This document shows positions 1 to 64,000 of a DNA stretch of 64,000 bases, piece after piece; position 1 is the stretch's first letter; the number at the start of each line of letters is the position of its first letter. A program made the translations under genes and the position numbers. The stretch comes from Atopobiaceae bacterium (GTDB taxonomy: Bacteria > Actinomycetota > Coriobacteriia > Coriobacteriales > Atopobiaceae). The DNA lies in contig JALCUE010000002.1 of the NCBI GenBank assembly GCA_022655215.1, forward strand, positions 310,001-374,000, in the 5' to 3' direction. The notes beneath the pieces were generated by a model. That model was not told the DNA's origin and searched no databases. It was given only the letters and a program-made list of their open reading frames with translations.

Positions 1-110
1 ATTCGCTCGCCCTTGACCTGAAGCCAGCTTCAAGTGTGAGAATCCTCGCGACAAGGGGCTGCCGCGGATGGCCACGGACGGGCCGGGCATGCCAAGCGAG
101 AGGAGCGACG

Positions 111-959
111 ATGGACGAGACGAACGAGACGAACAAGGCGAGCGAGACGAACAAGGCCGACGTCGAGGGCGAGACGACCGCGCGGTGTGGCGGCCCCGTC
201 GCGGACAGGGTCGAGGCGTGTGAGCGCAAGTTCGCAGAACTGTTCGGCGGCACGCCCAACGCGGGCGAGGGGGATGACCCCGAGCTCATGCAGATCCTGC
301 AGAGGTTCATCTTCGGCGAGGTCTCCTACACGGGGACGCTGCCCGACCACGACCGTGAGCTCGTGACCTGCGTGGTCCTCGCCACATACCAGACGCTTCC
401 GCAGCTCACGGCACATGCGACCGCCGCGCTCAACGTGGGCGTCACGCCCATGGAGCTCCGCGAGGCCATGTACGGCTGCATGCCCTTCATCGGCTGCCCG
501 AAGACGCTCAATGCCGTGTCCACCATCGACGCGGTCCTGACCTCGCGAGGGTTCGAGCTGCCGCTCCCGTCGGCCGCGACGGTGGCCGATGCCGACCGTC
601 TCGAGGCCGGCGCCGCGATCCAGGCCCCCGTCTACGGCGACGAGATCCGCGACGCCATGGCCTGGCTCCCCGACGGGTTCGACGAGGCCGTGCCCCGCTT
701 CCTCACTGAGGACTGCTTCGGCGACTTCCACACGAGAGACGGACTCGACGAACGTCTCCGCAACCTCCTCGAGCTCGTCGTCCTGGTCGCCCTCGGCGGA
801 TGCGAGTCGCAGGTGGCGGCGCATGCTCGCGGCTGCCTCAAGACCGGCAGCTCGACCGCCGACGTCCTCACCGCCATCGTGCAGGCGCTTCCCTACACGG
901 GCATCCCGCGGGCGCTCAACGCCATCCGCGCCATGAGGCCCGCGCTCGGCCAGGACTAG
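111..959 (+). CDS. Carboxymuconolactone decarboxylase (CMD) family protein
   Basis: The 282-aa protein has two CMD/AhpD-like alpha-helical halves. The first lies around residues 50-150 and holds the helix pair ending in CMPFIGCPKT; the second lies around 205-280 and has the matching LPYTGIPRALNAI motif. The family includes gamma-carboxymuconolactone decarboxylases and peroxidase-like AhpD proteins. I see no CxxC redox pair, so a decarboxylase-like or unknown role is likelier than peroxidase. The start is the ATG at 111 because AGGAG lies five bases upstream; an in-frame GTG at 36 lacks such a site. The N-terminus is low-complexity and rich in Glu, Thr and Asn. The substrate is unknown. The gene stands alone, 168 bases before the aminotransferase. 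Confidence 0.8.
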   Translation: MDETNETNKASETNKADVEGETTARCGGPVADRVEACERKFAELFGGTPNAGEGDDPELMQILQRFIFGEVSYTGTLPDHDRELVTCVVLATYQTLPQLTAHATAALNVGVTPMELREAMYGCMPFIGCPKTLNAVSTIDAVLTSRGFELPLPSAATVADADRLEAGAAIQAPVYGDEIRDAMAWLPDGFDEAVPRFLTEDCFGDFHTRDGLDERLRNLLELVVLVALGGCESQVAAHARGCLKTGSSTADVLTAIVQALPYTGIPRALNAIRAMRPALGQD

Positions 960-1127
960 CCGCTCGATCCGCTCTCCTCGTCCATCTCGCCTCCGCCTGC
1001 TGCCATGACCCGTCGTCTCCACATACCGTCACGACCCGCCGTCGCTCCTGCCTTAGAATGGGTGGACGAAGGCAAGGACCGACGCGCGGCCGCCCCGTGG
1101 ACCCGCTGGCAGATCTTGAGGTGACAC

Positions 1128-2285
1128 ATGGAGTTCTCCAAGAGGCTCGACCTGTTCGGTGACGAGGTCTTCTCGTCGCTCAACGCAAAGCGGCTGGAGC
1201 TGGAGCGTCAGGGCCGCACCATATACGACCTCTCGGTGGGCACGCCCGACTTCGAGCCGCCCGCCCACATCGTGGACGCCCTGGTCGACTCCGCCCACAC
1301 CCCCGCGGACTGGAAGTACAGCCTGCACGACCTGCCGGAGATGCTCCAGGCGGTCTGCGACTACTACGCCCGCCGCTACGGCGTCACGCTCACGCCGGAC
1401 ATGGTGACCAGCGTGGGCGGCACCCAGGAGGGCATGGGCCATCTCGGCATGGCGCTGCTCGACGAGGGCGACACCGTGCTCATCCCCGACCCCTGCTACC
1501 CGGTGTTCCGCACGGGCTGCGTGCTGGGTGGCGGCACTCCCGTCTACTACCCGCTCTCCGCCGAGCACGACTTCCTGCCTTACGTCGCCGGCATCGACCC
1601 CGAGGCCGCCGACCGCGCCAAGGCCATCGTGGTCTCGCTTCCCGCGAACCCCGTGGGCTCCGTGGGCACGCCCGAGGTCTATGCCGAGATAATCGACTTC
1701 GCGCGCGAGCACGACCTTCTCGTCGTGCATGACAACGCCTACTCCGACATCATCTTCGACGGGCCGGCTGGCGGCAGCTTCCTGTCCTACCCCGGCGCGC
1801 AGGACGTGGGCGTCGAGTTCTTCAGCCTCTCCAAGTCGTTCAACGTGACGGGCGCCCGCATCAGCTTCCTCGTGGGCCGCCCCGACGTCATCGCGGCCCT
1901 CGACAAGCTGCGCAGCCAGATCGACTTCGGCATGTTCTATCCCGTCCAACGCGCCGCCATCGCCGCGCTCACGGGGCCGCTCGATTCCGTTGAGCGTCAA
2001 CGCCTCCTCTACCAGGAGCGTCGCGACGCGCTGTGCGACGGCCTCGAGTCGATCGGCTGGGACCGCCCCAACGCGCACGGCACCCTCTTCGTGTGGGCGA
2101 GGATCCCGAACGGCCGCATGGACTCCATGGCCTTCTGCATGGAGCTCATGGATCGTGCCGGCGTCATCGTGACTCCAGGCTCGAGCTTCGGCCCTGCCGG
2201 CGAGGGATACGTGCGCTTCGCCCTCGTCATGCCTCCCGAGAAGATCCGCGACGCCGTCGACGCCATCGCCGCCGCGGGCATCTAG
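1128..2285 (+). CDS. Class I/II PLP-dependent aminotransferase, DapL/alanine-transaminase-like
   Basis: The protein is 385 aa and soluble, a fold-type I aminotransferase. The PLP-binding lysine lies in SLSKSFNVTGAR, about K236. The ANPVGS segment replaces the usual NPxNPTG turn, and DNAYSDI carries the PLP-contacting Asp/Tyr. The opening motif SVGTPDFEPPAHIVDAL is typical of LL-diaminopimelate aminotransferase-like and alanine/aspartate aminotransferases. LL-diaminopimelate aminotransferase is therefore possible but not proven, because the family is broad. A HAD phosphatase gene starts 12 bases downstream, probably in the same transcript. The start codon follows a weak AGGTG site. Confidence 0.82.
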   Translation: MEFSKRLDLFGDEVFSSLNAKRLELERQGRTIYDLSVGTPDFEPPAHIVDALVDSAHTPADWKYSLHDLPEMLQAVCDYYARRYGVTLTPDMVTSVGGTQEGMGHLGMALLDEGDTVLIPDPCYPVFRTGCVLGGGTPVYYPLSAEHDFLPYVAGIDPEAADRAKAIVVSLPANPVGSVGTPEVYAEIIDFAREHDLLVVHDNAYSDIIFDGPAGGSFLSYPGAQDVGVEFFSLSKSFNVTGARISFLVGRPDVIAALDKLRSQIDFGMFYPVQRAAIAALTGPLDSVERQRLLYQERRDALCDGLESIGWDRPNAHGTLFVWARIPNGRMDSMAFCMELMDRAGVIVTPGSSFGPAGEGYVRFALVMPPEKIRDAVDAIAAAGI

Positions 2286-2297
2286 GGGGCGCCGAGG

Positions 2298-3104
2298 TTG
2301 ATCCCCGACATCCTGCCCTCCGACATCCTGCCCTCCGACATCAGGTGCGCCTTCTTCGACATCGACGGCACGCTCGTGAGCACGCGCACCCATCGCATGA
2401 GCCAGTCCACCAAGAACGCGCTCGCGTGCCTGCGCGAGAGGGGCGTGAGGTGCTGCATCGCGTCGGGTCGCCCTCGCTATCAGCTGCAGCCCTGCGTGGA
2501 GGATGCCTTCGACGCGTATGTCCTGCTCAGCGGGCAGCTCTGCTTCGATTCCGACGGCGTCTACCTCAAGAACCCCATCCCGCCCGCGTCCGTCGCCGGC
2601 GTGGTGGACCAGTGCGAGCGGGGCCTCTACGACATCCTCGTGCTGGAGGAGAGCCGCTCCTACGTGAGCCGCCTGTCCGACCGTGTCCTCGAGGCCGGGC
2701 GCAACGCCAACCTGGATTACGCGGAGGGTGACATCGAGCAGGCCCTCTCGGACGAGGTCTACCAGTTCTGCGCCTTCCTGGGACCCGAGGACGAGCACGT
2801 CATAACCGACTCCATCGGCGGTGTGGCGACCACGCGCTGGTGCGACGTGTTCTGCGACGTCATCCCCGCGACCGGAGGCAAGCCGGAGGGGGTCCGCGCG
2901 ACGCTCGACAGATTCGGTCTCACCTGCGACCAGGCGATCGCCTTCGGCGACGGCGACAACGACGCCTCCATGCTGGAGTGCGTGGGCGTGGGCGTGGCCA
3001 TGGGGAACGGCACCCCCGGGGCCAAGGCGGCGGCCGACGTCGTGACCGATGACACGGATGACGACGGCATCTGGAACGCCTGCGTCCGTCTCGGCCTGGT
3101 CTGA
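2298..3104 (+). CDS. HAD-superfamily hydrolase (Cof-type)
   Basis: The 268-aa protein has HAD motif I, FFDIDGTLVS, with nucleophile and acid/base aspartates at D21 and D23. A late GDGDND motif (AFGDGDNDASMLE) binds Mg2+, and a C2-type cap lies between them. This architecture fits Cof/YbiV-type phosphatases of sugar phosphates or small phosphorylated metabolites; the substrate cannot be told from sequence. Translation appears to begin at TTG 2298, after GAGG, 12 bases beyond the aminotransferase stop. The N-terminus encodes a short in-frame tandem repeat (ILPSD twice) from a 15-bp DNA duplication at about 2308-2340. A later start would remove this repeat but leave little room before motif I. 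Confidence 0.82.
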   Translation: MIPDILPSDILPSDIRCAFFDIDGTLVSTRTHRMSQSTKNALACLRERGVRCCIASGRPRYQLQPCVEDAFDAYVLLSGQLCFDSDGVYLKNPIPPASVAGVVDQCERGLYDILVLEESRSYVSRLSDRVLEAGRNANLDYAEGDIEQALSDEVYQFCAFLGPEDEHVITDSIGGVATTRWCDVFCDVIPATGGKPEGVRATLDRFGLTCDQAIAFGDGDNDASMLECVGVGVAMGNGTPGAKAAADVVTDDTDDDGIWNACVRLGLV

Positions 3105-3183
3105 CTCTTCCGGGCCAGACGAGGGAGCCTGATCGCCTCGTGGCCGGTCCTCTCCGCTTGCTGATTCCTAAGACTTTCCTAAC

Positions 3184-3207
3184 ATCTTCCTATGATCTTA
3201 GGAAGAT
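3184..3207. promoter_or_regulatory. Inverted repeat upstream of toxin-antitoxin operon
   Basis: A perfect 9-bp inverted repeat ATCTTCCTA / TAGGAAGAT has a 6-bp spacer that contains a TATGAT-like -10 element (3191-3196). Two further TTCCTA half-sites occur just upstream (about 3165-3181). The position 36 bases before the antitoxin start fits the autorepressor site usual for Phd/YefM antitoxins. The assignment is inferred from geometry. Confidence 0.55.
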
Positions 3208-3242
3208 AGTATGCTCATCTCATCCATCGAGAGGAGCACGCC

Positions 3243-3536
3243 ATGGCAGCGATCTATCCGATAAGCGCCCTGCAGAAGGATGCGACCACCGTTCGCGAGC
3301 GTGCACGCCACGAGGTCGTCCATCTCACGGAGAACGGTCACGGTGCATACGTCTTCGCGACGGAGGAGACGTTCGACGAGTACGTGGCTCGCAAGCAGGA
3401 GGAGGCCGTCGAGGAGGCGCGCCTCGCCGCTACGATCGAGCGCGGGGATGCCGACTGCTCTGCGGGCAGGACGTATGACCTCGAGGAGGGCATCGCCCTC
3501 ATCCGTCAGGTGAGGGACCAGCGTGCCGCGGGCTAG
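3243..3536 (+). CDS. Type II antitoxin, Phd/YefM-like
   Basis: This 97-aa acidic protein opens with MAAIYPISALQKDATTV, the Phd/YefM pattern in which an N-terminal DNA-binding fold starts with a short strand and an 'is.l.k' helix. The NGHGAYVFATEETFDEY segment matches the dimerisation part. The C-terminal half is charged and probably disordered until it binds the toxin. GAGGAG lies 7 bases before the ATG. The reading frame overlaps the start of the downstream toxin by 14 bases, so the pair is translationally coupled. Its operator is probably the inverted repeat at 3184-3207. Confidence 0.72.
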   Translation: MAAIYPISALQKDATTVRERARHEVVHLTENGHGAYVFATEETFDEYVARKQEEAVEEARLAATIERGDADCSAGRTYDLEEGIALIRQVRDQRAAG

Positions 3537-3792
3537 GGTCATCCTCACCGAGGGCTTCATCTCCGATGCGAGTGGCATCTCCGGTGACGACTCCTTGGCG
3601 AGGGTCGAGTCCCTCCTGAGGGCCCTTGCGGACTATCCCGACCTCGGGTCGCCCCTCGCGCGGCCGTCGCTCAGCAACCGGTTCGGCGACGACGTCAGGA
3701 AGATGGTCATAGGCAGGTATCTTCTCGTCTACCGTCACGTCGGGGACGAGGTCAGGGTGCTCGGCCTGCGATACGGGCCCTCCGTGCGCTGA
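3523..3792 (+). CDS. Type II toxin, RelE/ParE superfamily
   Basis: The 89-aa basic protein has the compact RelE/ParE layout: an N-terminal strand (ARVILTEGF), two helices, and C-terminal strands ending in KMVIGRYLLVYRHVGDEVRVLGLRYG. The pattern 'R.....yLlvYr......v.vlglrhg' is typical of ParE/RelE toxins. It could be a ribosome-dependent mRNA interferase or a gyrase poison; sequence does not decide. Translation begins at GTG inside the antitoxin gene (overlap 14 bases). Nothing mobile is adjacent, so the module is likely chromosomally resident. Confidence 0.7.
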   Translation: MPRARVILTEGFISDASGISGDDSLARVESLLRALADYPDLGSPLARPSLSNRFGDDVRKMVIGRYLLVYRHVGDEVRVLGLRYGPSVR

Positions 3793-3838
3793 CGCTTCCG
3801 AGGAGAGACGTGGGCCCGCGCACCTCGCGCCTTCCGTC

Positions 3839-3847
3839 TGCTACACT
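3839..3847 (+). promoter_or_regulatory. Extended -10 promoter of leucine operon leader
   Basis: TGCTACACT fits an extended -10 (TGn plus a TATAAT-like hexamer). The expected transcript start near 3853 lies about 47 bases before the leader peptide ATG. No good -35 hexamer is visible, which is common with extended -10 promoters. Confidence 0.45.
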
Positions 3848-3899
3848 TCTCCCAACGCGCGAGCCGGTCCCGGCCGCGCACGCGAGAGGGAACAAGGAC

Positions 3900-4016
3900 A
3901 TGCAGAGCGCTCACGCATATGAGTCACGTCAGGCCACGGCACGTCGTGCCGCCATGGTCGGCGTACGCATGCCCCTACTACCCCTAGCCGCGCTTATCGG
4001 CGCAGACGCGCGCTAG
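3900..4016 (+). CDS. leu operon leader peptide (attenuation)
   Basis: This 38-codon ORF begins at ATG 3900 after GAGAGGG (9-base spacing) and ends at TAG 4014-4016, 167 bases before leuA. Its C-terminal part reads MPLLPLAALIG. Leucines 26, 27 and 29 use CTA and leucine 32 uses CTT, whereas leuA just downstream uses almost only CTC and CTG. Clustered scarce leucine codons in a short ORF before leuA are the hallmark of leucine-tRNA-sensing attenuation: ribosomes stall when charged Leu-tRNA is low, which changes folding of the following RNA. The peptide itself probably has no function. Confidence 0.68.
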   Translation: MQSAHAYESRQATARRAAMVGVRMPLLPLAALIGADAR

Positions 4017-4028
4017 GGCACTCGCACC

Positions 4029-4076
4029 CGCACGCGCCTGCACCCGTCCCGGAGGGGACGGCAGCAACCGCGTGCG
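4029..4076 (+). terminator. Attenuator-type hairpin before leuA
   Basis: CGCACGCG (4029-4036) can pair perfectly with CGCGTGCG (4069-4076). Inside this, CCGTCCC (4044-4050) pairs with GGGACGG (4055-4061) around a GGAG loop. A pyrimidine-rich CTCTTCTC tract follows. The hairpin starts 12 bases after the leader peptide stop, so a ribosome finishing or stalling in the leader could influence it. The competing antiterminator fold was not resolved by eye. Confidence 0.5.
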
Positions 4077-4183
4077 CTCTTCTCGCCAGACCCCGGCATA
4101 GGGGCACCCACGCGGACAAGCTCGCCTCCCCTCGAACCCGTCAGATCGACGAAGTCCGAGCACCACTACACCAGGAGGCAGCC

Positions 4184-5713
4184 ATGACCCGCAAGATCGC
4201 CATCTTCGACACCACGCTGCGAGACGGGGAGCAGTCCCCGGGAGCCAGCATGAACACCGAGGAGAAGCTCATCATCGCGCGCCAGCTCGTGCGCATGAAG
4301 GTCGACGTCATCGAGGCCGGCTTCCCCATCTCGAGTCCCGGCGACTTCAAGAGCGTCGAGGAGATCGGCCGCATCGCGGGCGACGACTGCACCGTATGCG
4401 GCCTCACGCGTGCCGTCGACAAGGACATCGACGTCGCCGCGGAGGCCCTCCGCACCGCCAAGCGTCCTCGCATCCACACCGGGCTGGGCGTCTCGCCCTC
4501 CCACCTCACCGAGAAGCTGCATATCTCCGAGGAGGAGTGCATCGAGCGCGCCATCCACTGCGTCAAGTACGCGCGCAGGTACGTGGACGACGTCGAGTTC
4601 TACGCGGAGGACGCGGGCCGCTCCGAGCAGGACTTCCTCGTGCGAGTGATCCAGGCAGCCGTGAACGCCGGCGCCACCGTGGTGAACATCCCCGACACCA
4701 CCGGCTACTCCATGCCGTGGGCCTTCGGCGCGCGCATCCGCGACCTGCGCGAGCGCGTCGACGGGATCGAGGACGTCACCATCGCCGTGCACACCCACAA
4801 CGACCTGGGCATGGCCACGGCGCTCGCCATGGAGGCCGTGCGCAACGGCGCCTCCCAGATCGAGTGCACGATCAACGGCCTGGGCGAGCGTGCCGGCAAC
4901 ACCGCCATGGAGGAGGTGGTCATGGCCATCAGGATGCACGAGGAGGAGATGGACGGCCACACCGACGTGGTCACGCAGGAGCTCTGCCACGCGTCCAAGC
5001 TGGTGAGCTCCATCACGGGCATCAACGTGCAGCCCAACAAGTCCATCGTGGGCGCCAACGCGTTCGCGCACTCCTCGGGCATCCATCAGGACGGCGTCCT
5101 GAAGGCCCGCGACACCTACGAGATCATCGACCCGGCGGACGTCGGTGCCGGTGGGTCGCAGATCATCCTGTCGGCCCGCTCGGGCCACGCCGCCCTGCGC
5201 CATCGCTACGCGGAGCTCGGCTACACCTTCGATGACGCCTCCTTCGATGCCATCTACGAGGCGTTCCTCGAGGTGGCCGACAAGAAGAAGGAGGTCTACG
5301 ACGAGGACCTCGAGTCCATAATCCACGAGCAGCAGCGCATCACCACCGCCATCTGGACGCTCGGCGCCGTGCAGATCTCCTGCGGCTTCCCGCTCACGCC
5401 CACGGCGACCATCACCCTCACCGACGAGGACGGCCACACCACCACCGACTGCGCCTTCGGGACCGGTCCGGTCGATGCCGTCTACAAGGCCGTCAACAAG
5501 ATCGTGGGCGTGACCAACGACCTGTCGGAGTTCTCGGTCAAGGCCGTTACCCGCGGCATCGACGCGCTGGGCGAGGTCACCATCCGCGTCACGAGCGAGT
5601 CGGGCGAGGTCTACACCGGTCGCGGCAGCGACAACGACATCGTGGTGAGTTCCGCGCGCGCCTACCTGAACGCGCTCAACCGTCTGCTCGCCACCGAGAG
5701 GGAGGCTGCGTAG
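4184..5713 (+). CDS. leuA: 2-isopropylmalate synthase
   Basis: LeuA (509 aa) condenses 2-oxoisovalerate with acetyl-CoA, the first committed step of leucine synthesis. The N-terminal TIM barrel has the signature DTTLRDGEQSPGASM (about residues 9-23) and the metal-binding HTHNDLGMAT segment. NGLGERAGNTAMEEV and HSSGIHQDGVLK are also conserved LeuA motifs. The C-terminal region (about 390-509, ending in the regulatory alpha/beta fold with GRGSDNDIVVSSARAYLNALN) is the leucine feedback domain. AGGAGG precedes the ATG. The stop codon is directly followed by the leuC ATG. Length is typical of the classical 500-520-aa form. Transcription is probably attenuated through the upstream leader. Confidence 0.96.
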   Translation: MTRKIAIFDTTLRDGEQSPGASMNTEEKLIIARQLVRMKVDVIEAGFPISSPGDFKSVEEIGRIAGDDCTVCGLTRAVDKDIDVAAEALRTAKRPRIHTGLGVSPSHLTEKLHISEEECIERAIHCVKYARRYVDDVEFYAEDAGRSEQDFLVRVIQAAVNAGATVVNIPDTTGYSMPWAFGARIRDLRERVDGIEDVTIAVHTHNDLGMATALAMEAVRNGASQIECTINGLGERAGNTAMEEVVMAIRMHEEEMDGHTDVVTQELCHASKLVSSITGINVQPNKSIVGANAFAHSSGIHQDGVLKARDTYEIIDPADVGAGGSQIILSARSGHAALRHRYAELGYTFDDASFDAIYEAFLEVADKKKEVYDEDLESIIHEQQRITTAIWTLGAVQISCGFPLTPTATITLTDEDGHTTTDCAFGTGPVDAVYKAVNKIVGVTNDLSEFSVKAVTRGIDALGEVTIRVTSESGEVYTGRGSDNDIVVSSARAYLNALNRLLATEREAA

Positions 5714-6982
5714 ATGACCAGACCCATGACCATGGCCGAGAAGATCCTGGCCGCCCATGCGGGGCTCGACGAGGTGCGCCCCGGCCAGCTGGTGGAGTGC
5801 GACCTCGACATGGTGCTCGCGAACGACATCACCGCGCCCATCGCCATCAGGGTCTTCCACGAGCTGGGCGCCGCCGACGTGTTCGACCGCGACCGCGTCT
5901 GCCTCGTGCCCGACCACTATGCCCCCAACAAGGACATCAAGAGTGCCGAGCAGACCAAGACCATGCGCGAGTTCGCCCATGCCTGTCACGTGACCCACTA
6001 CTGGGAGCAGGGCTGCGCCGGGATCGAGCACGCGCTCCTGCCCGAGAGGGGCGTCGTGGGACCCGGCGACCTCATCATCGGCGCCGATTCGCATACCTGC
6101 ACGTATGGCGCGCTCGGGGCCTTCTCGACCGGGGTCGGCTCCACCGACGCCGGCGTGGGGATGGCCACCGGCCGCGCCTGGTTCAAGGTGCCCGCCACCA
6201 TCCGCTTCGAGGTCGAGGGCGAGCTTCCGGCCGGCGCCTCGGCTAAGGACATCATCCTGCACGTCATCGGCATGATCGGCGTGGACGGTGCCCTCTACCA
6301 GGCCATGGAGTTCGCGGGTTCCACCATCCGCGGGCTCTCCATGGAGGGTCGCATGACCATCTCCAACATGGCCATCGAGGCCGGCGGCAAGGCCGGGCTC
6401 ATGGAGGTCGACGACGTGGCGCGCGAATGGCTGGACGGTCGCTGCGAGCGACCGTACGTCGAGTACCACTCCGACCCCGACGCCGAGTACGCCCAGGTCA
6501 TCCATATCGACGCCGCCGACATCCAGCCGTGCGTGTCCTGGCCTCACCTGCCCTCCAACACCCATCCCGTGACGGAGAGCCGCGACGTGCGCATCGACCA
6601 GGCCGTCATAGGCAGCTGCACCAACGGTCGCATCGAGGACATGCGCATCGCCGCCGACATCCTGCGTGGCCGCACCATCGCCGATGGCGTGCGCTGCATC
6701 GTGATCCCCGCCACCCCCGCGGTCCAGCGTCAGTGCATGGACGAGGGCCTGGCCGACGTCTTCCTCGACGCCGGCTGCGTCTTCTCGTGCCCCACGTGCG
6801 GTCCCTGTCTGGGCGGCTACATGGGGATCCTCGCGGCGGGGGAGAGGTGCGTGTCCACCACCAACCGCAACTTCGTGGGGCGGATGGGCGACGTCACCAG
6901 CGAGGTCTACCTCGCGAGCCCTGCCGTCGCCGCGGCGAGCGCCGTGGCAGGACACATCGCGCTGCCCTCCGACCTCGACTGA
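5714..6982 (+). CDS. leuC: 3-isopropylmalate dehydratase large subunit
   Basis: The 422-aa protein is an aconitase-family large subunit that isomerises 2- to 3-isopropylmalate with LeuD. The [4Fe-4S] cluster cysteines are visible in GSCTNGRIEDMR and CPTCGPCLGGYMG, and GADSHTCTYG supplies the third conserved motif. At 422 aa it matches the shorter archaeal-type/LeuC2 form rather than the ~470-aa proteobacterial form. It starts immediately after the leuA stop codon with no spacer, which implies coupled translation. A homoaconitase-like activity is possible for this subfamily, but its place between leuA and leuD supports the leucine pathway. Confidence 0.95.
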   Translation: MTRPMTMAEKILAAHAGLDEVRPGQLVECDLDMVLANDITAPIAIRVFHELGAADVFDRDRVCLVPDHYAPNKDIKSAEQTKTMREFAHACHVTHYWEQGCAGIEHALLPERGVVGPGDLIIGADSHTCTYGALGAFSTGVGSTDAGVGMATGRAWFKVPATIRFEVEGELPAGASAKDIILHVIGMIGVDGALYQAMEFAGSTIRGLSMEGRMTISNMAIEAGGKAGLMEVDDVAREWLDGRCERPYVEYHSDPDAEYAQVIHIDAADIQPCVSWPHLPSNTHPVTESRDVRIDQAVIGSCTNGRIEDMRIAADILRGRTIADGVRCIVIPATPAVQRQCMDEGLADVFLDAGCVFSCPTCGPCLGGYMGILAAGERCVSTTNRNFVGRMGDVTSEVYLASPAVAAASAVAGHIALPSDLD

Positions 6983-7062
6983 CGCCGACCTCGGCACTGG
7001 CGCCGACCGCGACGCCGGCGCTGACCTTCCTGACCCTGACCCTTCTCCCGAGAGGAGAGACC

Positions 7063-7581
7063 ATGCACTTCGAGGGAAACGTGTTCCGCTACGGGCGTGA
7101 CGTCGACACCGACGTCATCATCCCCGCGCGATACCTCAACACATCCGATCCCGCCGAGCTGGCCACCCATGCCATGTGCGACATCGACGAGACGTTCGCG
7201 ACCCGCGTGCGCCCTGGCGACATCATCGTGGCGGAGGAGAACTTCGGCTGCGGCTCGAGCCGAGAGCACGCCCCCGTGGCGCTCAAGGCGGCGGGCGTCT
7301 CGTGCGTCATCGCGAAGAGCTTCGCGCGCATCTTCTACCGCAACTCGATCAACACGGGCCTCGCCATCATGGAATGCCCTGAGGCCGTCGACGCCATCAA
7401 GGCCGGCGACCGCGTGAGCGTGGACACCGAGAGCGGCGCCATCACCGACGAGACCACGGGCGCGACCTTCACGGCTGAGCCGTTCCCGCCGTTCATCGCC
7501 GAGATCATCGAGGCCGGCGGCCTCGTGGCGCGCACGAAGGCCCAGATGGCGAAGGGGAACGCGAAAGGGGACGCACGATGA
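7063..7581 (+). CDS. leuD: 3-isopropylmalate dehydratase small subunit
   Basis: The 172-aa swivel-domain partner of LeuC is the short archaeal-type form. It shows the diagnostic FRYGRDVDTDVIIPARYL opening and ENFGCGSSREHAP active-site loop, followed by KSFARIFYRNSINTGL. The chosen ATG follows AGAGGAGAG by a few bases; the frame is open upstream, but no initiation site there is comparable. An 80-base gap separates it from leuC and contains imperfect repeats of GACC/GCCGAC units without a clear function. Its stop overlaps the leuB start (ATGA). Confidence 0.95.
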   Translation: MHFEGNVFRYGRDVDTDVIIPARYLNTSDPAELATHAMCDIDETFATRVRPGDIIVAEENFGCGSSREHAPVALKAAGVSCVIAKSFARIFYRNSINTGLAIMECPEAVDAIKAGDRVSVDTESGAITDETTGATFTAEPFPPFIAEIIEAGGLVARTKAQMAKGNAKGDAR

Positions 7582-8708
7582 CCAGGTACGAGATCTGTTG
7601 CCTTCCGGGAGACGGCATAGGACCGGAGATCATGGCCGAGGGCAAGAAGGTCCTCGCGGCGGTGGGCGAGGCCTTCGGCGTTGCCTTCGACTGCACCGAC
7701 CACCTCATCGGCGGCTGCGCCATCGACGCGACCCGCGCCGCCGGCCGCGAGGCCACGGCCCTTCCGGACGAGACGCTCGCCGCGGCCCGCGCCTCCGACG
7801 CCGTACTGCTCGCGGCCGTGGGCGGACCCAAGTGGGACACGACGGAGCCGGGCGAGCCTCGGCCCGAGCAGGGTCTTCTCGCCATCCGCAAGCAGCTGGG
7901 CCTGCACATCAACCTGCGACCCGTGCACATCTATCCCGCGCTGGCCGCCGCGAGCCCGCTTCGCCCCGACCTTCTCGGTGGGGTGGGGATGCTCATCGTG
8001 CGTGAGCTCACCGGTGGCCTCTACTTCGGCGAGCGCGAGCGGCGCGATGGCGTGCCCGGTGCCGCCATGGACGGCGGGCCCGGCATCTACTGCTCCGACA
8101 AGTGCGAGTACACCGAGGGCGAGATCGAGCGCGTCGTCCGTTATGCCTACGACGTGGCCGCGCGTCACGACGGCGGGCGTGTGACCTCGGTGGACAAGGC
8201 CAACGTGCTGGAGTGCAGCCGCCTGTGGCGTGCCATCGCGCACCGCGTGGGGGCCGAGTACCCCTCGGTCGCCTCGAACGACATGCTGGTGGACAACTGC
8301 GCCATGCAGCTGGTGGCCAACCCCGGGCAGTTCGACGTCCTCGTGACGGAGAACACCTTCGGCGACATCCTGTCCGACGAGGCCTCCATGCTCACGGGCT
8401 CGCTCGGCATGCTGGCCAGCGCCAGCATCGGCGAGGGGACGGCGCTGTTCGAGCCGAGCCATGGCAGCGCCCCCGACATCGCCGGCAGGGGAATCGCCAA
8501 TCCTCTCGCACAGATCCTGTCCGTGGGGATGCTCCTGCGCTACGGACTCCAGATGGACGACGCGGCCGACGCCGTCGACGCGGCCGTGGAGGCCGTCCTC
8601 GACGACGGCTGGCGGACCGTCGACATCGCGGACGAGGACACCCCTGCCGACCACATCCTCGGCACCGTGGCGATGGGGGACGAGGTCGCGCGGCGGATCG
8701 GGCGGTAG
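7578..8708 (+). CDS. leuB: 3-isopropylmalate dehydrogenase
   Basis: LeuB (376 aa) oxidatively decarboxylates 3-isopropylmalate to 2-oxoisocaproate with NAD+. Visible family motifs include LPGDGIGPEIMAEG at the N-terminus, RELTGGLYFGER near the substrate site, and VDKANVLECSRLWR with the catalytic lysine. NTFGDILSDEASMLTGSLGML supplies the metal-binding aspartates, and HGSAPDIAGRGIANP contacts NAD. The length matches bacterial LeuB. The ATG overlaps the leuD TGA by four bases, so this is the last cistron of leuACDB. The downstream interval contains inverted repeats that may help end the transcript. Confidence 0.95.
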   Translation: MTRYEICCLPGDGIGPEIMAEGKKVLAAVGEAFGVAFDCTDHLIGGCAIDATRAAGREATALPDETLAAARASDAVLLAAVGGPKWDTTEPGEPRPEQGLLAIRKQLGLHINLRPVHIYPALAAASPLRPDLLGGVGMLIVRELTGGLYFGERERRDGVPGAAMDGGPGIYCSDKCEYTEGEIERVVRYAYDVAARHDGGRVTSVDKANVLECSRLWRAIAHRVGAEYPSVASNDMLVDNCAMQLVANPGQFDVLVTENTFGDILSDEASMLTGSLGMLASASIGEGTALFEPSHGSAPDIAGRGIANPLAQILSVGMLLRYGLQMDDAADAVDAAVEAVLDDGWRTVDIADEDTPADHILGTVAMGDEVARRIGR

Positions 8709-8786
8709 GCCCGCCCGCGGCGCGGCGTGTGGGGCGGACGTGGGCTCGCGTGGGCCTCGTCTCGTGGCCTGAAACGGTCTTTGGCG

Positions 8787-8849
8787 TCACTAACCGTTCG
8801 ATTCTGGTCCCAGGCGGGGATGTCGGTACCAGAATCGGGCGGTTAGTGA
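8787..8849. repeat. Dispersed intergenic repeat, inverted pair (copies 1-2)
   Basis: CACTAACCGTTCGATTCTGG (inside 8787-8810) is followed after about 14 bases by its reverse complement (8825-8849), with CGCCCG in place of CGTTCG. The pair can form a long hairpin. The same unit recurs at 8931-9029 and at 53226-53281. It lies 78 bases after leuB. Confidence 0.8.
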
Positions 8850-8930
8850 TGGTATCCGCTGCGTTTCATACGTCAGTTGCAGGGAACCGGGCTTGCTGGC
8901 TGGGGTATTATGCATTTCATGCCCGCTGAG

Positions 8931-9029
8931 TCTCACTAACCGTTCGATTCCGGTCCGGGCGGGGGGATCTGGTACCGGAATCGAACGGTTAGTGAGACTG
9001 GCGGTACCAGAATCGAACGGTTAGTGAGA
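8931..9029. repeat. Dispersed intergenic repeat, copies 3-5
   Basis: Copy 3 (8931-8956) and copy 4 (8971-8997) form an inverted repeat perfect over about 24 bp around TCTCACTAACCGTTCGATTC. Copy 5 (9003-9029) repeats copy 4 in the same orientation with a 32-bp period. The unit ends in GGTCC or GGTACC. Copies alternate between CTGG and CCGG near one end, and the paired arms 3 and 4 both carry CCGG, so the hairpin is kept intact by a compensating change. Confidence 0.8.
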
Positions 9030-9082
9030 ATGACGAGGCGGTGAAGCCGCCAGCATCCCACCATGCCCGTCCGCGCCCGCTG

Positions 9083-9111
9083 TTGACTTCCCTCGGGCGG
9101 GGGGCCATCAT
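9083..9111 (+). promoter_or_regulatory. Probable sigma-70-type promoter of Mg2+ ATPase transcript
   Basis: TTGACT (9083-9088) and CATCAT (9106-9111) are separated by 17 bases. The expected start near 9118 would give a leader of about 230 bases before the ATPase gene, containing the small ORF at 9168 and several hairpins. Confidence 0.45.
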
Positions 9112-9167
9112 CTGGTTGCCCGACAGCTGCGAGGCGGGAGCCTCGGACCAACACGGAGGTGTCATCC

Positions 9168-9251
9168 ATGAGTGCCAGTCACGGTCGACCGTACGACCAA
9201 AACCCGGCCATGGGGATGGCGACCGCCGGACAGGGCGGCGCTCGCCAGTAG
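9168..9251 (+). CDS. 27-aa upstream ORF in the Mg2+ ATPase leader
   Basis: The ORF starts at ATG 9168 after GGAGGT with 7-base spacing, one of the best ribosome-binding sites in the window, and ends at TAG 9249-9251, 99 bases before the ATPase start. The peptide begins MSASHGRPYDQNPAMGMATA and contains no membrane segment. Small leader ORFs whose translation responds to Mg2+ or proline control mgtA in enterobacteria, so a regulatory role is plausible. The sequence is unrelated to MgtL as far as I can see. It could also encode a small stable peptide. Confidence 0.5.
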   Translation: MSASHGRPYDQNPAMGMATAGQGGARQ

Positions 9252-9288
9252 CGCAGGGGCATCTCGCCCCGCACATGCGTGACCCCAC

Positions 9289-9342
9289 GGCCACCCTTCG
9301 CGATCGCGGAAGGTGGCCGAATCCTTCCCTGGGACAGGGAGG
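9289..9342 (+). promoter_or_regulatory. Structured 5' leader with SD-sequestering hairpin
   Basis: GGCCACC (9289-9295) pairs perfectly with GGTGGCC (9312-9318). Just downstream, CTTCCCT (9324-9330) pairs with AGGGAGG (9336-9342, one G-T pair) around a 5-base loop. AGGGAGG is the Shine-Dalgarno sequence of the ATPase gene, so this hairpin would hide it. A further stem, GGGGC/GCCCC (9256-9270), follows the small ORF stop codon. Confidence 0.5.
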
Positions 9343-9350
9343 TGGCGCAC

Positions 9351-12050
9351 ATGGTGCTGCGTCCGATCTCCACGGAGCGCGAGCGCGTGCGCGACGGGCT
9401 CCGTCACATGGCGACGATATCCAAGACCGACGTCCTATCCGAGCTCGGGGTCGCTCCGGGTGGTCTCACGTCCGAGCAGGTCGAGGCCTCGCGCGAGGCC
9501 CATGGCTCGAACGCGGTGAGTCATGCCAAGCGCGACCCCCTGGTGAAGCGGCTGCTCATGTCCTTCGTGGACCCCTTCACCGGGATCCTCGTGGTGCTCG
9601 CCCTGGTCTCGCTGTTCACGGATGTCATCACCGCGGCGCCGGAGGACAGGAACCCGTCGACCGCCATCATCATCCTGGCCATGGTGCTCATGAGCGGCAT
9701 CCTGCGCTTCGTCCAGGAGACGAGGAGCGGGAACGCCGCCGCGGCCCTCGCCGAGATGATCTCCACTACCTGCTGCGTGGAGCGTGCGGGCGCGGGCAAG
9801 GCCGAGATTCCCCTCGAGGACGTGGTGGTGGGTGACGTCGTGCACCTCGCCGCAGGCGACATGGTGCCCGCGGACCTGCGCGTCGTCGAGGCGAAGGACC
9901 TCTTCGTGAGCCAGTCCTCGCTCACGGGCGAGTCGGCTCCGCAGGAGAAGGTCTCCGAGCTCACGACCGCGGCTGACGGATCCCTCACGGACATGGACGA
10001 CCTGGCGTTCCTCGGGAGCACCGTGGTCTCGGGCGGCGCGGCCGGCATCGTGGTGGCCACCGGCACCGACACCATGTTCGGCGAGATGACCGGCATGCTC
10101 GAGGCCCGCCCGCAGAAGACGAGCTTCGACAAGGGCGTCGAGTCCGTCTCATGGCTGCTCATCCGCTTCATGCTCGTGATGGCCCCCGTGGTGCTCTTCA
10201 TCAATGGCTTCACCAAGGGAGACTGGCTGTCCGCCACGCTGTTCGCCCTCTCCGTCGCCGTGGGCCTCACGCCCGAGATGCTGCCCATGCTGGTCACCAC
10301 ATGCCTGGCCAAGGGGGCCGTCGACCTCAGCCACGACCAGGTCATCGTGAAGAAGCTCGATGCCATCCAGAACCTGGGCTCGATCGACGTCCTGTGCACC
10401 GACAAGACCGGCACCCTCACCGAGGACCGCGTGGTCCTCGAGCGCCATCTCGACGTGGAGGGCCACGAGGACGCCCGCGTGCTGCGCTACGCCTTCCTCA
10501 ACAGCTTCTTCGAGACCGGCCTCAGGAACCTCATAGACTCCGCCATCATCAAGCGCGCCCAGGAGGAGAGCGACTCCGGTGACTGCGCGCCCACGGCCGA
10601 TGACCTCGTCGACACCTACGTCCGCGTGGACGAGCTGCCCTTCGACTTCGACCGCCGCCGCGTGAGCGTGATCGTCTCCGATGGCGCGGGCGTCACGCGC
10701 ATGATCACGAAGGGCGCCGTGGAGGAGATGCTCGCCATCTGCTCGAAGGTGGAGTACGACGGCCGGACCCAGCCGCTCACCGCGGACCTCTCCGAGCGGG
10801 TGATGGCGCGCGCCGCCGACATGGCCGAGGACGGCATGCGCGTGCTCGCGGTCGCCAAGAGGAACGACCCCAAGCCCGCAGGCGAGCTCACCGTGGCGGA
10901 CGAGTGCGACATGACCCTCATCGGCTACCTGGCATTCCTCGACCCGCCCAAGGCCAGCTCGAAGGCCGCCATAGCCGCGCTCGCCGATCACGGCGTCGCC
11001 ACCAAGGTGCTCACCGGCGACTCCGACCGCGTGACCACGCACGTCTGCCGCTCCATCGGGATCCCCGTGGACGGGGTCCTGCTCGGCGCGGACGTCGAGC
11101 GCATGGACGACGACGAGCTCTCCCGGCGCGTGGCCGAGACCACCGTGTTCGCCAAGCTCTCGCCCGACCAGAAGGCCCGCGTGGTGCACACGCTGCGCGA
11201 GCAGGGTCACTCCGTCGGCTACATGGGCGACGGCGTGAACGACGCGGCCGCCATGCGCGAGTCGGACTGCGGCATCTCCGTGGACTCCGCGGTGGACGTG
11301 GCCAAGGAGACGGCCGACATCATCCTGCTGGAGAAGGACCTCATGGTGCTGGAGCGCGGCATCGTGGAGGGTCGGCGCACCTACGCCAACATGATCAAGT
11401 ACATCAAGATGACGGCCAGCTCCAACTTCGGCAACATCTTCTCCGTGCTCATCGCGAGCGCGTTCCTGCCGTTCCTGCCCATGGCCGCCGTGCACCTGCT
11501 GCTTTTGAACCTCATCTATGACGTGAGCTGCGCGGCCATCCCCTGGGACAACGTGGACGAGGAGTACCTCGAGCGTCCGCGCACCTGGGACGTCTCGTCC
11601 ATCGGCCGCTTCATGGTCTGGATGGGGCCCACCAGCTCGGTGTTCGACATCGTGACGTACCTGGTCATGTTCTTCGTCATCTGCCCGGCGGTGTGCGGCG
11701 GCGCGTGGTCGACCCTCACGGACCCGGCCGCCCAGACCCTGTTCGTGGCCACGTTCCAGGCCGGCTGGTTCGTCGAGAGCATGTGGACGCAGACGCTTGT
11801 GGTGCACATGATCCGCACGCCCAAGATCCCGTTCCTGCAGAGCCACGCGTCGGCGCCGCTGTGCGTCTTGGGCGCCTGCGGCATCGCCCTGGCCACGCTC
11901 ATCCCGTTCACGCCGATCGGCGCCGCCCTCGACCTCGCGCCGCTGCCGGTGTCCTACTTCGGGTACCTGCTGGCCATCGTGTGCGGATACATGCTGCTGG
12001 CCACCGCGGTGAAGACCATCTACGTGAGGAGGTTCGGCGAGCTGCTGTGA
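9351..12050 (+). CDS. Mg2+-transporting P-type ATPase (MgtA/MgtB type), copy 1
   Basis: The 899-aa membrane protein imports Mg2+ with ATP hydrolysis (P-type class IIIB). In order it shows an N-terminal cation-ATPase domain, TM1-2 ([14 protein letters not shown] region), the actuator loop with LTGES, and the phosphorylation motif CTDKTGTL with acceptor about D351. The nucleotide-binding domain carries KGAVEEML, and the hinge motif is [15 protein letters not shown]. Six C-terminal transmembrane helices include [17 protein letters not shown]. Length equals the family norm (about 900). ATG 9351 is chosen for AGGGAGG upstream; an in-frame alternative at 9279 lacks a site. A second paralogue follows after 124 bases. 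Expression is probably controlled through the 230-base leader. Confidence 0.93.
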
Positions 12051-12174
12051 CGCTCCGGCCCGCCTCCGTCGCCTCGGCCCTGCGCCTCGGCCCGTCTCCG
12101 TCATCCTGACCTGACATGTCTCTCTCGGACGGAAATGGTTACAAGGTGCATGTAGGCAAATCGCGTCGGAGAAG

Positions 12175-15004
<2,830 letters not shown>

Positions 15005-15030
<26 letters not shown>

Positions 15031-18000
15031 ACGTCGCGATCGACCCGATGAGGCAGGCGACTCCCAACGCCATCGCGACGAGCGTGGTCGTGTCGTCCGC
15101 GTCGCCCGTCTGGGGCACGACGGCCGCGGCCTCCCCCGAACCGTCAGCGCCCTGATCGGAGCCAGGTGCAGGGCTCGGGCTCGGCTCCGGTGTGGGCGTG
15201 GGGGTCGGCGTGGGGTCGGGTCCGGGCGCGGGAGGCTCCGGCGAGCTCACCGTGAGCGTCGCGGGGTCGCTCGTGGTCGTCACGGGACCGTGGGAGTCCG
15301 TCACCACGCAGCGGTACATCCATCCGTCCATGTCCTGCGTCACCGCGTCGAGGGTGAGGGTGCTCGCGGTCGCGCCGGCGACGTCGGTCCACGTGGTGCC
15401 GCCGTCCTCCGAGACCTGCCATGCGAAGGTGACCTCACCTATCCCCTGGCTCACCTCGACCGAGAAGGAGGCGTCGGCGCCCGCCTCGACCGTCTGGTCG
15501 GAGGGCGGCCGGACCACGGGTGCGACGGGCGTCAGCGCGAAGGTGGCATCGATGCTCGTGGGCGCGACGATGGTCTTCGTGGTGTAGCCGTCCAGCGCGT
15601 CCACCGTCCCCCGCTCGGGATCGTTCGAGTCCGAGAAGACCGTGAGCGAGCTGTCGTCCGCTGGGGTCGCGACCACGGTGTGGGTCGACCCGCCCATGAC
15701 GATGGCGTGATCGGTGCCGAGGCACTCGTCGTCGTCCAACGTGACGGAGCCCGTGCCACCATCCTCCGTGACCGTGACGGTCACGGTGAAGAACGGCAGG
15801 GAGGCCGAACCGGTGGGGTCCTTGGGACCGACCTGCAGGGTCCTGCCCGTGGAGACGCCGTCGTGCATGACGGTCCACGTCCCCTTCACGAGGCCGTCGC
15901 AGGCATACGTGCCGCCGGTCGTCTCGTCCAGAGGGACCGTCGTGGTCCCATCCGTAAGGGACAGGGCGAGACCCTGCCCGCCCCAGGCGTCACCGTCGAG
16001 CGTGACGTGGACCTCGGCGGCATAGGTCACGTCGACATAGGCGTTCGCGGACGCGCTCTCCGCCCCTCCCTGATCGGTCACCAGCACCGAGTAGGTGCCG
16101 CTCTCCTCGGGCGAGACGCTCAGCCGGGCCGCCGTGCCGATGACCTCGCCGTCACGCGTCCATACATAGGAGAAGGGCCCGATGCCACCTGAAGGCGTTG
16201 CCGTGAGGGTGACCTCGTCGCCGTGGGCCACGGTCGTGCTCGAGGGGCTGATGGACACGCCGAGGTGATCGTTCACGGTCACCTGGACCATTGCCTCGGC
16301 GGTGGCGTGCGCGGAGTCGGTGGCCACGAGCCTGAAGCCGGTCGTCTCGGTGAGGGCGGCGGTCGTGTAGGTGGCGGAGGTCGCGCCGGGGATCGCCTCC
16401 CAGACGGGCGAGGCGGACGTTCCCGTGTTCAGGTACCACTGGAAGGTCTTCTCGCCGGTGCCGCCCGTCGTCGTCGCCGTGAGGGTGGTGCCGTTGCCGG
16501 TCACGACCGTGGTGGCGCCCGACACGCTCACCCCAAGGGCATCATTCACCTTGACGGTAGCCGTGGCGTAGCCCACCGAGGTGCCATCAGGGTTCCAACT
16601 GTCCGTGACGCGGCAGCGGTAGGCCGTGTCGCCCGCCTGGTCGGTGGGGACCAGGAAGGAGGCATCCGTCGCCCCGTCGACGTTGGTCCAGGCGGTGCCG
16701 GTGTTGACCTGCCACTGGTAGGACAGGGTCCCGACGGGCTCGTATCCCGCCCGCTTCGTCGCGACGAGGGTCGCGTCGGCCCCCACGGTGGTCTCCACGT
16801 CGGATGCTGCCATGAGCGGCACGGACGGGACGGCCTCGAAGGTGACCGCGAGGGTGCGGGCCGCGTCCATCGTGATGGAGTATCCCGCCTTCGCCTGCGC
16901 GGCGGTGATCGAGGTGTCGGCGCTGTCGGAGTACGCGCCCACGCGGCTCCCCTCGGAGGGACTCGCGCTCATGTGCCAGCTGGTGCCCTTGGCGAGGTGG
17001 CACGTCTCGGAATGGGCGACGCCGGCGTCTGCCGCCTTCGCGACGTCGAGCGTCCCGCCGTACGCGGCCGTGGGCCGGGAAGACACGGTGATGGTCAGCG
17101 TGAGGTACTCGACGGTGGCCGCGTTGCCGCCCGCGGCGGAGACCACGAGGGTGCCCACCTTGCCGTCGTCGTCGAACAGGTCATAGGTGCCTTCGGAGAG
17201 GGCCGCCGTGAACCTCGAGCCCTCCTGGGTGAGGTCGTGGGCGTCGCCCCGGGCGTCGTGGGCGGAGAGGTGCTTGTCGCAGTCCGTCCAATCCTGCCCG
17301 TCGAGCGTGACGTTGGCCGTCGCCTTCTGGAGCACCTCCACCGTGGTCGCGTCGGACGTGGCCGAGATGCCGTTCTCGTCGGTGGCGACGACGCGCAGGG
17401 AGCACGTCTTCAGGGGAGCGACGTCGAGCGTCGCGTCCGTGACGCCGTCGATGACAGTCCAGATAGGCTCGTCGGCGGTGCCGGTGTTGGCCTGCCACTG
17501 GTAGGTCTTGGTGCCCGTTCCCCCCGCGGTGGTAGCGGTGAGCTCGACGTGGTCCCCGCTCGTCACGGTCGCCGACGTGGGGGACACCGTGACGGAGAGG
17601 GCTGGCGCGAAGACCGCCCTGAACGTGGCGGTGACGTACTCGCCGCTCTGCTTGGCGATCGCGTCGATCTGGTCCGTCGTGAGGGTGGCGTCGGTGCTTT
17701 CGAAGGTGGTGTCGTCACACGTCCAACGTATGAAGTCGTAGCCCTCGTCCGCGGTGGCCACGCTGGCGATCGAGTGGCCAGTGAGGGGCTTCAGGGCCTC
17801 GGCCGTCGGAGAGCACGAACCCCCGTGTCCTGCGATGAAGAGGATGACGGCGTCACGCTTGACGGTGATGGCCTGTTCGGTGGAGAGGCCATCGATCCCG
17901 GAGAGCTCGATCGTGAATGACGTGTCCTCAGGCGCCAGGAGTTCCGTCACGGACGGGGAGAGGACGAAGCGCGTCTTCGCGTCGGCGTAGGAGACGTCCT

Positions 18001-21000
18001 CCGTCTCGCCGTTGTCGTAGGTGACCTTGACCACGAGGCCGGTGGGGTCGAGGCGCTCGTTCGACTCATAGACGGTCTTGTTCGGGGCGGTCTCGACCTC
18101 GATCGCGATGGGGGTGCGCTCCGCCCAGACGGCATAGAGTCTGACGACGTCGCCGTCAGTGGCGGACAGGTCGCTCACGGTCTCCTGGTCGGCATGGGCG
18201 ACGCCACCGCCCGGGGTGGTGGCCCATCCCACGAAGCGGTACTTTGCCTTGGTGAAGGCGTTGGGCGTGAGGCTCGCGCTCTCGCCGAAGGACAGCGTCT
18301 GGACGGCCATGGAGCCGGTGCCGCCGTTGGCGTTGAAGGAGATGGAGTACGAGTTGGTCCTCCAGGTGGCGTCGAGCTTGATCGAGGGCGTCTCCATCCC
18401 GCCCACGAGCGTCGAGTAGCGCGAGTTGGACGTGACGGGGTCCGACCCGTAGGTCCAGCCCGTGAAGGTGTGGCCCTCCCACGTCGGGTTGGTGGAGGGG
18501 ACGAGCTGCGTCGAGTTCCAGCCCACGCCCGTCTTGTCGGGGACGGCGCTGCCGCCGTGCGAGTCATAGCTCACGGAGTAGTCCGTCCTGTCCACGTAGT
18601 TCGCGACGAGGGTGATGTGGCTGCCCGTCTCGTCGGTGGTGGCCAGGTCGCCGTAGGCGGTGGAGGCGTCCACCGTGGTGCGGCCGCAGGTCCAGTGGTC
18701 GAACGTGTATCCGGCCTTGGTCGGGACCACGGGCGAGGCGAGCGAGGAGTCGTCCCACGAGACGTTCGTCCTGTCGGCGACAGCGCTGCCGCCGGCCGTC
18801 TCGTACCTCACGGTGTAGCCGCCCTTGGGCGTCCATGTGGCGGTGAGGGTGATCGACGTGGTCGCGTCATCGCCGGCGAGGGCGCCGTAGGTGTCGGTGG
18901 AGGAGACGGCCGTCCCGCCGTGGGTCCATCCGGCGAACGTGTATCCCGTCCGTGTGACGGTCGCCTTGTCGGTGAGGCCTGCGCTCGTCCACGAGAGGTT
19001 CGTGACCTGCATGGGGTCGGCCGTGCCGCCCGCCGCGTCGAAGACGACCGTGTAGCCGCCCTTCGTGGTCCAGCGTGCGACCAACGTGACGGAGGCGACG
19101 GAGTCATCGGAGGCCAGGGACGAGTAGGCGGTCGTGGACGTCACCTTGGTGTCGGTCCCGGACAGGTACCAGCCGGCGAACGTGTGGCCGCTCCTCGTGG
19201 GGTCATCGGCGGGGGTCAGACCCGTCGCCTTCCACGTGCAGCCGAGGTCGGCGATGGTGGACCCGTTGCCAGGGACGTACTTGACCGCATAGGCCTTGGT
19301 CGTCCAGATGGCGTGGAGCGTGAGCTCGTCCGCGTCGGTGAGGGTCGAGTAGACCGTGCTCTGGTCCACGGCGGTGCCCTGACCGTCGGCCTGCGTGTTC
19401 CAGCCAACGAACGTGCTGCCTGCAAGCGTGGGTGCCGTGGCGGGGATGAGGCCCGCGTCCGATGCGGCGACGCCGGTCTTGTCGGCGACGGAGCTGCCGC
19501 CTTGGGTGTCGTAGTGGACGGTGTGGTCGCTCGTGGCCGTCCATGTCGCCGTGAGGGTGATCGATGTCGTGGCGTCATCGGTGGCGAGCGCGGAGTAGGC
19601 GACGCTCCCGTCGACGGGGTCGCCGTTGGCGTCCACCCATCCGGTGAAGGCGTGCTGGGCCCTGGTGGGGTTGGTCGCGGGGAGCAGGCCCGTCTGCGTC
19701 CATGAGACGTCTTCCAGGTCCGCCACGGTGGAGCCGCCGTCCGTGTCATAGGTCACGGTGTAGCCGCCTTTGGCGGCCCATACGGCCGTGAGGGTGATCG
19801 ATGCCGTGGCGTCGTCGCCGGCGAGGTCGCCATAGGTGGCGGCGGCGGTGACGGTCGTCCCGTCATGGGTCCATCCCACGAGGTCATAGCCCGTGCGGGT
19901 GGGCTTGGTGGCAGGCAGCACCGTGTCCGTCCACTTGACGGTCGCGTCGTCGACCTGCGTCCCTCCGGCCGCGTCGTAGGCGACCGTGTAGCCGCCCTTC
20001 TCGGTCCACCAGGCATAGATGGTCGAGTTCGAGGTGAGGTTGCAGCGTGACGTGGGGGTCACCTGCCAGAACCCGTCCCTGGACGTCGACCAGCCGCGGA
20101 AGGTGTAGCCGGTCCTGGTCGGAGAGGGGAGCTCGCCGTACGCGGAGTGATAGGTGACCTCCTTGGACGTGACGTCCTTTCCCGAGGTCGCTCCCTGGTA
20201 GTCGAACGTCACCGTGTAGGTGGCGCACTTCCACTGGGCGTAGAGGGTGACGTCGGAGCTCACCTCGAAGGTCTGGCCGGCCTGGTACGCCGTGCCCGAC
20301 CCGTCGGCGGCGGTGTTCCATCCCGTGAAGGCGTATCCGGACCGCGCGAGGTTGTCGGGCTTGACGCTCACCGTCGCGGTCGCGCCCGAGGCGTACTCCC
20401 TGGTGGTGGGGACCACGCCCGAGGTCGAGTCGTTTCCGTCGTACTTGACCTGGTAGAAGTCGCCCAACGCGGCGTTCACCACGTCGCCGTCCGAGGAGAC
20501 CTCGAACGTCTCGGCGGCGCTCAGGCCGTTCGGGGAGGGGGTGACCGTCGAGCAGACCTTGCCGGGGACGGAGGTGATGGGGTCGATGTTGAACCGGACG
20601 CTCGAGGAGGAGTCCGTCGTCATCGTGAGCGACACCGTGTCCTCGCGGACTGCGGGGAAGTCGTAACGGCCGTCCTCGTCCGTGGTGGTTGAGTAGGTCT
20701 TGCCATGGCTGTCCTTGAGCACCACGGTGACGCCGGAGACGGGCTCGTCACCGTCATCCTGCATCCCGTTGGTGTCGTGGTCGTGGAAGGCCGTGCCGCT
20801 CACGGTGCCCCCCGCCGTCTCGGAGGCGACGTACTCGCCGTAGAGGGACTTGTCGCTCTCCACGTCGCTCGTCTTGTAGTAGTAGGCGTCGCGCCAGATG
20901 TTGAGCTTGCCGAGGTCCGCCACGGTCCCCTCTGTCACGAAGGAGAGGTCGAGCTGCTTGCTGGAGTTCCCCTCGAACGTGCCGACGTAGGTGACCAGGA

Positions 21001-23794
21001 TGGCGTTCGCCTGGGAAGCGTCGCACTCCTCGTAGGTCACGTTGTCGGCCTCGACCGAGGTGTAGCTCCCGCTGACCTTCACGTAGGTCGCCGTGAAGCC
21101 CTCGGGCAGCGTGCTCGCATCGAAGGTGAGGTTCATGTCGAAGGTCTGCTCGCCGTCCATGAACGCCGTGCCCAGGTCCTGCCCCTTCTTGGGGATGGGG
21201 ACGAACATCCTCAGGTCGACGTCGCTCGCCACCGAGGGGTTGTGGAGGGTCACGCGGTACGTGCCCGAGCTCTTGAGGCCCAGCAGCGCGACGGAGTTGG
21301 GGTCGGTCTCGTCATACGTGTACCAGCGCTCGTCCACCGGCTGGTCGTTGATGGTGGACACCGTGATCGAGTTCGAGACCACGATCTCGGAGAGCTGCTG
21401 CACGCCGAAGCCGTACTCGGGCTTGCTGGACCTGGTCGCGTCCGCGATCGGGTTGCCCCCGTTGAGGTCATAGGTGTCCTCGCTCACCCTCGTGGTGATG
21501 CCGCTCGTGTTTTTGCCGGTGTAGGGGAGCGCGAGGACGTTGGTCGAGCTGGTGAGGTGGAAGAGGTCGTTCAGTGCGTAGAGCTTGGTCTCGAGGTACC
21601 TGGCCGTGTTGAGCCTCACGGTGTAGTCCACCATGACGAGGTTCCCGTCGGCGTCGTAGTAGCCCAGCGTCTTGATGCCGTCGAGGGTCACCTTGTATAT
21701 GCTCGCGCCGTCGCCCGTGGTGTTCAGGTATGAGACGTTCTCCACCGAGAAGGCCACGTCGTCCACCTTGCTCCACGTCCCGTTCGGCGTGCGGGTGAGC
21801 TTGGAGAAGGAGAGGTCGGAGTAGGTCATGCCCTTGGGGAGCGTGATGTAGAGGACGGGGTCCGAGATCAGGCTCGTGTCACCCTTTATCGTCTTTCCCG
21901 TGTCGTTGGAGTACGAGGCCTCGGGGACGCTGTAGACGGAGAGCTGGGCGTCCTTGATCGTCACGGACCCTCCCGCGGTGACCGAGGTCGTCGACGAGGT
22001 GCCGCTCGCATCCTTGATGTTGGAGTACGTGGCGAGGTCGTCGAAGCCCGCCTTGGCCGTCGAGCTCGAGGTGCACGTGGTCTCCACCGAGAGGTTCCCG
22101 GCGTCGAGGTCGCGTAGGGTCGGGTCCGTGTTGTAGAGCCTGTAGGTGCTCTTGACCTGGATCCCCGGTTCGTCGGTGGTGTAGTGTCCCCATGCCCCGG
22201 ACGTGTTGTACTCGTAGGCGTATGAGCTGGTCCAGTTGTTCGTCCTGCACGACCCGGTGAGTCTTCCCATGTCATAGGTCACGCGGGTGAAGGCGGACAG
22301 CCCCAGGTCGCTCGCGCGGAACAGATAGTACTTGCTGGAGGAGGACGTGATGTTGTTCGCGAGGGGGATGGTCCCCGAGACGGCGTTGCCCGAGAGGTCG
22401 ATGCCCTCGTAGGAGATGGTGGGGGAGGAGTTCGTTCCCTTGGGCAGCGTGACCAGCGTTATCGCCGCGGCGGTTCCCGTGGTGTTGAAGTGGGCGTCGT
22501 AGGTCTTGTCGTGGATGCCCTCCTCGGCGCTGGGGTTGGTGATGTTGACCGAACCCATCTGCGTGGCGTAGTCGCTGTCCGATCCCTGTTCGATGGTCCA
22601 GTTGTACGACTCGCTCCTGTTGACGGCCACCATCGTCGTCTTGTCGAGGTCGGGGTCCACGACCGTGACCTTGCCGGTCGTATCCGTCGCGGTGAGGTCG
22701 GCGGGGTTCGGCGACATCTGGGTGATGCTCACGTTGGTGACGGAGAGGTTCGAGTAGACCCTCTCCCGGGAGAAGGTCGCCCTCGGGAAGCCCAGCTTCA
22801 CGTAGACGGACAGCGTGGACGCGGCCAGCTTGTATCCGTGCGAGAGCGTCACGTGGTATGTGGCGGTGGAGCCGTCCGGGGACATCGTGGGGTCCGTCGA
22901 TATCGAGATGTCCCCGTAGACGCCGCTCGTCTTGGCGAACTTGGTGCTGAGGCCGTAGTCCTCGACCGTCACCCCGGCGGGGAGAGTCAGGTCGTATTCG
23001 AGGGTGTCGTAGAGGAAGGGTGAGGTGATGCCGCTGACGTTCCTGATCTGGGGGACGATGGTCACCGAGCCATCCATGGACACGGTGTACGAGCCGTCGA
23101 AGAGGGACATGAGGGAACGGGAGGGCGTGGCGTAGACGTCGGACGTCACCTCGCTGGTGGTGGAGAGGTTGCCGTCCTCGATCGTGCCGCACGAGATGGT
23201 GATGGCCTTGCTGAGGTCGGTCTGGTCGCCATAGAAGGCGGTGTCGAGCACCAGGCCACAGGCGAAGGAGACGGTCGAGGCCTGGGCGAAGGACGACTTG
23301 ATCGTCCACACGGCCTTGCCGTCCACGAGCTGGTACGGCGAGGAGGGGTTGCCGTAGGTGGGGTTGGCGTCATCCACGTAGGATTGGAGGGTCGCCAGCG
23401 AGTCGTGCGTGATGGCACCCGGCGTGAAGGTCGAGCCGGGCGGGTTGAAGAACGTCACGCCGTTCGCCTGGCCGTCGAGCCCGAACTCCAGCGACACGAA
23501 CCCGGTCTGTCCCGACGCCGCGGGGTTCTTGACCTCGACGTACAGGTAGTAGTTCCCACCAGGCGTGATGGGGGTGTGGTCATCCGCGTCGAGGAGGTCC
23601 CTCACCACCGTGCCCGTCGCCGACTCGGAACGGATCTGGGCGACGGCCACCTGCGTGTTCGCGGCCCGTGCGGTGCTTGGCATGAACACGGCGCCAAGAA
23701 GCGTGAGGGTCACGACCAGGAACGCGAACACGGGCGCGAGGCCGCGTCCGTTCCGGGAGGGGCGACAGGGTCGAGAGGGCTGTACGAGGGTCAT
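15005..23794 (-). CDS. Giant sortase-anchored surface protein with InlB-type repeats
   Basis: This 2929-aa cell-wall protein begins with a signal peptide (about residues 1-44, ending ARA|AN). Residues 45-990 form a region of beta-rich, adhesin-like domains I cannot name. An SdrD-B-like domain (about 995-1075) has a Ca-binding-like [14 protein letters not shown] loop. Ten InlB B-repeat/Flg_new units follow (about 1112-1893), then a bacterial Ig-like domain and several Ig/PKD-like domains (about 1895-2850). A Pro/Thr/Ser wall-spanning stretch, the sorting signal VPQTGD (about 2892), a hydrophobic helix and ARRNA end the protein. It is probably an adhesin presented on the peptidoglycan. No sortase gene is in the window. 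Its start lies 179 bases downstream of the AIM24 gene on the same strand. Confidence 0.88.
18110..20460 (-). repeat. Array of ten InlB/Flg_new-type repeats inside the giant adhesin
   Basis: Ten units of about 70-85 aa begin with motifs such as [16 protein letters not shown] and VHYDTQGG and end with ITLTATW or LYAQW, with TGYTFAGW in the middle. They correspond to the beta-grasp InlB B-repeat (Listeria-Bacteroides repeat). Units are diverged, so the array is old rather than freshly amplified; parts of units 3, 4, 5 and 7 are the most alike. Confidence 0.85.
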
Positions 23795-23973
23795 CTTCCG
23801 GGCCTTTCGCGCGGCGGTGAATCGGCATGCGAGCGCCGACCCCTGCGAGGAGCATCACTTTTGACATAATACTGAATATGACTTTAAGGGATGTCTGAAA
23901 TACAAATGATTCGGCCCTTGAGCCGCGGAACGGTAGGCAAAGGCCGCCCCGCGGCTCTTATTGATGAAACGCT

Positions 23974-24846
23974 CTATCTTTTCGGGGACACCTCGTGCGT
24001 GGCCGACGGCAGCGAGCGCGTCGACGCGACGGGGCTCATCATGACCTTCCCGGTCCCGCGGTAGACGTTCACCAGGCCCTCTCCCGTGTACGCGGAGCCC
24101 ACGAGCGTCTTGCTGGAGCGTTCGACGGTGAAGTCGAGGGAGGCGGACCACATCATGGCCATATGCCCGTCGATCTTGAGGGTGTCGTTCACCAGGTCGA
24201 TCTCGATGAGCTCCTCTTGGGGGACGTTGCACTCGAGTGCGGCGGTGCCCGTCCCCGCGAGGGACAGGTTGAAGAGGCCCTCCCCGCCGGCGAGCGCGGA
24301 CGAGGCGTTCGTGCGTGCCACGATCTTCTGGGAGACCGTGCCGTCGCAGGCGAGGAACATCCCGTCCTCCACCACCATGCCCTGCGAGCCCCAATCGGCG
24401 ACGTTCTCGAGCACGACGAACTTGTGCGTCGGCTCGAGGAGGAGCGTCCCCACTCCCGTGTACTCGGGCTTGATGGCCGATTCCTTCGACATCGCCCCCT
24501 TGAGGGACTTGGCGAGGTAGTCACCGACTCCCTTGACGCCCGTGGTGAGCTCGATGTCGCCGCAGAACCACTGCATGGCCCCTGCCTGCGTGACTACGGG
24601 AGAGGACCCGTCGAGCCGGGCCATCACCTGGCGCCGCCTCACGCCCATCTTCGACATGAAGTACTCGGTCTGGGCGTTGTCCGGGGCGACGCTGAGGTCC
24701 CGTTCGTGCTCGAGGACGGAGAAACGTCCGAGGCGTTGGACTATGTGACGGTTGTCGTTCTCCATGTTCATGATGACCGAGGAGTCCGTCTGTGGCATAT
24801 CGCCCAAGGTCATCGGGGCATCGGTCGGCTTTCGGAATCGTGGCAT
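23974..24846 (-). CDS. AIM24 family protein
   Basis: This 290-aa protein matches the AIM24/TerB-like beta-sandwich family. Visible features are ARLDGSSPVVTQAGAMQWFCGDIE, then EPTHKFVVLENVADWGSQGMVVEDGMFLACD, and a C-terminal GLFNLSLAGTGTAALECNVPQEELIEIDLVNDTL. I see no signal peptide or membrane helix, so it is probably cytoplasmic. Bacterial members are uncharacterised; some sit near stress or membrane-associated genes. Here it lies between two giant adhesin genes. It reads in the same direction as the 2929-aa adhesin, 179 bases before that gene's start, so the two may be co-transcribed. GGAG lies about 12 bases before the ATG. Confidence 0.85.
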   Translation of the reverse strand: MPRFRKPTDAPMTLGDMPQTDSSVIMNMENDNRHIVQRLGRFSVLEHERDLSVAPDNAQTEYFMSKMGVRRRQVMARLDGSSPVVTQAGAMQWFCGDIELTTGVKGVGDYLAKSLKGAMSKESAIKPEYTGVGTLLLEPTHKFVVLENVADWGSQGMVVEDGMFLACDGTVSQKIVARTNASSALAGGEGLFNLSLAGTGTAALECNVPQEELIEIDLVNDTLKIDGHMAMMWSASLDFTVERSSKTLVGSAYTGEGLVNVYRGTGKVMMSPVASTRSLPSATHEVSPKR

Positions 24847-25194
24847 GTTCGTTCCATCTCCTGATGGTTCACGTCAGTGGGCAAGGACGTGACGATCGTA
24901 GTGCGGAGGGCCGACGGGAATTCCCCGTCCTCGTGGCGCCCGCTTCCCCATGAGCCACCTCGTTCGCTCTTTCAGACAATCAAAACGACACTGAAACGAT
25001 GTCATTCATCCATTAATCGCGACCCCTCATGCCATCTTCTTGGCGTCTCAGCCAGCTTTCGGACTATATTCAAACCACTTTGGGAATCGCTGCCGATCTC
25101 CCGGGTGGGGGCGGCGGAAGTCGCCTCGAATCGTAGCTGTGACGCACGACGGGAGACAAGTGGCGCGGGGTGCCCTTGCGAGAGGGGAATTCGA
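24847..25194. promoter_or_regulatory. Divergent promoter region between AIM24 gene and second adhesin
   Basis: No credible gene lies in these 348 bases, which are richer in A+T than their surroundings. On the + strand a TTGGCG (25040-25045) and TATATT (25065-25070) pair has 19-base spacing, about 125 bases before the adhesin ATG. No clear minus-strand promoter was found. Confidence 0.35.
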
Positions 25195-28100
25195 ATGAAC
25201 AAGTGGACGAGAGGCACCTGGGGCAAGCTCCTCATGGTCACCCTGGATGTGCTCATGGTCTTCACCATGAGCCCGTGGGCATCGGTGCAGAGCGCCTATG
25301 CGAACGAGATCTCGAGCATCATGAGCGGCGACCAGGGCATCGCGACGGCCTCGGACGAGCCCGCCACCGCGGCCGAGCAGACCGCCGACGCAGCTGACGC
25401 CACGGACTCCGCCACCACGGACGCCACCACGGATGCCACCACCACCGAGCAGCCCGCGGCCGACGTTCCCGCCACCACGGAGGCCTCCTCCGGCGCGGAC
25501 CAGTCCACGGCGGACGTCCCTGCCGACTCCTCGTCCACCTCGTCCGACCAGCAGGCTGCGGCTCCCGTCGCCTCCGCCCAGTCCGACGAGGGTATCTCCG
25601 CCCAGGCCGAGGGCGACGGCCCCAACACCTTCAGCCTCCTCGTTCAGAACAGCTCCGGCGGCCTCCTCGACACCACGAACGTGAACCTGGGCGACAACAC
25701 AGTGATCAACCCCCAGGTCACGTTCCAGGCCGCGACGGGCACCACCACGGCGAGCACGCTCGTCCTCACGCTCCCCGACTACTACAGCCTGGACGACTCC
25801 TTCACCGTCAAGAGCTACGGCAACTACGAGATCACCGCCATCGAGAACGACACCACCAACAACGCCGGCGCCACCCGCAACAAGATCACGCTCAAGATCC
25901 CGGCGTCGAAGGACGCCAACAACCCGTCCACTGTGGTCATGAGCTTCAACTGCAACCTCAACAGGAACACGATCGACGACACCCGCGCCAACGCGGAGAG
26001 GGACGGTTCGTGGACCCCCAACGGCACCACCGCCATTCCCGCGACCACCGGGGTGAAGGTCACCTCTGACAACAATGGCAGCAAGACCCTCACGCAGGAC
26101 ATCACCTACACGCTGAAGACCTACACGGGCATAGACGTCTCATTCAGCGATGTCGCCAACACGGTCCAGAACTGGTGGTACGCGTGGGATGGTGGTGGCG
26201 ATATTACCGAGCATGGAAAGGTCAGCTATGGCGGATACAAGAACCCCGCCCTGAAGGTCACCTATGCCCTCCCCGATGCCTACTCCTACGGGACGGCGAA
26301 GGCGAAGAGCGTCGTCATCACGGCTCCGGACGGATATACGTTCCTGGACTACACTCCTCAGGTGCTCACGGGCACATCGGGCACGATAGGGAAGAACCTA
26401 TCATCCGGGACCACCGTCGTGTTCAGTCAGGACAAGAAGACCGCGACGATCACGTGGGCGGATGATTACAGCGACGCGGACCTTAAGAGGTGGATTGGTT
26501 TCATCCACGTGATGCCGAGCGACTCGTACTGGACGCAGAGCAACCAGAACGAGGGCGCGCTCATCCCCTCGGGTACCCAGTTCAAGTTCAACACCACCGT
26601 TACGCTCGCGGATGGCAGCTCGTATTCGCTGACGCCAACGAAGACGGTCTACCGCTACTACGGTACGGTGAATGAGGCCGCTCAAGAGGGCGGTATCAAG
26701 GGCACGGGAAGCTACGCGGACAAGGTCATCCTCGAGAAGGTCTCCGCGGGAAGTTCCCACACCACTGGCGATGTGAGCCCATACCCATCGGCGATCGCGT
26801 CGTTCACGAACGACAAGCGAAACGCCTATAACGACAACAGGACTTTCGTGCCGACATCGGACGGAAATCCCACCACCACCACCGCGACCATCGACTCTCA
26901 TATCCTGGCGACGGACTTGACGGTCAACGGGGATGCGGGAAAGTTCGATTCCAACAACGCTCAAGGTAACAACGACAACGGCCACGATATGGCTACTCGC
27001 AAGCTGAGCACGCTTGTCGTGTATACCAATCTTCATCCGGATGGCATCACGGTCGACTTTTCCGATCAGACCGCACCAAGTTCATTCAAGCTGAGCAAGT
27101 ACGTGACCCTTGCGGATGGTGAGTACATTAACAAGGTCGAGATGACGTACTCGAAGTACTCATATACGAGCAGTTCCATGACCAAACTCGTCTATTCCGT
27201 GGCAAGCGATGCGACGAACGGCTCGCTTTATCCCATCACGTACACCATCAAGACCACACCCACGAACAGCCCCGTGGAGGAGAGCTCCACGATGAATTAC
27301 GTTCTCGTGGATAACTCGTCCTGCCCCACTTGGTGGTTCGGGACCGATAGCTGGTCCTCCACAGACTATGTGAATGGCACGTATGGGGACAACTCCGATG
27401 GTGGTGACGGCTTCGCCTGCAGGATCACAGACACCTTCGTGGGTGATGTCAAGGACGATAGCGGTACGGTCCAGAAGAGCAGCGGCATCCTCTCGACGCT
27501 GGTCAATCCCACCTTCAGCTGCGTACCAAACTCATCCACCACGTCGTGCATGTCGAGTTACTTCACCAACGGCAAGATCCACATGCGTGCCGTCATGGGG
27601 ACGGGCTGGACTGCGACGGTCACCACGATAAGCGCAGAAGAGCTCAAGGCGGGAGGAGATAGCCTTGTCGGTGCGCACACCTATACGGCCACGAGCCCGT
27701 CTGGCGCGACCGGCGACTACACGTGGGACCTCTACTCCACGGGAAGCATCCCCTCGGATCAGATCATCACGGGCGTGGTCATCTCAAAGCAGGGGACGCT
27801 TGACATCTCGAGCCTCTCCAACAAGTGGGATGGCTCGACGAACGGCGTGGCGGTCGACAAGACCCTCTTCTCGTTCGGAATGGACAAGAGGGAGACTGTG
27901 CCCCTTACGGGCTTGTACTACGGGGCCGACCATAAGCCCAATGGGGTTGTTGGCTTCTCGCCTATGTATGCCAGCGGGATTTACACCAACGGCCTTCTCG
28001 ATCCCACGAAGAATTTGTTTTCAGTCAAGTACGACAACTGCGCGGATGTCGATGGCCGCCATTCGCAGACAGGTGGTTATCCGGTCGTACAAACAACCGG

Positions 28101-31100
28101 GATCGACCTCAAGGGTGCCGACCTTCTTACACCAAGTAAGGTCTCAACTACCTGGTCAGGAACCATCAGGCAGGACGCACAGACGACCCTCGAGGCGGAC
28201 GTCTCCCTCACGGCAGCCTGCTATGGCTCGCCCGAGCTCTACTCGGTGAGCGGTGACACCTTCTATCTCAAGCTCTCCAACCAGGAATACGTGAGCTTCG
28301 TCCCCGGTACCGCCAAGGTGGACGGGGTGTCAGACCCGGACGCGACGGTCGTGGAGATCAACGGATCCAAGTACCTCAAGATCGCCAACCGTGCTACCGA
28401 GGCGACGAGGAAGGCCGTGACCAGTGGGACGGGTACGAATGGTACTACCGCGACCTTCGAGCCGTGGAAGGTGACGTTCGACGTCTACTCGAGTCCTACC
28501 ACGCCGACCAACACGACACTCCAGCTGGTGGAGAACTCCGGGAGCTGGCTCGACCTGGCCTCGGGTGACGTCTACGAGTATGAGGAGGACGGCACCACCC
28601 ACAGGACGGCGATTCAGTCGACGCACACCTGGTTCGCAGCCATCAACTCGACTTGGGCCAGCACCGTCGGTCGCAACAGCAATTGCAAGGACGATCCCCT
28701 CGGCCTCTACACCGCGACGGCGGCCACCGACCTCAACTGGGCCATCCCGGTCACAGGTCTCAAGCTGAAGCCCAACGCCAACGCGGCGAGCGGCGTCACC
28801 ATGCTTCCTGGCGTCGATGGCTCCTATCAGTCCCAGGTGCAGCCGGTGAAGAGCTACCAGGAGGGCAAGCTCACCACCGCCATCACCATCGCGCCAGGGC
28901 TCCAGGAGGATCTGAAGACCCTCGAGTCCGTCATCAAGATCCCGCGTGTCGATGACACCCTCACCACGGACACCACGCTCACCTCTGACGTGAGCCTCTA
29001 CCTCACCGGCCCCATCACGGTCAAGGCCGACGTCACCGACGCGGCATCCGAGTCGCCGACGGTCGAGTACTCCACCGACGGTGGGACCACCTGGCTCACC
29101 GCGGCCGAGGTCGCCGCGCTGGGCGGAGACGACCCCTGGGGTCAGGTGACCCACATCAGGCTGACCGACGACATCATCAAGGCCGGAGACGCCTGCACGC
29201 TCCAGATGCCGATGCGCACCGAGGCCTCGGCCGACGGTGTGGGCTGCGAGGGCCACGCCTACATGGAGGCCGTCTACTCGACCGAGAACATCAAGTCCAC
29301 GTCGAACCGCACCAACACCTACTCGTTCGGTCCCGACGTCGTCTCCGGCACGGCCTGGTATGACGCCGACCTCGACGGCATGATCGGCGCGTCCGAGACC
29401 AAGTACGCGAACGCGAAGGTCGAGCTCTTCTCGGGAGACCCCACGGTCGCCGCCAACAAGGTCGGCGAGACCACGACCGACGCGGACGGCAAGTACTCCT
29501 TCTCCACCGAGAGCTACAAGGACCTCTCCGTGGTGGTCACGCTGCCCGACGGCTACAAGACCACGACCTATGGCGCCAGGACCGACAACAAGTTCACGGC
29601 CGAGCAGACTGGCACGGGCTCCAACGCCGCGGGTACCATCGCCGCCGTCAACACCGGTGACGTCACCGGCCTCGACGTGGGCATCACGCCGCGCGTCATC
29701 CTGAGCTACGACGGCAACGAGGCCACCTCGGGCTCCGCGCCCGTGGCAGCCACCGACTACGACTCCGGCGACACCGTCACCGTGGCCGACAACACCGGCG
29801 CCACGGTCGACCCCGCCGTGCCGTACGTGAAGACCGGCTACACGTTTGCCGGCTGGAACACCCAGGCCAACGGCGGGGGCACTGCCTACGCTGCTGGCGA
29901 CACGTTCGACATCACCGAGTCCACCACGCTCTATGCCCAGTGGACCAAGGACGTCACGACCGCGCTCAACGGCACCAAGTCGATCACCGGGGCCACCACG
30001 CCCACCAATGACGTGAAGACCTTCTCGTTCGACATGGCGGCTGGAGACGATGACACCAGGACCGCCATCACCGACGGCGACATCGTGATGCCTGAGTCCA
30101 CGAGTGCCACCTGCCAGGCGAGCTCCGCCACGGCCGGAACCATCACGTTCTCCGGCATCACGTTCAAGAAGGTCGGCACCTACACCTTCGACCTGACCGA
30201 GGGCGGCACCATGGCCGCCGGCTATACCAAGGACAGCCGCACCGTGACCGCCACCGTGGTGGTCACCAGGAACACCGCCAACGAGCTCGTGGCCGCCATC
30301 ACCTACGCGGGTGGCTCGGACGAGACCCAGACCGCTAAGGCCACCTTCGCCAACGCCTACGCCGTGACCGCGACCACGTCCGCCCTCACGGGCACCAAGA
30401 CGGTGACCGGCGATCCGACGGTCTCCGCCAAGGACTTCACCTTCACCGTGACGCCCAAGACCGGCGACACCACCGGCTACACGATGCCCACGTCCACCTC
30501 GGCCACCGCCTCCGGCGTCCAGACCGGCACCGACGGCACCTTCACCTTCGGTGACATCACCTTCACCAAGGCCGGCACCTACACGTTCGAGATCACCGAG
30601 GATGACCTGCCTGCGACCGGCTTCGGCGGCTACACCAAGGATGGCCGCACCGTGACCGCCACCGTGACCGTCACCGACACCGCCTCCGTGCTGAGTGCTG
30701 CCGTCACCTACGCGGGTGGCTCGGACTCCACCTCGACCGACAAGGCGACGTTCGAGAACACCTACGGCGTCGCCCCCGTCACGGTGAACTCTGCTGACAA
30801 GGCCGGCATCACCAAGACCGTCACGGGCGACACACCTGAGACCATGCCCACGTTCACCTACACGTGCGTGGCGGACCAGGCCAACCCCGACGGGGTGACC
30901 GGTCTCAAGACGAGCGCCACCACCACGGGCGCGGGCACCACGGACTTCGGCAAGGCCACCTTCACCAAGGCGGGCGTCTACAAGTACACGATCTCCGAGA
31001 CCGATGACGCTCCTGACACGAACTGGACCTACAGCACCGCCACCTACACCTGGACGGTCACCGTCACCAATGACAACGGCACACTGGAAGCAGCCCAGAC

Positions 31101-32847
31101 CCTCGTGGATGCCAACGGTGACGCGGCTGATGGCGTCGCCTTCACCAACGACTACTCGATTCCCATCCTCGGCATCACCAAGGCGTCCGACGTGAGCCAC
31201 GCCAAGCCCGGCGTTCCCATCACCTACACGGTCACGGTCGCCAACACCGGCCACCGTGTGGCCACCAATGTGGTCACGGTCGACACCCTGCCCGAGACCC
31301 TCACCAACGTCACCGACATCTCCGATAACGGCGTGTATGACGCCGACGCCCACACCATCACGTGGACCGACGCGAGCGTGGCCGCCCTGACCGGCTCCGT
31401 GTCCCACACGTACAAGGCCTCGATCGCCGATGACGCGACTGCTGGCTCCAAGGTGACCAACACCGCAGCCATCACCGGCGGCCCCTCCACCACGACCGAC
31501 GTCACGGTCGACGCGCTCGAGCCCATCAAGCAGGACCCGCCCGTCGCCAAGACCATCACCGGTGACACGCTCGTCTACGACGTGGACTTCTCCTTCACGA
31601 TGACGGCCGCCAACGCGACCGACCCCATGCCCGAAGGTTCCACCGATGGCTCCAAGACCGTCACCCGCACGGGCGCCGGCGCGGTCGAGTTCGGTGAGAT
31701 CAGCTACGACAAGGTGGGCACCTACACCTACACGATCAGCGAGAAGGACGATGGTGCCGAGGGCTTCACCTACTCCACCACCGTCTACACCATGACCGTG
31801 ACCGTCACCAACGACGCGGGTACGCTCGAGAAGACCGTGACCTACAAGGACGCCGACGGCGTGGCCGCGACCGACGACACGATGACCTTCGACAACGGCT
31901 ACACCCTCCCGACCACGTCCATCACGGGCACCAAGGTCTGGGCCGACAACTCCGATGCCGACGGCACCCGTCCCGAGATCGGCTCCACCGCAGCCCCTCA
32001 GCTGACGGCGGCCAACGACGACGAGAGCTACGTCGCCGTCACGACCGACCCCGCGTCCGGCCCCACGTACGACTGGGTCGACAACGGCGACGGCACCTGG
32101 ACGTGGACGATCACCGGCCTGGAGAAGTTCGACTCCAATGGTGAGCCCATCGACTGGTACGCCACCGAGCAGCAGGTCGACGGCTATGACGCGCCCTCCT
32201 ATGTGAACGACGGGACCTTCTCGGCCACCACCGACAAGGCCTACGACGGTGGCACCATCACCAACACGCAGGCCGGCATGTCCGACGTCGTCCTCACCAA
32301 GGCGGTGGACAACGCCACGGCCAAGCCCGGCGACACGGTCACCTACACCCTCACGGCCACCAACAACGGCACCAAGGCCGCGGTGGGCTACTGGGTCAAG
32401 GACTACGTCCCCGAGAACACCACCTACGTCAGCTGCGACGACACCGGCACCTATGGCGCCACGCTGGCCGGCCGCGAGTACGTGAACTGGTTCTTCGAGT
32501 CGCTGCCCGCGGGCGAGTCTCGCACCATGACGCTCACGGTCAAGATCAACGAGTGCCAGGACGGCACGGAGGTCGCCAACGTGGCCCTGGGCGAGGAGAC
32601 GGGCAAGACCACGCCTCCCGCCGATCCCGGTGCCACCAATCCCGCAGGCAACCCGTCCAACAAGGTGAACCTCACGGTCGAGAACCCCACACCCGGCGTC
32701 ACGAGCGTGACCGGCTCGAACGGCTCCACGCCCGGCGGCCTCGCCAAGACCGGTGACTCCACGAACGCGCTGTTCCTGTCGCTGATGGCCACTGCGGGTC
32801 TCGTCGTGGTCGGCTGGGGCCTGAGGAGGCGCCGTCGCGAGGAGTAA
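25195..32847 (+). CDS. Giant sortase-anchored adhesin with pilin-isopeptide, Cna-B and DUF11 domains
   Basis: This 2550-aa surface protein begins at ATG 25195 after AGAGGGGAA. It has a signal peptide (about 1-40, ending SAYANE) and an Ala/Thr/Asp-rich linker (45-140). A large N-terminal adhesive region with no recognised family (150-1380) follows. Then come an SdrD-B-like domain (about 1383-1495), one InlB-type repeat (about 1502-1585), and three streptococcal-pilin-isopeptide-like domains (about 1587-1985). A DUF11-like domain, a fourth pilin-like domain, a Cna-B domain (TGTKVWADNSDADGTRP, about 2241-2360) and a second DUF11 domain complete it. The sorting signal LAKTGD (about 2515), a membrane helix and RRRRREE end the protein. 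It is likely a stalked adhesin stabilised by Lys-Asn isopeptide bonds. Base composition changes inside the gene. Confidence 0.88.
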   Translation: MNKWTRGTWGKLLMVTLDVLMVFTMSPWASVQSAYANEISSIMSGDQGIATASDEPATAAEQTADAADATDSATTDATTDATTTEQPAADVPATTEASSGADQSTADVPADSSSTSSDQQAAAPVASAQSDEGISAQAEGDGPNTFSLLVQNSSGGLLDTTNVNLGDNTVINPQVTFQAATGTTTASTLVLTLPDYYSLDDSFTVKSYGNYEITAIENDTTNNAGATRNKITLKIPASKDANNPSTVVMSFNCNLNRNTIDDTRANAERDGSWTPNGTTAIPATTGVKVTSDNNGSKTLTQDITYTLKTYTGIDVSFSDVANTVQNWWYAWDGGGDITEHGKVSYGGYKNPALKVTYALPDAYSYGTAKAKSVVITAPDGYTFLDYTPQVLTGTSGTIGKNLSSGTTVVFSQDKKTATITWADDYSDADLKRWIGFIHVMPSDSYWTQSNQNEGALIPSGTQFKFNTTVTLADGSSYSLTPTKTVYRYYGTVNEAAQEGGIKGTGSYADKVILEKVSAGSSHTTGDVSPYPSAIASFTNDKRNAYNDNRTFVPTSDGNPTTTTATIDSHILATDLTVNGDAGKFDSNNAQGNNDNGHDMATRKLSTLVVYTNLHPDGITVDFSDQTAPSSFKLSKYVTLADGEYINKVEMTYSKYSYTSSSMTKLVYSVASDATNGSLYPITYTIKTTPTNSPVEESSTMNYVLVDNSSCPTWWFGTDSWSSTDYVNGTYGDNSDGGDGFACRITDTFVGDVKDDSGTVQKSSGILSTLVNPTFSCVPNSSTTSCMSSYFTNGKIHMRAVMGTGWTATVTTISAEELKAGGDSLVGAHTYTATSPSGATGDYTWDLYSTGSIPSDQIITGVVISKQGTLDISSLSNKWDGSTNGVAVDKTLFSFGMDKRETVPLTGLYYGADHKPNGVVGFSPMYASGIYTNGLLDPTKNLFSVKYDNCADVDGRHSQTGGYPVVQTTGIDLKGADLLTPSKVSTTWSGTIRQDAQTTLEADVSLTAACYGSPELYSVSGDTFYLKLSNQEYVSFVPGTAKVDGVSDPDATVVEINGSKYLKIANRATEATRKAVTSGTGTNGTTATFEPWKVTFDVYSSPTTPTNTTLQLVENSGSWLDLASGDVYEYEEDGTTHRTAIQSTHTWFAAINSTWASTVGRNSNCKDDPLGLYTATAATDLNWAIPVTGLKLKPNANAASGVTMLPGVDGSYQSQVQPVKSYQEGKLTTAITIAPGLQEDLKTLESVIKIPRVDDTLTTDTTLTSDVSLYLTGPITVKADVTDAASESPTVEYSTDGGTTWLTAAEVAALGGDDPWGQVTHIRLTDDIIKAGDACTLQMPMRTEASADGVGCEGHAYMEAVYSTENIKSTSNRTNTYSFGPDVVSGTAWYDADLDGMIGASETKYANAKVELFSGDPTVAANKVGETTTDADGKYSFSTESYKDLSVVVTLPDGYKTTTYGARTDNKFTAEQTGTGSNAAGTIAAVNTGDVTGLDVGITPRVILSYDGNEATSGSAPVAATDYDSGDTVTVADNTGATVDPAVPYVKTGYTFAGWNTQANGGGTAYAAGDTFDITESTTLYAQWTKDVTTALNGTKSITGATTPTNDVKTFSFDMAAGDDDTRTAITDGDIVMPESTSATCQASSATAGTITFSGITFKKVGTYTFDLTEGGTMAAGYTKDSRTVTATVVVTRNTANELVAAITYAGGSDETQTAKATFANAYAVTATTSALTGTKTVTGDPTVSAKDFTFTVTPKTGDTTGYTMPTSTSATASGVQTGTDGTFTFGDITFTKAGTYTFEITEDDLPATGFGGYTKDGRTVTATVTVTDTASVLSAAVTYAGGSDSTSTDKATFENTYGVAPVTVNSADKAGITKTVTGDTPETMPTFTYTCVADQANPDGVTGLKTSATTTGAGTTDFGKATFTKAGVYKYTISETDDAPDTNWTYSTATYTWTVTVTNDNGTLEAAQTLVDANGDAADGVAFTNDYSIPILGITKASDVSHAKPGVPITYTVTVANTGHRVATNVVTVDTLPETLTNVTDISDNGVYDADAHTITWTDASVAALTGSVSHTYKASIADDATAGSKVTNTAAITGGPSTTTDVTVDALEPIKQDPPVAKTITGDTLVYDVDFSFTMTAANATDPMPEGSTDGSKTVTRTGAGAVEFGEISYDKVGTYTYTISEKDDGAEGFTYSTTVYTMTVTVTNDAGTLEKTVTYKDADGVAATDDTMTFDNGYTLPTTSITGTKVWADNSDADGTRPEIGSTAAPQLTAANDDESYVAVTTDPASGPTYDWVDNGDGTWTWTITGLEKFDSNGEPIDWYATEQQVDGYDAPSYVNDGTFSATTDKAYDGGTITNTQAGMSDVVLTKAVDNATAKPGDTVTYTLTATNNGTKAAVGYWVKDYVPENTTYVSCDDTGTYGATLAGREYVNWFFESLPAGESRTMTLTVKINECQDGTEVANVALGEETGKTTPPADPGATNPAGNPSNKVNLTVENPTPGVTSVTGSNGSTPGGLAKTGDSTNALFLSLMATAGLVVVGWGLRRRRREE

Positions 32848-32917
32848 CGGGAGGTCCGCGAGACCCCATCGGCGGTCTTCTCGGCCGTCAGTTCGGAATG
32901 TATTTAATTAATCGTTT

Positions 32918-32960
32918 CATCACCCCATCGACGCCAGATGCAGACGCCGGTGGGGTGATG
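32918..32960. terminator. Hairpin after second giant adhesin gene
   Basis: CATCACCCCA (32918-32927) and TGGGGTGATG (32951-32960) form a perfect 10-bp stem with a 23-base loop, about 70 bases after the adhesin stop. No T-tract follows, so it could be a terminator or a regulatory stem for the next gene. Confidence 0.4.
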
Positions 32961-32984
32961 CCTTCGGTCCGCTTATCTGCCAAA

Positions 32985-33040
32985 TTGCTAGCAAATGGAT
33001 GTTAAAACCGCTAGGGTACAAGCTAAAGGTGGCATATTAT
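32985..33040 (+). promoter_or_regulatory. Promoter region of orphan LytTR operon
   Basis: A perfect palindrome TTGCTAGCAA (32985-32994) is followed by two more GCTA-containing sites (CGCTAGGG near 33009, AGCTAAAG near 33021). A TATTAT -10 hexamer lies at 33035-33040. The -35 position (TAGGGT) is poor, which suggests activator dependence. LytTR proteins bind direct repeats upstream of such promoters, so autoregulation is possible. Confidence 0.4.
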
Positions 33041-33084
33041 GCGCCAGCCTTGGCGACTCGATCGACGCCGTTTGGAGGTATGGG

Positions 33085-33927
33085 ATGCAAGTCGCGATAT
33101 GTGATGGCAAGACGAACGAACTGTCCAGCCTCACGGGGTTCGTGAGGCAGCTGTTCGCCTCGAAGCGGATCCCGCTCACGTGCTACTCGTTCGCGGACGG
33201 GGCCCTCCTTCTGGAGGCCCTCAACAACAGCGGGTCAAAGCCTGACATCATCGTGCTCGACGTCGACGTGGAGCCGGGTAAGGGCGTGTCCGCCGCCCAT
33301 TCCGGGGTCGATGACCCCATGCTGCCCGAAGCTCCCGGGATCGTCCTGGGCCACAGGCTCCGCGCGTCGGGCTTCTCGGGCATCCTCGTGTTCGTCTCCC
33401 GCACCACCGACCAGACGCTGCCGGCCTTCGACGTGGGCGCCTTCAACTACGCGCTCAAGGGTGGCGAGTCCCAGGAGTCGAACCGCAGCCGCTTCGAGCA
33501 CATCATGCTCAAGGCAGCCGCCACGGTCCTGAAGAGGGGCCGTCGCTATCTGCTCCTCGACGGCGTCGACCGCAGGTGCAACGTCGCCATCGACTCCATC
33601 AGGTACTTCGAGGTGGGCCGGCGCCTGGTCACCTGCCATTACGCAGATGACGATGGGGCCGATCAGGAGTTCGAGTTCGTCTCCACGCTCGACAAGGTCG
33701 AGGTCAAGCTCGCGAACTTCGGCTTCATAAGGTGCCATCGCGCCTATGTGGTGAACCTCGGCTACGTGGTTCGCTGCTCCGCGTCCGAGCTCGAGCTCAT
33801 GGATGGCACGAGCATCCCCGTGGGCCGTTCCAAGCGCGAGGCCGTGAGCCAGGCCTTCTCGCAGCTCACCGGGGGGCATCCGAAGGAGGATCTGAGGGTA
33901 GTGGGTCCAGATGGCCGCAACGTCTAA
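33085..33927 (+). CDS. Orphan LytTR-family response regulator
   Basis: The 280-aa protein has an N-terminal receiver-like domain (about 1-155) with probable acceptor D59 in IIVLDVDVEPG. It has an ICDG opening in place of the usual acidic pair, and about 20 extra residues after the acceptor loop. The LytTR DNA-binding domain (about 170-270) shows SIRYFEVGRRLVTCHY, FIRCHRAYVVNLGYV and IPVGRSKREAV. ATG 33085 is chosen because GGAGG lies 6 bases upstream. No kinase gene is adjacent. The gene overlaps the next by 17 bases, so the downstream membrane proteins are likely co-expressed partners or targets. Confidence 0.8.
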   Translation: MQVAICDGKTNELSSLTGFVRQLFASKRIPLTCYSFADGALLLEALNNSGSKPDIIVLDVDVEPGKGVSAAHSGVDDPMLPEAPGIVLGHRLRASGFSGILVFVSRTTDQTLPAFDVGAFNYALKGGESQESNRSRFEHIMLKAAATVLKRGRRYLLLDGVDRRCNVAIDSIRYFEVGRRLVTCHYADDDGADQEFEFVSTLDKVEVKLANFGFIRCHRAYVVNLGYVVRCSASELELMDGTSIPVGRSKREAVSQAFSQLTGGHPKEDLRVVGPDGRNV

Positions 33928-34816
33928 CCGCGCCCGAGCCATCGTCGCGGCCGTGCTGGTCGCGCTCGTGGTGGGCGTCGCGCTCTCGATCCCCACGACG
34001 GCCTACGCCGAGACCGTTCCCGAGGGCGAGCCGCCCGCGGAGGCGACCGAGGCCTGTCCCGCCGGTGGCGAGCATGACTTCTCGGCCACGGTGGTCCAGC
34101 AGGCGACCGAGGACGTCGACGGCGTCAGGCGCTACACCTGCACGAAGTGCGGCTACACCTTCGACATGCTCATCCCGCACACGGGTCATGACTGGGGTCC
34201 GTGGGTGATCGACCAGGAGCCGACCTGCACCAGCGAGGGGCTCGAGCATCGCACCTGCAACCGATACCCCGACAACCCCCATACCGAGTACGAGGTCCTG
34301 CCCATGCTCTCGTCCGACGGTGAGCACACGTGGGTCGAGTCCGACCGCCTGGAGCCCACGGCGACCGAGGACGGCTGGGTGAAGTGGACCTGCTCGGTCT
34401 GCGGCGCCACCTACACGGAGACGCTTCCGGCCACAGGCGTCGTCTCAGAGGCGACCCCTGACGCCACGACCACCGCCGAGACCGCCGAGACCGCCGAGGC
34501 TCCCGCCGCGGAGCCGACGACCACCGAGCCGGCCACCACACAGGAACCCGCCGCCACGACGAGCGAGCCCACGACGGAGACCGAGGCCCCGGCGGACCCG
34601 GGGTTCTGGTCGTTCGCGCCCACCGTGGTGGACGTCGCATGCGCGACCATCGACCTCGCGGCCGTCGCCGTGGCGGCGATCCTCGTCGTACCCCTGGTGC
34701 CCGTGCTGATTTGGGTGCGTCGCAGGCGCGAGGCCGCGCTTGACGCGTATCTCGATGACGCGACCGACGACGATGACGGCGACGACGATGATGCCGATGG
34801 AGGCGAGGACGAATGA
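33911..34816 (+). CDS. Secreted membrane-anchored protein with CxxC repeats and acidic tail
   Basis: The 301-aa protein has a signal peptide (about 1-35, ending TTAYAET). Two or three repeats of a small module follow, with patterns TCTKCGYTF, PTCTSEGLEHRTCNRY and TCSVCGATYTETLPATG. This resembles cysteine-pair 'H.W......aTCt..G...r.C..Cg' modules seen in gut bacterial surface proteins (from general knowledge). A Thr/Ala/Glu/Pro linker (175-235), one C-terminal membrane helix (about 245-275), RRRR and a very acidic tail (DDATDDDDGDDDDADGGEDE) complete it. The internal LPATG is not followed by a helix and is not a sorting signal. It overlaps the LytTR gene by 17 bases and the next gene by 4. 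Function unknown; metal binding or extracytoplasmic sensing is inference. Confidence 0.65.
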   Translation: MAATSNRARAIVAAVLVALVVGVALSIPTTAYAETVPEGEPPAEATEACPAGGEHDFSATVVQQATEDVDGVRRYTCTKCGYTFDMLIPHTGHDWGPWVIDQEPTCTSEGLEHRTCNRYPDNPHTEYEVLPMLSSDGEHTWVESDRLEPTATEDGWVKWTCSVCGATYTETLPATGVVSEATPDATTTAETAETAEAPAAEPTTTEPATTQEPAATTSEPTTETEAPADPGFWSFAPTVVDVACATIDLAAVAVAAILVVPLVPVLIWVRRRREAALDAYLDDATDDDDGDDDDADGGEDE

Positions 34817-35025
34817 CGATCCTCAACGTGCTGAGCTTCCTGCTCCTCGCGGGCGTGGTCGTGGCCTGCGTGCTCGTGGTGCGCCACGTGCGCTCGCAGG
34901 TCGACGCGGCCGATGGCCTCGGCGAGGTCAATGACCTGGGCGAGGACGCATCGACCGACGACGGCACCTACGTGGGTCGGATGGGCGACGGCGACGCGGA
35001 CGACATGCCGCCTGCGGACGTCTAG
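34813..35025 (+). CDS. Small single-pass membrane protein
   Basis: The 70-aa protein has one membrane helix near the N-terminus (TILNVLSFLLLAGVVVACVL, residues 2-21). A basic RHVRSQ stop-transfer segment and an acidic, Asp/Gly-rich C-terminal tail follow. Its start overlaps the stop of the preceding gene by four bases (ATGA), so the three genes from 33085 form one unit. The acidic tail echoes that of the upstream protein. I do not recognise the family. The unit ends 51 bases before the convergent adenine deaminase gene. Confidence 0.6.
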   Translation: MTILNVLSFLLLAGVVVACVLVVRHVRSQVDAADGLGEVNDLGEDASTDDGTYVGRMGDGDADDMPPADV

Positions 35026-35076
35026 GAGCACCCGCCCCTCGGCGTCGGCGCGGCCTGCCGTCCCTGCTTCCGCCGG

Positions 35077-36921
35077 CTACTCCACCACGAGCGGCTCGAA
35101 CTGGAACGTAAGGCAGTTCACGTAGCCACGGTCGGTGAGTCGCAGCTCGGGGATGCAGGCGAGCGACATCCCGCCCATGGTCATGAACGGGCTGGGCATG
35201 GTGCAACCCATGTCCGACCAGGCCTGCTCGATGACGCTGACGTCGTCCGAGACGCGCTCCACGCGCTCGTCGCTCATGAGACCGGCCACCGGCAGGCGGA
35301 CCAGGCCGAGGACCTTCCCGTCGGCTACGGCGACCTCGCCTCCGCCGCACTCCGCGAGCGTGTTGGCCGCGAGTGCCATGTCGGCGTCGTTATCGCCCAT
35401 GACGAGCAGGTTGTGCGCGTCGTGAGCGACGGTCTGGGCCAGCGCCCCGTGGATGCCGAAGCCGTGGACGAACCCGGCCGCGTGCTTGCCGGTGGCGTGA
35501 TGACGCTCGAACACGAACACCTTGAGCAGGTCGGTGTCCTTGTCGGCCGTGATCTCGCCGTTCGCCACGGGTGCCTCGAGGGTGAGGTCCTTGGTGATGG
35601 TCTGGCCGGGGTTCACGCCCATCGCGCGCACGGCCACGTGGCCGTCGGGGATGGGGGAGCCGTCGGCGGTCACGGCGGGGATGGTGAACGTGGACTCGTC
35701 GATCGTCTCGCCCAGGTTCATGGTGTGCGTGAGCCAGTCGGGGTAGGCGAACGGCTCGACGTCGAAGTCGGCCTTGCCGTCGTGGGCCACGACGTCGCCG
35801 TCGATCATCACCAACGTGGCCTCGAAGTCCGTGAGGTCGCGGAGGAGTACGAGGTCGGCGCACTTGCCGGGGGCGACCGATCCCATGTCCGCCTGCACGC
35901 CGAAGCATGTGGCGGTGTTGATGGTGACCATCTGGATGGCCGTGACGGCGTCGATGCCCAGGCTCACGGCGAGGCGCAGGATGCGGTCGAGATGGCCGTC
36001 CCCCACGATGGTGTGCGGATGGTTGTCGTCGGAGACCAGGCAGCACAGACGCGTGTCGATGTCGTGGTCCACGATGGCGGGCGCGAGGTCGGTGAGGTTG
36101 TGCCATGCGGAGCCCTCGCGGAGCTGTGCGTACATGCCCAGGCGGAGCTTGGTCGTGACGTCGGCCGCGGAGACGGACTCATGGCAGGCCGAGACGCCCG
36201 ACGCGATGTAGGCGTTGAGGCCGCGGTCGCGCTCGGGGACGGAGTAGTGGCCGGTCACGCACTTGTCGTTCCTGAGCGTCGCGTCGATCTCGCCCAGGGT
36301 GTTGTCATCGGCGGCGAGCACGCCGGGGAAGTTCATCATCTCGCCCAGCGCCACCACCGAGTCCCAGCCCATGGTCTCGGCCACGTCGGCGGCGTCGATG
36401 GAGCTGCCCGTGTCCTCGAACCCGGGGACGGCCGGCACGCAGGAGGGCGTGGTGAACATGGCCTTGAGCGGCACGCGACGCGCGTCGTCCACCATGACCG
36501 AGACGCCCTTGAGGCCGGCGACGTTGGCCATCTCGTGCGGGTCCATGTAGATGCCCGTGGTCCCGTGCGGCACGACGGCGCGCGCGTATTCGCCCACGCC
36601 GACCATCGCGCTCTCCACGTGCATGTGACCGTCCATGAAGCCGGGGGAGAGGAACAGCCCCGTGGCGTCGATGACCCTCGTCTCGGGGCCGATGCAGTGC
36701 TCGGCGGTGTGGGCCTCGCCGCTTTCGGGTTCGGTCATGCCCACATAGGCCACGCGACCGGCCGCGATGGCCACGTCGACGTCGTCCACGAGCTCGCGCG
36801 TGCACACGTCCACCAGCGTGGCGTGCCGGATGACGACGTCGGCCGGCTCCTGACCCTGAGCGACGCGCACCAGCGTGGCATTGCATTCCCAAAGGGGCCT
36901 CTTGCAGAACCTGTTGATCAT
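35077..36921 (-). CDS. ade: Adenine deaminase
   Basis: The 614-aa amidohydrolase converts adenine to hypoxanthine and ammonia in purine salvage. The metal-binding motif GFMDGHMHVES (around residue 90) and HGTTGIYMDPHE identify the Ade/AdeC family. CHESVSAADVTTKLRLGMYAQLREGSAW and LVSDDNHPHTIVGDGHLD supply later catalytic residues. The C-terminal Ade domain carries AHDAHNLLVMGDNDADMALA and ends with PFMTMGGMSLACIPELRLTD. ATG 36921 follows GGAGCGGAG. Length is close to the bacterial norm (about 580-600). The gene is divergent from the aminotransferase at 37128; the 206-base gap shows no purine riboswitch that I can recognise. Confidence 0.93.
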   Translation of the reverse strand: MINRFCKRPLWECNATLVRVAQGQEPADVVIRHATLVDVCTRELVDDVDVAIAAGRVAYVGMTEPESGEAHTAEHCIGPETRVIDATGLFLSPGFMDGHMHVESAMVGVGEYARAVVPHGTTGIYMDPHEMANVAGLKGVSVMVDDARRVPLKAMFTTPSCVPAVPGFEDTGSSIDAADVAETMGWDSVVALGEMMNFPGVLAADDNTLGEIDATLRNDKCVTGHYSVPERDRGLNAYIASGVSACHESVSAADVTTKLRLGMYAQLREGSAWHNLTDLAPAIVDHDIDTRLCCLVSDDNHPHTIVGDGHLDRILRLAVSLGIDAVTAIQMVTINTATCFGVQADMGSVAPGKCADLVLLRDLTDFEATLVMIDGDVVAHDGKADFDVEPFAYPDWLTHTMNLGETIDESTFTIPAVTADGSPIPDGHVAVRAMGVNPGQTITKDLTLEAPVANGEITADKDTDLLKVFVFERHHATGKHAAGFVHGFGIHGALAQTVAHDAHNLLVMGDNDADMALAANTLAECGGGEVAVADGKVLGLVRLPVAGLMSDERVERVSDDVSVIEQAWSDMGCTMPSPFMTMGGMSLACIPELRLTDRGYVNCLTFQFEPLVVE

Positions 36922-37127
36922 TCGCTCCGCTCCCGTCTTCCGAAGGACATCGTCTCGTTGGCGTAAGGGTATCCCATCCGCATGCCCGCCGCCGACGTCT
37001 TCCCGTTGGAATACACTGTCGTGACACGCTTGAATCACAGCGAGCAGCTAGGCGATATGGCGGAGCGCACGCCGCGCGACATGGTGCCGGTCGAGAGGAC
37101 CGCCGCACCTGACGACAGGGGGATCGC

Positions 37128-38300
37128 ATGCAGGAGCTCAGCAGGAAGACGGCAAGCTTCACCGACTCGGTGATCAGACGCATGACGCGGGTCTCGGCGA
37201 AGTACGACGCGATCAACCTCAGCCAGGGCTTCCCCGACTTCGACCCACCCGCGGCCATCACCGACCGCCTCGCCGAGGTGGCCCACGAGGGGCCGCACCA
37301 GTACGCGATCACCTGGGGCGCGCAGAACTTCCGCGAGGCCCTGGCCGCCAAGCAGTCCCCGCTCATGGGCATCGACATCGATCCCGACAGGAACGTCGTC
37401 GTGACCTGCGGCTCGACCGAGGCCATGATGTGCTCGGTCATGACCGTGGCGAACCCCGGCGACCGCGTGGTGATCTTCTCGCCGTTCTACGAGAACTACG
37501 GCGCCGACTCGATCCTGTGCGGGGCCGAGCCCACCTACGTCGAGCTCCACGCCCCCGACTTCACCTTCGACGAGGCCGAGCTCGAGGCCGCCTGTGCGCG
37601 TCCGTCGACCAAGGCGCTCATCCTCTGCAACCCGTCCAATCCCTGCGGCCACGTCTTCAGCCGAGACGAGCTCCTCGCCATCGCGCGCATCGTCGAGCGC
37701 CACGACCTCTATGTGATCACCGACGAGGTCTACGAGCACATCGTCTACGCGCCCGACGTGCACACCTACTTCGCCGGTCTGCCGGGGATGGCCGAGCGCA
37801 CCATCTCGTGCAGCTCGCTTTCCAAGACCTACTCCATCACCGGATGGCGCCTGGGCTATGTCATCGCGACGTCCGAGGTGACCGACCGCGTCAAGAAGGT
37901 GCACGACTTCCTCACCGTAGGCGCCGCCGCTCCCCTCATGGAGGCCGCGGTCGCGGGCCTGCGTCTGCCGCGGTCCTACTACGATGACCTGGCCGCGCTC
38001 TACGCCCACAAGCGCTCCCTGTTCTGCGACGGGCTCGATCGGCTGGGAATCGCCCACGTCAAGCCGCAGGGCGCCTACTACGTCATGTGCGACATCTCCG
38101 ACTTCGGCTACGACTCAGACGAGGAGTTCTGCGTCGAGCTCTGCCGTCGCGTCGGCGTGGGCGCGGTGCCCGGCAGCTGCTTCTTCAACGCCCCCGAGAA
38201 CCGCTTCGTGCGCTTCCACTTCGCCAAGTCCGACGAGGTCCTGAACGCAGCGCTCGAGCGCCTCGCCGGCTGGCACGACCTCATGGGACGCGACGCGTAG
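37128..38300 (+). CDS. Class I/II PLP-dependent aminotransferase (methionine/kynurenine-type)
   Basis: The 390-aa soluble transaminase has LSQGFPDFDPP at the N-terminus, the substrate-carboxylate turn CNPSNPCGHVFSRDEL, ITDEVYEHIVY with the PLP-contacting Asp and Tyr, and the PLP lysine about K233 in SSLSKTYSITGWRLGY. The NLSQGFPDF opening is typical of kynurenine aminotransferase/glutamine transaminase K-like and methionine aminotransferases such as YbdL and MtnE. The amino-acid substrate cannot be assigned from sequence. AGGGGGA lies upstream of the ATG. It is distinct from the aminotransferase at 1128. Confidence 0.88.
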   Translation: MQELSRKTASFTDSVIRRMTRVSAKYDAINLSQGFPDFDPPAAITDRLAEVAHEGPHQYAITWGAQNFREALAAKQSPLMGIDIDPDRNVVVTCGSTEAMMCSVMTVANPGDRVVIFSPFYENYGADSILCGAEPTYVELHAPDFTFDEAELEAACARPSTKALILCNPSNPCGHVFSRDELLAIARIVERHDLYVITDEVYEHIVYAPDVHTYFAGLPGMAERTISCSSLSKTYSITGWRLGYVIATSEVTDRVKKVHDFLTVGAAAPLMEAAVAGLRLPRSYYDDLAALYAHKRSLFCDGLDRLGIAHVKPQGAYYVMCDISDFGYDSDEEFCVELCRRVGVGAVPGSCFFNAPENRFVRFHFAKSDEVLNAALERLAGWHDLMGRDA

Positions 38301-38398
38301 CGCGTGTCCGTCGCGCCCGCTTCCCGGAGGCCACGTAAGCCCTCGGTAAGGAGCCCGTGCCCATTTGGTGTGCCTGATGAGCGCACTGTCCACTCGGC

Positions 38399-38404
38399 TA
38401 TACT
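38399..38404 (+). promoter_or_regulatory. -10 element of SRP RNA gene
   Basis: TATACT lies 10-12 bases before the predicted 5' end of the SRP RNA at about 38415. A weak TGATGA is found 18 bases upstream of it. Confidence 0.5.
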
Positions 38405-38414
38405 CATTCAGGAA

Positions 38415-38519
<105 letters not shown>

Positions 38520-38632
38520 TCATCCATATCGAGACGCGCGGGCATCGCCCGCGAACGCCTGCCAGCTGGCAATCGCCAAGCCAGGCCCGCCGCGGCGCAG
38601 GCCGCATCCCACACGGAGGAGACGGACCACCA

Positions 38633-39289
38633 ATGGACTTCATCAACATGATCGTCGAGCTGCTCAAGAACCCGAAGGTCGCCATCGCGGGCTGGATCGC
38701 CGCGGGCCCCGTCACGGCCTACGGCCTCATCTTCCTGATCATCTTCATCGAGACGGGCGTCGTGGTCTTCCCGTTCCTGCCCGGCGACTCGCTGCTGTTC
38801 GCGGCCGGCTTCTTCGCGGCAGACCAGGCGCTCAACATCTTCGTCCTGCTCGGCGTCGCATGGGCGGCCGCCATCCTGGGCGACCAGTGCAACTTCTTCA
38901 TCGGTCACTTCTTCGGACAGAAGGTCATCGCCTCCGGCAAGGTCAAGTCCATGACGCCTGAGCGTATCGAGAAGAGCGAGGCGTTCCTCGACAAGTGGGG
39001 TGCGCTCGCCATCTTCCTGGGCCGCTTCTTCCCGTTCATCCGCACGTTCGTGCCGTTCCTCGCGGGCATGGGCGGCATGAAGTGGCACCACTTCTTTGCA
39101 TTCAACGTCCTGGGTGGCATCACCTGGTCGACCCTCTTCGTGCTGCTGGGATACTTCTTCGGCGGGATCCCCGTGGTGCAGGAGCACTTCGAGCTGGTCA
39201 TCGTCGGCATCGTGGGCGTCTCCATCATCCCGGCCGTGGTCGGCGCCGTGAAGGCGCACCAGAGCGCGAAGAGGTCCGCGGCCGAGTAG
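38633..39289 (+). CDS. DedA family membrane protein
   Basis: The 218-aa integral membrane protein has about five hydrophobic segments. Signature parts include IFIETGVVVFPFLPGDSLLF (with the conserved acidic residue and PGD), FFIGHFFGQKV, and the amphipathic RFFPFIRTFVPFLAGMGGM with conserved arginine. DedA/SNARE-associated (VTT domain) proteins help recycle undecaprenyl phosphate or translocate phospholipids and support envelope homeostasis. The gene follows the SRP RNA by about 110 bases and may be read from its own promoter. A 7-bp stem (39301-39307 with 39311-39317) lies just after the stop. Confidence 0.92.
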   Translation: MDFINMIVELLKNPKVAIAGWIAAGPVTAYGLIFLIIFIETGVVVFPFLPGDSLLFAAGFFAADQALNIFVLLGVAWAAAILGDQCNFFIGHFFGQKVIASGKVKSMTPERIEKSEAFLDKWGALAIFLGRFFPFIRTFVPFLAGMGGMKWHHFFAFNVLGGITWSTLFVLLGYFFGGIPVVQEHFELVIVGIVGVSIIPAVVGAVKAHQSAKRSAAE

Positions 39290-39381
39290 CCCGGCCACGC
39301 GCCATGTGCCACATGGCCAGCGCCTAGCACCGTTCGAGGTCCCTCCAGCGAGCCCATGATGCGCCTCGGACAGCTGCATGT

Positions 39382-39390
39382 TGGTATAAT
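39382..39390 (+). promoter_or_regulatory. Extended -10 promoter
   Basis: TGGTATAAT is a consensus extended -10 element (TGn plus TATAAT). It predicts a start near 39397 and a 64-base leader before the surface protein gene. No strong -35 is needed or seen. Confidence 0.65.
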
Positions 39391-39460
39391 CCTCCCATAT
39401 GTCTGATGTCTCCCGCGCGCGTCCGCGGCGGCGGGGACCGTTTCGAGGATGAGGTCGCAT

Positions 39461-41161
39461 ATGGGTCGCTCCACCAAGGGGATCGCCGCGATGGTCGATG
39501 CCCGCACGCTCCTCCGTCGCGTCCTCGTCTCGCTCGTGGTCGTGGTCGCGTCCGTCATGGTGCTGACCTGCGTCCCCACTCGCGCCCAGGCGGCCGAGAT
39601 GACCTTCTCGCAGATGACCGATCGCCTGACGACCCTCGAGGGATATGCCGACTCGTATGTCGCGAGCTCCTCCTCGAACGAGTACACGGCCCAGCAGCTC
39701 GTGCCCATGTACGTCCGCTCCGAGCGCTATGACAGTACCCAGTGGACCATCGTGGGCGGTGACCCCTCTGGCTTCATCGCCTACTGTGCGGAGCAGGACG
39801 CGGCCAACGGGACGGACGTCCAGGGCCTTCGCACCGCGGGGGACGAGAACGGCAACTTCACGCTGCCGAACGGTGACGTCATCGACATCATCCATCTGTT
39901 CGCGGTGATCAACGCCTACACGTTCGCCTCATCGGACACCTCCGCCGACCTCGGCGGCTGGGCGGGGGATGCCTGCCAGATGCTCGCGGAGAACAAGACG
40001 GTGACCGGCACGGCCGACGAGGTCTATGCGAAGGTCGCGCTCACGTTCGACACGCTGGGAAACTCCAACACCTTCGGGCGAGCCGATCTCATCGCCGATC
40101 TCGACGGATACAACCTGTCGCGCACGAAGGTCTCGAGCCCGTCGACCTCCTACGCGGCCCTCCTCGAGTCCTACTTCACTGCCGACCTCGATGACATCTC
40201 GAGGGTCCAGACCTTCGACTCGCTGCGCTTCCCCTCCGCCGTGTCCCGCTCCGGCTTCAGGACGGCCGTCACCAGCGCCTACTCGGAGAACGTCTACATC
40301 CAGGGCATCCATATCGGCTCCTTTCTCGAGATAGGAGGTCTCGAGGACTCCTATGGCGTCCGCGGAAGCACGTATGACCTCCAGCGCACGGCATGCCAGA
40401 ACGTCTTCGCCGATTACCTCGCGTCGTTCATGCCGGTCGTGGACTCCGTGACGGTCGATCCCGCCACGGCGTCCGTGGCGGTGGGCCATGACCAGACGTT
40501 CGTCTCCACGGTGTTGGGCGAGAACCGCCCGAGCCAGGACGTCACGTGGACCGTCGAGGGGGCCTCCAGCGCCGACACCACCATCGACGCCGACGGCACG
40601 CTCCACGTCGCCGCGGACGAGACCTCGACCACGCTCACGGTCACCGCGACGAGCGTGGTCGACGAGACCGAGTCCGCCTCGGCGACCGTCACCGTGCTTC
40701 ACCCCGCCGTCAACGGCGTGAGCGTCACGCCCACATCCACGAGCGTCACCACCGGCAGGGACGTCACCCTGACGGCGACGGTCGACGCCATCGACGGAGC
40801 CTCGACGGACGTCACGTGGACCGTCGAGGGGGCCTCCAGCGCCGAGACCACCATCGACGCCGACGGCACGCTCCACGTCGCCGCGGACGAGACCTCGACC
40901 GCGCTCACGGTCATCGCGACGAGCGTCTTCGACCCGACCGAGTCAGCCTCGGCGACCGTCACCGTGACGCCCGCCCCCAAGGTCATCCAGGTGGTGGAGG
41001 CAGTGGAGGACACGATCGGCGGAACGCTCGTCCCGCAGCCCTCCGAGTCCGCCACGCCCGAGACCGGCGACGGGACCTCTCCCGCGGACGTCCTTCTCGT
41101 GGCCGGCCTCGCCCTGCTCGCCACCTCGTCCGTCATGCGCCGCGCTCGCACCCATCGCTGA
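39461..41161 (+). CDS. Sortase-type surface protein with two Ig-like repeats
   Basis: The 566-aa secreted protein has a signal peptide (about 1-44, ending AQAAEM) and a novel N-terminal domain (about 45-325) with DLGGWAGDACQMLAE and GGDPSGFIAYCAEQDA that I cannot assign. Two Big-2/Ig-like domains (about 330-415 and 420-505) follow. The sorting signal TPETGD (about residue 530), a hydrophobic helix and RRARTHR end the protein. The TPETG motif deviates at the first position from LPxTG. ATG 39461 is preceded by GAGG at good spacing; ATG 39449 is an alternative. The extended -10 at 39382 drives it. The protein is probably wall-anchored by a sortase encoded elsewhere; its ligand is unknown. Confidence 0.75.
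   Translation: MGRSTKGIAAMVDARTLLRRVLVSLVVVVASVMVLTCVPTRAQAAEMTFSQMTDRLTTLEGYADSYVASSSSNEYTAQQLVPMYVRSERYDSTQWTIVGGDPSGFIAYCAEQDAANGTDVQGLRTAGDENGNFTLPNGDVIDIIHLFAVINAYTFASSDTSADLGGWAGDACQMLAENKTVTGTADEVYAKVALTFDTLGNSNTFGRADLIADLDGYNLSRTKVSSPSTSYAALLESYFTADLDDISRVQTFDSLRFPSAVSRSGFRTAVTSAYSENVYIQGIHIGSFLEIGGLEDSYGVRGSTYDLQRTACQNVFADYLASFMPVVDSVTVDPATASVAVGHDQTFVSTVLGENRPSQDVTWTVEGASSADTTIDADGTLHVAADETSTTLTVTATSVVDETESASATVTVLHPAVNGVSVTPTSTSVTTGRDVTLTATVDAIDGASTDVTWTVEGASSAETTIDADGTLHVAADETSTALTVIATSVFDPTESASATVTVTPAPKVIQVVEAVEDTIGGTLVPQPSESATPETGDGTSPADVLLVAGLALLATSSVMRRARTHR
40538..40966 (+). repeat. Two 159-bp near-identical repeats in Ig-like domains
   Basis: Positions 40538-40696 and 40808-40966 differ at 8 of 159 bases by my alignment (period 270). 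They encode DVTWTVEGASSA-type strands. Identity persists at third codon positions, so duplication or conversion was recent. Confidence 0.85.
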
Positions 41162-41609
41162 TCGGGGCGAGCGGCCCCTCTCATGGAGCGACCGTGAAGA
41201 GATGCCTCATGTCGACCGTCCATGGCGTCCGACATGCCGTCTGACCCCGTCGCGCATGGGGCCGTGGATTGAGGCTGAGGGATCTGGAGAGAAGAAGGTC
41301 AACGCACGCCCTTCTGACGAACATTCTTTCTGCGGTCGTCAGTAAAAAACCTCGTCGACGTAGGAGCGCCGTTCTCGTTTGGTCGGTCGGAAAACCTTTC
41401 CAGTGAGGAGAACCTTCTATCCAAGCTCGGAAGGGCGTGCAATCTGGCGGTGACCAGGTCTGGCCCCATCAGTGGGCATGAACCCTCCAAGGGATGACCT
41501 GGTATGAGATGGTCGCGCGGGCCTCCACGGACGCGCGACCATCCTCTTGTGAGGACGGGTCGAGACAGCGCGCGACAGCAGACGAGGACGTGCCCGCGCG
41601 CCGTCCGCG
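41162..41609. other. Intergenic region between convergent genes
   Basis: This 448-base stretch holds no convincing gene. It contains a 7-bp stem CATGTCG/CGACATG (41208-41240 area), an A+T-richer section (about 41320-41410) with no coding signal, and the strong hairpin at 41508-41543. Confidence 0.5.
41508..41543. terminator. Strong hairpin between convergent genes
   Basis: GATGGTCGCGCG (41508-41519) and CGCGCGACCATC (41532-41543) form a perfect 12-bp stem with a 12-base loop, 67 bases beyond the kinase gene stop. There is little T-tract on either side. It is likely a bidirectional stop or an mRNA 3'-end stabiliser. Confidence 0.5.
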
Positions 41610-42971
41610 CTACTTCTCCAGCAGCGGCAGCATTGCGTTCACCTGGAAGGTGTCGCCCTCGCGACGCATGGACACCGTGCCGTCATAGCGACCCACGATG
41701 CTCTCCACCGTGCGCCTGTCGGCGGGGGAGAGGGGGCCGTCCGCCCTGCCGTCATCCGCGCTCAGGTAGCACTCGAGGTGGATGGCCGCCATGCCCGCCC
41801 TCTCGCGCACGTCGAGCGCGATCGAGCGCAGGTCGGGGTCGTCCACGTCCCTCGTCGCGGAGACGATCGGGCTGAGCAGCGTGTCGAACAGCAGATAGAG
41901 GTCCTCGGGCGAGACGTGCGAGAGCGTGGTGCCGTCGACTAGGCAGGCCAGACTTATGCCGGACCTCTCGCAGATGAGGCTCCTCTCGGTGAGGATCACG
42001 TCGAGCGCCTCGTTCGCGGTCCGGATATGCGAGTCGTAGACGTCGAGCTCGCGGGCCACGTCGCCCAACAGCTCGCGGTCGACGCCCGAGTCCGCCGAGG
42101 AGAGCAGACGGATCACGTGGTGGCGCATGTCGTGGGCCCTCGCGTCGATCGCAGCGAGGTTCTCCCGCGACGTCTCGTAGCGATGGCGCTGCTCGTCCAT
42201 GAGGCGTCCGGCGACGTCGACCTCGGTTTCGAGCCGGCGGTTGTAGAGGAACTCGTATTCCATCGCGAGCACGAAGACGCATACGATGCCATGGTCCACG
42301 CGCAGCGCGACCAACATGGGGAGTGGGAGCGCATAGGACTCGAGCGTCTTGTTCACCACGTCGAACCCGATCACGGCGAAGAGCACCACCGCCACCATCG
42401 CGAGCATGTCCCTGCCCTCGATGCGGGTGAGGCCGTCATGATCGATCCTCTTGACCATGACCTGGTGGCATACGACATAGACGGCCACGGTGACGAGCAG
42501 GGACACCACCCACGAGATCACCTCGTCGGCGAGCGGCGTGCCCACGCTCCCCATGACGAGCTCGATCAGGGCGTCCGCGCTGCTCGCGATGTTCTGTACC
42601 GTGTAGCCTGCGGTGGCGCAGAACAGCACCGCCCAGAGGGAGGCGTCGCAGAGCACGGCCACCACGGCCGCGCAGACGAACAGGATCGCGGAGAAGAGCA
42701 CCAGCTGGGTCTGGAGCGAGTAGGCGCCCATGAGGGCGGGCGTGCCGACGCTGCCCACCCAGCTGCCCGCCGCCACGGCGCACACGATGGCGGCCGTGAC
42801 CAGGCAGGCTCGCAGGGCGAAGTGCGGTCTTCTCGGCAGCTTGTCCGCGAACATCCAGACCGCCACCGCGATCTGGACGATGGTGAACAGGGTGTCCGCG
42901 AACAGGGGTCCGCTCAGCTCCCATGCGCCGCCGATCATGCCGACGCCCGCGGGCGCGACCTCGCCCATCAC
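41610..42971 (-). CDS. GHKL-type sensor histidine kinase with degenerate ATPase site (TCS1)
   Basis: The 453-aa protein has six or seven N-terminal membrane helices (about 20-240). A dimerisation/phosphoacceptor segment with H280 in ARAHDMRHHVIRLL and the following helix TANEALDVILTER match AgrC-like kinases. The ATP-binding domain is abnormal. Where the paralogue at 44411 has LFGGALENAFDAV (N box), this protein has LFDTLLSPIVSAT, and the GFGIKTM glycine box is replaced by RRTVESIV. It may therefore be unable to autophosphorylate and may act as a pseudokinase or heterodimer partner. Its GTG start overlaps the TGA of the response regulator gene by four bases. Confidence 0.8.
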   Translation of the reverse strand: MMGEVAPAGVGMIGGAWELSGPLFADTLFTIVQIAVAVWMFADKLPRRPHFALRACLVTAAIVCAVAAGSWVGSVGTPALMGAYSLQTQLVLFSAILFVCAAVVAVLCDASLWAVLFCATAGYTVQNIASSADALIELVMGSVGTPLADEVISWVVSLLVTVAVYVVCHQVMVKRIDHDGLTRIEGRDMLAMVAVVLFAVIGFDVVNKTLESYALPLPMLVALRVDHGIVCVFVLAMEYEFLYNRRLETEVDVAGRLMDEQRHRYETSRENLAAIDARAHDMRHHVIRLLSSADSGVDRELLGDVARELDVYDSHIRTANEALDVILTERSLICERSGISLACLVDGTTLSHVSPEDLYLLFDTLLSPIVSATRDVDDPDLRSIALDVRERAGMAAIHLECYLSADDGRADGPLSPADRRTVESIVGRYDGTVSMRREGDTFQVNAMLPLLEK

Positions 42972-43684
42972 ACGCCACCGCCGAGATACTCGGCGATCCT
43001 CGCCAGTGCCCGCCTGCGCTCGACGAGGCCGATGGATATCGAGGAGCCGTCCTCCATGTCGAGCTTGGCGCCGGACACGCGCAGGATGCGCGCCATGTTG
43101 GCGAGCCGCGTGCCGGAGATGCGCACGAACGGCGCGTCCATGTCACGAAGCTCGGTCTCGATGCGGTCGAGGGCGCCCGTGACCTGAAGCGTGTCCCCTT
43201 CCATGAGGTGGAACCTCAGGTCGGAGCCGGAGGCGTGGACGTTCGTGATGTCGGGCACCTCCAGTACGCGCATGCCGTCGGCCGTGGCCACCGAGAGGGT
43301 CCTGTGGGCGTTCCGGGCGAGGACGCGCATGGCGTGGTCCATGCAGAGCGAGAAGACGCCGTACGAGGCGGACTTCACGATGAAGCCGAGGGCGTCCACG
43401 GAATAGCCCTGCATGGCGTACTGGGCGAGGTTGGTCACGAAGACCAGGGGGGTGTCGCAGTCGTCGGCGCGCAGGCGCTCGGCCGCCGCCAACCCGGTCT
43501 CGCCGGGGAGGTTCACGTCCAGGAAGACGAGGTCGGCATCCGCGGCGCGGGCGTCCAGGTCAGACGAGTCCAGAAGCCTGTCCACGGAGAAGGCCGTGTC
43601 GTGCTCGGCGGCGTATCGGGAGAGGTGCGACTGGAGGTTCTCGGCCTCGCTGTCCGTGTCCTCCACGATGAGGATGTCGTACAT
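42968..43684 (-). CDS. LytTR-family response regulator (TCS1)
   Basis: The 238-aa regulator has a receiver domain with MYDILIVEDTDSE and phosphoacceptor D56 in DLVFLDVNLPG. FVTNLAQYA follows, and the conserved lysine sits in FIVKSAS, with Ser where the paralogues have Pro. The LytTR DNA-binding domain (about 135-235) shows DITNVHASGSDLRFHLMEGD and FVRISGTRLANMARI. ATG 43684 follows GGGAGGT. The gene precedes and overlaps its kinase. Because that kinase seems defective, this regulator may be phosphorylated by a paralogous kinase. Confidence 0.85.
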   Translation of the reverse strand: MYDILIVEDTDSEAENLQSHLSRYAAEHDTAFSVDRLLDSSDLDARAADADLVFLDVNLPGETGLAAAERLRADDCDTPLVFVTNLAQYAMQGYSVDALGFIVKSASYGVFSLCMDHAMRVLARNAHRTLSVATADGMRVLEVPDITNVHASGSDLRFHLMEGDTLQVTGALDRIETELRDMDAPFVRISGTRLANMARILRVSGAKLDMEDGSSISIGLVERRRALARIAEYLGGGV

Positions 43685-43803
43685 GAGACCTCCCTTCCGG
43701 CTGTCCCGCATGCGCCGGCGACGTGTCCAGGTCCATTGATTCTACCGTACCGCCGCAGGGTGCGGACCCGTTCGGGACGCCACCTGAAAGGACGCGCCCC
43801 CCG

Positions 43804-44115
43804 TCAGAGGAGATCCCCATAGGAGCGCCTGCCGTTGAGGAAGTCATGGATGACGATGCGTCCCATGGTCTCGTCTACGGAATAGAAGATGAGGAAACTC
43901 CCGACGACGATCTTCCTGAACCCGCGTTCGGCGAGTCTGTCCTCCGCGGACAGGGGGCAGCACTTCGGGAGGCCTGCCACGTCGTCCACCCTGCTCATGA
44001 TGTCATCGAGGAGCCTGGCCGCAGCGGTGGGGGCGGCGAGGTCATCGGCTATGTAGTCGATGACCCCCGTCAGCTCCTCACGTGCGTTGGGCGTCCAGAC
44101 GACCTCAAAGGCCAT
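43804..44115 (-). CDS. Type II toxin, RelE/ParE superfamily
   Basis: The 103-aa protein opens FEVVWTPNAREELTGVIDYIADDLAAPTAAARLLDDI, a clear ParE/RelE helix pair, and ends with RKIVVGSFLIFYSVDETMGRIVIHDFLNGRRSY. The terminal RRSY segment matches the ParE/RelE C-terminus. The target (ribosome-bound mRNA or gyrase) cannot be told. Its start overlaps the antitoxin gene by 11 bases on the same strand. Order is antitoxin first, as in the module at 3243, but the sequences are different enough to be separate families. Confidence 0.78.
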   Translation of the reverse strand: MAFEVVWTPNAREELTGVIDYIADDLAAPTAAARLLDDIMSRVDDVAGLPKCCPLSAEDRLAERGFRKIVVGSFLIFYSVDETMGRIVIHDFLNGRRSYGDLL

Positions 44116-44371
44116 GGCGCTTCCTCAGGGCCTCGACGTCCGCGCGCATGTCGGAGTACTCCCCCGAGGCGTACTGGCGCTCGCTCCTGTCCAGCCGCGA
44201 GTGGAGCTCGCTGCGGATGGCCGCGAGCTCCATCGCATCCATCTGATCGGCCTTCACCAGGTAGAACTTGGGATAGCCGTTCTTCGTGACGAGAACGGGC
44301 TCCTCGGCCTTGTCGACGAGAGCCGAGACCTTGCCTGTGTCCTTGAGGTCCTTGATGGGAATCGTGGTCAT
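44105..44371 (-). CDS. Type II antitoxin, Phd/YefM-like
   Basis: The roughly 88-aa protein begins MTTIPIKDLKDTGKVSALVDKA with the next strand PVLVTKNGYPKFYLVKADQM, a textbook Phd/YefM DNA-binding fold, and has a charged C-terminal toxin-binding tail. Two adjacent ATGs (44374 and 44371) are possible; GGAGG spacing favours the second. The gene precedes the toxin and overlaps it. It lies only 33 bases from the end of the TCS2 kinase gene, so read-through from that operon is possible. Confidence 0.78.
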   Translation of the reverse strand: MTTIPIKDLKDTGKVSALVDKAEEPVLVTKNGYPKFYLVKADQMDAMELAAIRSELHSRLDRSERQYASGEYSDMRADVEALRKRHGL

Positions 44372-44410
44372 CATGCCCTCCAAGTCGAAGAAGATGGCCT
44401 GATCATACCA

Positions 44411-45751
44411 TCATGCATGTGACCGAGCGTCCGTGGGCAGGGGGATGAGCACGTTCAGGTAGAAGCGCTGGTCCTCGGCACCCATGGTCATGGTCCCGCC
44501 GTAACGGGCCACGATGTGCTGCATGGTCTTTATCCCGAACCCGTGGGCGGCCTCGTCCTCCTTGGTCGTCCGCGGCCGTCCGTTCTCGAACTCGATCGTG
44601 CCCTCGTAGTAGTTCTCGATGTGTATCGACACCATCCCGGCCACCTGGCGCACGAGCAGGCTGATGTTGCGGCGATCCTCGTCGTCGATGTCGGCCACGG
44701 CGTCGAACGCGTTCTCCAGGGCGCCACCGAACAGCGAGTAGAGGTCGGTGGGACTCATGAGGTCGAGTGCATGGCCGTCGGCGATGCAGGAGAGCGTGAT
44801 GTGCTCCTTCTCGCCCAGCAGGCGCTTCTCGGTGAGGATCACGTCGAGGGCGTCGTTGCCGGTCTTCACCGCCGAGTCGTAGATGCTCACCTCGCGGGCG
44901 ATGTCGTCGAGGAAGGCCTTGTCCACGGTCTGCGAGTCGCCCGAGCCCTCCTCCAGACGGCGGATCTGCTTCCTGATGTCGTGGCACCGGGCGTTGATGG
45001 CGTCGATGTTGCCGCGGCTCGCCTCGTACTGCCTCTCGCGGTCGGCCATGAGCCGCGCCATGGTGGCGGCCTCGGTGAGGAGATGACGGTTGTAGAGCAT
45101 CTCGAACTCCAGCATGAGGGCGTAGACGCAGATGGCGACCTGCGTCACGCGGAACACCACGTTGAAAGGCGTGGGCACGTTGTAGAGACGCACGTACTTG
45201 ACGGCCATGTCGTAGACGATGTTGATGAGGACCACCCCGAACACCAGACAGAAGCTGCCCTTTGAGGGGTCGATCTCGAGCTGCTTGTTGCCACGCTTGC
45301 GCAGCACGAAGTAGAAGGCCACGTAGGTCATCGAGCAGAAGATGACGGTGCGGGCGAGCGCGTTGCCGAGAAGACCGCGGCTCATCCCCGCCGAGCGCAG
45401 GCATATGCCGCAGAGCTCACCCAGGCCGCTGCCCAGGTTCTGCAGGGTGTAGCCCACCACCGCGCAGAACGACGCCGCCCACAGCGACGTGCGCGAGCAG
45501 AAGAGGACCATGACCACCAGGAACACGACGATGAGGGCGAAGTAGACCGCCATCGCGGCGAACACCTCCATGGTGTCCCCGCGCACGAGGTTGGTGATGG
45601 GGTTGGCGAGGTAGACGAACAGCACCGCCAACGATGCCGCCACGCGGGCCACATGGTGCGGCCGGGCCGGCAGCTGGGAGGCGAGCATGAGCGTGGGTGT
45701 GGAGAAGAGCGCCACGTTCAGGAGATAGGAGACGAGCGTCGAGAGGGTCAT
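44411..45751 (-). CDS. GHKL-type sensor histidine kinase (TCS2)
   Basis: The 446-aa sensor kinase has about six N-terminal membrane helices (residues 8-215) and no obvious ligand domain. The coiled segment carries phosphoacceptor H257 in NARCHDIRKQIRRLEE. TGNDALDVILTEKRLL follows. The HATPase_c_5-type domain is complete: N box LFGGALENAFDAV with N347, IHIENYYEG, and glycine box HGFGIKTMQHIVARYGG. It resembles AgrC/LytS-like kinases that respond to peptides or envelope signals; the signal is unknown. GGAGG precedes the ATG, 10 bases after the regulator stop. It is the only one of the three paralogues here with a fully conserved ATP site. Confidence 0.88.
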   Translation of the reverse strand: MTLSTLVSYLLNVALFSTPTLMLASQLPARPHHVARVAASLAVLFVYLANPITNLVRGDTMEVFAAMAVYFALIVVFLVVMVLFCSRTSLWAASFCAVVGYTLQNLGSGLGELCGICLRSAGMSRGLLGNALARTVIFCSMTYVAFYFVLRKRGNKQLEIDPSKGSFCLVFGVVLINIVYDMAVKYVRLYNVPTPFNVVFRVTQVAICVYALMLEFEMLYNRHLLTEAATMARLMADRERQYEASRGNIDAINARCHDIRKQIRRLEEGSGDSQTVDKAFLDDIAREVSIYDSAVKTGNDALDVILTEKRLLGEKEHITLSCIADGHALDLMSPTDLYSLFGGALENAFDAVADIDDEDRRNISLLVRQVAGMVSIHIENYYEGTIEFENGRPRTTKEDEAAHGFGIKTMQHIVARYGGTMTMGAEDQRFYLNVLIPLPTDARSHA

Positions 45752-45761
45752 GAGTCCTCCC

Positions 45762-46469
45762 TCATCTGCTGCTGCCGTAGTAGTCGGTGAGGGCCTCCAG
45801 GGTCTCCTTGCGTCTCGTGCGGCTGATGGTGACCTCGTCGCCGTTCGACATGGTCATGGTGGGTCCGTCGACCGAGCGGATGTGGTCGAGGTTCACGAGG
45901 TGACTGTTCGAGACCCTCACGAAGCGGCCCTCCTCGAGCTCCTCCTCCAGCTTGGCGAGGCTCCCGCGCAGCTCGAGCGTCCTGTCCTCGAGATGGAACT
46001 CGAGGTCGTGGCCATGTACCTCCACGTAGACGAGGGAGGCGTAGGGGATGACGTGTGCCCCCTGCTTCGTGGTGATGCATACGTTGCCCTCGCCCTTGCG
46101 GTCGAGGATCCTCAGCGCGCGGTCGAGCCGCATCGAGAACGCGTGGTAGCTCACGGGCTTGAGCAGGAAGTCGAGCGCCCCCACCTCATAGCCGTTGACG
46201 GCGTACTGGGCGAGGTTGGTCACGAAGATGACGAGGGTGTCCTCGTCGTAGGCGCGCAGCAGCTGCGCGGCCTCCATGCCGTCGATTCCGGGCAGGCCTA
46301 TGTCCATGAAGATGAGGTCGTAGGGCTGCTTGGAACCTATGAACTCGAAGGCGGTCTTGAGCCAGGTCACGTCGAACTCGAGACCATGCGCCTCGGCGTA
46401 GCGGTCGAGATGCGAGCGGAGGTTCGCGGCCATGTCAGGCTCGTCCTCGATCATGAGAAACCGATACAT
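45762..46469 (-). CDS. LytTR-family response regulator (TCS2)
   Basis: The 235-aa protein has a receiver (MYRFLMIEDEPD, phosphoacceptor D56 in DLIFMDIGLPG, FVTNLAQYAVNGYE, conserved FLLKPVSYH) and a LytTR domain (about 135-230) with SLVYVEVHGHDLEFHLEDR and FVRVSNSHLVNLDHIRSV. ATG 46469 follows GGGGAGGT. It is the first gene of the TCS2 operon and is divergent from the lipoprotein-GH3 unit that starts at 46721, so that unit is a likely target. A TATAGT -10 on its strand lies at 46525-46530. Confidence 0.9.
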   Translation of the reverse strand: MYRFLMIEDEPDMAANLRSHLDRYAEAHGLEFDVTWLKTAFEFIGSKQPYDLIFMDIGLPGIDGMEAAQLLRAYDEDTLVIFVTNLAQYAVNGYEVGALDFLLKPVSYHAFSMRLDRALRILDRKGEGNVCITTKQGAHVIPYASLVYVEVHGHDLEFHLEDRTLELRGSLAKLEEELEEGRFVRVSNSHLVNLDHIRSVDGPTMTMSNGDEVTISRTRRKETLEALTDYYGSSR

Positions 46470-46524
46470 GTGACCTCCCCGTCTGCTCGTCGGACGTGCG
46501 TCGTCCGTCCCCTCTTTCGTGTCG

Positions 46525-46677
46525 ACTATATCCAATCCCCGTGCGTTTTCCGCCCGACTCCGGAGACGGGCGAGGGGAACGGCCGCTTGCGGAAGTCCGG
46601 GTGCGAGTTGTGACGCTTCGAGTACAGTCTGCGTTCTCGTTCCTGTACGGAGCCTGCATGCGTGGAAGATTCGAATC
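46525..46677. promoter_or_regulatory. Divergent control region of TCS2 and lipoprotein/GH3 unit
   Basis: On the minus strand TATAGT (46525-46530) is a good -10 for TCS2. Toward the lipoprotein gene, GTACAG (46622-46627) and CTGTAC (46643-46648) form an inverted repeat with a 15-base spacer, about two helical turns centre to centre, and GATTCGAATC (46668-46677) is a perfect palindrome. LytTR or other regulators could bind here. Confidence 0.4.
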
Positions 46678-46720
46678 GAAGGAGCCTGCCGAGGTGGCGG
46701 GCGTGACGGAAGGTGGACAT

Positions 46721-47182
46721 ATGAACAAGGGACTAGTGGTTGCGGGGGCGCTGGCGTGCGTGCTGGCGATGCCCCTCGCGGGATGCGGGTCGTCATCGGG
46801 CTCGAGCGCGTCGACGTCCACGTCGGCGGCCTCGACCTCAGCCGCAACGAGCTCGTTCGATGCGGTGAGCTTCTATCAGGGCCAGTGGCGCGGGTCGGTC
46901 GAGATCACCGGCCAGACCGTCTACGGCACGGCCGGCGGCAACGAGCAGATGCTCGACGTCAACCTCGAGGCGGACGGCACCTGCACGGTGAAGCCCCTCG
47001 CGGCCCACGCCGACCTTCTCGATGACTCGGGCACCTGGGAGGGGACCGCGGATGAGGTGACGCTGCACCTCACGAAGGGTGACGTCACCCTCAAGGTGGT
47101 GGACAAGGCCACGCTCACCGGCACGGCCTCCGACTTCGGCATCACCGACTTCGACACCATCAACTTCGACTTCTACGGCTAG
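46721..47182 (+). CDS. Small lipoprotein of unknown function
   Basis: The 153-aa protein has a lipoprotein signal peptide with lipobox LAGC (cysteine about 22) and a Ser/Thr/Ala linker (23-45). A compact beta-rich domain follows, with YQGQWRGSVEIT, DVNLEADGTCTVKP, GTWEGTADEVTLHL and TDFDTINFDFYG. The pattern suggests a small beta-barrel of the kind that follows one 'W.G' strand with antiparallel hairpins, but I cannot name a family. GGAAGGTGG precedes the ATG. It is divergent from TCS2 and 100 bases upstream of a GH3 lipoprotein gene, probably in one transcript. A binding or accessory role for that enzyme is inference. Confidence 0.7.
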   Translation: MNKGLVVAGALACVLAMPLAGCGSSSGSSASTSTSAASTSAATSSFDAVSFYQGQWRGSVEITGQTVYGTAGGNEQMLDVNLEADGTCTVKPLAAHADLLDDSGTWEGTADEVTLHLTKGDVTLKVVDKATLTGTASDFGITDFDTINFDFYG

Positions 47183-47282
47183 GAAGACGCGCCCGACACG
47201 GGTGCGGACCAGGGGGCGGGCGCAAAGCCCGGCACGTGCATGGACGGCACCACCACACGCATGCAGACCTTAAGGAGAGAAG

Positions 47283-49751
47283 ATGTCACACAACGTTTCG
47301 CGCAGGGGGTTCGTGGCCGGCTCGGCCGCCGTCGCGGGCCTTGCGCTCATGGGCACCGCCGCCTGCGGCACCGGCAGCGGCAGCACCTCTACCACCGGCG
47401 CCCCTGACAAGTCCAAGTACCCCATCGACCCCGATGGCTCCGACGTCAAGGCGAAGTGGACCTCCGAGGAGGTCCGCGACGGCTGGACGAAGGTCACCAA
47501 CCCCGATGACGGTGCCGAGCTGGGTGTCATGGACACCGCCAAGATCATCCAGGTCGACGGGCTCGCGTTCAAGGACATGAACGGCGACGGCAAGCTCGAG
47601 CTCTTCGAGGACTGGCGTCAGAGCTCCGCCGACCGCGCCGCGGCACTGGCCGAGTCCCTCTCGGCCGATGACCTCTTCCCGCTGCTCTGGGCGGGAGGCA
47701 CGCAGTCCAGCACCACCTCGACCGACACCTCGGCGACCGAATACGTCGATGCCGGATCCCGCGCCGGCGTCTCTCGCCTGGCCTCCTCCCTCGACTCCTA
47801 TGCCACCGACGTTCAGTGGATCAACGGTATCCAGGAGATCTGCGAGAAGAGCGCTCTCGGCATCCCATACCTCAACTACTCCGATCCCTACGTCCTCTTC
47901 GACGTGCCTACGAGCAACGGACTGGCCGCCTGCATGGACAAGGACATCTGGCGCAAGGCCGGCATGTGGCAGGCTCGTGCCTGGCGTGCCACCGGCGTGC
48001 GCTGCGAGCTCGGCCCCCAGGTCGACGTCTACTCCAACCCCATCGGCACCCGTCTCTCGGGCTCCGTCTCCGAGGACCCGGCCGTGAACCGCGATTTCGC
48101 CAAGGCCTTCGGCGGTGGCATGCAGTCCACCTGGGGCGATGACGATGCCACGGACGACAAGGGCTGGGGCTCCGATTCCGTCGGGGTCATGCTCAAGCAC
48201 TTCGTGGGCGAGGGAAGCAACGAGGGCGGCCGAGACGATCACTCGGATTCCGGCAAGTGGAACGTCTTCCCTGGCAACAACTTCAACGCACACCTCGTCC
48301 CGTTCCTCGACGGTGGCATGAACCTCGATTCCTCCACCAAGGAGGTCGCGTCCATGATGCCCTGCTACGGCATCGCCTATGACCCCAACGAGGACGACCT
48401 GGGCGAGCACGTGGGTAGCGCATACAGCAAGCACAACATGTCCATCCTGAGGAACGCCGGATGGGACGGCATGCTCTGCACCGACTGGATGATTCTCACG
48501 GCCATAGCCCATGGCGTGACGAACCTCACCGAGACAGAGCGGTATGCCAAGCTCATGGAGAACGGCATCTCCCAGCATGGCGGCAGCTTCGATCCCGATG
48601 TCGCGAAGGATGCATATACCCAGATCTCGAGTGATCTTGGTGAGGATGAGGCGCTCAAGCTCTATCAGGAGAACGCGCGTCGCATCTTCAAGCTGATGGC
48701 CGACGTCGAGCTCTTCGAGAACCCCTACTCGGATCGTACGGTCGCCAAGGAGGTCCTCGAGAGCGAGAAGGCCGCCGCGTTCGGTCTGGATGCCTCCGAG
48801 AAGTGCGTCATCATGCTCAAGAACGACGGGACCATCGCCAAGGGCGCCCTGGCTGACAAGCCCAAGGTCTATATCCCGCAGAAGTACACGGCAGCCTCCA
48901 AGTCGACATTCGGATCGACTCCCGCCTCCATCGCGCTCTCCTTTGGCGACGAGATCTCCAAGGACTACTTCGACGTGGTCACCGACACCGTGGCCGATCC
49001 CACGGGAGCACCCGCCGACGGTGAGACCGACCCCACCGCGCAGGACACCGACATCACCAGGCTCACGGCCGCCGACCTCGCCGACGTCAAGTATGCCGTC
49101 GTCGGGATCAACAACCCGGCCGACGCCTATCAGGGAGTCGAGGGCGGCCCGACCTTCGCGACCGCCATCATGGGCATGCCGGCGGATCCCGGCCCCTATT
49201 GGAAGCCCATCTCGCTCCAGTACCGCCCCTTCACGGCCGACGGCGACTACGTACGTCGTCAGTCGCTGAATCCCGTGGACGAGAACGGCGTCCTCGAGAA
49301 CCGCTCGGTCTTCGGTGCGTCGACCTATGCCACCAACGAGTCCGACCTCGACCTGGTCATCAACACCAAGGCGCTCCTGCCGGCCGACGCCAAGCTCATC
49401 GTGGTCATCGATGCCGACAGGCCCATGTGCTTCGGCGAGCTCGAGCAGTACGCGGACGTCATCCTCATGGGCTTCAACACGCTCACGGAGGAGGCCTTCG
49501 CCCACATCATCACCGGCGACGTGGAGCCCTCCGGCCTGCTGCCCTTCCAGATGCCCAAGGACATGGAGACCGTCTTCACCCAGGACGAGGACGTGCCCCG
49601 CGACATGGAGTGCTACACGGACTCCGCGGGCAACGTCTACGACTTCTGCTTCGGCCTGAACTGGTCCGGCGTCATCTCCGACGACCGCACCAAGACCTAC
49701 AAGGTCGACCCGCTCACCAAGCCCGAGGCCACGGTCAAGGCCGACGCATAG
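47283..49751 (+). CDS. GH3 glycoside hydrolase, Tat-type lipoprotein
   Basis: The 822-aa enzyme begins with a twin-arginine signal (SRRGFV, RR at 7-8) that ends in a lipobox-like TAAC (C28), so it is probably exported folded and lipid-anchored. An EF-hand-like loop DMNGDGKLELFEDW (about 98-111) precedes the catalytic barrel. KHF (K305, H306) and the nucleophile D401 in MLCTDWM mark the GH3 active site. The C-terminal alpha/beta sandwich domain (about 490-800) follows, with no FnIII domain. Family members are beta-glucosidases, xylosidases and relatives; the substrate is not determinable. AAGGAG precedes the ATG. Its canonical domain order differs from the membrane-anchored paralogues downstream. 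Confidence 0.88.
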   Translation: MSHNVSRRGFVAGSAAVAGLALMGTAACGTGSGSTSTTGAPDKSKYPIDPDGSDVKAKWTSEEVRDGWTKVTNPDDGAELGVMDTAKIIQVDGLAFKDMNGDGKLELFEDWRQSSADRAAALAESLSADDLFPLLWAGGTQSSTTSTDTSATEYVDAGSRAGVSRLASSLDSYATDVQWINGIQEICEKSALGIPYLNYSDPYVLFDVPTSNGLAACMDKDIWRKAGMWQARAWRATGVRCELGPQVDVYSNPIGTRLSGSVSEDPAVNRDFAKAFGGGMQSTWGDDDATDDKGWGSDSVGVMLKHFVGEGSNEGGRDDHSDSGKWNVFPGNNFNAHLVPFLDGGMNLDSSTKEVASMMPCYGIAYDPNEDDLGEHVGSAYSKHNMSILRNAGWDGMLCTDWMILTAIAHGVTNLTETERYAKLMENGISQHGGSFDPDVAKDAYTQISSDLGEDEALKLYQENARRIFKLMADVELFENPYSDRTVAKEVLESEKAAAFGLDASEKCVIMLKNDGTIAKGALADKPKVYIPQKYTAASKSTFGSTPASIALSFGDEISKDYFDVVTDTVADPTGAPADGETDPTAQDTDITRLTAADLADVKYAVVGINNPADAYQGVEGGPTFATAIMGMPADPGPYWKPISLQYRPFTADGDYVRRQSLNPVDENGVLENRSVFGASTYATNESDLDLVINTKALLPADAKLIVVIDADRPMCFGELEQYADVILMGFNTLTEEAFAHIITGDVEPSGLLPFQMPKDMETVFTQDEDVPRDMECYTDSAGNVYDFCFGLNWSGVISDDRTKTYKVDPLTKPEATVKADA

Positions 49752-49792
49752 CCTGACCAAGACCGCCTTCCCCTGGGAGGGCATCCGAACGA

Positions 49793-49828
49793 GAGGCGGT
49801 CCCGCGATCCTGTCCGCGGGGCCGCCTC
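49793..49828 (+). terminator. Terminator-like hairpin after GH3 lipoprotein gene
   Basis: GAGGCGG (49793-49799) pairs with CCGCCTC (49822-49828), and CCGCG with CGCGG inside, starting about 40 bases after the stop. No strong T-tract follows. Confidence 0.5.
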
Positions 49829-50019
49829 GTGCTTGGGGCGAGTCCGTGCCGCCGGCGACCTCCCGCTCGTCGCGGGCCCGCGCAAGGCACGACGCGTGCA
49901 CGACCAGTTGCGTCCGATTCGCCGGAAACGACCTGCGAGGGCGCACAGTCATTCTCGACAGGCATGTCATCACAGAGAGGCTCCGGAGACGGGGCCACCG
50001 GAACAAGGGAAGGATGGAG

Positions 50020-53000
50020 ATGGCAAAGAAGCCCAAGCCCAAGAAGGCGCCCACGAAGAGGGGCTCCGTCGCGATGGGCATCGTGGCCGGCGTGTGCGTG
50101 GTGCTGGCCGTGGTGCTCAACGTGGGCACATCCATGATGAGCTCGCTGCTCGACCACTATCTGGGAGGTCGTCCCTACACCGTCGAGACGGTGGAGGGCT
50201 CCGACTCCTGGGACACCGAGTACTACACGTCCGACTATCGAGGCCGCACCCAGGCGACCTCCGACGCCAAGGACCTCACGGCCGAGGTCGAGGGCGAAGG
50301 CATCGTCATGCTCAAGAACGACGGCGACGCCCTTCCCATCGACTCCGGCACCACCGTGAGCCTGCTCGGTCGCTACGCGGCCGATCCCATCTACGGAGGC
50401 GCCGGCTCGGGCACCGTCGACCCTGACGACTGCACGGACCTGTACGCGGGTCTCACCGAGGCCGGCCTCACCGTGAACGACACGGCGTACGACTGGATCA
50501 AGCAGAACTACTCCAACTACGCCAAGGCCGACATCACCATGGATGACCCGTCCACGGCCAGCTACTACATCGGCGAGATCCCCTGGTCCGACTACAGCTC
50601 CGAGGCCCAGGACTCCATCAAGGGGACCACGGCCGTCGTGGTGATCGGGCGCGGCGGCGGCGAGGGTGGCGACCTGTCCACCAACCTGCTCGACGACCTC
50701 GACTCCGGCGTGTCCACCAACTTCACGGCGAACTCCGAGACGGCCAACTACGTCGAGGGCCAGCATGAGCTGGAGCTCACCGTGGAGGAGAAGAGCCTCA
50801 TCGCGGCCGCCAAGAGGAGCTGCTCCAAGGTCGTCGTGCTGGTGAACGCCTCCACTACCATGGAGCTCGGTCCCCTCATGGAGAAGGGCGGCGACTACGA
50901 GGTCGACGCCATCCTCGAGATCGGCTCGCTGGGTGCCTCGGGCGCCAAGGCCGTGGGCAACGTCCTCACGGGCGCGACCAATCCCTCCGGCAGGACCACC
51001 GACATCTGGGCCGCCGACTTCACGGCCGACCCCACGTTCGGCAACTTCGGCGGCAACCAGTACACCGACGTCTCCGGCTACTACACCACCAACTACAACT
51101 CCACCAAGTCCGACGGCACCGCCTACTTCGTCGAGTACGAGGAGGGCATCTACTACGGCTACCGCTACTACGAGACGGCCGCCGTCGAGGCGGCTGCCGG
51201 GAACTACGCCGGCTTCGACTACGACTCGTCCGTGGTGTTCCCGTTCGGCTACGGCCTGTCCTACACCGACTTCACGCAGACGCTCGATGACGTGACCCAG
51301 GACGGAACGACCGTCACGGCCAAGGTGACCGTCACCAACACGGGCTCGGTCGCCGGCAAGAGCGTCGCCGAGATCTACTACACCGCCCCCTACACGTCCG
51401 GTGGGGTGGAGAAGAGCGCCGTGGTGCTGGGCGCGTTCGACAAGACCAAGCTCCTCGAGGCCGGCGAGTCACAGACGCTCACGCTCACCTATGACGTGCG
51501 TGACATGGCCTCGTGGGACAGCTCCGCCAAGAACGGAGGCGGCGCCTACGTGCTGGACGCCGGCGACTACGTGGTGAGCCTTCGCAGCGACTCCCACACC
51601 GTCATCGATTCCAGGACGCTCACGCTCGACGCCAAGACCTATGACACCGACTCGTCCACGGGCAACTCCGTCTCCAACGAGTTCTCCGACCTGACCACCT
51701 ACATGGACGACAACTGCGAGAACCTCTCCCGCGCGGACTTCTCCGGAACCTGGCCCAAGGCCGCGGCCGACAAGACCGCCGAGTCCGTGGGAATCTCGTT
51801 CGCCGAGTACGACGTGGCCGCCAACGAGGACTCCTCCGCCACCATGCCCACCACGGGTGCCAGCAACGGCCTCTCGCTCATCGACCTGCGTGGCGCGGAC
51901 TACGACGACGAGGCGTGGGACAGCCTGCTCGACGAGCTGTCCGTCTCGGACATGACCAGCGTCCTCAACGACGGCGCCTACAACACGGCCGAGCTCGCCT
52001 CGATCAGCAAGCCCGCAACCTCCGACCCCGATGGCCCCGCCGGCTTCACGTCGCTCACCGGCCCCACGGGCAACTGCTCCTACTGCTCCGAGTACGTCAT
52101 GGCGCAGACCTGGAACACCGACCTCATGAACCAGGTGGGCGAGATGGTGGGTCAGGAGGCGCTCGCCTCCGGCTACTCCGGCTGGTACGCCCCCGCGGCC
52201 AACACCCACAGGAGCCCGTTCGGCGGCCGCAACTTCGAGTACTACTCCGAGGACCCTCTCCTCTCGGGCAAGATGTGCTCCGCGGTGGTCTCGGGTGCCG
52301 CCTCCAACGGCTGCTATGCCTACGTGAAGCACTTCGCCATGAACGACCAGGAGTCCTACCGCGTGCAGCACATCTGCGTCTGGGCCAACGAGCAGACCGC
52401 GCGCGAGATCTACCTCAAGCCGTTCGAGATCACGGTGAAGGAGTCCACGTACGAGGAGAAGTACATCTCCGATGACAACGGCACCGTCTCCACCAAGACC
52501 ATGCCGGCCTGCTCCGCGATCATGAGCTCGTTCAACTACATCGGCGCCACCTGGGCCGGCGGTCGCGAGAGCCTCATGACCGACGTGCTGAGGAACGAGT
52601 GGGGCTTCACCGGCATGGCCATCACGGACTTCAACCTCTACGGCTACATGAACAAGAACCAGGCCGTGGCCGCCGGCACCGACCTCCAGCTCACCTACTC
52701 GGCCATGACTGGCAACTACCAGGCCACCGATTCGGCCACCGTGGTCTCCCAGATGCGCGAGTCGATGCACCGCCTGCTCTACACCGTGGTCAACTCCAAC
52801 GCGATGAACGGCATGTCGCCCGGCTCCACGGTCAAGTATGGCGTCGCCAACTGGCAGTGGGCGGTCTACGGCGTGACCGCCGTGCTCGCGGCCATCGCGG
52901 CCCTCATGGTGTTCGGCGTGTTCAAGCGCAGGAAGCGTCGCCTGGCCATGACCACCGGCGCCGTCGGCGGGACGGATCCCACCGACCCCACCGACCCCGC

Positions 53001-53082
53001 GCCCGCAGCGCCACTCGACCCGACCCCCGACGCATCGGCGGACGCCCCGCATGATGCCGCGGACCCGCACGACGAGACCTGA
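50020..53082 (+). CDS. Membrane-anchored GH3 glycoside hydrolase with swapped domain order
   Basis: The roughly 1020-aa protein has an N-terminal membrane helix (about 15-38). The GH3 C-terminal sandwich domain comes first (about 90-400, with GIVMLKNDGDALPI and YGGAGSGTV). An FnIII-like domain follows (about 405-560, with FPFGYGLSYTDF). The TIM-barrel catalytic domain is last (about 640-920, with KHF at 770-772 and nucleophile D870 in AITDFNLYG). A second membrane helix (about 947-968), RRKRR and a Pro/Asp-rich tail end it. Swapped order is known for some rumen GH3 beta-glucosidases (Ruminococcus albus, Butyrivibrio). The enzyme is probably tethered at both ends outside the membrane. ATG 50020 has GGAAGG at 6 bases; ATG 50014 is an alternative. 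Confidence 0.88.
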   Translation: MAKKPKPKKAPTKRGSVAMGIVAGVCVVLAVVLNVGTSMMSSLLDHYLGGRPYTVETVEGSDSWDTEYYTSDYRGRTQATSDAKDLTAEVEGEGIVMLKNDGDALPIDSGTTVSLLGRYAADPIYGGAGSGTVDPDDCTDLYAGLTEAGLTVNDTAYDWIKQNYSNYAKADITMDDPSTASYYIGEIPWSDYSSEAQDSIKGTTAVVVIGRGGGEGGDLSTNLLDDLDSGVSTNFTANSETANYVEGQHELELTVEEKSLIAAAKRSCSKVVVLVNASTTMELGPLMEKGGDYEVDAILEIGSLGASGAKAVGNVLTGATNPSGRTTDIWAADFTADPTFGNFGGNQYTDVSGYYTTNYNSTKSDGTAYFVEYEEGIYYGYRYYETAAVEAAAGNYAGFDYDSSVVFPFGYGLSYTDFTQTLDDVTQDGTTVTAKVTVTNTGSVAGKSVAEIYYTAPYTSGGVEKSAVVLGAFDKTKLLEAGESQTLTLTYDVRDMASWDSSAKNGGGAYVLDAGDYVVSLRSDSHTVIDSRTLTLDAKTYDTDSSTGNSVSNEFSDLTTYMDDNCENLSRADFSGTWPKAAADKTAESVGISFAEYDVAANEDSSATMPTTGASNGLSLIDLRGADYDDEAWDSLLDELSVSDMTSVLNDGAYNTAELASISKPATSDPDGPAGFTSLTGPTGNCSYCSEYVMAQTWNTDLMNQVGEMVGQEALASGYSGWYAPAANTHRSPFGGRNFEYYSEDPLLSGKMCSAVVSGAASNGCYAYVKHFAMNDQESYRVQHICVWANEQTAREIYLKPFEITVKESTYEEKYISDDNGTVSTKTMPACSAIMSSFNYIGATWAGGRESLMTDVLRNEWGFTGMAITDFNLYGYMNKNQAVAAGTDLQLTYSAMTGNYQATDSATVVSQMRESMHRLLYTVVNSNAMNGMSPGSTVKYGVANWQWAVYGVTAVLAAIAALMVFGVFKRRKRRLAMTTGAVGGTDPTDPTDPAPAAPLDPTPDASADAPHDAADPHDET

Positions 53083-53088
53083 TGAGCC

Positions 53089-53117
53089 GCCGGGGCGGGG
53101 AGCTCCCTCGCCCCGGC
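53089..53117 (+). terminator. Hairpin directly after membrane GH3 gene
   Basis: GCCGGGGC (53089-53096) and GCCCCGGC (53110-53117) form a perfect 8-bp stem 6 bases after the stop codon. Confidence 0.5.
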
Positions 53118-53170
53118 ACGCCTCATAGGTGAGCCCGCCGTCCTCCTTCCACGGCGAGCCCATCGCTCCT

Positions 53171-53203
53171 GACGACCCCGCGTCCCCTGTCCGCGGGGTC
53201 GTC
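53171..53203 (+). terminator. Second strong hairpin after membrane GH3 gene
   Basis: GACGACCCCGCG (53171-53182) and CGCGGGGTCGTC (53192-53203) form a perfect 12-bp stem with a 9-base loop, followed by CCATGTTCAT. It probably backs up the upstream hairpin. Confidence 0.6.
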
Positions 53204-53225
53204 CCATGTTCATCGGCCGTGCGGC

Positions 53226-53281
53226 GTCACTAACCGTTCGATTCTGGTCCCGCGGCGTCACTAACCGTTCGATTCTGGACC
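53226..53281. repeat. Dispersed intergenic repeat, copies 6-7
   Basis: Two direct copies (53226-53250 and 53257-53281) of the CACTAACCGTTCGATTCTGG element lie in tandem with a 31-bp period, separated by a few bases. They match the copies found at 8787-9029 almost exactly, 44 kb away, again in an intergenic region. Confidence 0.85.
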
Positions 53282-53289
53282 CGTGGTCG

Positions 53290-53454
53290 TCGAAATCGCG
53301 TCGAGTGTACGAATAAACGGGTGGTTTGCGAGCGGCTCCCTCGGACCCGATGCGTCTACCTGCGGCTCCGCGAAATGACATAAGCGTTCGAACCGAAAAA
53401 TCGTACATTCGACGCGATTTCGAGCGGGAATCGTCCATCGTGGGCGATTCCCGC
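53290..53454. repeat. Spaced inverted repeat and hairpin upstream of GH3 gene
   Basis: Arms of 23 bp at 53290-53312 and 53401-53423 match in inverted orientation with one mismatch (core TCGAAATCGCGTCGA). They enclose 88 bases of A+T-richer sequence. Immediately after, GCGGGAATCG (53424-53433) and CGATTCCCGC (53445-53454) form a perfect 10-bp stem. No ORF with coding character is enclosed. The remaining bases up to 53672 hold no evident gene. Confidence 0.7.
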
Positions 53455-53672
53455 AGGCTGCCGCGGTCGTCGGCCATCGTCGCGTCTGCTGCGCCCGTCA
53501 CGGCCATCGCGGCCTTTCCGCCGGCCTCCGCCCGTCCCGCTCGCCCGCCGCCCCTACCAAAGGTGACCCGTGCGCGACAAGTTACGTCAAACCCCGCACA
53601 GGCCCTCGATCAGTGCTTACATTCATCATCGGAAGGCATCCGTCCCACGTGCGACGCCGAGAAGGGCCAACG

Positions 53673-56123
53673 ATGAAGCATCAAGACCTCATAGCCAGCC
53701 TCACCCTGGAGGAGAAGTGCGCGCTTCTCTCCGGCGGGTCCGCGTTCCGCACGCGTGGCATGGAGGCCCACGGAATCCCCGAGATGCAGTTCTCCGACGG
53801 CCCCCACGGCCTCAGGCTGCAGGGCGCCGATGCCAACCACCTCGGGCTCGGCTCCAGCATGCCGGCCACGTGCTTCCCCACGGCCACCACGGTCGCCAAC
53901 AGCTGGGATCCCTCGCTGGGCGAGCGGCTGGGCGAGTGCCTGGGTGAGGAGTGCCTGGCCGAGAAGGTCGACGTCATCCTCGGCCCCGGCCTCTGCATCA
54001 AGCGCAGCCCCCTGTGCGGCCGCGACTTCGAGTACTTCTCGGAGGACCCCTTCCTCGCGGGCAAGATGGCCGCCAGCTACGTCCGCGGCATCCAGGGGAC
54101 GGGCGTCTCCGCGTGCCCCAAGCACTTCGCGGTGAACAGCCAGGAGACGCGGCGCCAGGCGTCCGACTCCGTGCTCGACGAACGCACCCTCCGCGAGATC
54201 TACCTCTCCGCGTTCGAGACCGTCGTGCGCGAGAGCCATCCCATGTGCCTCATGAGCAGCTACAACCGTGTGAACGGGACCTTCGCCAACGAGAATCCCT
54301 ATCTGCTCAAGCAGATCCTCCGCGACGAGTGGGGCTTCGACGGCGCCGTCGTGACCGACTGGGGCGGCTCGAACGACCACGCCGCGGGCGTCAGCGCCGG
54401 CTCGACCTTCGAGATGCCCGACCCCGGCCTCAGTTCCGTGCGCGACCTCATGGCCGCCGTGTCCTCGGGAGAGGTCTCCGTCTCCGACCTCGACGCGCGC
54501 GTGGACGAGGCCATCGAGCTCATCCTCACCACGACGGCCGCAACCTCGGCCGCCTCTGACGAGTTCGACATGGACGCCCACCATCAGGTTGCTCGCGAGA
54601 TCGCCGCCCAGTCCATCGTCCTGCTCAAGAACGACGCACCCACCCCCGGTGCCGGTCCCCTCCTACCGCTGGCCGCCGGCACCAAGGTGGCCCTCGTGGG
54701 CGACTTCGCCGCGACGCCGCGCTATCAGGGCGCGGGATCCTCCCTCGTGAACTGCACCAAGCTGGACTCCCTCCTCGACCTCATGCCCGACTCGGGTCTC
54801 ACCTTCGTGGGATACGAGAAGGGCTTCGAGCGCCACGGTGGCGAGGGTGAGGCGCTGGCCTCGGCCGCGGTCGACCTGTCGAGGAAGGCCGACGTCGTCG
54901 TGGTCTGCCTCGGTCTCGACGAACAGGCCGAGTCCGAGGGTGCCGACCGCACCACCATGCGGCTCAACGACAACCAGGTCGCCCTCCTCCACCGCGTGGC
55001 CGAGGCGAACCCCAACGTGGTCGTGCTCCTCTCCGGCGGCTCCGCGGTGGAGTCGGGCTGGGTCGTGGACGCGGCCTCCGTGCTCTACCTCGCGCTGGGC
55101 GGACAGGCCGGTGCCGACGCCGCGCTCGACGTCCTGCTCGGCAGGCAGAACCCCTCGGGCAGGCTCAACGAGACCTGGCCCGTCTCCCTCACCGACACGC
55201 CCACGGCCGCGACCTTCCCCGCGGAGGGCGCTGCAGCCGAGTACCGCGAGGGCATCTACGTGGGCTATCGCTACTACCGGACGGCGGGCGTCCCCGTGGC
55301 ATATCCCTTCGGCTTCGGCCTGTCATACACCACCTTCTCCTACTCCGACCTCGAGGTGACGCCCACCTCGGCCTCGTTCGTCGTGACCAACGACGGTCCC
55401 GTCGCGGGATCGGAGGTGTGCCAGCTCTACGTGTCCAAGCCCGTCCACGACGTGTTCCGCGCCGACGAGGAGCTCAAGGGCTTCGCCAAGGTGACCATCG
55501 CGGCCGGCGGTCAGGCGCGCGTCACCATCCCGTTGGACGAGAGGTCCTTCTCCTACTTCGACGTGGGGACCGGGCGTTGGGAGATCGAGGCCGGGACCTA
55601 CGAGGTCCGCATCGGGTCCTCGAGCGCCGACATCCGCCTCGTCGGGACGGTCGAGCAGGCCGGCACCGGTGCTGCGGACCCGTATGCCGGCAAGGACCTC
55701 GCCGCCTATGACACGGCCGACGTCACAGCCGTGGCGGATGCCCAGTTCGAGGCCCTTCTCGGCCACGCCCTGCCTGAGGGCAAGGTCGCGCTGGACCGCA
55801 ACATCTGCTTCTGCGACCTCATCCATGGCCGCAGCCCCATCTTCTGGCTCGTGTGGCTCGTCCTCTTCCTCATCAAGCGGGCGAGCGAGCGCTCCGGAAG
55901 GCCCAACCTGAACGTCCTGTTCATCTGGAACATGCCCCTGCGCGCGCTGGCCAAGAACGCCGGGGTCGTCTTCTCGATGGGAGCCGTCGACGGCCTCGTC
56001 ATGGAGATCAAGGGGTTCTGGGTCGTGGGCCTCGTCCGCTGCATCGCGGGCATCGTGGCTAACCTCGTGAAGAACGCCACGCAGGGCTCCCGCCTTGCGT
56101 CGACCGAGAAGGCATCAGACTAG
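53673..56123 (+). CDS. GH3 glycoside hydrolase, canonical order with hydrophobic C-terminal extension
   Basis: The 816-aa protein has the classical order: TIM barrel (about 1-300) with FSDGPHGLR, KHF (K150, H151) and nucleophile D229 in VVTDWGG; sandwich domain (about 315-530); FnIII-like domain (about 560-660). No signal peptide is visible. An extra 120 residues at the C-terminus hold a hydrophobic segment (IFWLVWLVLFLI, around 735) and amphipathic helices ending RCIAGIVANLVKN. GH3 proteins from Firmicutes often carry a similar tail. It is probably a beta-glucosidase-type enzyme at the inner face of the membrane. AAGGG precedes the ATG. A GtrA-like gene follows after 36 bases. Confidence 0.9.
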   Translation: MKHQDLIASLTLEEKCALLSGGSAFRTRGMEAHGIPEMQFSDGPHGLRLQGADANHLGLGSSMPATCFPTATTVANSWDPSLGERLGECLGEECLAEKVDVILGPGLCIKRSPLCGRDFEYFSEDPFLAGKMAASYVRGIQGTGVSACPKHFAVNSQETRRQASDSVLDERTLREIYLSAFETVVRESHPMCLMSSYNRVNGTFANENPYLLKQILRDEWGFDGAVVTDWGGSNDHAAGVSAGSTFEMPDPGLSSVRDLMAAVSSGEVSVSDLDARVDEAIELILTTTAATSAASDEFDMDAHHQVAREIAAQSIVLLKNDAPTPGAGPLLPLAAGTKVALVGDFAATPRYQGAGSSLVNCTKLDSLLDLMPDSGLTFVGYEKGFERHGGEGEALASAAVDLSRKADVVVVCLGLDEQAESEGADRTTMRLNDNQVALLHRVAEANPNVVVLLSGGSAVESGWVVDAASVLYLALGGQAGADAALDVLLGRQNPSGRLNETWPVSLTDTPTAATFPAEGAAAEYREGIYVGYRYYRTAGVPVAYPFGFGLSYTTFSYSDLEVTPTSASFVVTNDGPVAGSEVCQLYVSKPVHDVFRADEELKGFAKVTIAAGGQARVTIPLDERSFSYFDVGTGRWEIEAGTYEVRIGSSSADIRLVGTVEQAGTGAADPYAGKDLAAYDTADVTAVADAQFEALLGHALPEGKVALDRNICFCDLIHGRSPIFWLVWLVLFLIKRASERSGRPNLNVLFIWNMPLRALAKNAGVVFSMGAVDGLVMEIKGFWVVGLVRCIAGIVANLVKNATQGSRLASTEKASD

Positions 56124-56159
56124 CGCCGGGACGTCCCGCCGCGTGAAAGGAAGGCCCCC

Positions 56160-56732
56160 ATGGCATTCAAGGACTGGACCGAGAAGCACGAGAGCCTCTG
56201 GCAGTTCATCCTGTTCAACATCCTCTCGAACATCTCCACCATCACGCGCTTCGTGTGCACCTGGATCGGCACGGCCGTCTTCGTCAACATGCTCGCGATG
56301 ACGCAGCCGTTCAGCTTCCTCATCTTCAACTACACCTCCACGGGCTCCAACGGCCTGGGCGGCTTCCTCACCTTCCTCGTGGCCGAGGTCCTGGCCCAGA
56401 TCGTGAACTTCTTCGTGCAGATGAAGTGGGTGTTCAAGTCCGACGCGGCCTTCTCCGAGGCGGCTCCCAAGTACGCGGTCCTCGCCGTGGTGATCGTCGT
56501 GGTGAACCTCGTGCTGCCCGGCTACGTCACCGCCTGGTGCATCGACCTCGGCATGGCCTCCGAGCTCGCCGCCACCGTGGCGTCCGTCGTGAACACGCTG
56601 CTCGCCGTCATCGTCAGCTTCCCCGTGCTCAAGTTCTGGATCACGCCGGACGAGGACAAGTCCGATTCGGCCGAGAAGACCGCCGCGACCGAGAAGGCCG
56701 CTGCCTCCACCGAGAAGGACGACGCGAAGTAG
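56160..56732 (+). CDS. GtrA-like membrane protein
   Basis: The 190-aa protein has four membrane helices (about 18-40, 60-80, 100-122 and 135-155). The segment NFFVQMKWVFKSD matches the conserved 'NF....W.F' of the GtrA/DPMS-associated family. GtrA proteins are thought to translocate polyprenyl-phosphate-linked sugars for glycan modification. The C-terminal tail (about 165-190) is Lys/Ala/Glu-rich (EKTAATEKAAASTEKDD) and resembles the N-terminal extension of the Mg2+ ATPase at 12175. GGAAGG precedes the ATG. Its place 36 bases after a GH3 gene and 158 bases before another suggests a joint role in surface glycosylation. Confidence 0.82.
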   Translation: MAFKDWTEKHESLWQFILFNILSNISTITRFVCTWIGTAVFVNMLAMTQPFSFLIFNYTSTGSNGLGGFLTFLVAEVLAQIVNFFVQMKWVFKSDAAFSEAAPKYAVLAVVIVVVNLVLPGYVTAWCIDLGMASELAATVASVVNTLLAVIVSFPVLKFWITPDEDKSDSAEKTAATEKAAASTEKDDAK

Positions 56733-56890
56733 GCCCGTCCCTCCCGCCGCCCATGGCCGAGACTTCCCAGCGGGTCACCTGAAGGCTACCTTCTAAGCAA
56801 AGGCCCGCCCGAAGGCAGGGTCCGACCGGCGGGTCCGACGAGGGCCGGCCTCGGGGGAGCGAAGCGTCCCTCGCACGGGAAGGGGAGCGC

Positions 56891-59800
56891 ATGGCAGACG
56901 ACAAGGACCCCACGGAGGGCAAGGCCGCGAAGGGCCATGGACCCGGGGGCTCCGGTGCCGACAAGCCCAGGAAGCCACACATCGTCCGCCACTCCGTCCT
57001 GCTGGCCGTCTCCGGAGTGTTCCTGGTCACGTCGGGCGTGGCCACCTATCTCGCGTTCGGTCCCCTGTCCGGCCTCGTCGACGCGTTCACGACGGGCATG
57101 GAGGTCACGTACTCCGACGGCGCCTCCGCCGTCACCACCGACGAGTGCGAGGACGTGGCGGCCCAGGTGGAGGCGGAGAGCATCGTCCTGCTCCGGAACG
57201 AGGGCTCGACCCTGCCGCTCTCCAAGGATGACACCAAGGTGAACGTGTTCGGGTGGGCGTCGACCGACTGGCTGGGCGGCGGCTCCGGTTCCGGCGGGGT
57301 CAAGAGCGTCGACACCGACCTCATCAAGTCGTTGAACGACTACGGCATCGAGACGAACACCGAGCTCACAGGCATGTACGAGAAGTTCGCCGGGGGCCGT
57401 GCGTACACCAGCTCCCTCAATTCCTACCCGGCGCAGTCGAGTCGTCTCTACGAGCCGTCCATCACCGATGAGAGCTGCTACTCGTCCCGGATCCTCTCCG
57501 ATGCGAAGGACTTCTCCGACACCGCCGTCGTCGTGATTGCACGCCAGACCGGCGAGAGCAACGACATGCCCAAAACCCAGTACAAGATGACCAAGGCCGC
57601 AGGGTCCGACGCCGACGTCGTGGAGGACGTGACCCGCACCTCCCTGGAGCTCTCCACCGAGGAGGAGGCCCTGCTCACCTACGTGGGGGCGAACTACGAC
57701 AAGGTCGTGGTCGTCCTCAACACGGGCAACACCATGGCGGTGGGACAGGTGGAGACCATCCCCGGCATCGACGCCGTGGTGGACGTCGGCCTCACCGGGC
57801 AGGACGCGGCCTCGGCCATCCCCGGGGTGCTGTGGGGCGACACGTCACCCTCCGGACGTACCACCGACACCTGGGACTATGACATGTCCACCAATCCCAG
57901 CTGGGTCACGTCGGGGGAGGACGGGGTCGGCACGTACACGAACGCCGACGGCCTCTATCCCGCGGACGGGACCTCGAACGGCAACCTCGGTGACGCCTCG
58001 GCCACCTACGACCAGGTCTCCTACGTGGACTACTCCGAGGGCATCTACGTGGGATACAAGTGGTACGAGACGGCCGACGCCGAGGGCTACTGGGACACGA
58101 CCTCCAACGCCCACGGCACCGGCTACGACGCGGTGGTGCAGTACCCGTTCGGCTACGGCCTGTCCTACACCACCTTCGACTGGGAGGTGCTGGACGCGCC
58201 GACGTCGCTCGACCCGGACGGCACGCTCTCGTTCACGGTGCGCGTCACCAACGTCGGCGACGTCGCCGGCGCCGACGTGGTCGAGCTCTACTCCACGCCC
58301 CCCTACACGAGGGGCGGGATAGAGAGGAGCTCGGTGGAGCTCGCGGGCCACGCCCGCACGCCCACGCTCGACCCGGGCGCCTCCTGCGAGGTCACCATCA
58401 CGGTGGACCCCTACGACCTGGCCGCCTACGACTGCTACGACGCCGACGGCGACGGCTTCGCCGGCTACGAGCTCGAGGCGGGCGACTACGCCTTCTCCCT
58501 GAGGCGCGACGCCCACACCCCCGATGACTCGGCGGGCTCCACGACGACGCTGTCCCTGGCCTCCACCCACCACTACGAGGTCGACCCCACCACGGGCGAG
58601 GCCGTCACCAACCGGTTCACCGGCGACGACGCCGCCGACGGCGTGGCCTCCGACGGAGCCGGGCAGGGCGTCACCTACCTGTCCCGGGCCGACTTCGCCG
58701 GCACCTTCCCCCAGGCGCCCACCGGCAGGGACATCCCCGACGACGTGGCCGCCCTCAACCGCTACACGGCCGCCGACGCCGACGCGGCGATAGACGAGGG
58801 CGACCAGGACGTCACCACGGGAGCCCAGAACGGGCTCGAGGTCGAGAAGGACGGCAAGGTCACGTCGCTCGGCCTGCAGCTGGGCGCCGACTACGACGAC
58901 CCCGCCTGGGACTCCCTGCTCGACGAGCTCACCACGGACGAGATGGAAGGTCTCTTCACCAGGGCCTATGCCACGACCACGAGCCTGCCGAGCGTGGGCA
59001 AGGAGGAGACCCACGAGGCCGACGGCCCCGCCCAGATAGGCAGCTTCTCCTCGGCGGGCACCGGCACGGGCTTCCCGTCCCCCTCGACCCTGGCCAAGAG
59101 CTGGGACGTCGACCTCGCCCGCAAGGTGGGCCGCACCATCGGTAGCCAGGCCCTCTCGCTGGGATACTCCGGCTGGTACGCTCCCACGGCGAACCTCCAT
59201 CGCTCCCCGCTCGACGGTCGCAGCTTCGAGTACTACTCGGAGGACAGCCTCCTCACGGGGGAGATGTGCGGCAGCGTCGTGGCCGGCAGCGCCGACTCGG
59301 GCGTCTACTGCTACATCAAGCACTTCATAAACGATGACGGTGAGGCCGGGATCTACCGGGATGGCATCTACACCTGGGAGACCGAGCAGGCCCTGCGCGA
59401 GACCTACCTCGAGCCCTTCCGCATCGCCGTCGAGAGGTACGGCGCCACGGGCATCATGAGCAGCTACAACCGCATCGGTGCCGTCTGGGCGGGGGGCTCC
59501 GAGGCCCTGATCACGGACGTGCTCCGCGGCGAATGGGGATTCGACGGGGCCGTCATCACCGACTTCAGCGACCACCCCGAGTACATGAACGGAGACCAGT
59601 CCCTCAGGGCCGGCGGCAGCCTCTGGATGACGATGACCGGCGGCCTCACGTGCGAGACGGGCTCCAACACCTACAAGCAGCATCTCCGTGAGGCGACGCA
59701 CCAGGTCCTCTACATGTACCTCAACGCCCGCGTCACCAACCAGAGCTTCGTCTCGTCGAGTGTCGACAATGCCAGATGGGAGCGGCCGACCATAGCAAAG

Positions 59801-59932
59801 GGCACGAGTTGGGCCCGCATCGCGATCGTCGGGCTCGACGTCACGTTCGCCCTCCTCAGCGCGACCTGGATACGCTCGATCGCCCGCGACCGGCGCCTCA
59901 GGAGGGGAGAGGGAGCATCACGTCGAGGGTGA
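56891..59932 (+). CDS. Membrane-anchored GH3 glycoside hydrolase with swapped domain order, second copy
   Basis: The 1013-aa paralogue of the enzyme at 50020 has a cytoplasmic N-terminal tail (1-30), a membrane helix (about 32-55) and the sandwich domain (about 85-400, with SIVLLRNEGSTLPL and GGGSGSGG). The FnIII-like domain (about 415-560, FGYGLSYTTFDW) and catalytic barrel (about 700-930) follow, with KHF at 810-812 and nucleophile D891 in VITDFSDH. A C-terminal helix (about 977-997) ends in basic residues. Both ends are thus membrane-anchored. GGAAGGGGAG precedes the ATG. The last 35 bases overlap the convergent TCS3 kinase gene. Substrate unknown; beta-glucoside cleavage is the family default. 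Confidence 0.88.
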   Translation: MADDKDPTEGKAAKGHGPGGSGADKPRKPHIVRHSVLLAVSGVFLVTSGVATYLAFGPLSGLVDAFTTGMEVTYSDGASAVTTDECEDVAAQVEAESIVLLRNEGSTLPLSKDDTKVNVFGWASTDWLGGGSGSGGVKSVDTDLIKSLNDYGIETNTELTGMYEKFAGGRAYTSSLNSYPAQSSRLYEPSITDESCYSSRILSDAKDFSDTAVVVIARQTGESNDMPKTQYKMTKAAGSDADVVEDVTRTSLELSTEEEALLTYVGANYDKVVVVLNTGNTMAVGQVETIPGIDAVVDVGLTGQDAASAIPGVLWGDTSPSGRTTDTWDYDMSTNPSWVTSGEDGVGTYTNADGLYPADGTSNGNLGDASATYDQVSYVDYSEGIYVGYKWYETADAEGYWDTTSNAHGTGYDAVVQYPFGYGLSYTTFDWEVLDAPTSLDPDGTLSFTVRVTNVGDVAGADVVELYSTPPYTRGGIERSSVELAGHARTPTLDPGASCEVTITVDPYDLAAYDCYDADGDGFAGYELEAGDYAFSLRRDAHTPDDSAGSTTTLSLASTHHYEVDPTTGEAVTNRFTGDDAADGVASDGAGQGVTYLSRADFAGTFPQAPTGRDIPDDVAALNRYTAADADAAIDEGDQDVTTGAQNGLEVEKDGKVTSLGLQLGADYDDPAWDSLLDELTTDEMEGLFTRAYATTTSLPSVGKEETHEADGPAQIGSFSSAGTGTGFPSPSTLAKSWDVDLARKVGRTIGSQALSLGYSGWYAPTANLHRSPLDGRSFEYYSEDSLLTGEMCGSVVAGSADSGVYCYIKHFINDDGEAGIYRDGIYTWETEQALRETYLEPFRIAVERYGATGIMSSYNRIGAVWAGGSEALITDVLRGEWGFDGAVITDFSDHPEYMNGDQSLRAGGSLWMTMTGGLTCETGSNTYKQHLREATHQVLYMYLNARVTNQSFVSSSVDNARWERPTIAKGTSWARIAIVGLDVTFALLSATWIRSIARDRRLRRGEGASRRG

Positions 59933-61196
59933 CGGCATCGCCGCGGGTGTTGGTCACCAGCGTGCCGTGGTAGCGCTCGGCGACCAGGAGCATGGACCGC
60001 ATACCGTATCCACGTCCCGAAGCCTCGCCCTCGTGGCCCTTCCCCCCGTCCGAGTAGCACTCGACGTGGATGACCACCATCCCGCGGTTCCGCCTCACGT
60101 CGAGGCCGATGCTGCGGCGGCTCTCGTCCTCGATCCCCGCCACGGTGGCCATGGCGCCGTCGAGCGCGTCGCCGAACAGCGCGTAGATGTCGGCAGGGTC
60201 CATGAACGAGAGCGCCGCGCCGTCCGCCATGCAGGTGAACGTGATCCCCTCGCGCTCGCACAGCAGGCGCCGCTCGGTGAGGATCACGTCCAGCGCCTCG
60301 TTTCCCGTCCGCATCGTGGAATCGTAGATGGTGATGTCGTTCTCGAGCCTGTCGAGCGCCTCGTCGTCCACGCCGCCCTCGCGCATCCCGCGCACCTGCT
60401 GCCTGAGGTCGTGGCACCTCGCGTCGATCGCGGCGATGCTGCGCTGGCTCGCCTCGTAGTGCCTGCGGCCGTCGGCGATGGTCCTCTCGGCCGCGGCGAC
60501 GTCGAGGGCGAGGCGCTTGCTGTAGAGCATCTCGTATTCCATGATCAGCAGGAACGCGCACACCGCACCGTGTATGAGCCTGAGGATGACGACGACCGGC
60601 GTGGGCACCCCGTAGCCGGGCAGGGACTTGTTGACGAGGTCGAACACGATCACCAGCAGGATGACCGCGAGCATCATGAGGAGCATCCCATGGTCCTCGA
60701 CCTCGACGAGGCCCCTCTCCTCGATCTGTCGGACGAACGTGAGGTAGACGATGCCGAAGATGAGGATCGTGGAGACGACCATGCCGATGGTCGAGGGGAG
60801 CGGCGCGTCCGGGTCGGCGCCTCCGCCGGCGAGGACCAGCCGTATGAGGCCGTCACAGCCGCTCGCGAGGTTCTGCACGGTGTAGCCTGCCGTGCAGCAG
60901 AACAGGGCGGTCCACATGGGGGTGTCGAAGCAGAACATCACGCAGCACGCGATCACCACCAGCACGCCCGTGAACGTGAGGAACTGGGAGGCGATGGCGT
61001 GCTCGCCCATGAGCGATGGCACGGCCGAGAACCCCACCCACGTGGCCGCCACGGTGCCGATCGCGAATCCGGCGAACACGATGGACGCACGCAGGTGGAA
61101 GTGGTCGCGTCTCGGCTGTCTGCGGACGAACATCCAGACGGCGAACAGCAGCTGGACTATGGTGAACAGCGACATCGCCACCTGGGTCCAGGTCAT
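59898..61196 (-). CDS. GHKL-type sensor histidine kinase with altered N box (TCS3)
   Basis: The 432-aa kinase has about six N-terminal membrane helices, phosphoacceptor H262 in DARCHDLRQQVRGM, then TGNEALDVILTERRLL. In the ATP-binding domain the glycine box GRGYGMRSM is kept, but the N box reads LFGDALDGAMATV, with D346-G347 replacing the usual E-N. The lost asparagine normally coordinates Mg-ATP, so activity is doubtful. Start ATG 61196 overlaps the regulator stop (TGATG). The 3' end overlaps the convergent GH3 gene by 35 bases. Confidence 0.82.
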   Translation of the reverse strand: MTWTQVAMSLFTIVQLLFAVWMFVRRQPRRDHFHLRASIVFAGFAIGTVAATWVGFSAVPSLMGEHAIASQFLTFTGVLVVIACCVMFCFDTPMWTALFCCTAGYTVQNLASGCDGLIRLVLAGGGADPDAPLPSTIGMVVSTILIFGIVYLTFVRQIEERGLVEVEDHGMLLMMLAVILLVIVFDLVNKSLPGYGVPTPVVVILRLIHGAVCAFLLIMEYEMLYSKRLALDVAAAERTIADGRRHYEASQRSIAAIDARCHDLRQQVRGMREGGVDDEALDRLENDITIYDSTMRTGNEALDVILTERRLLCEREGITFTCMADGAALSFMDPADIYALFGDALDGAMATVAGIEDESRRSIGLDVRRNRGMVVIHVECYSDGGKGHEGEASGRGYGMRSMLLVAERYHGTLVTNTRGDAVTLDVMLPLPS

Positions 61197-61906
61197 CAGA
61201 TGCTGCCTCCCAGGAAGGCCGCGATCCTCTCGAGGCCGGGCTTGCGCCTCGACCTGCTGAAGTAGAGGGTGTCGCCTGTGTCCATGTCCAAGGCGTTGCC
61301 GGCCACCGACCTCACGTGGGCCATGTTCGCGAGGCAACCGCTCGAGACGCGGACGAACGGCTCGTCCGCGAGGTCCTCCTCGACCTGACGCAGACTGGTG
61401 CGGGTCCTGAGGGGCTCGCCGTCGGCCTCGTGGTAGATGACGTCATGTCCCGAGGTCTCGACGTAGGCGAGGTCCCTCACGGCGATCACGCGCATGCCGT
61501 CGCGCGTGGGCACGACGACGCTCCTGCCTGAGTTGCGACGCATGGCGCGCATGGCCTTGTCCATGCGAAGCGACAGGTCGTAGTAGGTCACGGGCTTCAC
61601 GATGAAGTCCAGGGCGTCCACCTCGTAGCCGCGGACGGCGTACTGGACGAGGTTCGTCACGAAGATGATGGGCGTCACCTGGTCGTAGGTGCGGATGAGC
61701 GTGGCGGCCTCGAGGCCGGAGATGCCCGGCAGGTCTATGTCGAGGAAGATGAGGTCGCTCTTCTGGCTATCCTGCGCGAGGGTGACGGCGCTGGTCAGGC
61801 GGCTGCACGAGAACTCCTCGCCGTTCTTCTCGGCATAGCGCATGAGACTGCCCTCGAGGGCCGACGCCGCCTCGTCATCGTCCTCGACGATGAGGATCCT
61901 GTACAT
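61196..61906 (-). CDS. LytTR-family response regulator (TCS3)
   Basis: The 236-aa regulator has a receiver with MYRILIVEDDDE, phosphoacceptor D56 in DLIFLDIDLPG, FVTNLVQYAVRGYE and the conserved FIVKPVTYY. Its LytTR domain (about 140-232) shows DLAYVETSGHDVIYHEADGE and FVRVSSGCLANMAHVRSV. ATG 61906 follows GAGGGGGG. It is divergent from the GH3 gene at 62191, with a perfect inverted repeat between them, so that gene is a probable target. It is closely similar to the TCS1 and TCS2 regulators, which points to duplication. Confidence 0.9.
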   Translation of the reverse strand: MYRILIVEDDDEAASALEGSLMRYAEKNGEEFSCSRLTSAVTLAQDSQKSDLIFLDIDLPGISGLEAATLIRTYDQVTPIIFVTNLVQYAVRGYEVDALDFIVKPVTYYDLSLRMDKAMRAMRRNSGRSVVVPTRDGMRVIAVRDLAYVETSGHDVIYHEADGEPLRTRTSLRQVEEDLADEPFVRVSSGCLANMAHVRSVAGNALDMDTGDTLYFSRSRRKPGLERIAAFLGGSI

Positions 61907-62084
61907 GGCATGCCCCCCTCGCGTCCGCGCCAGTCGGCCGGGGAGTCCCGCCGGCTCACGTACATGGTACCCGCGCATGCCATGGTTCGCTCGGCGTCGC
62001 CCGTCGGCGCACCGTTCGGCCCGCCCCTCCCGGCATCACGACCGAACCCGCCACACCCGTTACCGATTCTGACAGGGGCCTATG

Positions 62085-62115
62085 AGCTTGAAGTCAGTCT
62101 GAGTATCTTCAAGCT
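62085..62115. promoter_or_regulatory. Inverted repeat between TCS3 regulator and GH3 gene
   Basis: AGCTTGAAG (62085-62093) and CTTCAAGCT (62107-62115) are perfect inverted 9-mers with a 13-base spacer, 22 bp centre to centre (about two helical turns). The site lies 75 bases before the GH3 ATG and 179 bases before the regulator ATG. A dimeric regulator, possibly the TCS3 LytTR protein, could bind. The rest of the 284-base gap shows no gene. Confidence 0.5.
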
Positions 62116-62190
62116 GCCAGGAAGACCGCCCCGTCGGACAGGTATGGCAAGGCAGGGACCACGGGGTCACACAGAGGAAAGGGAGGGAAC

Positions 62191-64000
62191 ATGCTGGGAA
62201 TCAACATGAGCGATGTGATGAGCGTGCTGGGCAACTGCGCCCCGTATCTCATCTTCTTCGCGGTCGTGCTCGTGGCCTCGATCGTCGTCTCCATCGCGGT
62301 CCGCAAGCAACCGAAGCCCAGGAAGAGGCTCATACGCAAGGGTGCCGGCATCGCGACGATCGCCGCGCTCGTCATCGCGGTGAACCTCATCTGCTGGGGT
62401 CCGATGTCGAGCATCATCACGCTGGCGACCGGCACGGGCGCCTCGGTGAGCGACGAGACCACGCAGGAGGCCGAGCAGCTCGCCGTCGACATCTCCGACG
62501 AGGGCATCGTCATGCTCAAGAACACCGACGACACGCTCCCGCTCCAGACGAGCGGCCAGAAGCTCAACGTGTTCGGCTGGGCATCGACCAACCCCATCTA
62601 CGGCGGCACCGGTTCCGGCTCGCTGAACGACGACTATCCCACCACGACCCTGCTCCAGGGCCTGAATGACGCGGGAATCGAGACTAACACCGAGCTCTCC
62701 GACTTCTATACCAACTACTGCGCCGAGCGTCCCACCTCGACCACCATGCTCGCGACCGACTGGAGCCTCCCCGAGCCTCCGGCGACCACCTACTCCGATG
62801 ACCTCATGAGCGACGCCGAGTCCTTCTCCGACACGGCCCTCATCGTCATCGGCCGTTCCGGCGGCGAGGGCAACGACCTGCCCTCCGACATGTCCACCGT
62901 CTCCGGCACGTTCTCGAACTCGTCGAGCTATGACGACTTCCAGCCCGGCCAGAGCTATCTCGAGCTCTCCCAGAGCGAGAAGGACATGATCGACATGGTC
63001 TGCTCCAAGTTCGACAACGTCATCGTGCTCTACAACGGCGCGAACACCATGCCCCTCGGCTGGACCGAGGACTACTCGCAGATCAAGAGCGTCCTGTGGT
63101 TCGCGGGCGCCGGCCAGACCGGCTTCGAGTCCCTGGGCAGGGTCATGACCGGCGAGGTCAACCCCTCCGGCAAGACCTCCGACACGTTCGTCTACGACCT
63201 GGACTCCTCGCCCAGCTCGAACAACTTCGGCGACTTCAAGTACGACAACATGGGCGAGTACGCCACCACGAACATGGGCCAGGAGGTGAGCCCCAGCTTC
63301 GTGAACTATGACGAGGGCATCTACGTCGGCTATCGCTACTACGAGACGGCCTCCACCGAGGGCTCGATCGACTACGCCTCCACCGTGCAGTACCCATTCG
63401 GTTATGGCCTGTCCTACACGACGTTCTCCCAGACCATGTCCGACCTCCATACGGCGGCGGACGGCACGATCAGCCTTGACGTGACCGTGACCAACACCGG
63501 CACCGTCGCCGGCAAGGACGTGGTCGAGGTCTACTACAACCCGCCCTATACCAACGGCGGCATCGAGAAGTCCAGTGCCAACCTCATCTCGTTCGGGAAG
63601 ACCGACGAGCTCAAGCCCGGCGAGTCCACCACGGTTACCATCTCGTTCAACGAGGAGGACATGGCCTCCTATGACACCTCGGCCGATGGCGGCAACGGTG
63701 CCTACGTGCTCGAGAGCGGCGACTACGTCATCTCCATCAACTCCGATGCGCACGACATCATCGACCAGCGCACCTATACGGTCGGTTCCACCATCACCTA
63801 CAGCGGGGACAACAAGCGCTCCAGTGACGAGACCGCCGCGTCGAACGAGTTCTCCGATGCCGCCGGTGACGTGACGTACCTCTCGCGCGCCGATCACTTC
63901 GCCAACTACGATGCCGCCACGGCCGCTCCCACGGACTACTCCATGTCCGACGAGCAGAAGGCCAGCTTCGTCAACACGTCGAACTATGACTCCTCGGTCG
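62191..64000 (+). CDS. Membrane-anchored GH3 glycoside hydrolase, swapped order, truncated by window end
   Basis: The frame is open from ATG 62191 (after GGGAGGG) to the window end, 603 codons, with no stop. Two N-terminal membrane helices (about 15-38 and 50-75) are separated by a basic loop (RKQPKPRKRLIRK). The GH3 sandwich domain comes first (about 95-380, with GIVMLKNTDDTLPL and YGGTGSGS). The FnIII-like domain (about 405-560, with YPFGYGLSYTTF) follows. The catalytic barrel should lie beyond the window. It is the third swapped-order GH3 of the region; its hairpin-like double N-terminal anchor differs from the single one in the genes at 50020 and 56891. Confidence 0.85.
   Translation, partial: MLGINMSDVMSVLGNCAPYLIFFAVVLVASIVVSIAVRKQPKPRKRLIRKGAGIATIAALVIAVNLICWGPMSSIITLATGTGASVSDETTQEAEQLAVDISDEGIVMLKNTDDTLPLQTSGQKLNVFGWASTNPIYGGTGSGSLNDDYPTTTLLQGLNDAGIETNTELSDFYTNYCAERPTSTTMLATDWSLPEPPATTYSDDLMSDAESFSDTALIVIGRSGGEGNDLPSDMSTVSGTFSNSSSYDDFQPGQSYLELSQSEKDMIDMVCSKFDNVIVLYNGANTMPLGWTEDYSQIKSVLWFAGAGQTGFESLGRVMTGEVNPSGKTSDTFVYDLDSSPSSNNFGDFKYDNMGEYATTNMGQEVSPSFVNYDEGIYVGYRYYETASTEGSIDYASTVQYPFGYGLSYTTFSQTMSDLHTAADGTISLDVTVTNTGTVAGKDVVEVYYNPPYTNGGIEKSSANLISFGKTDELKPGESTTVTISFNEEDMASYDTSADGGNGAYVLESGDYVISINSDAHDIIDQRTYTVGSTITYSGDNKRSSDETAASNEFSDAAGDVTYLSRADHFANYDAATAAPTDYSMSDEQKASFVNTSNYDSSV

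Follow-up and report, generated by a model that had tools for sequence, protein, structure and literature searches.

The DNA analysed here, referred to as the window, is a 64,000-nucleotide stretch of an Atopobiaceae genome and forms part of contig C2 of genome G000. On its forward strand, positions 9351-12050 hold mgtA, which starts with an ATG at 9351 and encodes a Mg2+-translocating P-type ATPase of 899 amino acids. The protein matches TIGR01524 at 1132.7 bits against a cut-off of 610.75, in agreement with the Mg2+ ATPase named in an earlier note on the same DNA. A second mgtA paralogue, also a TIGR01524 protein, follows in tandem at 12175-15030. It begins 124 nt past the first copy, and no leader ORF was seen in the gap between the two.

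The region upstream of mgtA contains a promoter-like site (TTGACT-17-CATCAT; 9083-9111, forward strand) with 9 of 12 matches to the consensus. Two promoter-like hits were found in the region, both strands included, against a mean of 0.1 in shuffled sequences. A relative of the same genus (L012) has TTGACA, noted by eye, 5′ of its own leader. The transcript is predicted to start near 9118. Just 5′ of the promoter, at 8788-9026, lie palindromic hairpin repeats (CACTAACCGTTCGATTCYGG and its complement); this repeat occurs at 21 sites in the genome at two mismatches or fewer, and a reversed control pattern at 0.

The features of the leader are all on the forward strand. The first is a hairpin, P1 (CGAGGC-GGGA-GCCTCG; 9130-9145), recognized by eye, and GGGC/GCCC hairpins akin to it were seen in the same way in many relatives. 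A Shine-Dalgarno (SD) sequence, GGAGGTG (9155-9161), is almost invariant among relatives and precedes a leader ORF (9168-9251) which runs from an ATG through 27 codons (MSASHGRPYDQNPAMGMATAGQGGARQ) to a TAG. This ORF with its ribosome site had been described in the earlier note, and it recurs in relatives. Comparison with relatives places a hairpin, P3, within the final ORF codons (9218-9246); its loop, CAGGG (9231-9235), is the 5′ strand of a predicted pseudoknot. The stem reported past the stop codon, GGGGC/GCCCC (9256-9270), is present by sequence and folding in the window, and no counterpart was seen by eye in relatives. The reported 7-bp stem, GGCCACC...GGTGGCC, is likewise present by sequence and folding as P4 (9289-9318), and many relatives have a GC-rich hairpin, judged by eye, at the equivalent position. 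Element E (CCCTG; 9327-9331), defined by comparison, has as its partner either the P3 loop, in the pseudoknot, or the SD region, in the hairpin P5. The latter (CUUCCCUG/GGA/CAGGGAGG; 9324-9342), supported by folding and comparison, holds in its 3′ arm the SD of the ATPase, GGGAGGTGG (9337-9345), itself read from the sequence. The hairpin with the ATPase SD as its 3′ arm is therefore found as the earlier note proposed.

The folding energy of the leader (9118-9353) is -119.8 kcal/mol, compared with -102.5 +/- 5.4 kcal/mol for 200 dinucleotide shuffles (z = -3.23), and 0/200 shuffles were as low. The M-box (RF00380) gave no match over the gathering score in the whole window and none in the leader at a permissive setting. 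Only sub-threshold matches to unrelated families were returned when the leader was compared with Rfam.

Relatives were found with the ATPase as query in 140 Atopobiaceae genomes, and the upstream DNA was read at 67 loci. The leader peptide had been tried as query over 60 relatives, and its hits beyond the window itself had E values of 0.08-0.93, none of them convincing. A leader ORF with its SD was present at 60 of the 67 MgtA loci, so the ORF whose conservation the earlier note had made a check of its reading is indeed kept in relatives. The seven loci which have none are L013 (the second gene of a tandem), L047, L048, L058, L066, L076 and L080, the last two being divergent paralogues. In other families of the order the ORF was present at 32 of 34 loci, including one doubtful case (L093), and no leader ORF was seen at L205 and L206. 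Among non-Coriobacteriia actinomycetes with a related ATPase, a leader ORF was found at 0/6 loci. Members of genus g51 (L193, L196, L202, L210) have a leader ORF of the form MEGSHSRKTCM.PS...; downstream of it come a CCACCACAAAGG/CCTTTGTGGTGG hairpin, near-perfect in its pairing, and later a T-run, possibly a terminator.

Two styles of peptide are found within the Atopobiaceae. Group A, to which the window belongs, has MSD(S/G)SHSR...MGE.PAGRD..RRRA, and group B (genus g9) has MDADSCKPCI.NRAMG. Of 66 distinct leader peptides from Coriobacteriia, 63 have an acidic residue within positions 2-6, as have 45 of 47 from elsewhere, whereas among 458 control ORFs the share is 24%; such acidic-residue figures, and those from peptide profiles, are inflated because leader ORFs outside the family were partly picked by eye on their N-terminus. 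The window peptide, MSASHGRPYDQ..., has its first acidic residue at position 10 and stands at the 63rd percentile of control ORFs when scored with a profile from non-Coriobacteriia leaders. The peptide of its congener L012 begins MRDSHARPCD.

The N-terminal peptide motif is common to several families, which would suit a leader peptide that is a small protein acting on the transporter, with the RNA structure incidental. This explanation is highly improbable. The C-termini differ, and the peptides range in size from 18 residues to over 40. Across all leaders, AGT accounts for 170/324 serine codons in the first 13 positions and for 29/162 later ones, a bias found also in GC-rich genomes, which suggests a constraint at the nucleotide level.

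The RNA structure was compared in separate alignments of the two groups. Alignment A1 comprised 28 of the 34 group-A leaders, with the near-duplicates L023, L026, L027, L033, L034 and L049 removed, and A2 comprised 14 of the 15 group-B leaders, L037 being omitted for its unclear ATPase start. L059, L060, L064, L065 and L067 are in neither, and a further alignment, A3, holds 35/47. In group A the final ORF codons fold as P3 with a loop of CGGGA, GGGGA, CAGGA, CAGGG or CGGGG. Approximately 20 nt 5′ of the ATPase start, element E reads UCCCG, UCCCC, UCCUG, CCCUG or CCCCG, matching the loop types in that order. At least five contiguous Watson-Crick pairs join loop and E in 28/28 leaders, with compensatory changes, and the pairing extends to eight pairs in L020 (CAGGGCAU:AUGCCCUG). 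When the loop and E are taken from different genera, at least five pairs are kept in 34%. The loop-E score, computed on MAFFT columns around a pairing already noticed in L029 in an alignment blind to pairing, was matched by 0/20000 permutations, and the same was found with one leader per genus (n = 12). When the search was widened to all of the ORF end and all of the sequence upstream of the SD, 99/2000 permutations were as good.

With the alignment fixed, 77.8% of cells in P3 and the pseudoknot are paired against 72.3% after shuffling (0/500), a count too low for GGGGA-type leaders because their pairing register is shifted by one column. Covariation across these pairs is 0.236 against 0.148 in shuffles (0/500), and slid registers all score lower. 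P5 is paired in 93.8% of cells against 85.7% (0/500), and column 315 of E covaries with column 322 adjoining the SD (GC 16, CG 7). RNAalifold, run unguided, predicted part of P3 together with P5, pseudoknots being beyond its representation. The comparative folding put forward as a check in the earlier note therefore supports P3, the pseudoknot and P5 across group-A leaders. The pseudoknot itself, which that note had missed, gives the SD hairpin its alternative. As CCCUG (E) serves both, being the 5′ arm of P5, the two predicted pairings are mutually exclusive. In terms of sequence, the one element E has two exclusive conserved partners, and the P3 loop resembles the SD-side sequence. A further candidate pairing, P2, between mid-ORF CCAUGGGAG and post-ORF CUCCCAUG, was matched by 45/20000 permutations in group A but by 14230-14636/20000 in group B, and is suggestive only.

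The location of this signal bears on a different mode of control, transcription attenuation, in which a spacer terminator, intrinsic or Rho-dependent, would act or not according to translation of the leader. T-rich tracts follow P4 in some relatives, such as L016, and it has been reported that E. coli mgtL works through a Rho-dependent terminator (PMC11282234, available part of the source). Nonetheless, attenuation is quite unlikely, as the search for intrinsic terminators returned 0 terminator-like sites in the window region and the best covariation is found at the SD rather than in P4.

Group-B ORFs stop short of the position of P3, and the E motif, judged by eye, is absent too. Genus g9 thus keeps the leader ORF without P3 or E, and therefore a different switch must act there. 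This bears also on a reading in which P3 together with the pseudoknot would be a metal-binding structure, a Mg2+-binding riboswitch, and the ORF is only coding space. The compact pseudoknot, the conserved sequence adjoining the SD and the context of a Mg2+ transporter all suit such a fold. Against it, besides the retention of the ORF in g9, stand the strong conservation of the ORF's SD, of its start codon and of its early acidic codons, and the lack of any Rfam aptamer match in the window and its leader. A riboswitch of this kind is very unlikely.

The association of the leader with magnesium transporters was examined with a covariance model, R1, which spans the leader SD to the ORF end and holds no transporter sequence. 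It was built from 24 of the 28 group-A leaders (A4), leaving out L020, L028, L031 and L032. Against the 140 Atopobiaceae genomes, R1 found 33 sites at E<=1e-5, of which 32 precede mgtA and one precedes mgtE (G100), the downstream genes being assigned by coordinates or by reading. Many of the mgtA sites are training sequences; the sites of G002, G025, G100, G101, G107, G116, G120, G126, G141, G144 and G145 are not. A site at 4.4e-5 in G025 precedes a 327-residue MgtA-like ORF, and weaker sites precede mgtE in G101 and G107. The MgtE identity is above the cut-off in G100, G101 and G107. Between E values of 1e-4 and 0.05 there are 21 sites: five lie before mgtA by coordinates, two before mgtE, and nine that were fetched have no Mg2+ transporter downstream, a tally which covers 16 of the 21 (G007, G067, G069, G074 and G081 fall outside it).

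A search for MgtE in the same 140 genomes gave six short-form proteins. A leader ORF is present at 5/5 of the short genes with enough upstream sequence (G100, G101, G107, G151 and G152). Among the longer MgtE-like genes with enough upstream sequence, a leader ORF of such N-terminus was found at 0/21; L265, L267 and L270, with upstream sequence too short or mis-anchored, are uncounted. In G100 and G101 the P3 loop, E and the SD hairpin are all visible in front of mgtE as well. That the leader occurs with two unrelated transporter families speaks most strongly for a role connected with Mg2+, and by this comparison it is probably a magnesium-responsive on/off switch. Sequence comparison in this way demonstrates the leader ORF, the predicted pairings P3, pseudoknot and P5, and the link to Mg2+ transporters.

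Occupation of E was also followed in a folding model. With E occupied, opening the SD in the G100 and G101 mgtE leaders costs 5.2 instead of 15.0 and 2.9 instead of 10.5 kcal/mol (drops of 9.8 and 7.6), and in both the gain exceeds that of every control stretch. In the window the effect is moderate: occupation of E frees the SD by 3.4 or 1.0 kcal/mol, depending on the coding sequence included. Over the 28 leaders the mean gain is 0.29 kcal/mol against 0.17 for control stretches; it lies above the control mean in 20 of the 28 and is negative in some, so that in this model an occupied E does not free the SD in every leader.

The balance of the evidence tips slightly towards a conserved cis-acting leader in which translation of the short ORF is coupled to that of the Mg2+ transporter through the exclusive partners of E, with the pseudoknot as the on state and P5 as the off state. 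A ribosome reading the leader to its end would melt P3, E would go to P5, and the SD would be hidden. Early exit of the ribosome from the leader would let P3 fold and its loop capture E, freeing the SD. The trigger may be ribosome drop-off, which low Mg2+ as the signal would favour by analogy with mgtL and mgtQ. Early acidic residues could act as ribosome destabilizers, as in those leaders. Drop-off is the weakest step for the window, since its peptide has no early acidic residue.

The same parts could work with the opposite sign, such that the pseudoknot beside the SD would keep out the 30S subunit until translation of the leader by a ribosome opened it and turned the pump on. The pseudoknot ends a few nucleotides 5′ of the ATPase SD, and in several leaders an occupied E fails to free the SD in the folding model. 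In Salmonella, a start-codon mutation which blocks mgtQ translation lowers mgtB, which counts against a simple rule that no translation means on (PMC8092293, available part of the source). This sign is nevertheless unlikely, as P5 pairs the SD itself, is conserved and has E in common with the pseudoknot, and both mgtE leaders examined have a strong P5 and an SD clearly freed by occupation of E.

Leader-ORF control of mgtA in enterobacteria had been offered as a parallel in the earlier note, and in kind the parallel is supported by the 60/67 loci and the mgtE leaders; the ORF-terminal hairpin and the pseudoknot were what it lacked. Among the closest known systems is the mgtQ-mgtB leader of Salmonella, which according to the available part of its description (PMC8092293) has Asp2 and Glu5 in mgtQ and a stem hiding the SD. 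Both leaders have a short ORF, a strong SD, stems overlapping the ORF, a hairpin that masks the SD of the gene for a Mg2+ P-type ATPase, and translational control, which for the window is predicted. An alternative pairing with the ORF that excludes the SD hairpin is predicted here also. Unlike mgtQ as described there, the window has as its alternative a pseudoknot that reaches over a long range from a loop within the ORF, the ORF has 27 codons rather than 8, acidic residues at positions 2 and 5 are absent from its peptide, and the phylum is another one.

The enterobacterial mgtL-mgtA leader is similar in having an ORF in the mgtA 5′ leader, and most relatives of the window have early acidic residues. 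The mgtL peptide has an EPDP motif with ribosome drop-off at low Mg2+, and the window peptide is without this N-terminal destabilizing motif. Moreover, mgtL acts on Rho-dependent termination, and the available part of the source describes no SD-pseudoknot switch for it (PMC11282234). The Thioalkalivibrio mgtE motif is also a structured RNA before mgtE which includes the SD, but it is confined to Thioalkalivibrio, with no uORF reported in the part of the source available (PMC11109978).

Outside the Coriobacteriia, close relatives of the ATPase in named genomes were read at 80 loci, mostly from Bacillota and MAGs, and an SD-preceded small ORF stands at 59 of them. At 47/80 loci, picked by eye, the N-terminus resembles M[DE]x[GDE]S.., as in METGSKHSPDPDGR in a Clostridiales MAG and MESQSINSPEPERPQ in Lactococcus cremoris. 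Rfam scans of chosen loci found an M-box aptamer 5′ of the leader ORF at 15/18 loci with an ORF of this type, and in separate sets of Coriobacteriia loci at only 2/20, 0/2 and 0/8. It is plausible that a tandem of M-box and uORF was ancestral and that the M-box was lost in most Coriobacteriia. A comparable order is found at pe20 of M. tuberculosis, where the M-box (RF00380) has a downstream uORF (PMC12810186, available part of the source); the Bacillota loci have M-box, uORF and mgtA, and the window leader, unlike pe20, has no M-box. Bacillota mgtA leaders (L111-L190, for example L115, L128 and L172) show the M-box aptamer, a terminator-like hairpin and then the conserved uORF. An ORF-terminal hairpin and a CUGUAC.../GGAGGUACAG pairing hiding the SD were seen in them by eye.

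The chances are about even that these leaders represent a widespread class of Mg2+ control elements, not described before, which act through coupled translation and share an acidic-start leader ORF; it would take in the mgtA leaders of Coriobacteriia, those of Bacillota behind their M-box, and the mgtE leaders. Within it, the Atopobiaceae would have evolved a loop in an ORF hairpin which imitates the SD side of the transporter and vies with it for one anti-SD element. The window would be derived in that it retained the RNA switch while its early acidic codon was lost. That a leader ORF can control a Mg2+ transporter is already known; the pseudoknot as alternative to the SD hairpin, the spread across lineages and the link to mgtE are new. 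Titles and abstracts of the open-access literature, a scope outside which most subscription papers fall, gave none on a mgtA or mgtE leader ORF in Coriobacteriia or Bacillota. It is in enterobacteria that such control of Mg2+ uptake was established. The presence of leader ORFs upstream of mgtA and mgtE across Coriobacteriia, and between M-box and mgtA in Bacillota, suggests that sensing of Mg2+ by the ribosome is common and no enteric oddity. The pseudoknot/SD alternative is a precise model, testable with a few reporter mutations, and the tandem of M-box and uORF raises the question of why one mRNA should have two Mg2+ controls.

Some loci depart from the usual gene arrangement. At L274 and L276 (genomes G291 and G211), a leader ORF (MDGGHSRRTTDS...) precedes a short ORF that resembles, by eye, the first part of MgtA only and adjoins a response-regulator gene. 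L212 and L213 (G568 and G530) may be fusions: the MgtA-type ATPase there belongs to an open frame of 1318 codons, and the portion upstream of it resembles an MgtE/CBS region on reading.

Follow-up and report, generated by a model that had tools for sequence, protein, structure and literature searches.

What does a GH3 enzyme do with a membrane helix at each end, and why does it lie beside a GtrA-like membrane protein? The question is raised by one end of a 64,000-nucleotide stretch of DNA (the window), which is taken from contig 2 (bases 310001-374000) of a genome of 2.0 Mb. Gene A (50020-53082, plus strand; assigned by Pfam order and Foldseek) encodes a permuted GH3 of 1020 residues with one N-terminal and one C-terminal helix, a build referred to here as type A. 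Its ATG, at 50020, comes after AAGGGAAGGATGGAG. The same strand continues with a classical-order GH3 of 816 residues (53673-56123; Pfam GH3_N/GH3_C/Fn3-like), a GtrA-like multi-helix membrane protein of 190 residues (56160-56732; PF04138) and gene B, a second permuted GH3 of type A (56891-59932; 1013 residues; Pfam). Between B and C a regulatory pair sits on the minus strand. It consists of a GHKL-type sensor kinase (open frame 59898-61337, true start uncertain; PF14501), in which Pfam finds a GHKL ATPase domain, and a LytTR response regulator (open frame 61196-61978, true start internal; PF00072 and PF04397), with a receiver and a LytTR domain. Gene C (62191-64000, plus strand, extending beyond the window) is a permuted GH3 of type C, which begins with a two-helix hairpin; its complete copy, L011:692-3598, has 968 residues. 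Gene D, a fourth permuted GH3, lies downstream of C and outside the window. Six GH3 genes are packed into about 21 kb; elsewhere in the genome, on another contig, there is a further GH3, which has a single domain. The initial annotation had recognised the three permuted GH3 enzymes of the interval, and these stand; the interval also holds the classical-order GH3, the GtrA-like gene and the GHKL/LytTR pair, with D following beyond the window. The closest relatives point to the Atopobiaceae (Olsenella/Tractidigestivibacter).

The fold of these enzymes has a clear precedent. In A and B the Pfam order is GH3_C, Fn3-like, GH3_N. The barrel is also present in the complete C (C2:374249-374770) and in D, and both the GH3_N barrel and the GH3_C sandwich exceed the Pfam cut-off in all four proteins. 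The proposal that the GH3 C-terminal domain and FnIII precede the barrel in all three enzymes is therefore borne out, by Pfam for A and B and by the complete copy for C. That swapped GH3 enzymes were already known is equally correct. The permuted fold was described in 2016 for GlyA1 (PDB 5k6l-5k6o), which was characterised as a rumen beta-glycosidase (PMC5104943). GlyA1 is the best Foldseek match of the gene A model (5k6o; E 7.7e-58, TMt 0.80, 26% identity), and both 5k6o and 5wug align with the permuted enzymes over their full length. The second of these, a Paenibacillus barengoltzii beta-glucosidase (5wug/5wvp; TMt 0.67), has the permuted fold in common at about 24% identity. For A and C, AlphaFold2 gives models of high overall confidence (pLDDT 89-91, pTM 0.89-0.91).

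GlyA1 and the enzymes of this locus agree in the order of sandwich, FnIII and barrel and match in fold over their full length. However, GlyA1 carries an extra C-terminal segment of 120 residues (PMC5104943), whereas A-D end in membrane helices. In the AlphaFold2 model of A the last barrel helix ends at about residue 924; beyond it lie a linker, a single helix (944-980) and a tail modelled with low confidence. A segment of about 120 residues in the GlyA1 style is absent from this model, and such a segment does not clearly define the subgroup. Transmembrane segments and signal peptides go unmentioned in the GlyA1 paper (PMC5104943). The acid/base E215 and the nucleophile D870 (gene A numbering) are invariant in 57 sequences. 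Catalytic motifs are found in all of A-D, with B and D departing from the usual NDQExxR pattern after KHF. None of A-D, nor the classical GH3, reaches a curated NCBIfam cut-off, and NCBIfam function names were for this reason dropped as substrate assignments. A-D are best read as predicted retaining exo-glycosidases of the permuted, GlyA1-like GH3 subgroup, with hydrolysis a presumed activity.

How are they held at the membrane? Helices were called by Kyte-Doolittle (KD) hydropathy with a 19-residue window and a threshold of 1.6. In A, the N-terminal core spans residues 17-35 (50068-50124, plus strand; KD 2.69; AlphaFold2 helix 13-39) and the C-terminal core residues 949-967 (52864-52920, plus strand; KD 2.32; AlphaFold2 helix 944-980), after which comes KRRKRR. 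B has an N-terminal core at residues 36-54 (56996-57052, plus strand; KD 1.97) and a marginal C-terminal helix at about residues 976-994 (59816-59872, plus strand). The latter peaks at KD 1.58, just under the threshold, has an Asp inside it at the family position, and leads into a basic tail. Gene C starts with MLGINMSDV, followed by helix 1 (core residues 19-37; 62245-62301, plus strand; KD 2.86), the basic loop RKQPKPRKRLIRK and helix 2 (core residues 51-69; 62341-62397, plus strand; KD 2.08). Beyond the window edge, C has a C-terminal helix as well (residues 924-942, KD 3.00), and in D helices are called at residues 24-42 (KD 2.04) and 967-985 (KD 1.92). The enzyme cores of A-D never rise above KD 1.32. 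For A and C, most residues of the end helices are modelled by AlphaFold2 at pLDDT 84-93. In other words, two enzymes with helices at both termini were rightly identified in A and B, with the reservation that the C-terminal one of B is marginal, and the C-terminal helices are predicted in A, C and D. The view that the third enzyme, C, begins with a hairpin was accurate for the part then in sight but incomplete.

Composition-preserving shuffles, 10,000 for each end, give an idea of how readily such peaks arise by chance. For the last 120 residues the observed KD peak was reached by 3 shuffles in A, 153 in B, none in C and 214 in D; the corresponding numbers for the first 90 residues were 0, 57, 130 and 524. 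At the C-terminus, A and C stand well clear of chance. Because of their counts, the statistics for B and D are weak when each protein is taken alone, yet the pattern is kept in relatives.

Those relatives come from a scan of genome contigs, which gave 79 loci; 82 first-round sequences (32 of type A, 50 of type C) were compared. Both helices pass the threshold in 73 of the 82 (24 type A and 49 type C). Other genomes supplied a second set of 108 complete permuted GH3 proteins, of which 93 have both helices, nine only the N-terminal one, three only the C-terminal one and three neither; similarity to A or C was the main route into both sets, and they describe this clade rather than permuted GH3 enzymes at large. 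Most of the exceptions are Tat or lipoprotein forms. The charges fit basic cytosolic ends with the enzyme outside in 28 of the 32 type A sequences and 49 of the 50 of type C, and because of this positive-inside pattern the enzyme domains of A-D are predicted to lie outside the cell. Close relatives (E <= 1e-100) occur in 38 of 299 sampled genomes from the family of a Butyrivibrio genome (G099), in 41 of 297 from the order of a Cellulomonas genome (G103) and in 10 of 295 from the order of G105; at E <= 1e-50, 7 of 249 genomes from the phylum of G099 have a relative. Double anchoring therefore appears to be the usual architecture in a GH3 branch that is widespread but has been little described. 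The initial annotation had called it unusual, and within this clade it is instead the rule, yet no paper describing a double anchor was found. Its picture of an enzyme stapled to the membrane gains from the positive-inside charges at both ends and from the terminal helices of two confident AlphaFold2 models. For type A this picture still has to contend with cleavage.

What if the N-terminal helix of type A were a cleavable Sec or Tat signal? The mature enzyme would then be held by its C-terminal helix alone, like many Gram-positive surface proteins. Close relatives of A in Tractidigestivibacter-like genomes do have twin-arginine motifs (TRRKFIGS, MTRRGFIASG) at the N-terminal helix, with Ala-rich ends and weaker helices. 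Some type A relatives offer plausible cleavage sites (V-A-A, A-A-A), and some distant relatives look like ordinary signal peptides (e.g., L153 and L155). Furthermore, the Butyrivibrio annotation, in the available parts of two papers, names only the C-terminal helix (PMC2914790, PMC5716241). However, the hydrophobic core of A is about 20 residues, which is long for a signal peptide, and an Asn near the outer helix end is conserved across relatives together with the stretch that follows. The idea is also hard to apply to type C, in which the first helix is predicted to be N-out and the start is nearly invariant. Cleavage is an unlikely account, and the type A N-terminal helix may be retained in the mature protein. 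The Tat motifs have a further use: together with a few permuted GH3s that resemble Tat lipoproteins and have no C-terminal helix (L137 and L149), they support export, which we infer, and show that the anchor can change.

For type C, retention of the N-terminal hairpin in the mature protein is likely. Among 42 non-redundant sequences the start MLxINxxDV is nearly invariant (M1, D8 and V9 100%, L2 and N5 98%, I4 95%), as is W922 ahead of the last helix (100%), figures that are somewhat circular since the set was chosen with a motif like MLxINxxDV. The same start is nevertheless seen in 22 type C sequences that were aligned without such selection. Because it is so close to invariant, this would-be targeting segment may have a role beyond export, as its conservation suggests. 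A gene for an amygdalin GH3 of a bee Bifidobacterium was considered here and not taken as evidence, since the primer published for it opens with ATGGCATCAAGGAAGTTG, unlike a type C start (PMC9897726). Nor was the residue pair N65/D930 accepted as showing that the two end helices pack together. Counts in the first set were 38/5/0/7. With more sequences and a tree there was one joint loss, N and D each having also changed twice without the other, and by mutual information the pair ranks 158 of 3050; it is a hint at most.

The neighbours of the anchored enzymes are conserved too. In the window A is followed by the classical GH3 and then the GtrA-like gene. For the classical GH3 no signal peptide was seen and a C-terminal extension is partly hydrophobic; it is presumed to be the cytosolic partner. 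Its relatives lie immediately downstream of the anchored GH3 in 41 of the 69 cases with room for one. Loci of at least 14 kb (n = 55) contain the classical GH3 in 36 cases, a GtrA-like gene in 37, both in 34 and a LytTR gene in 38. The window's GtrA-like protein is a weak match to PF04138 (26.5 bits against a cut-off of 26.1). All 11 equivalents tested match the family at E <= 0.01. Of three others scanned alone, one scores 29.7 bits and two fall under the cut-off, at 24.6 and 22.7 bits. In loci of Cellulomonas, Microbacterium, Actinomyces, Bifidobacterium and Bacillus type a GT2 glycosyltransferase comes after GtrA (16 of the 37 loci with GtrA), and a UDP-galactopyranose mutase is present as well in seven loci; both mutases tested exceed the NCBIfam cut-off. 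Tractidigestivibacter-type loci have neither the classical GH3 nor GtrA adjacent. The conserved cassette would then consist of an anchored GH3, a cytosolic GH3, a GtrA-like protein and often the GHKL/LytTR pair, joined in many genomes by a GT2 and sometimes by the mutase.

These features suggest a mechanism. The permuted GH3 would be an outward-facing exo-glycosidase fixed at the membrane by both ends, forming the outer half of a glycan-processing cassette, a reading to which we give a probability of about 0.62. Type A would be held by one N-terminal helix and type C by an N-out two-helix hairpin, each in combination with a C-terminal helix and its basic cytosolic tail. Because the spacers are short (in A, about 60 residues separate the N-terminal end from the first domain, and some 20 follow the barrel), they may hold the active site close to the membrane. 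There the enzyme could take off terminal sugars at the outer face, while the GtrA-like protein might carry or position the glycan at the membrane, the second, classical GH3 might work at the inner face, and the cassette might be turned on by the GHKL/LytTR pair.

Is the substrate food or the cell's own envelope? Plant or diet glycosides come close to an even chance, and the cell's own envelope glycans are a more tentative candidate. On the nutritional side, these could be ordinary anchored beta-glycosidases of a gut carbohydrate-use locus, amplified in tandem, with GtrA as a bystander, which is a credible account if somewhat short of probable. The crowding of the GH3 genes fits this, as does a 474-bp block that is identical in B and D, a sign that the copies exchange sequence. 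So does the assignment of LytTR regulators beside such GH3s to carbohydrate-use loci of B. proteoclasticus (PMC2914790). However, GtrA directly follows the classical GH3 across Actinomycetota and Bacillota, which makes it hard to call a bystander. Perhaps GT2 and GtrA, with the mutase in some genomes, make and move a lipid-linked sugar that the stapled GH3 trims or recycles at the outer face. GtrA is present in 34 of the 36 loci of at least 14 kb with a classical GH3, besides the GT2 and mutase counts given above. No dedicated sugar transporter stood out among 20 neighbouring proteins tested, and the window's genome has one UDP-galactopyranose mutase gene elsewhere. Against this, neither GT2 nor the mutase was found beside the window genes in a chosen set of neighbours, GlyA1 was characterised as a rumen beta-glycosidase (PMC5104943), and the multiplication of GH3 copies in gut genomes agrees with a nutritional role. 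An envelope cassette is possible, with the odds against it. For this genome there is a slight lean to nutrition, with a real envelope case from GtrA, GT2 and the mutase. A broader proposal is more doubtful still, namely an undescribed, widespread Gram-positive membrane system in which the double-anchored hydrolase, the cytosolic GH3, the GtrA-like protein and GT2 (with the mutase in some) act on lipid-linked or envelope glycans and not on food.

Modules of the GtrA/GtrB type, which handle lipid-linked sugars, are one system for comparison. As in these, a GtrA-family protein adjoins a GT2 in many relatives. Unlike them, the GT2 of the relatives has no terminal helix pair and sits with two GH3 hydrolases, and the window has no adjacent GT2. 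The other comparison is with Butyrivibrio. Secreted GH3s with a C-terminal transmembrane helix beside LytTR regulators were listed in 2010 for B. proteoclasticus PUL7, 21 and 33 (PMC2914790), and in B. hungatei bgl3D adjoins bgl3B and the GH3 enzymes were predicted to be intracellular (PMC5716241). The C-terminal helix, the LytTR neighbour and the adjacent second GH3 gene are common ground, and all three occur in the Butyrivibrio relatives of the present set. However, the N-terminal hairpin and the GtrA link go unmentioned in the passages retrieved from the two papers. The permuted fold and the C-terminal helix with LytTR neighbours are therefore already known. In a literature search largely confined to papers outside subscription, neither the hairpin start MLxINxxDV nor a double anchor nor the GH3-GH3-GtrA cassette was found described. 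Genome papers class some such GH3s as intracellular or one-helix proteins, so the place and function given to these enzymes in rumen and gut bacteria may be wrong. An anchored hydrolase in one conserved cassette with GtrA offers a testable connection of glycan breakdown with the handling of lipid-linked sugars, and a way into the roles of GtrA-like proteins beyond O-antigen modification.

Regulation of the cassette by the GHKL/LytTR pair is presumed. A GHKL homologue occurs in 49 of 79 relative loci and a LytTR homologue in 48 of 79. No convincing LytTR site shared by the upstream regions of A-D turned up. A 23-bp repeat before the classical GH3 was also discarded as a regulatory site, being a dispersed element with 21 copies genome-wide. 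One consensus-like LytTR site does occur, in the divergent region ahead of C.

Genes B (window 56891-59932) and D (L011:3784-6900, on a piece of DNA that continues past the window edge) are two of the four GH3 genes of permuted domain order, A to D. Sequence comparison shows that they are 86% identical across most of the gene length and that a 474-bp block is completely identical in the two (window 58322-58795 in B, L011:5179-5652 in D). The identical block points to recent gene conversion between these tandem genes. B and D also stand apart in the KHF motif region. The usual GH3 barrel pattern, KHFxxNDQExxR, is replaced in them by KHFINDDGEAGIYR and KHFVCDDCESDIYR, hinting that their substrate may differ from that of A and C.

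The classical-order GH3 gene (window 53673-56123) is preceded by two tandem copies, 31 bp apart, of a 23-bp element, CGTCACTAACCGTTCGATTCTGG (window 53225-53278). The element is also found at 8785-9029. A genome-wide pattern search returned 21 occurrences at up to three mismatches, and a control pattern returned none.

Another GH3 gene (window 47283-49751) encodes a protein with a Tat-type start and a likely lipobox. Its Pfam scores for GH3 are weak (51 and 35 bits), and tandem arrays of similar genes are present in related genomes. It adjoins a kinase-like and LytTR-regulator-like pair (44411-46847, minus strand), the second of its kind, which was recognised by its similarity to the sensor kinase and response regulator pair at 59898-61978.

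Elsewhere in the window, a gene at 24877-32847 (plus strand) encodes a pilin- or adhesin-like surface protein of 2656 aa. It contains four FctA isopeptide domains, two DUF11 domains and a single Cna_B domain. A 2929-aa protein (15005-23794, minus strand) carries 10 Listeria-Bacteroides repeats and Ig-like domains, and two cation-transporting P-type ATPases are encoded in tandem at 9279-15030 (plus strand).
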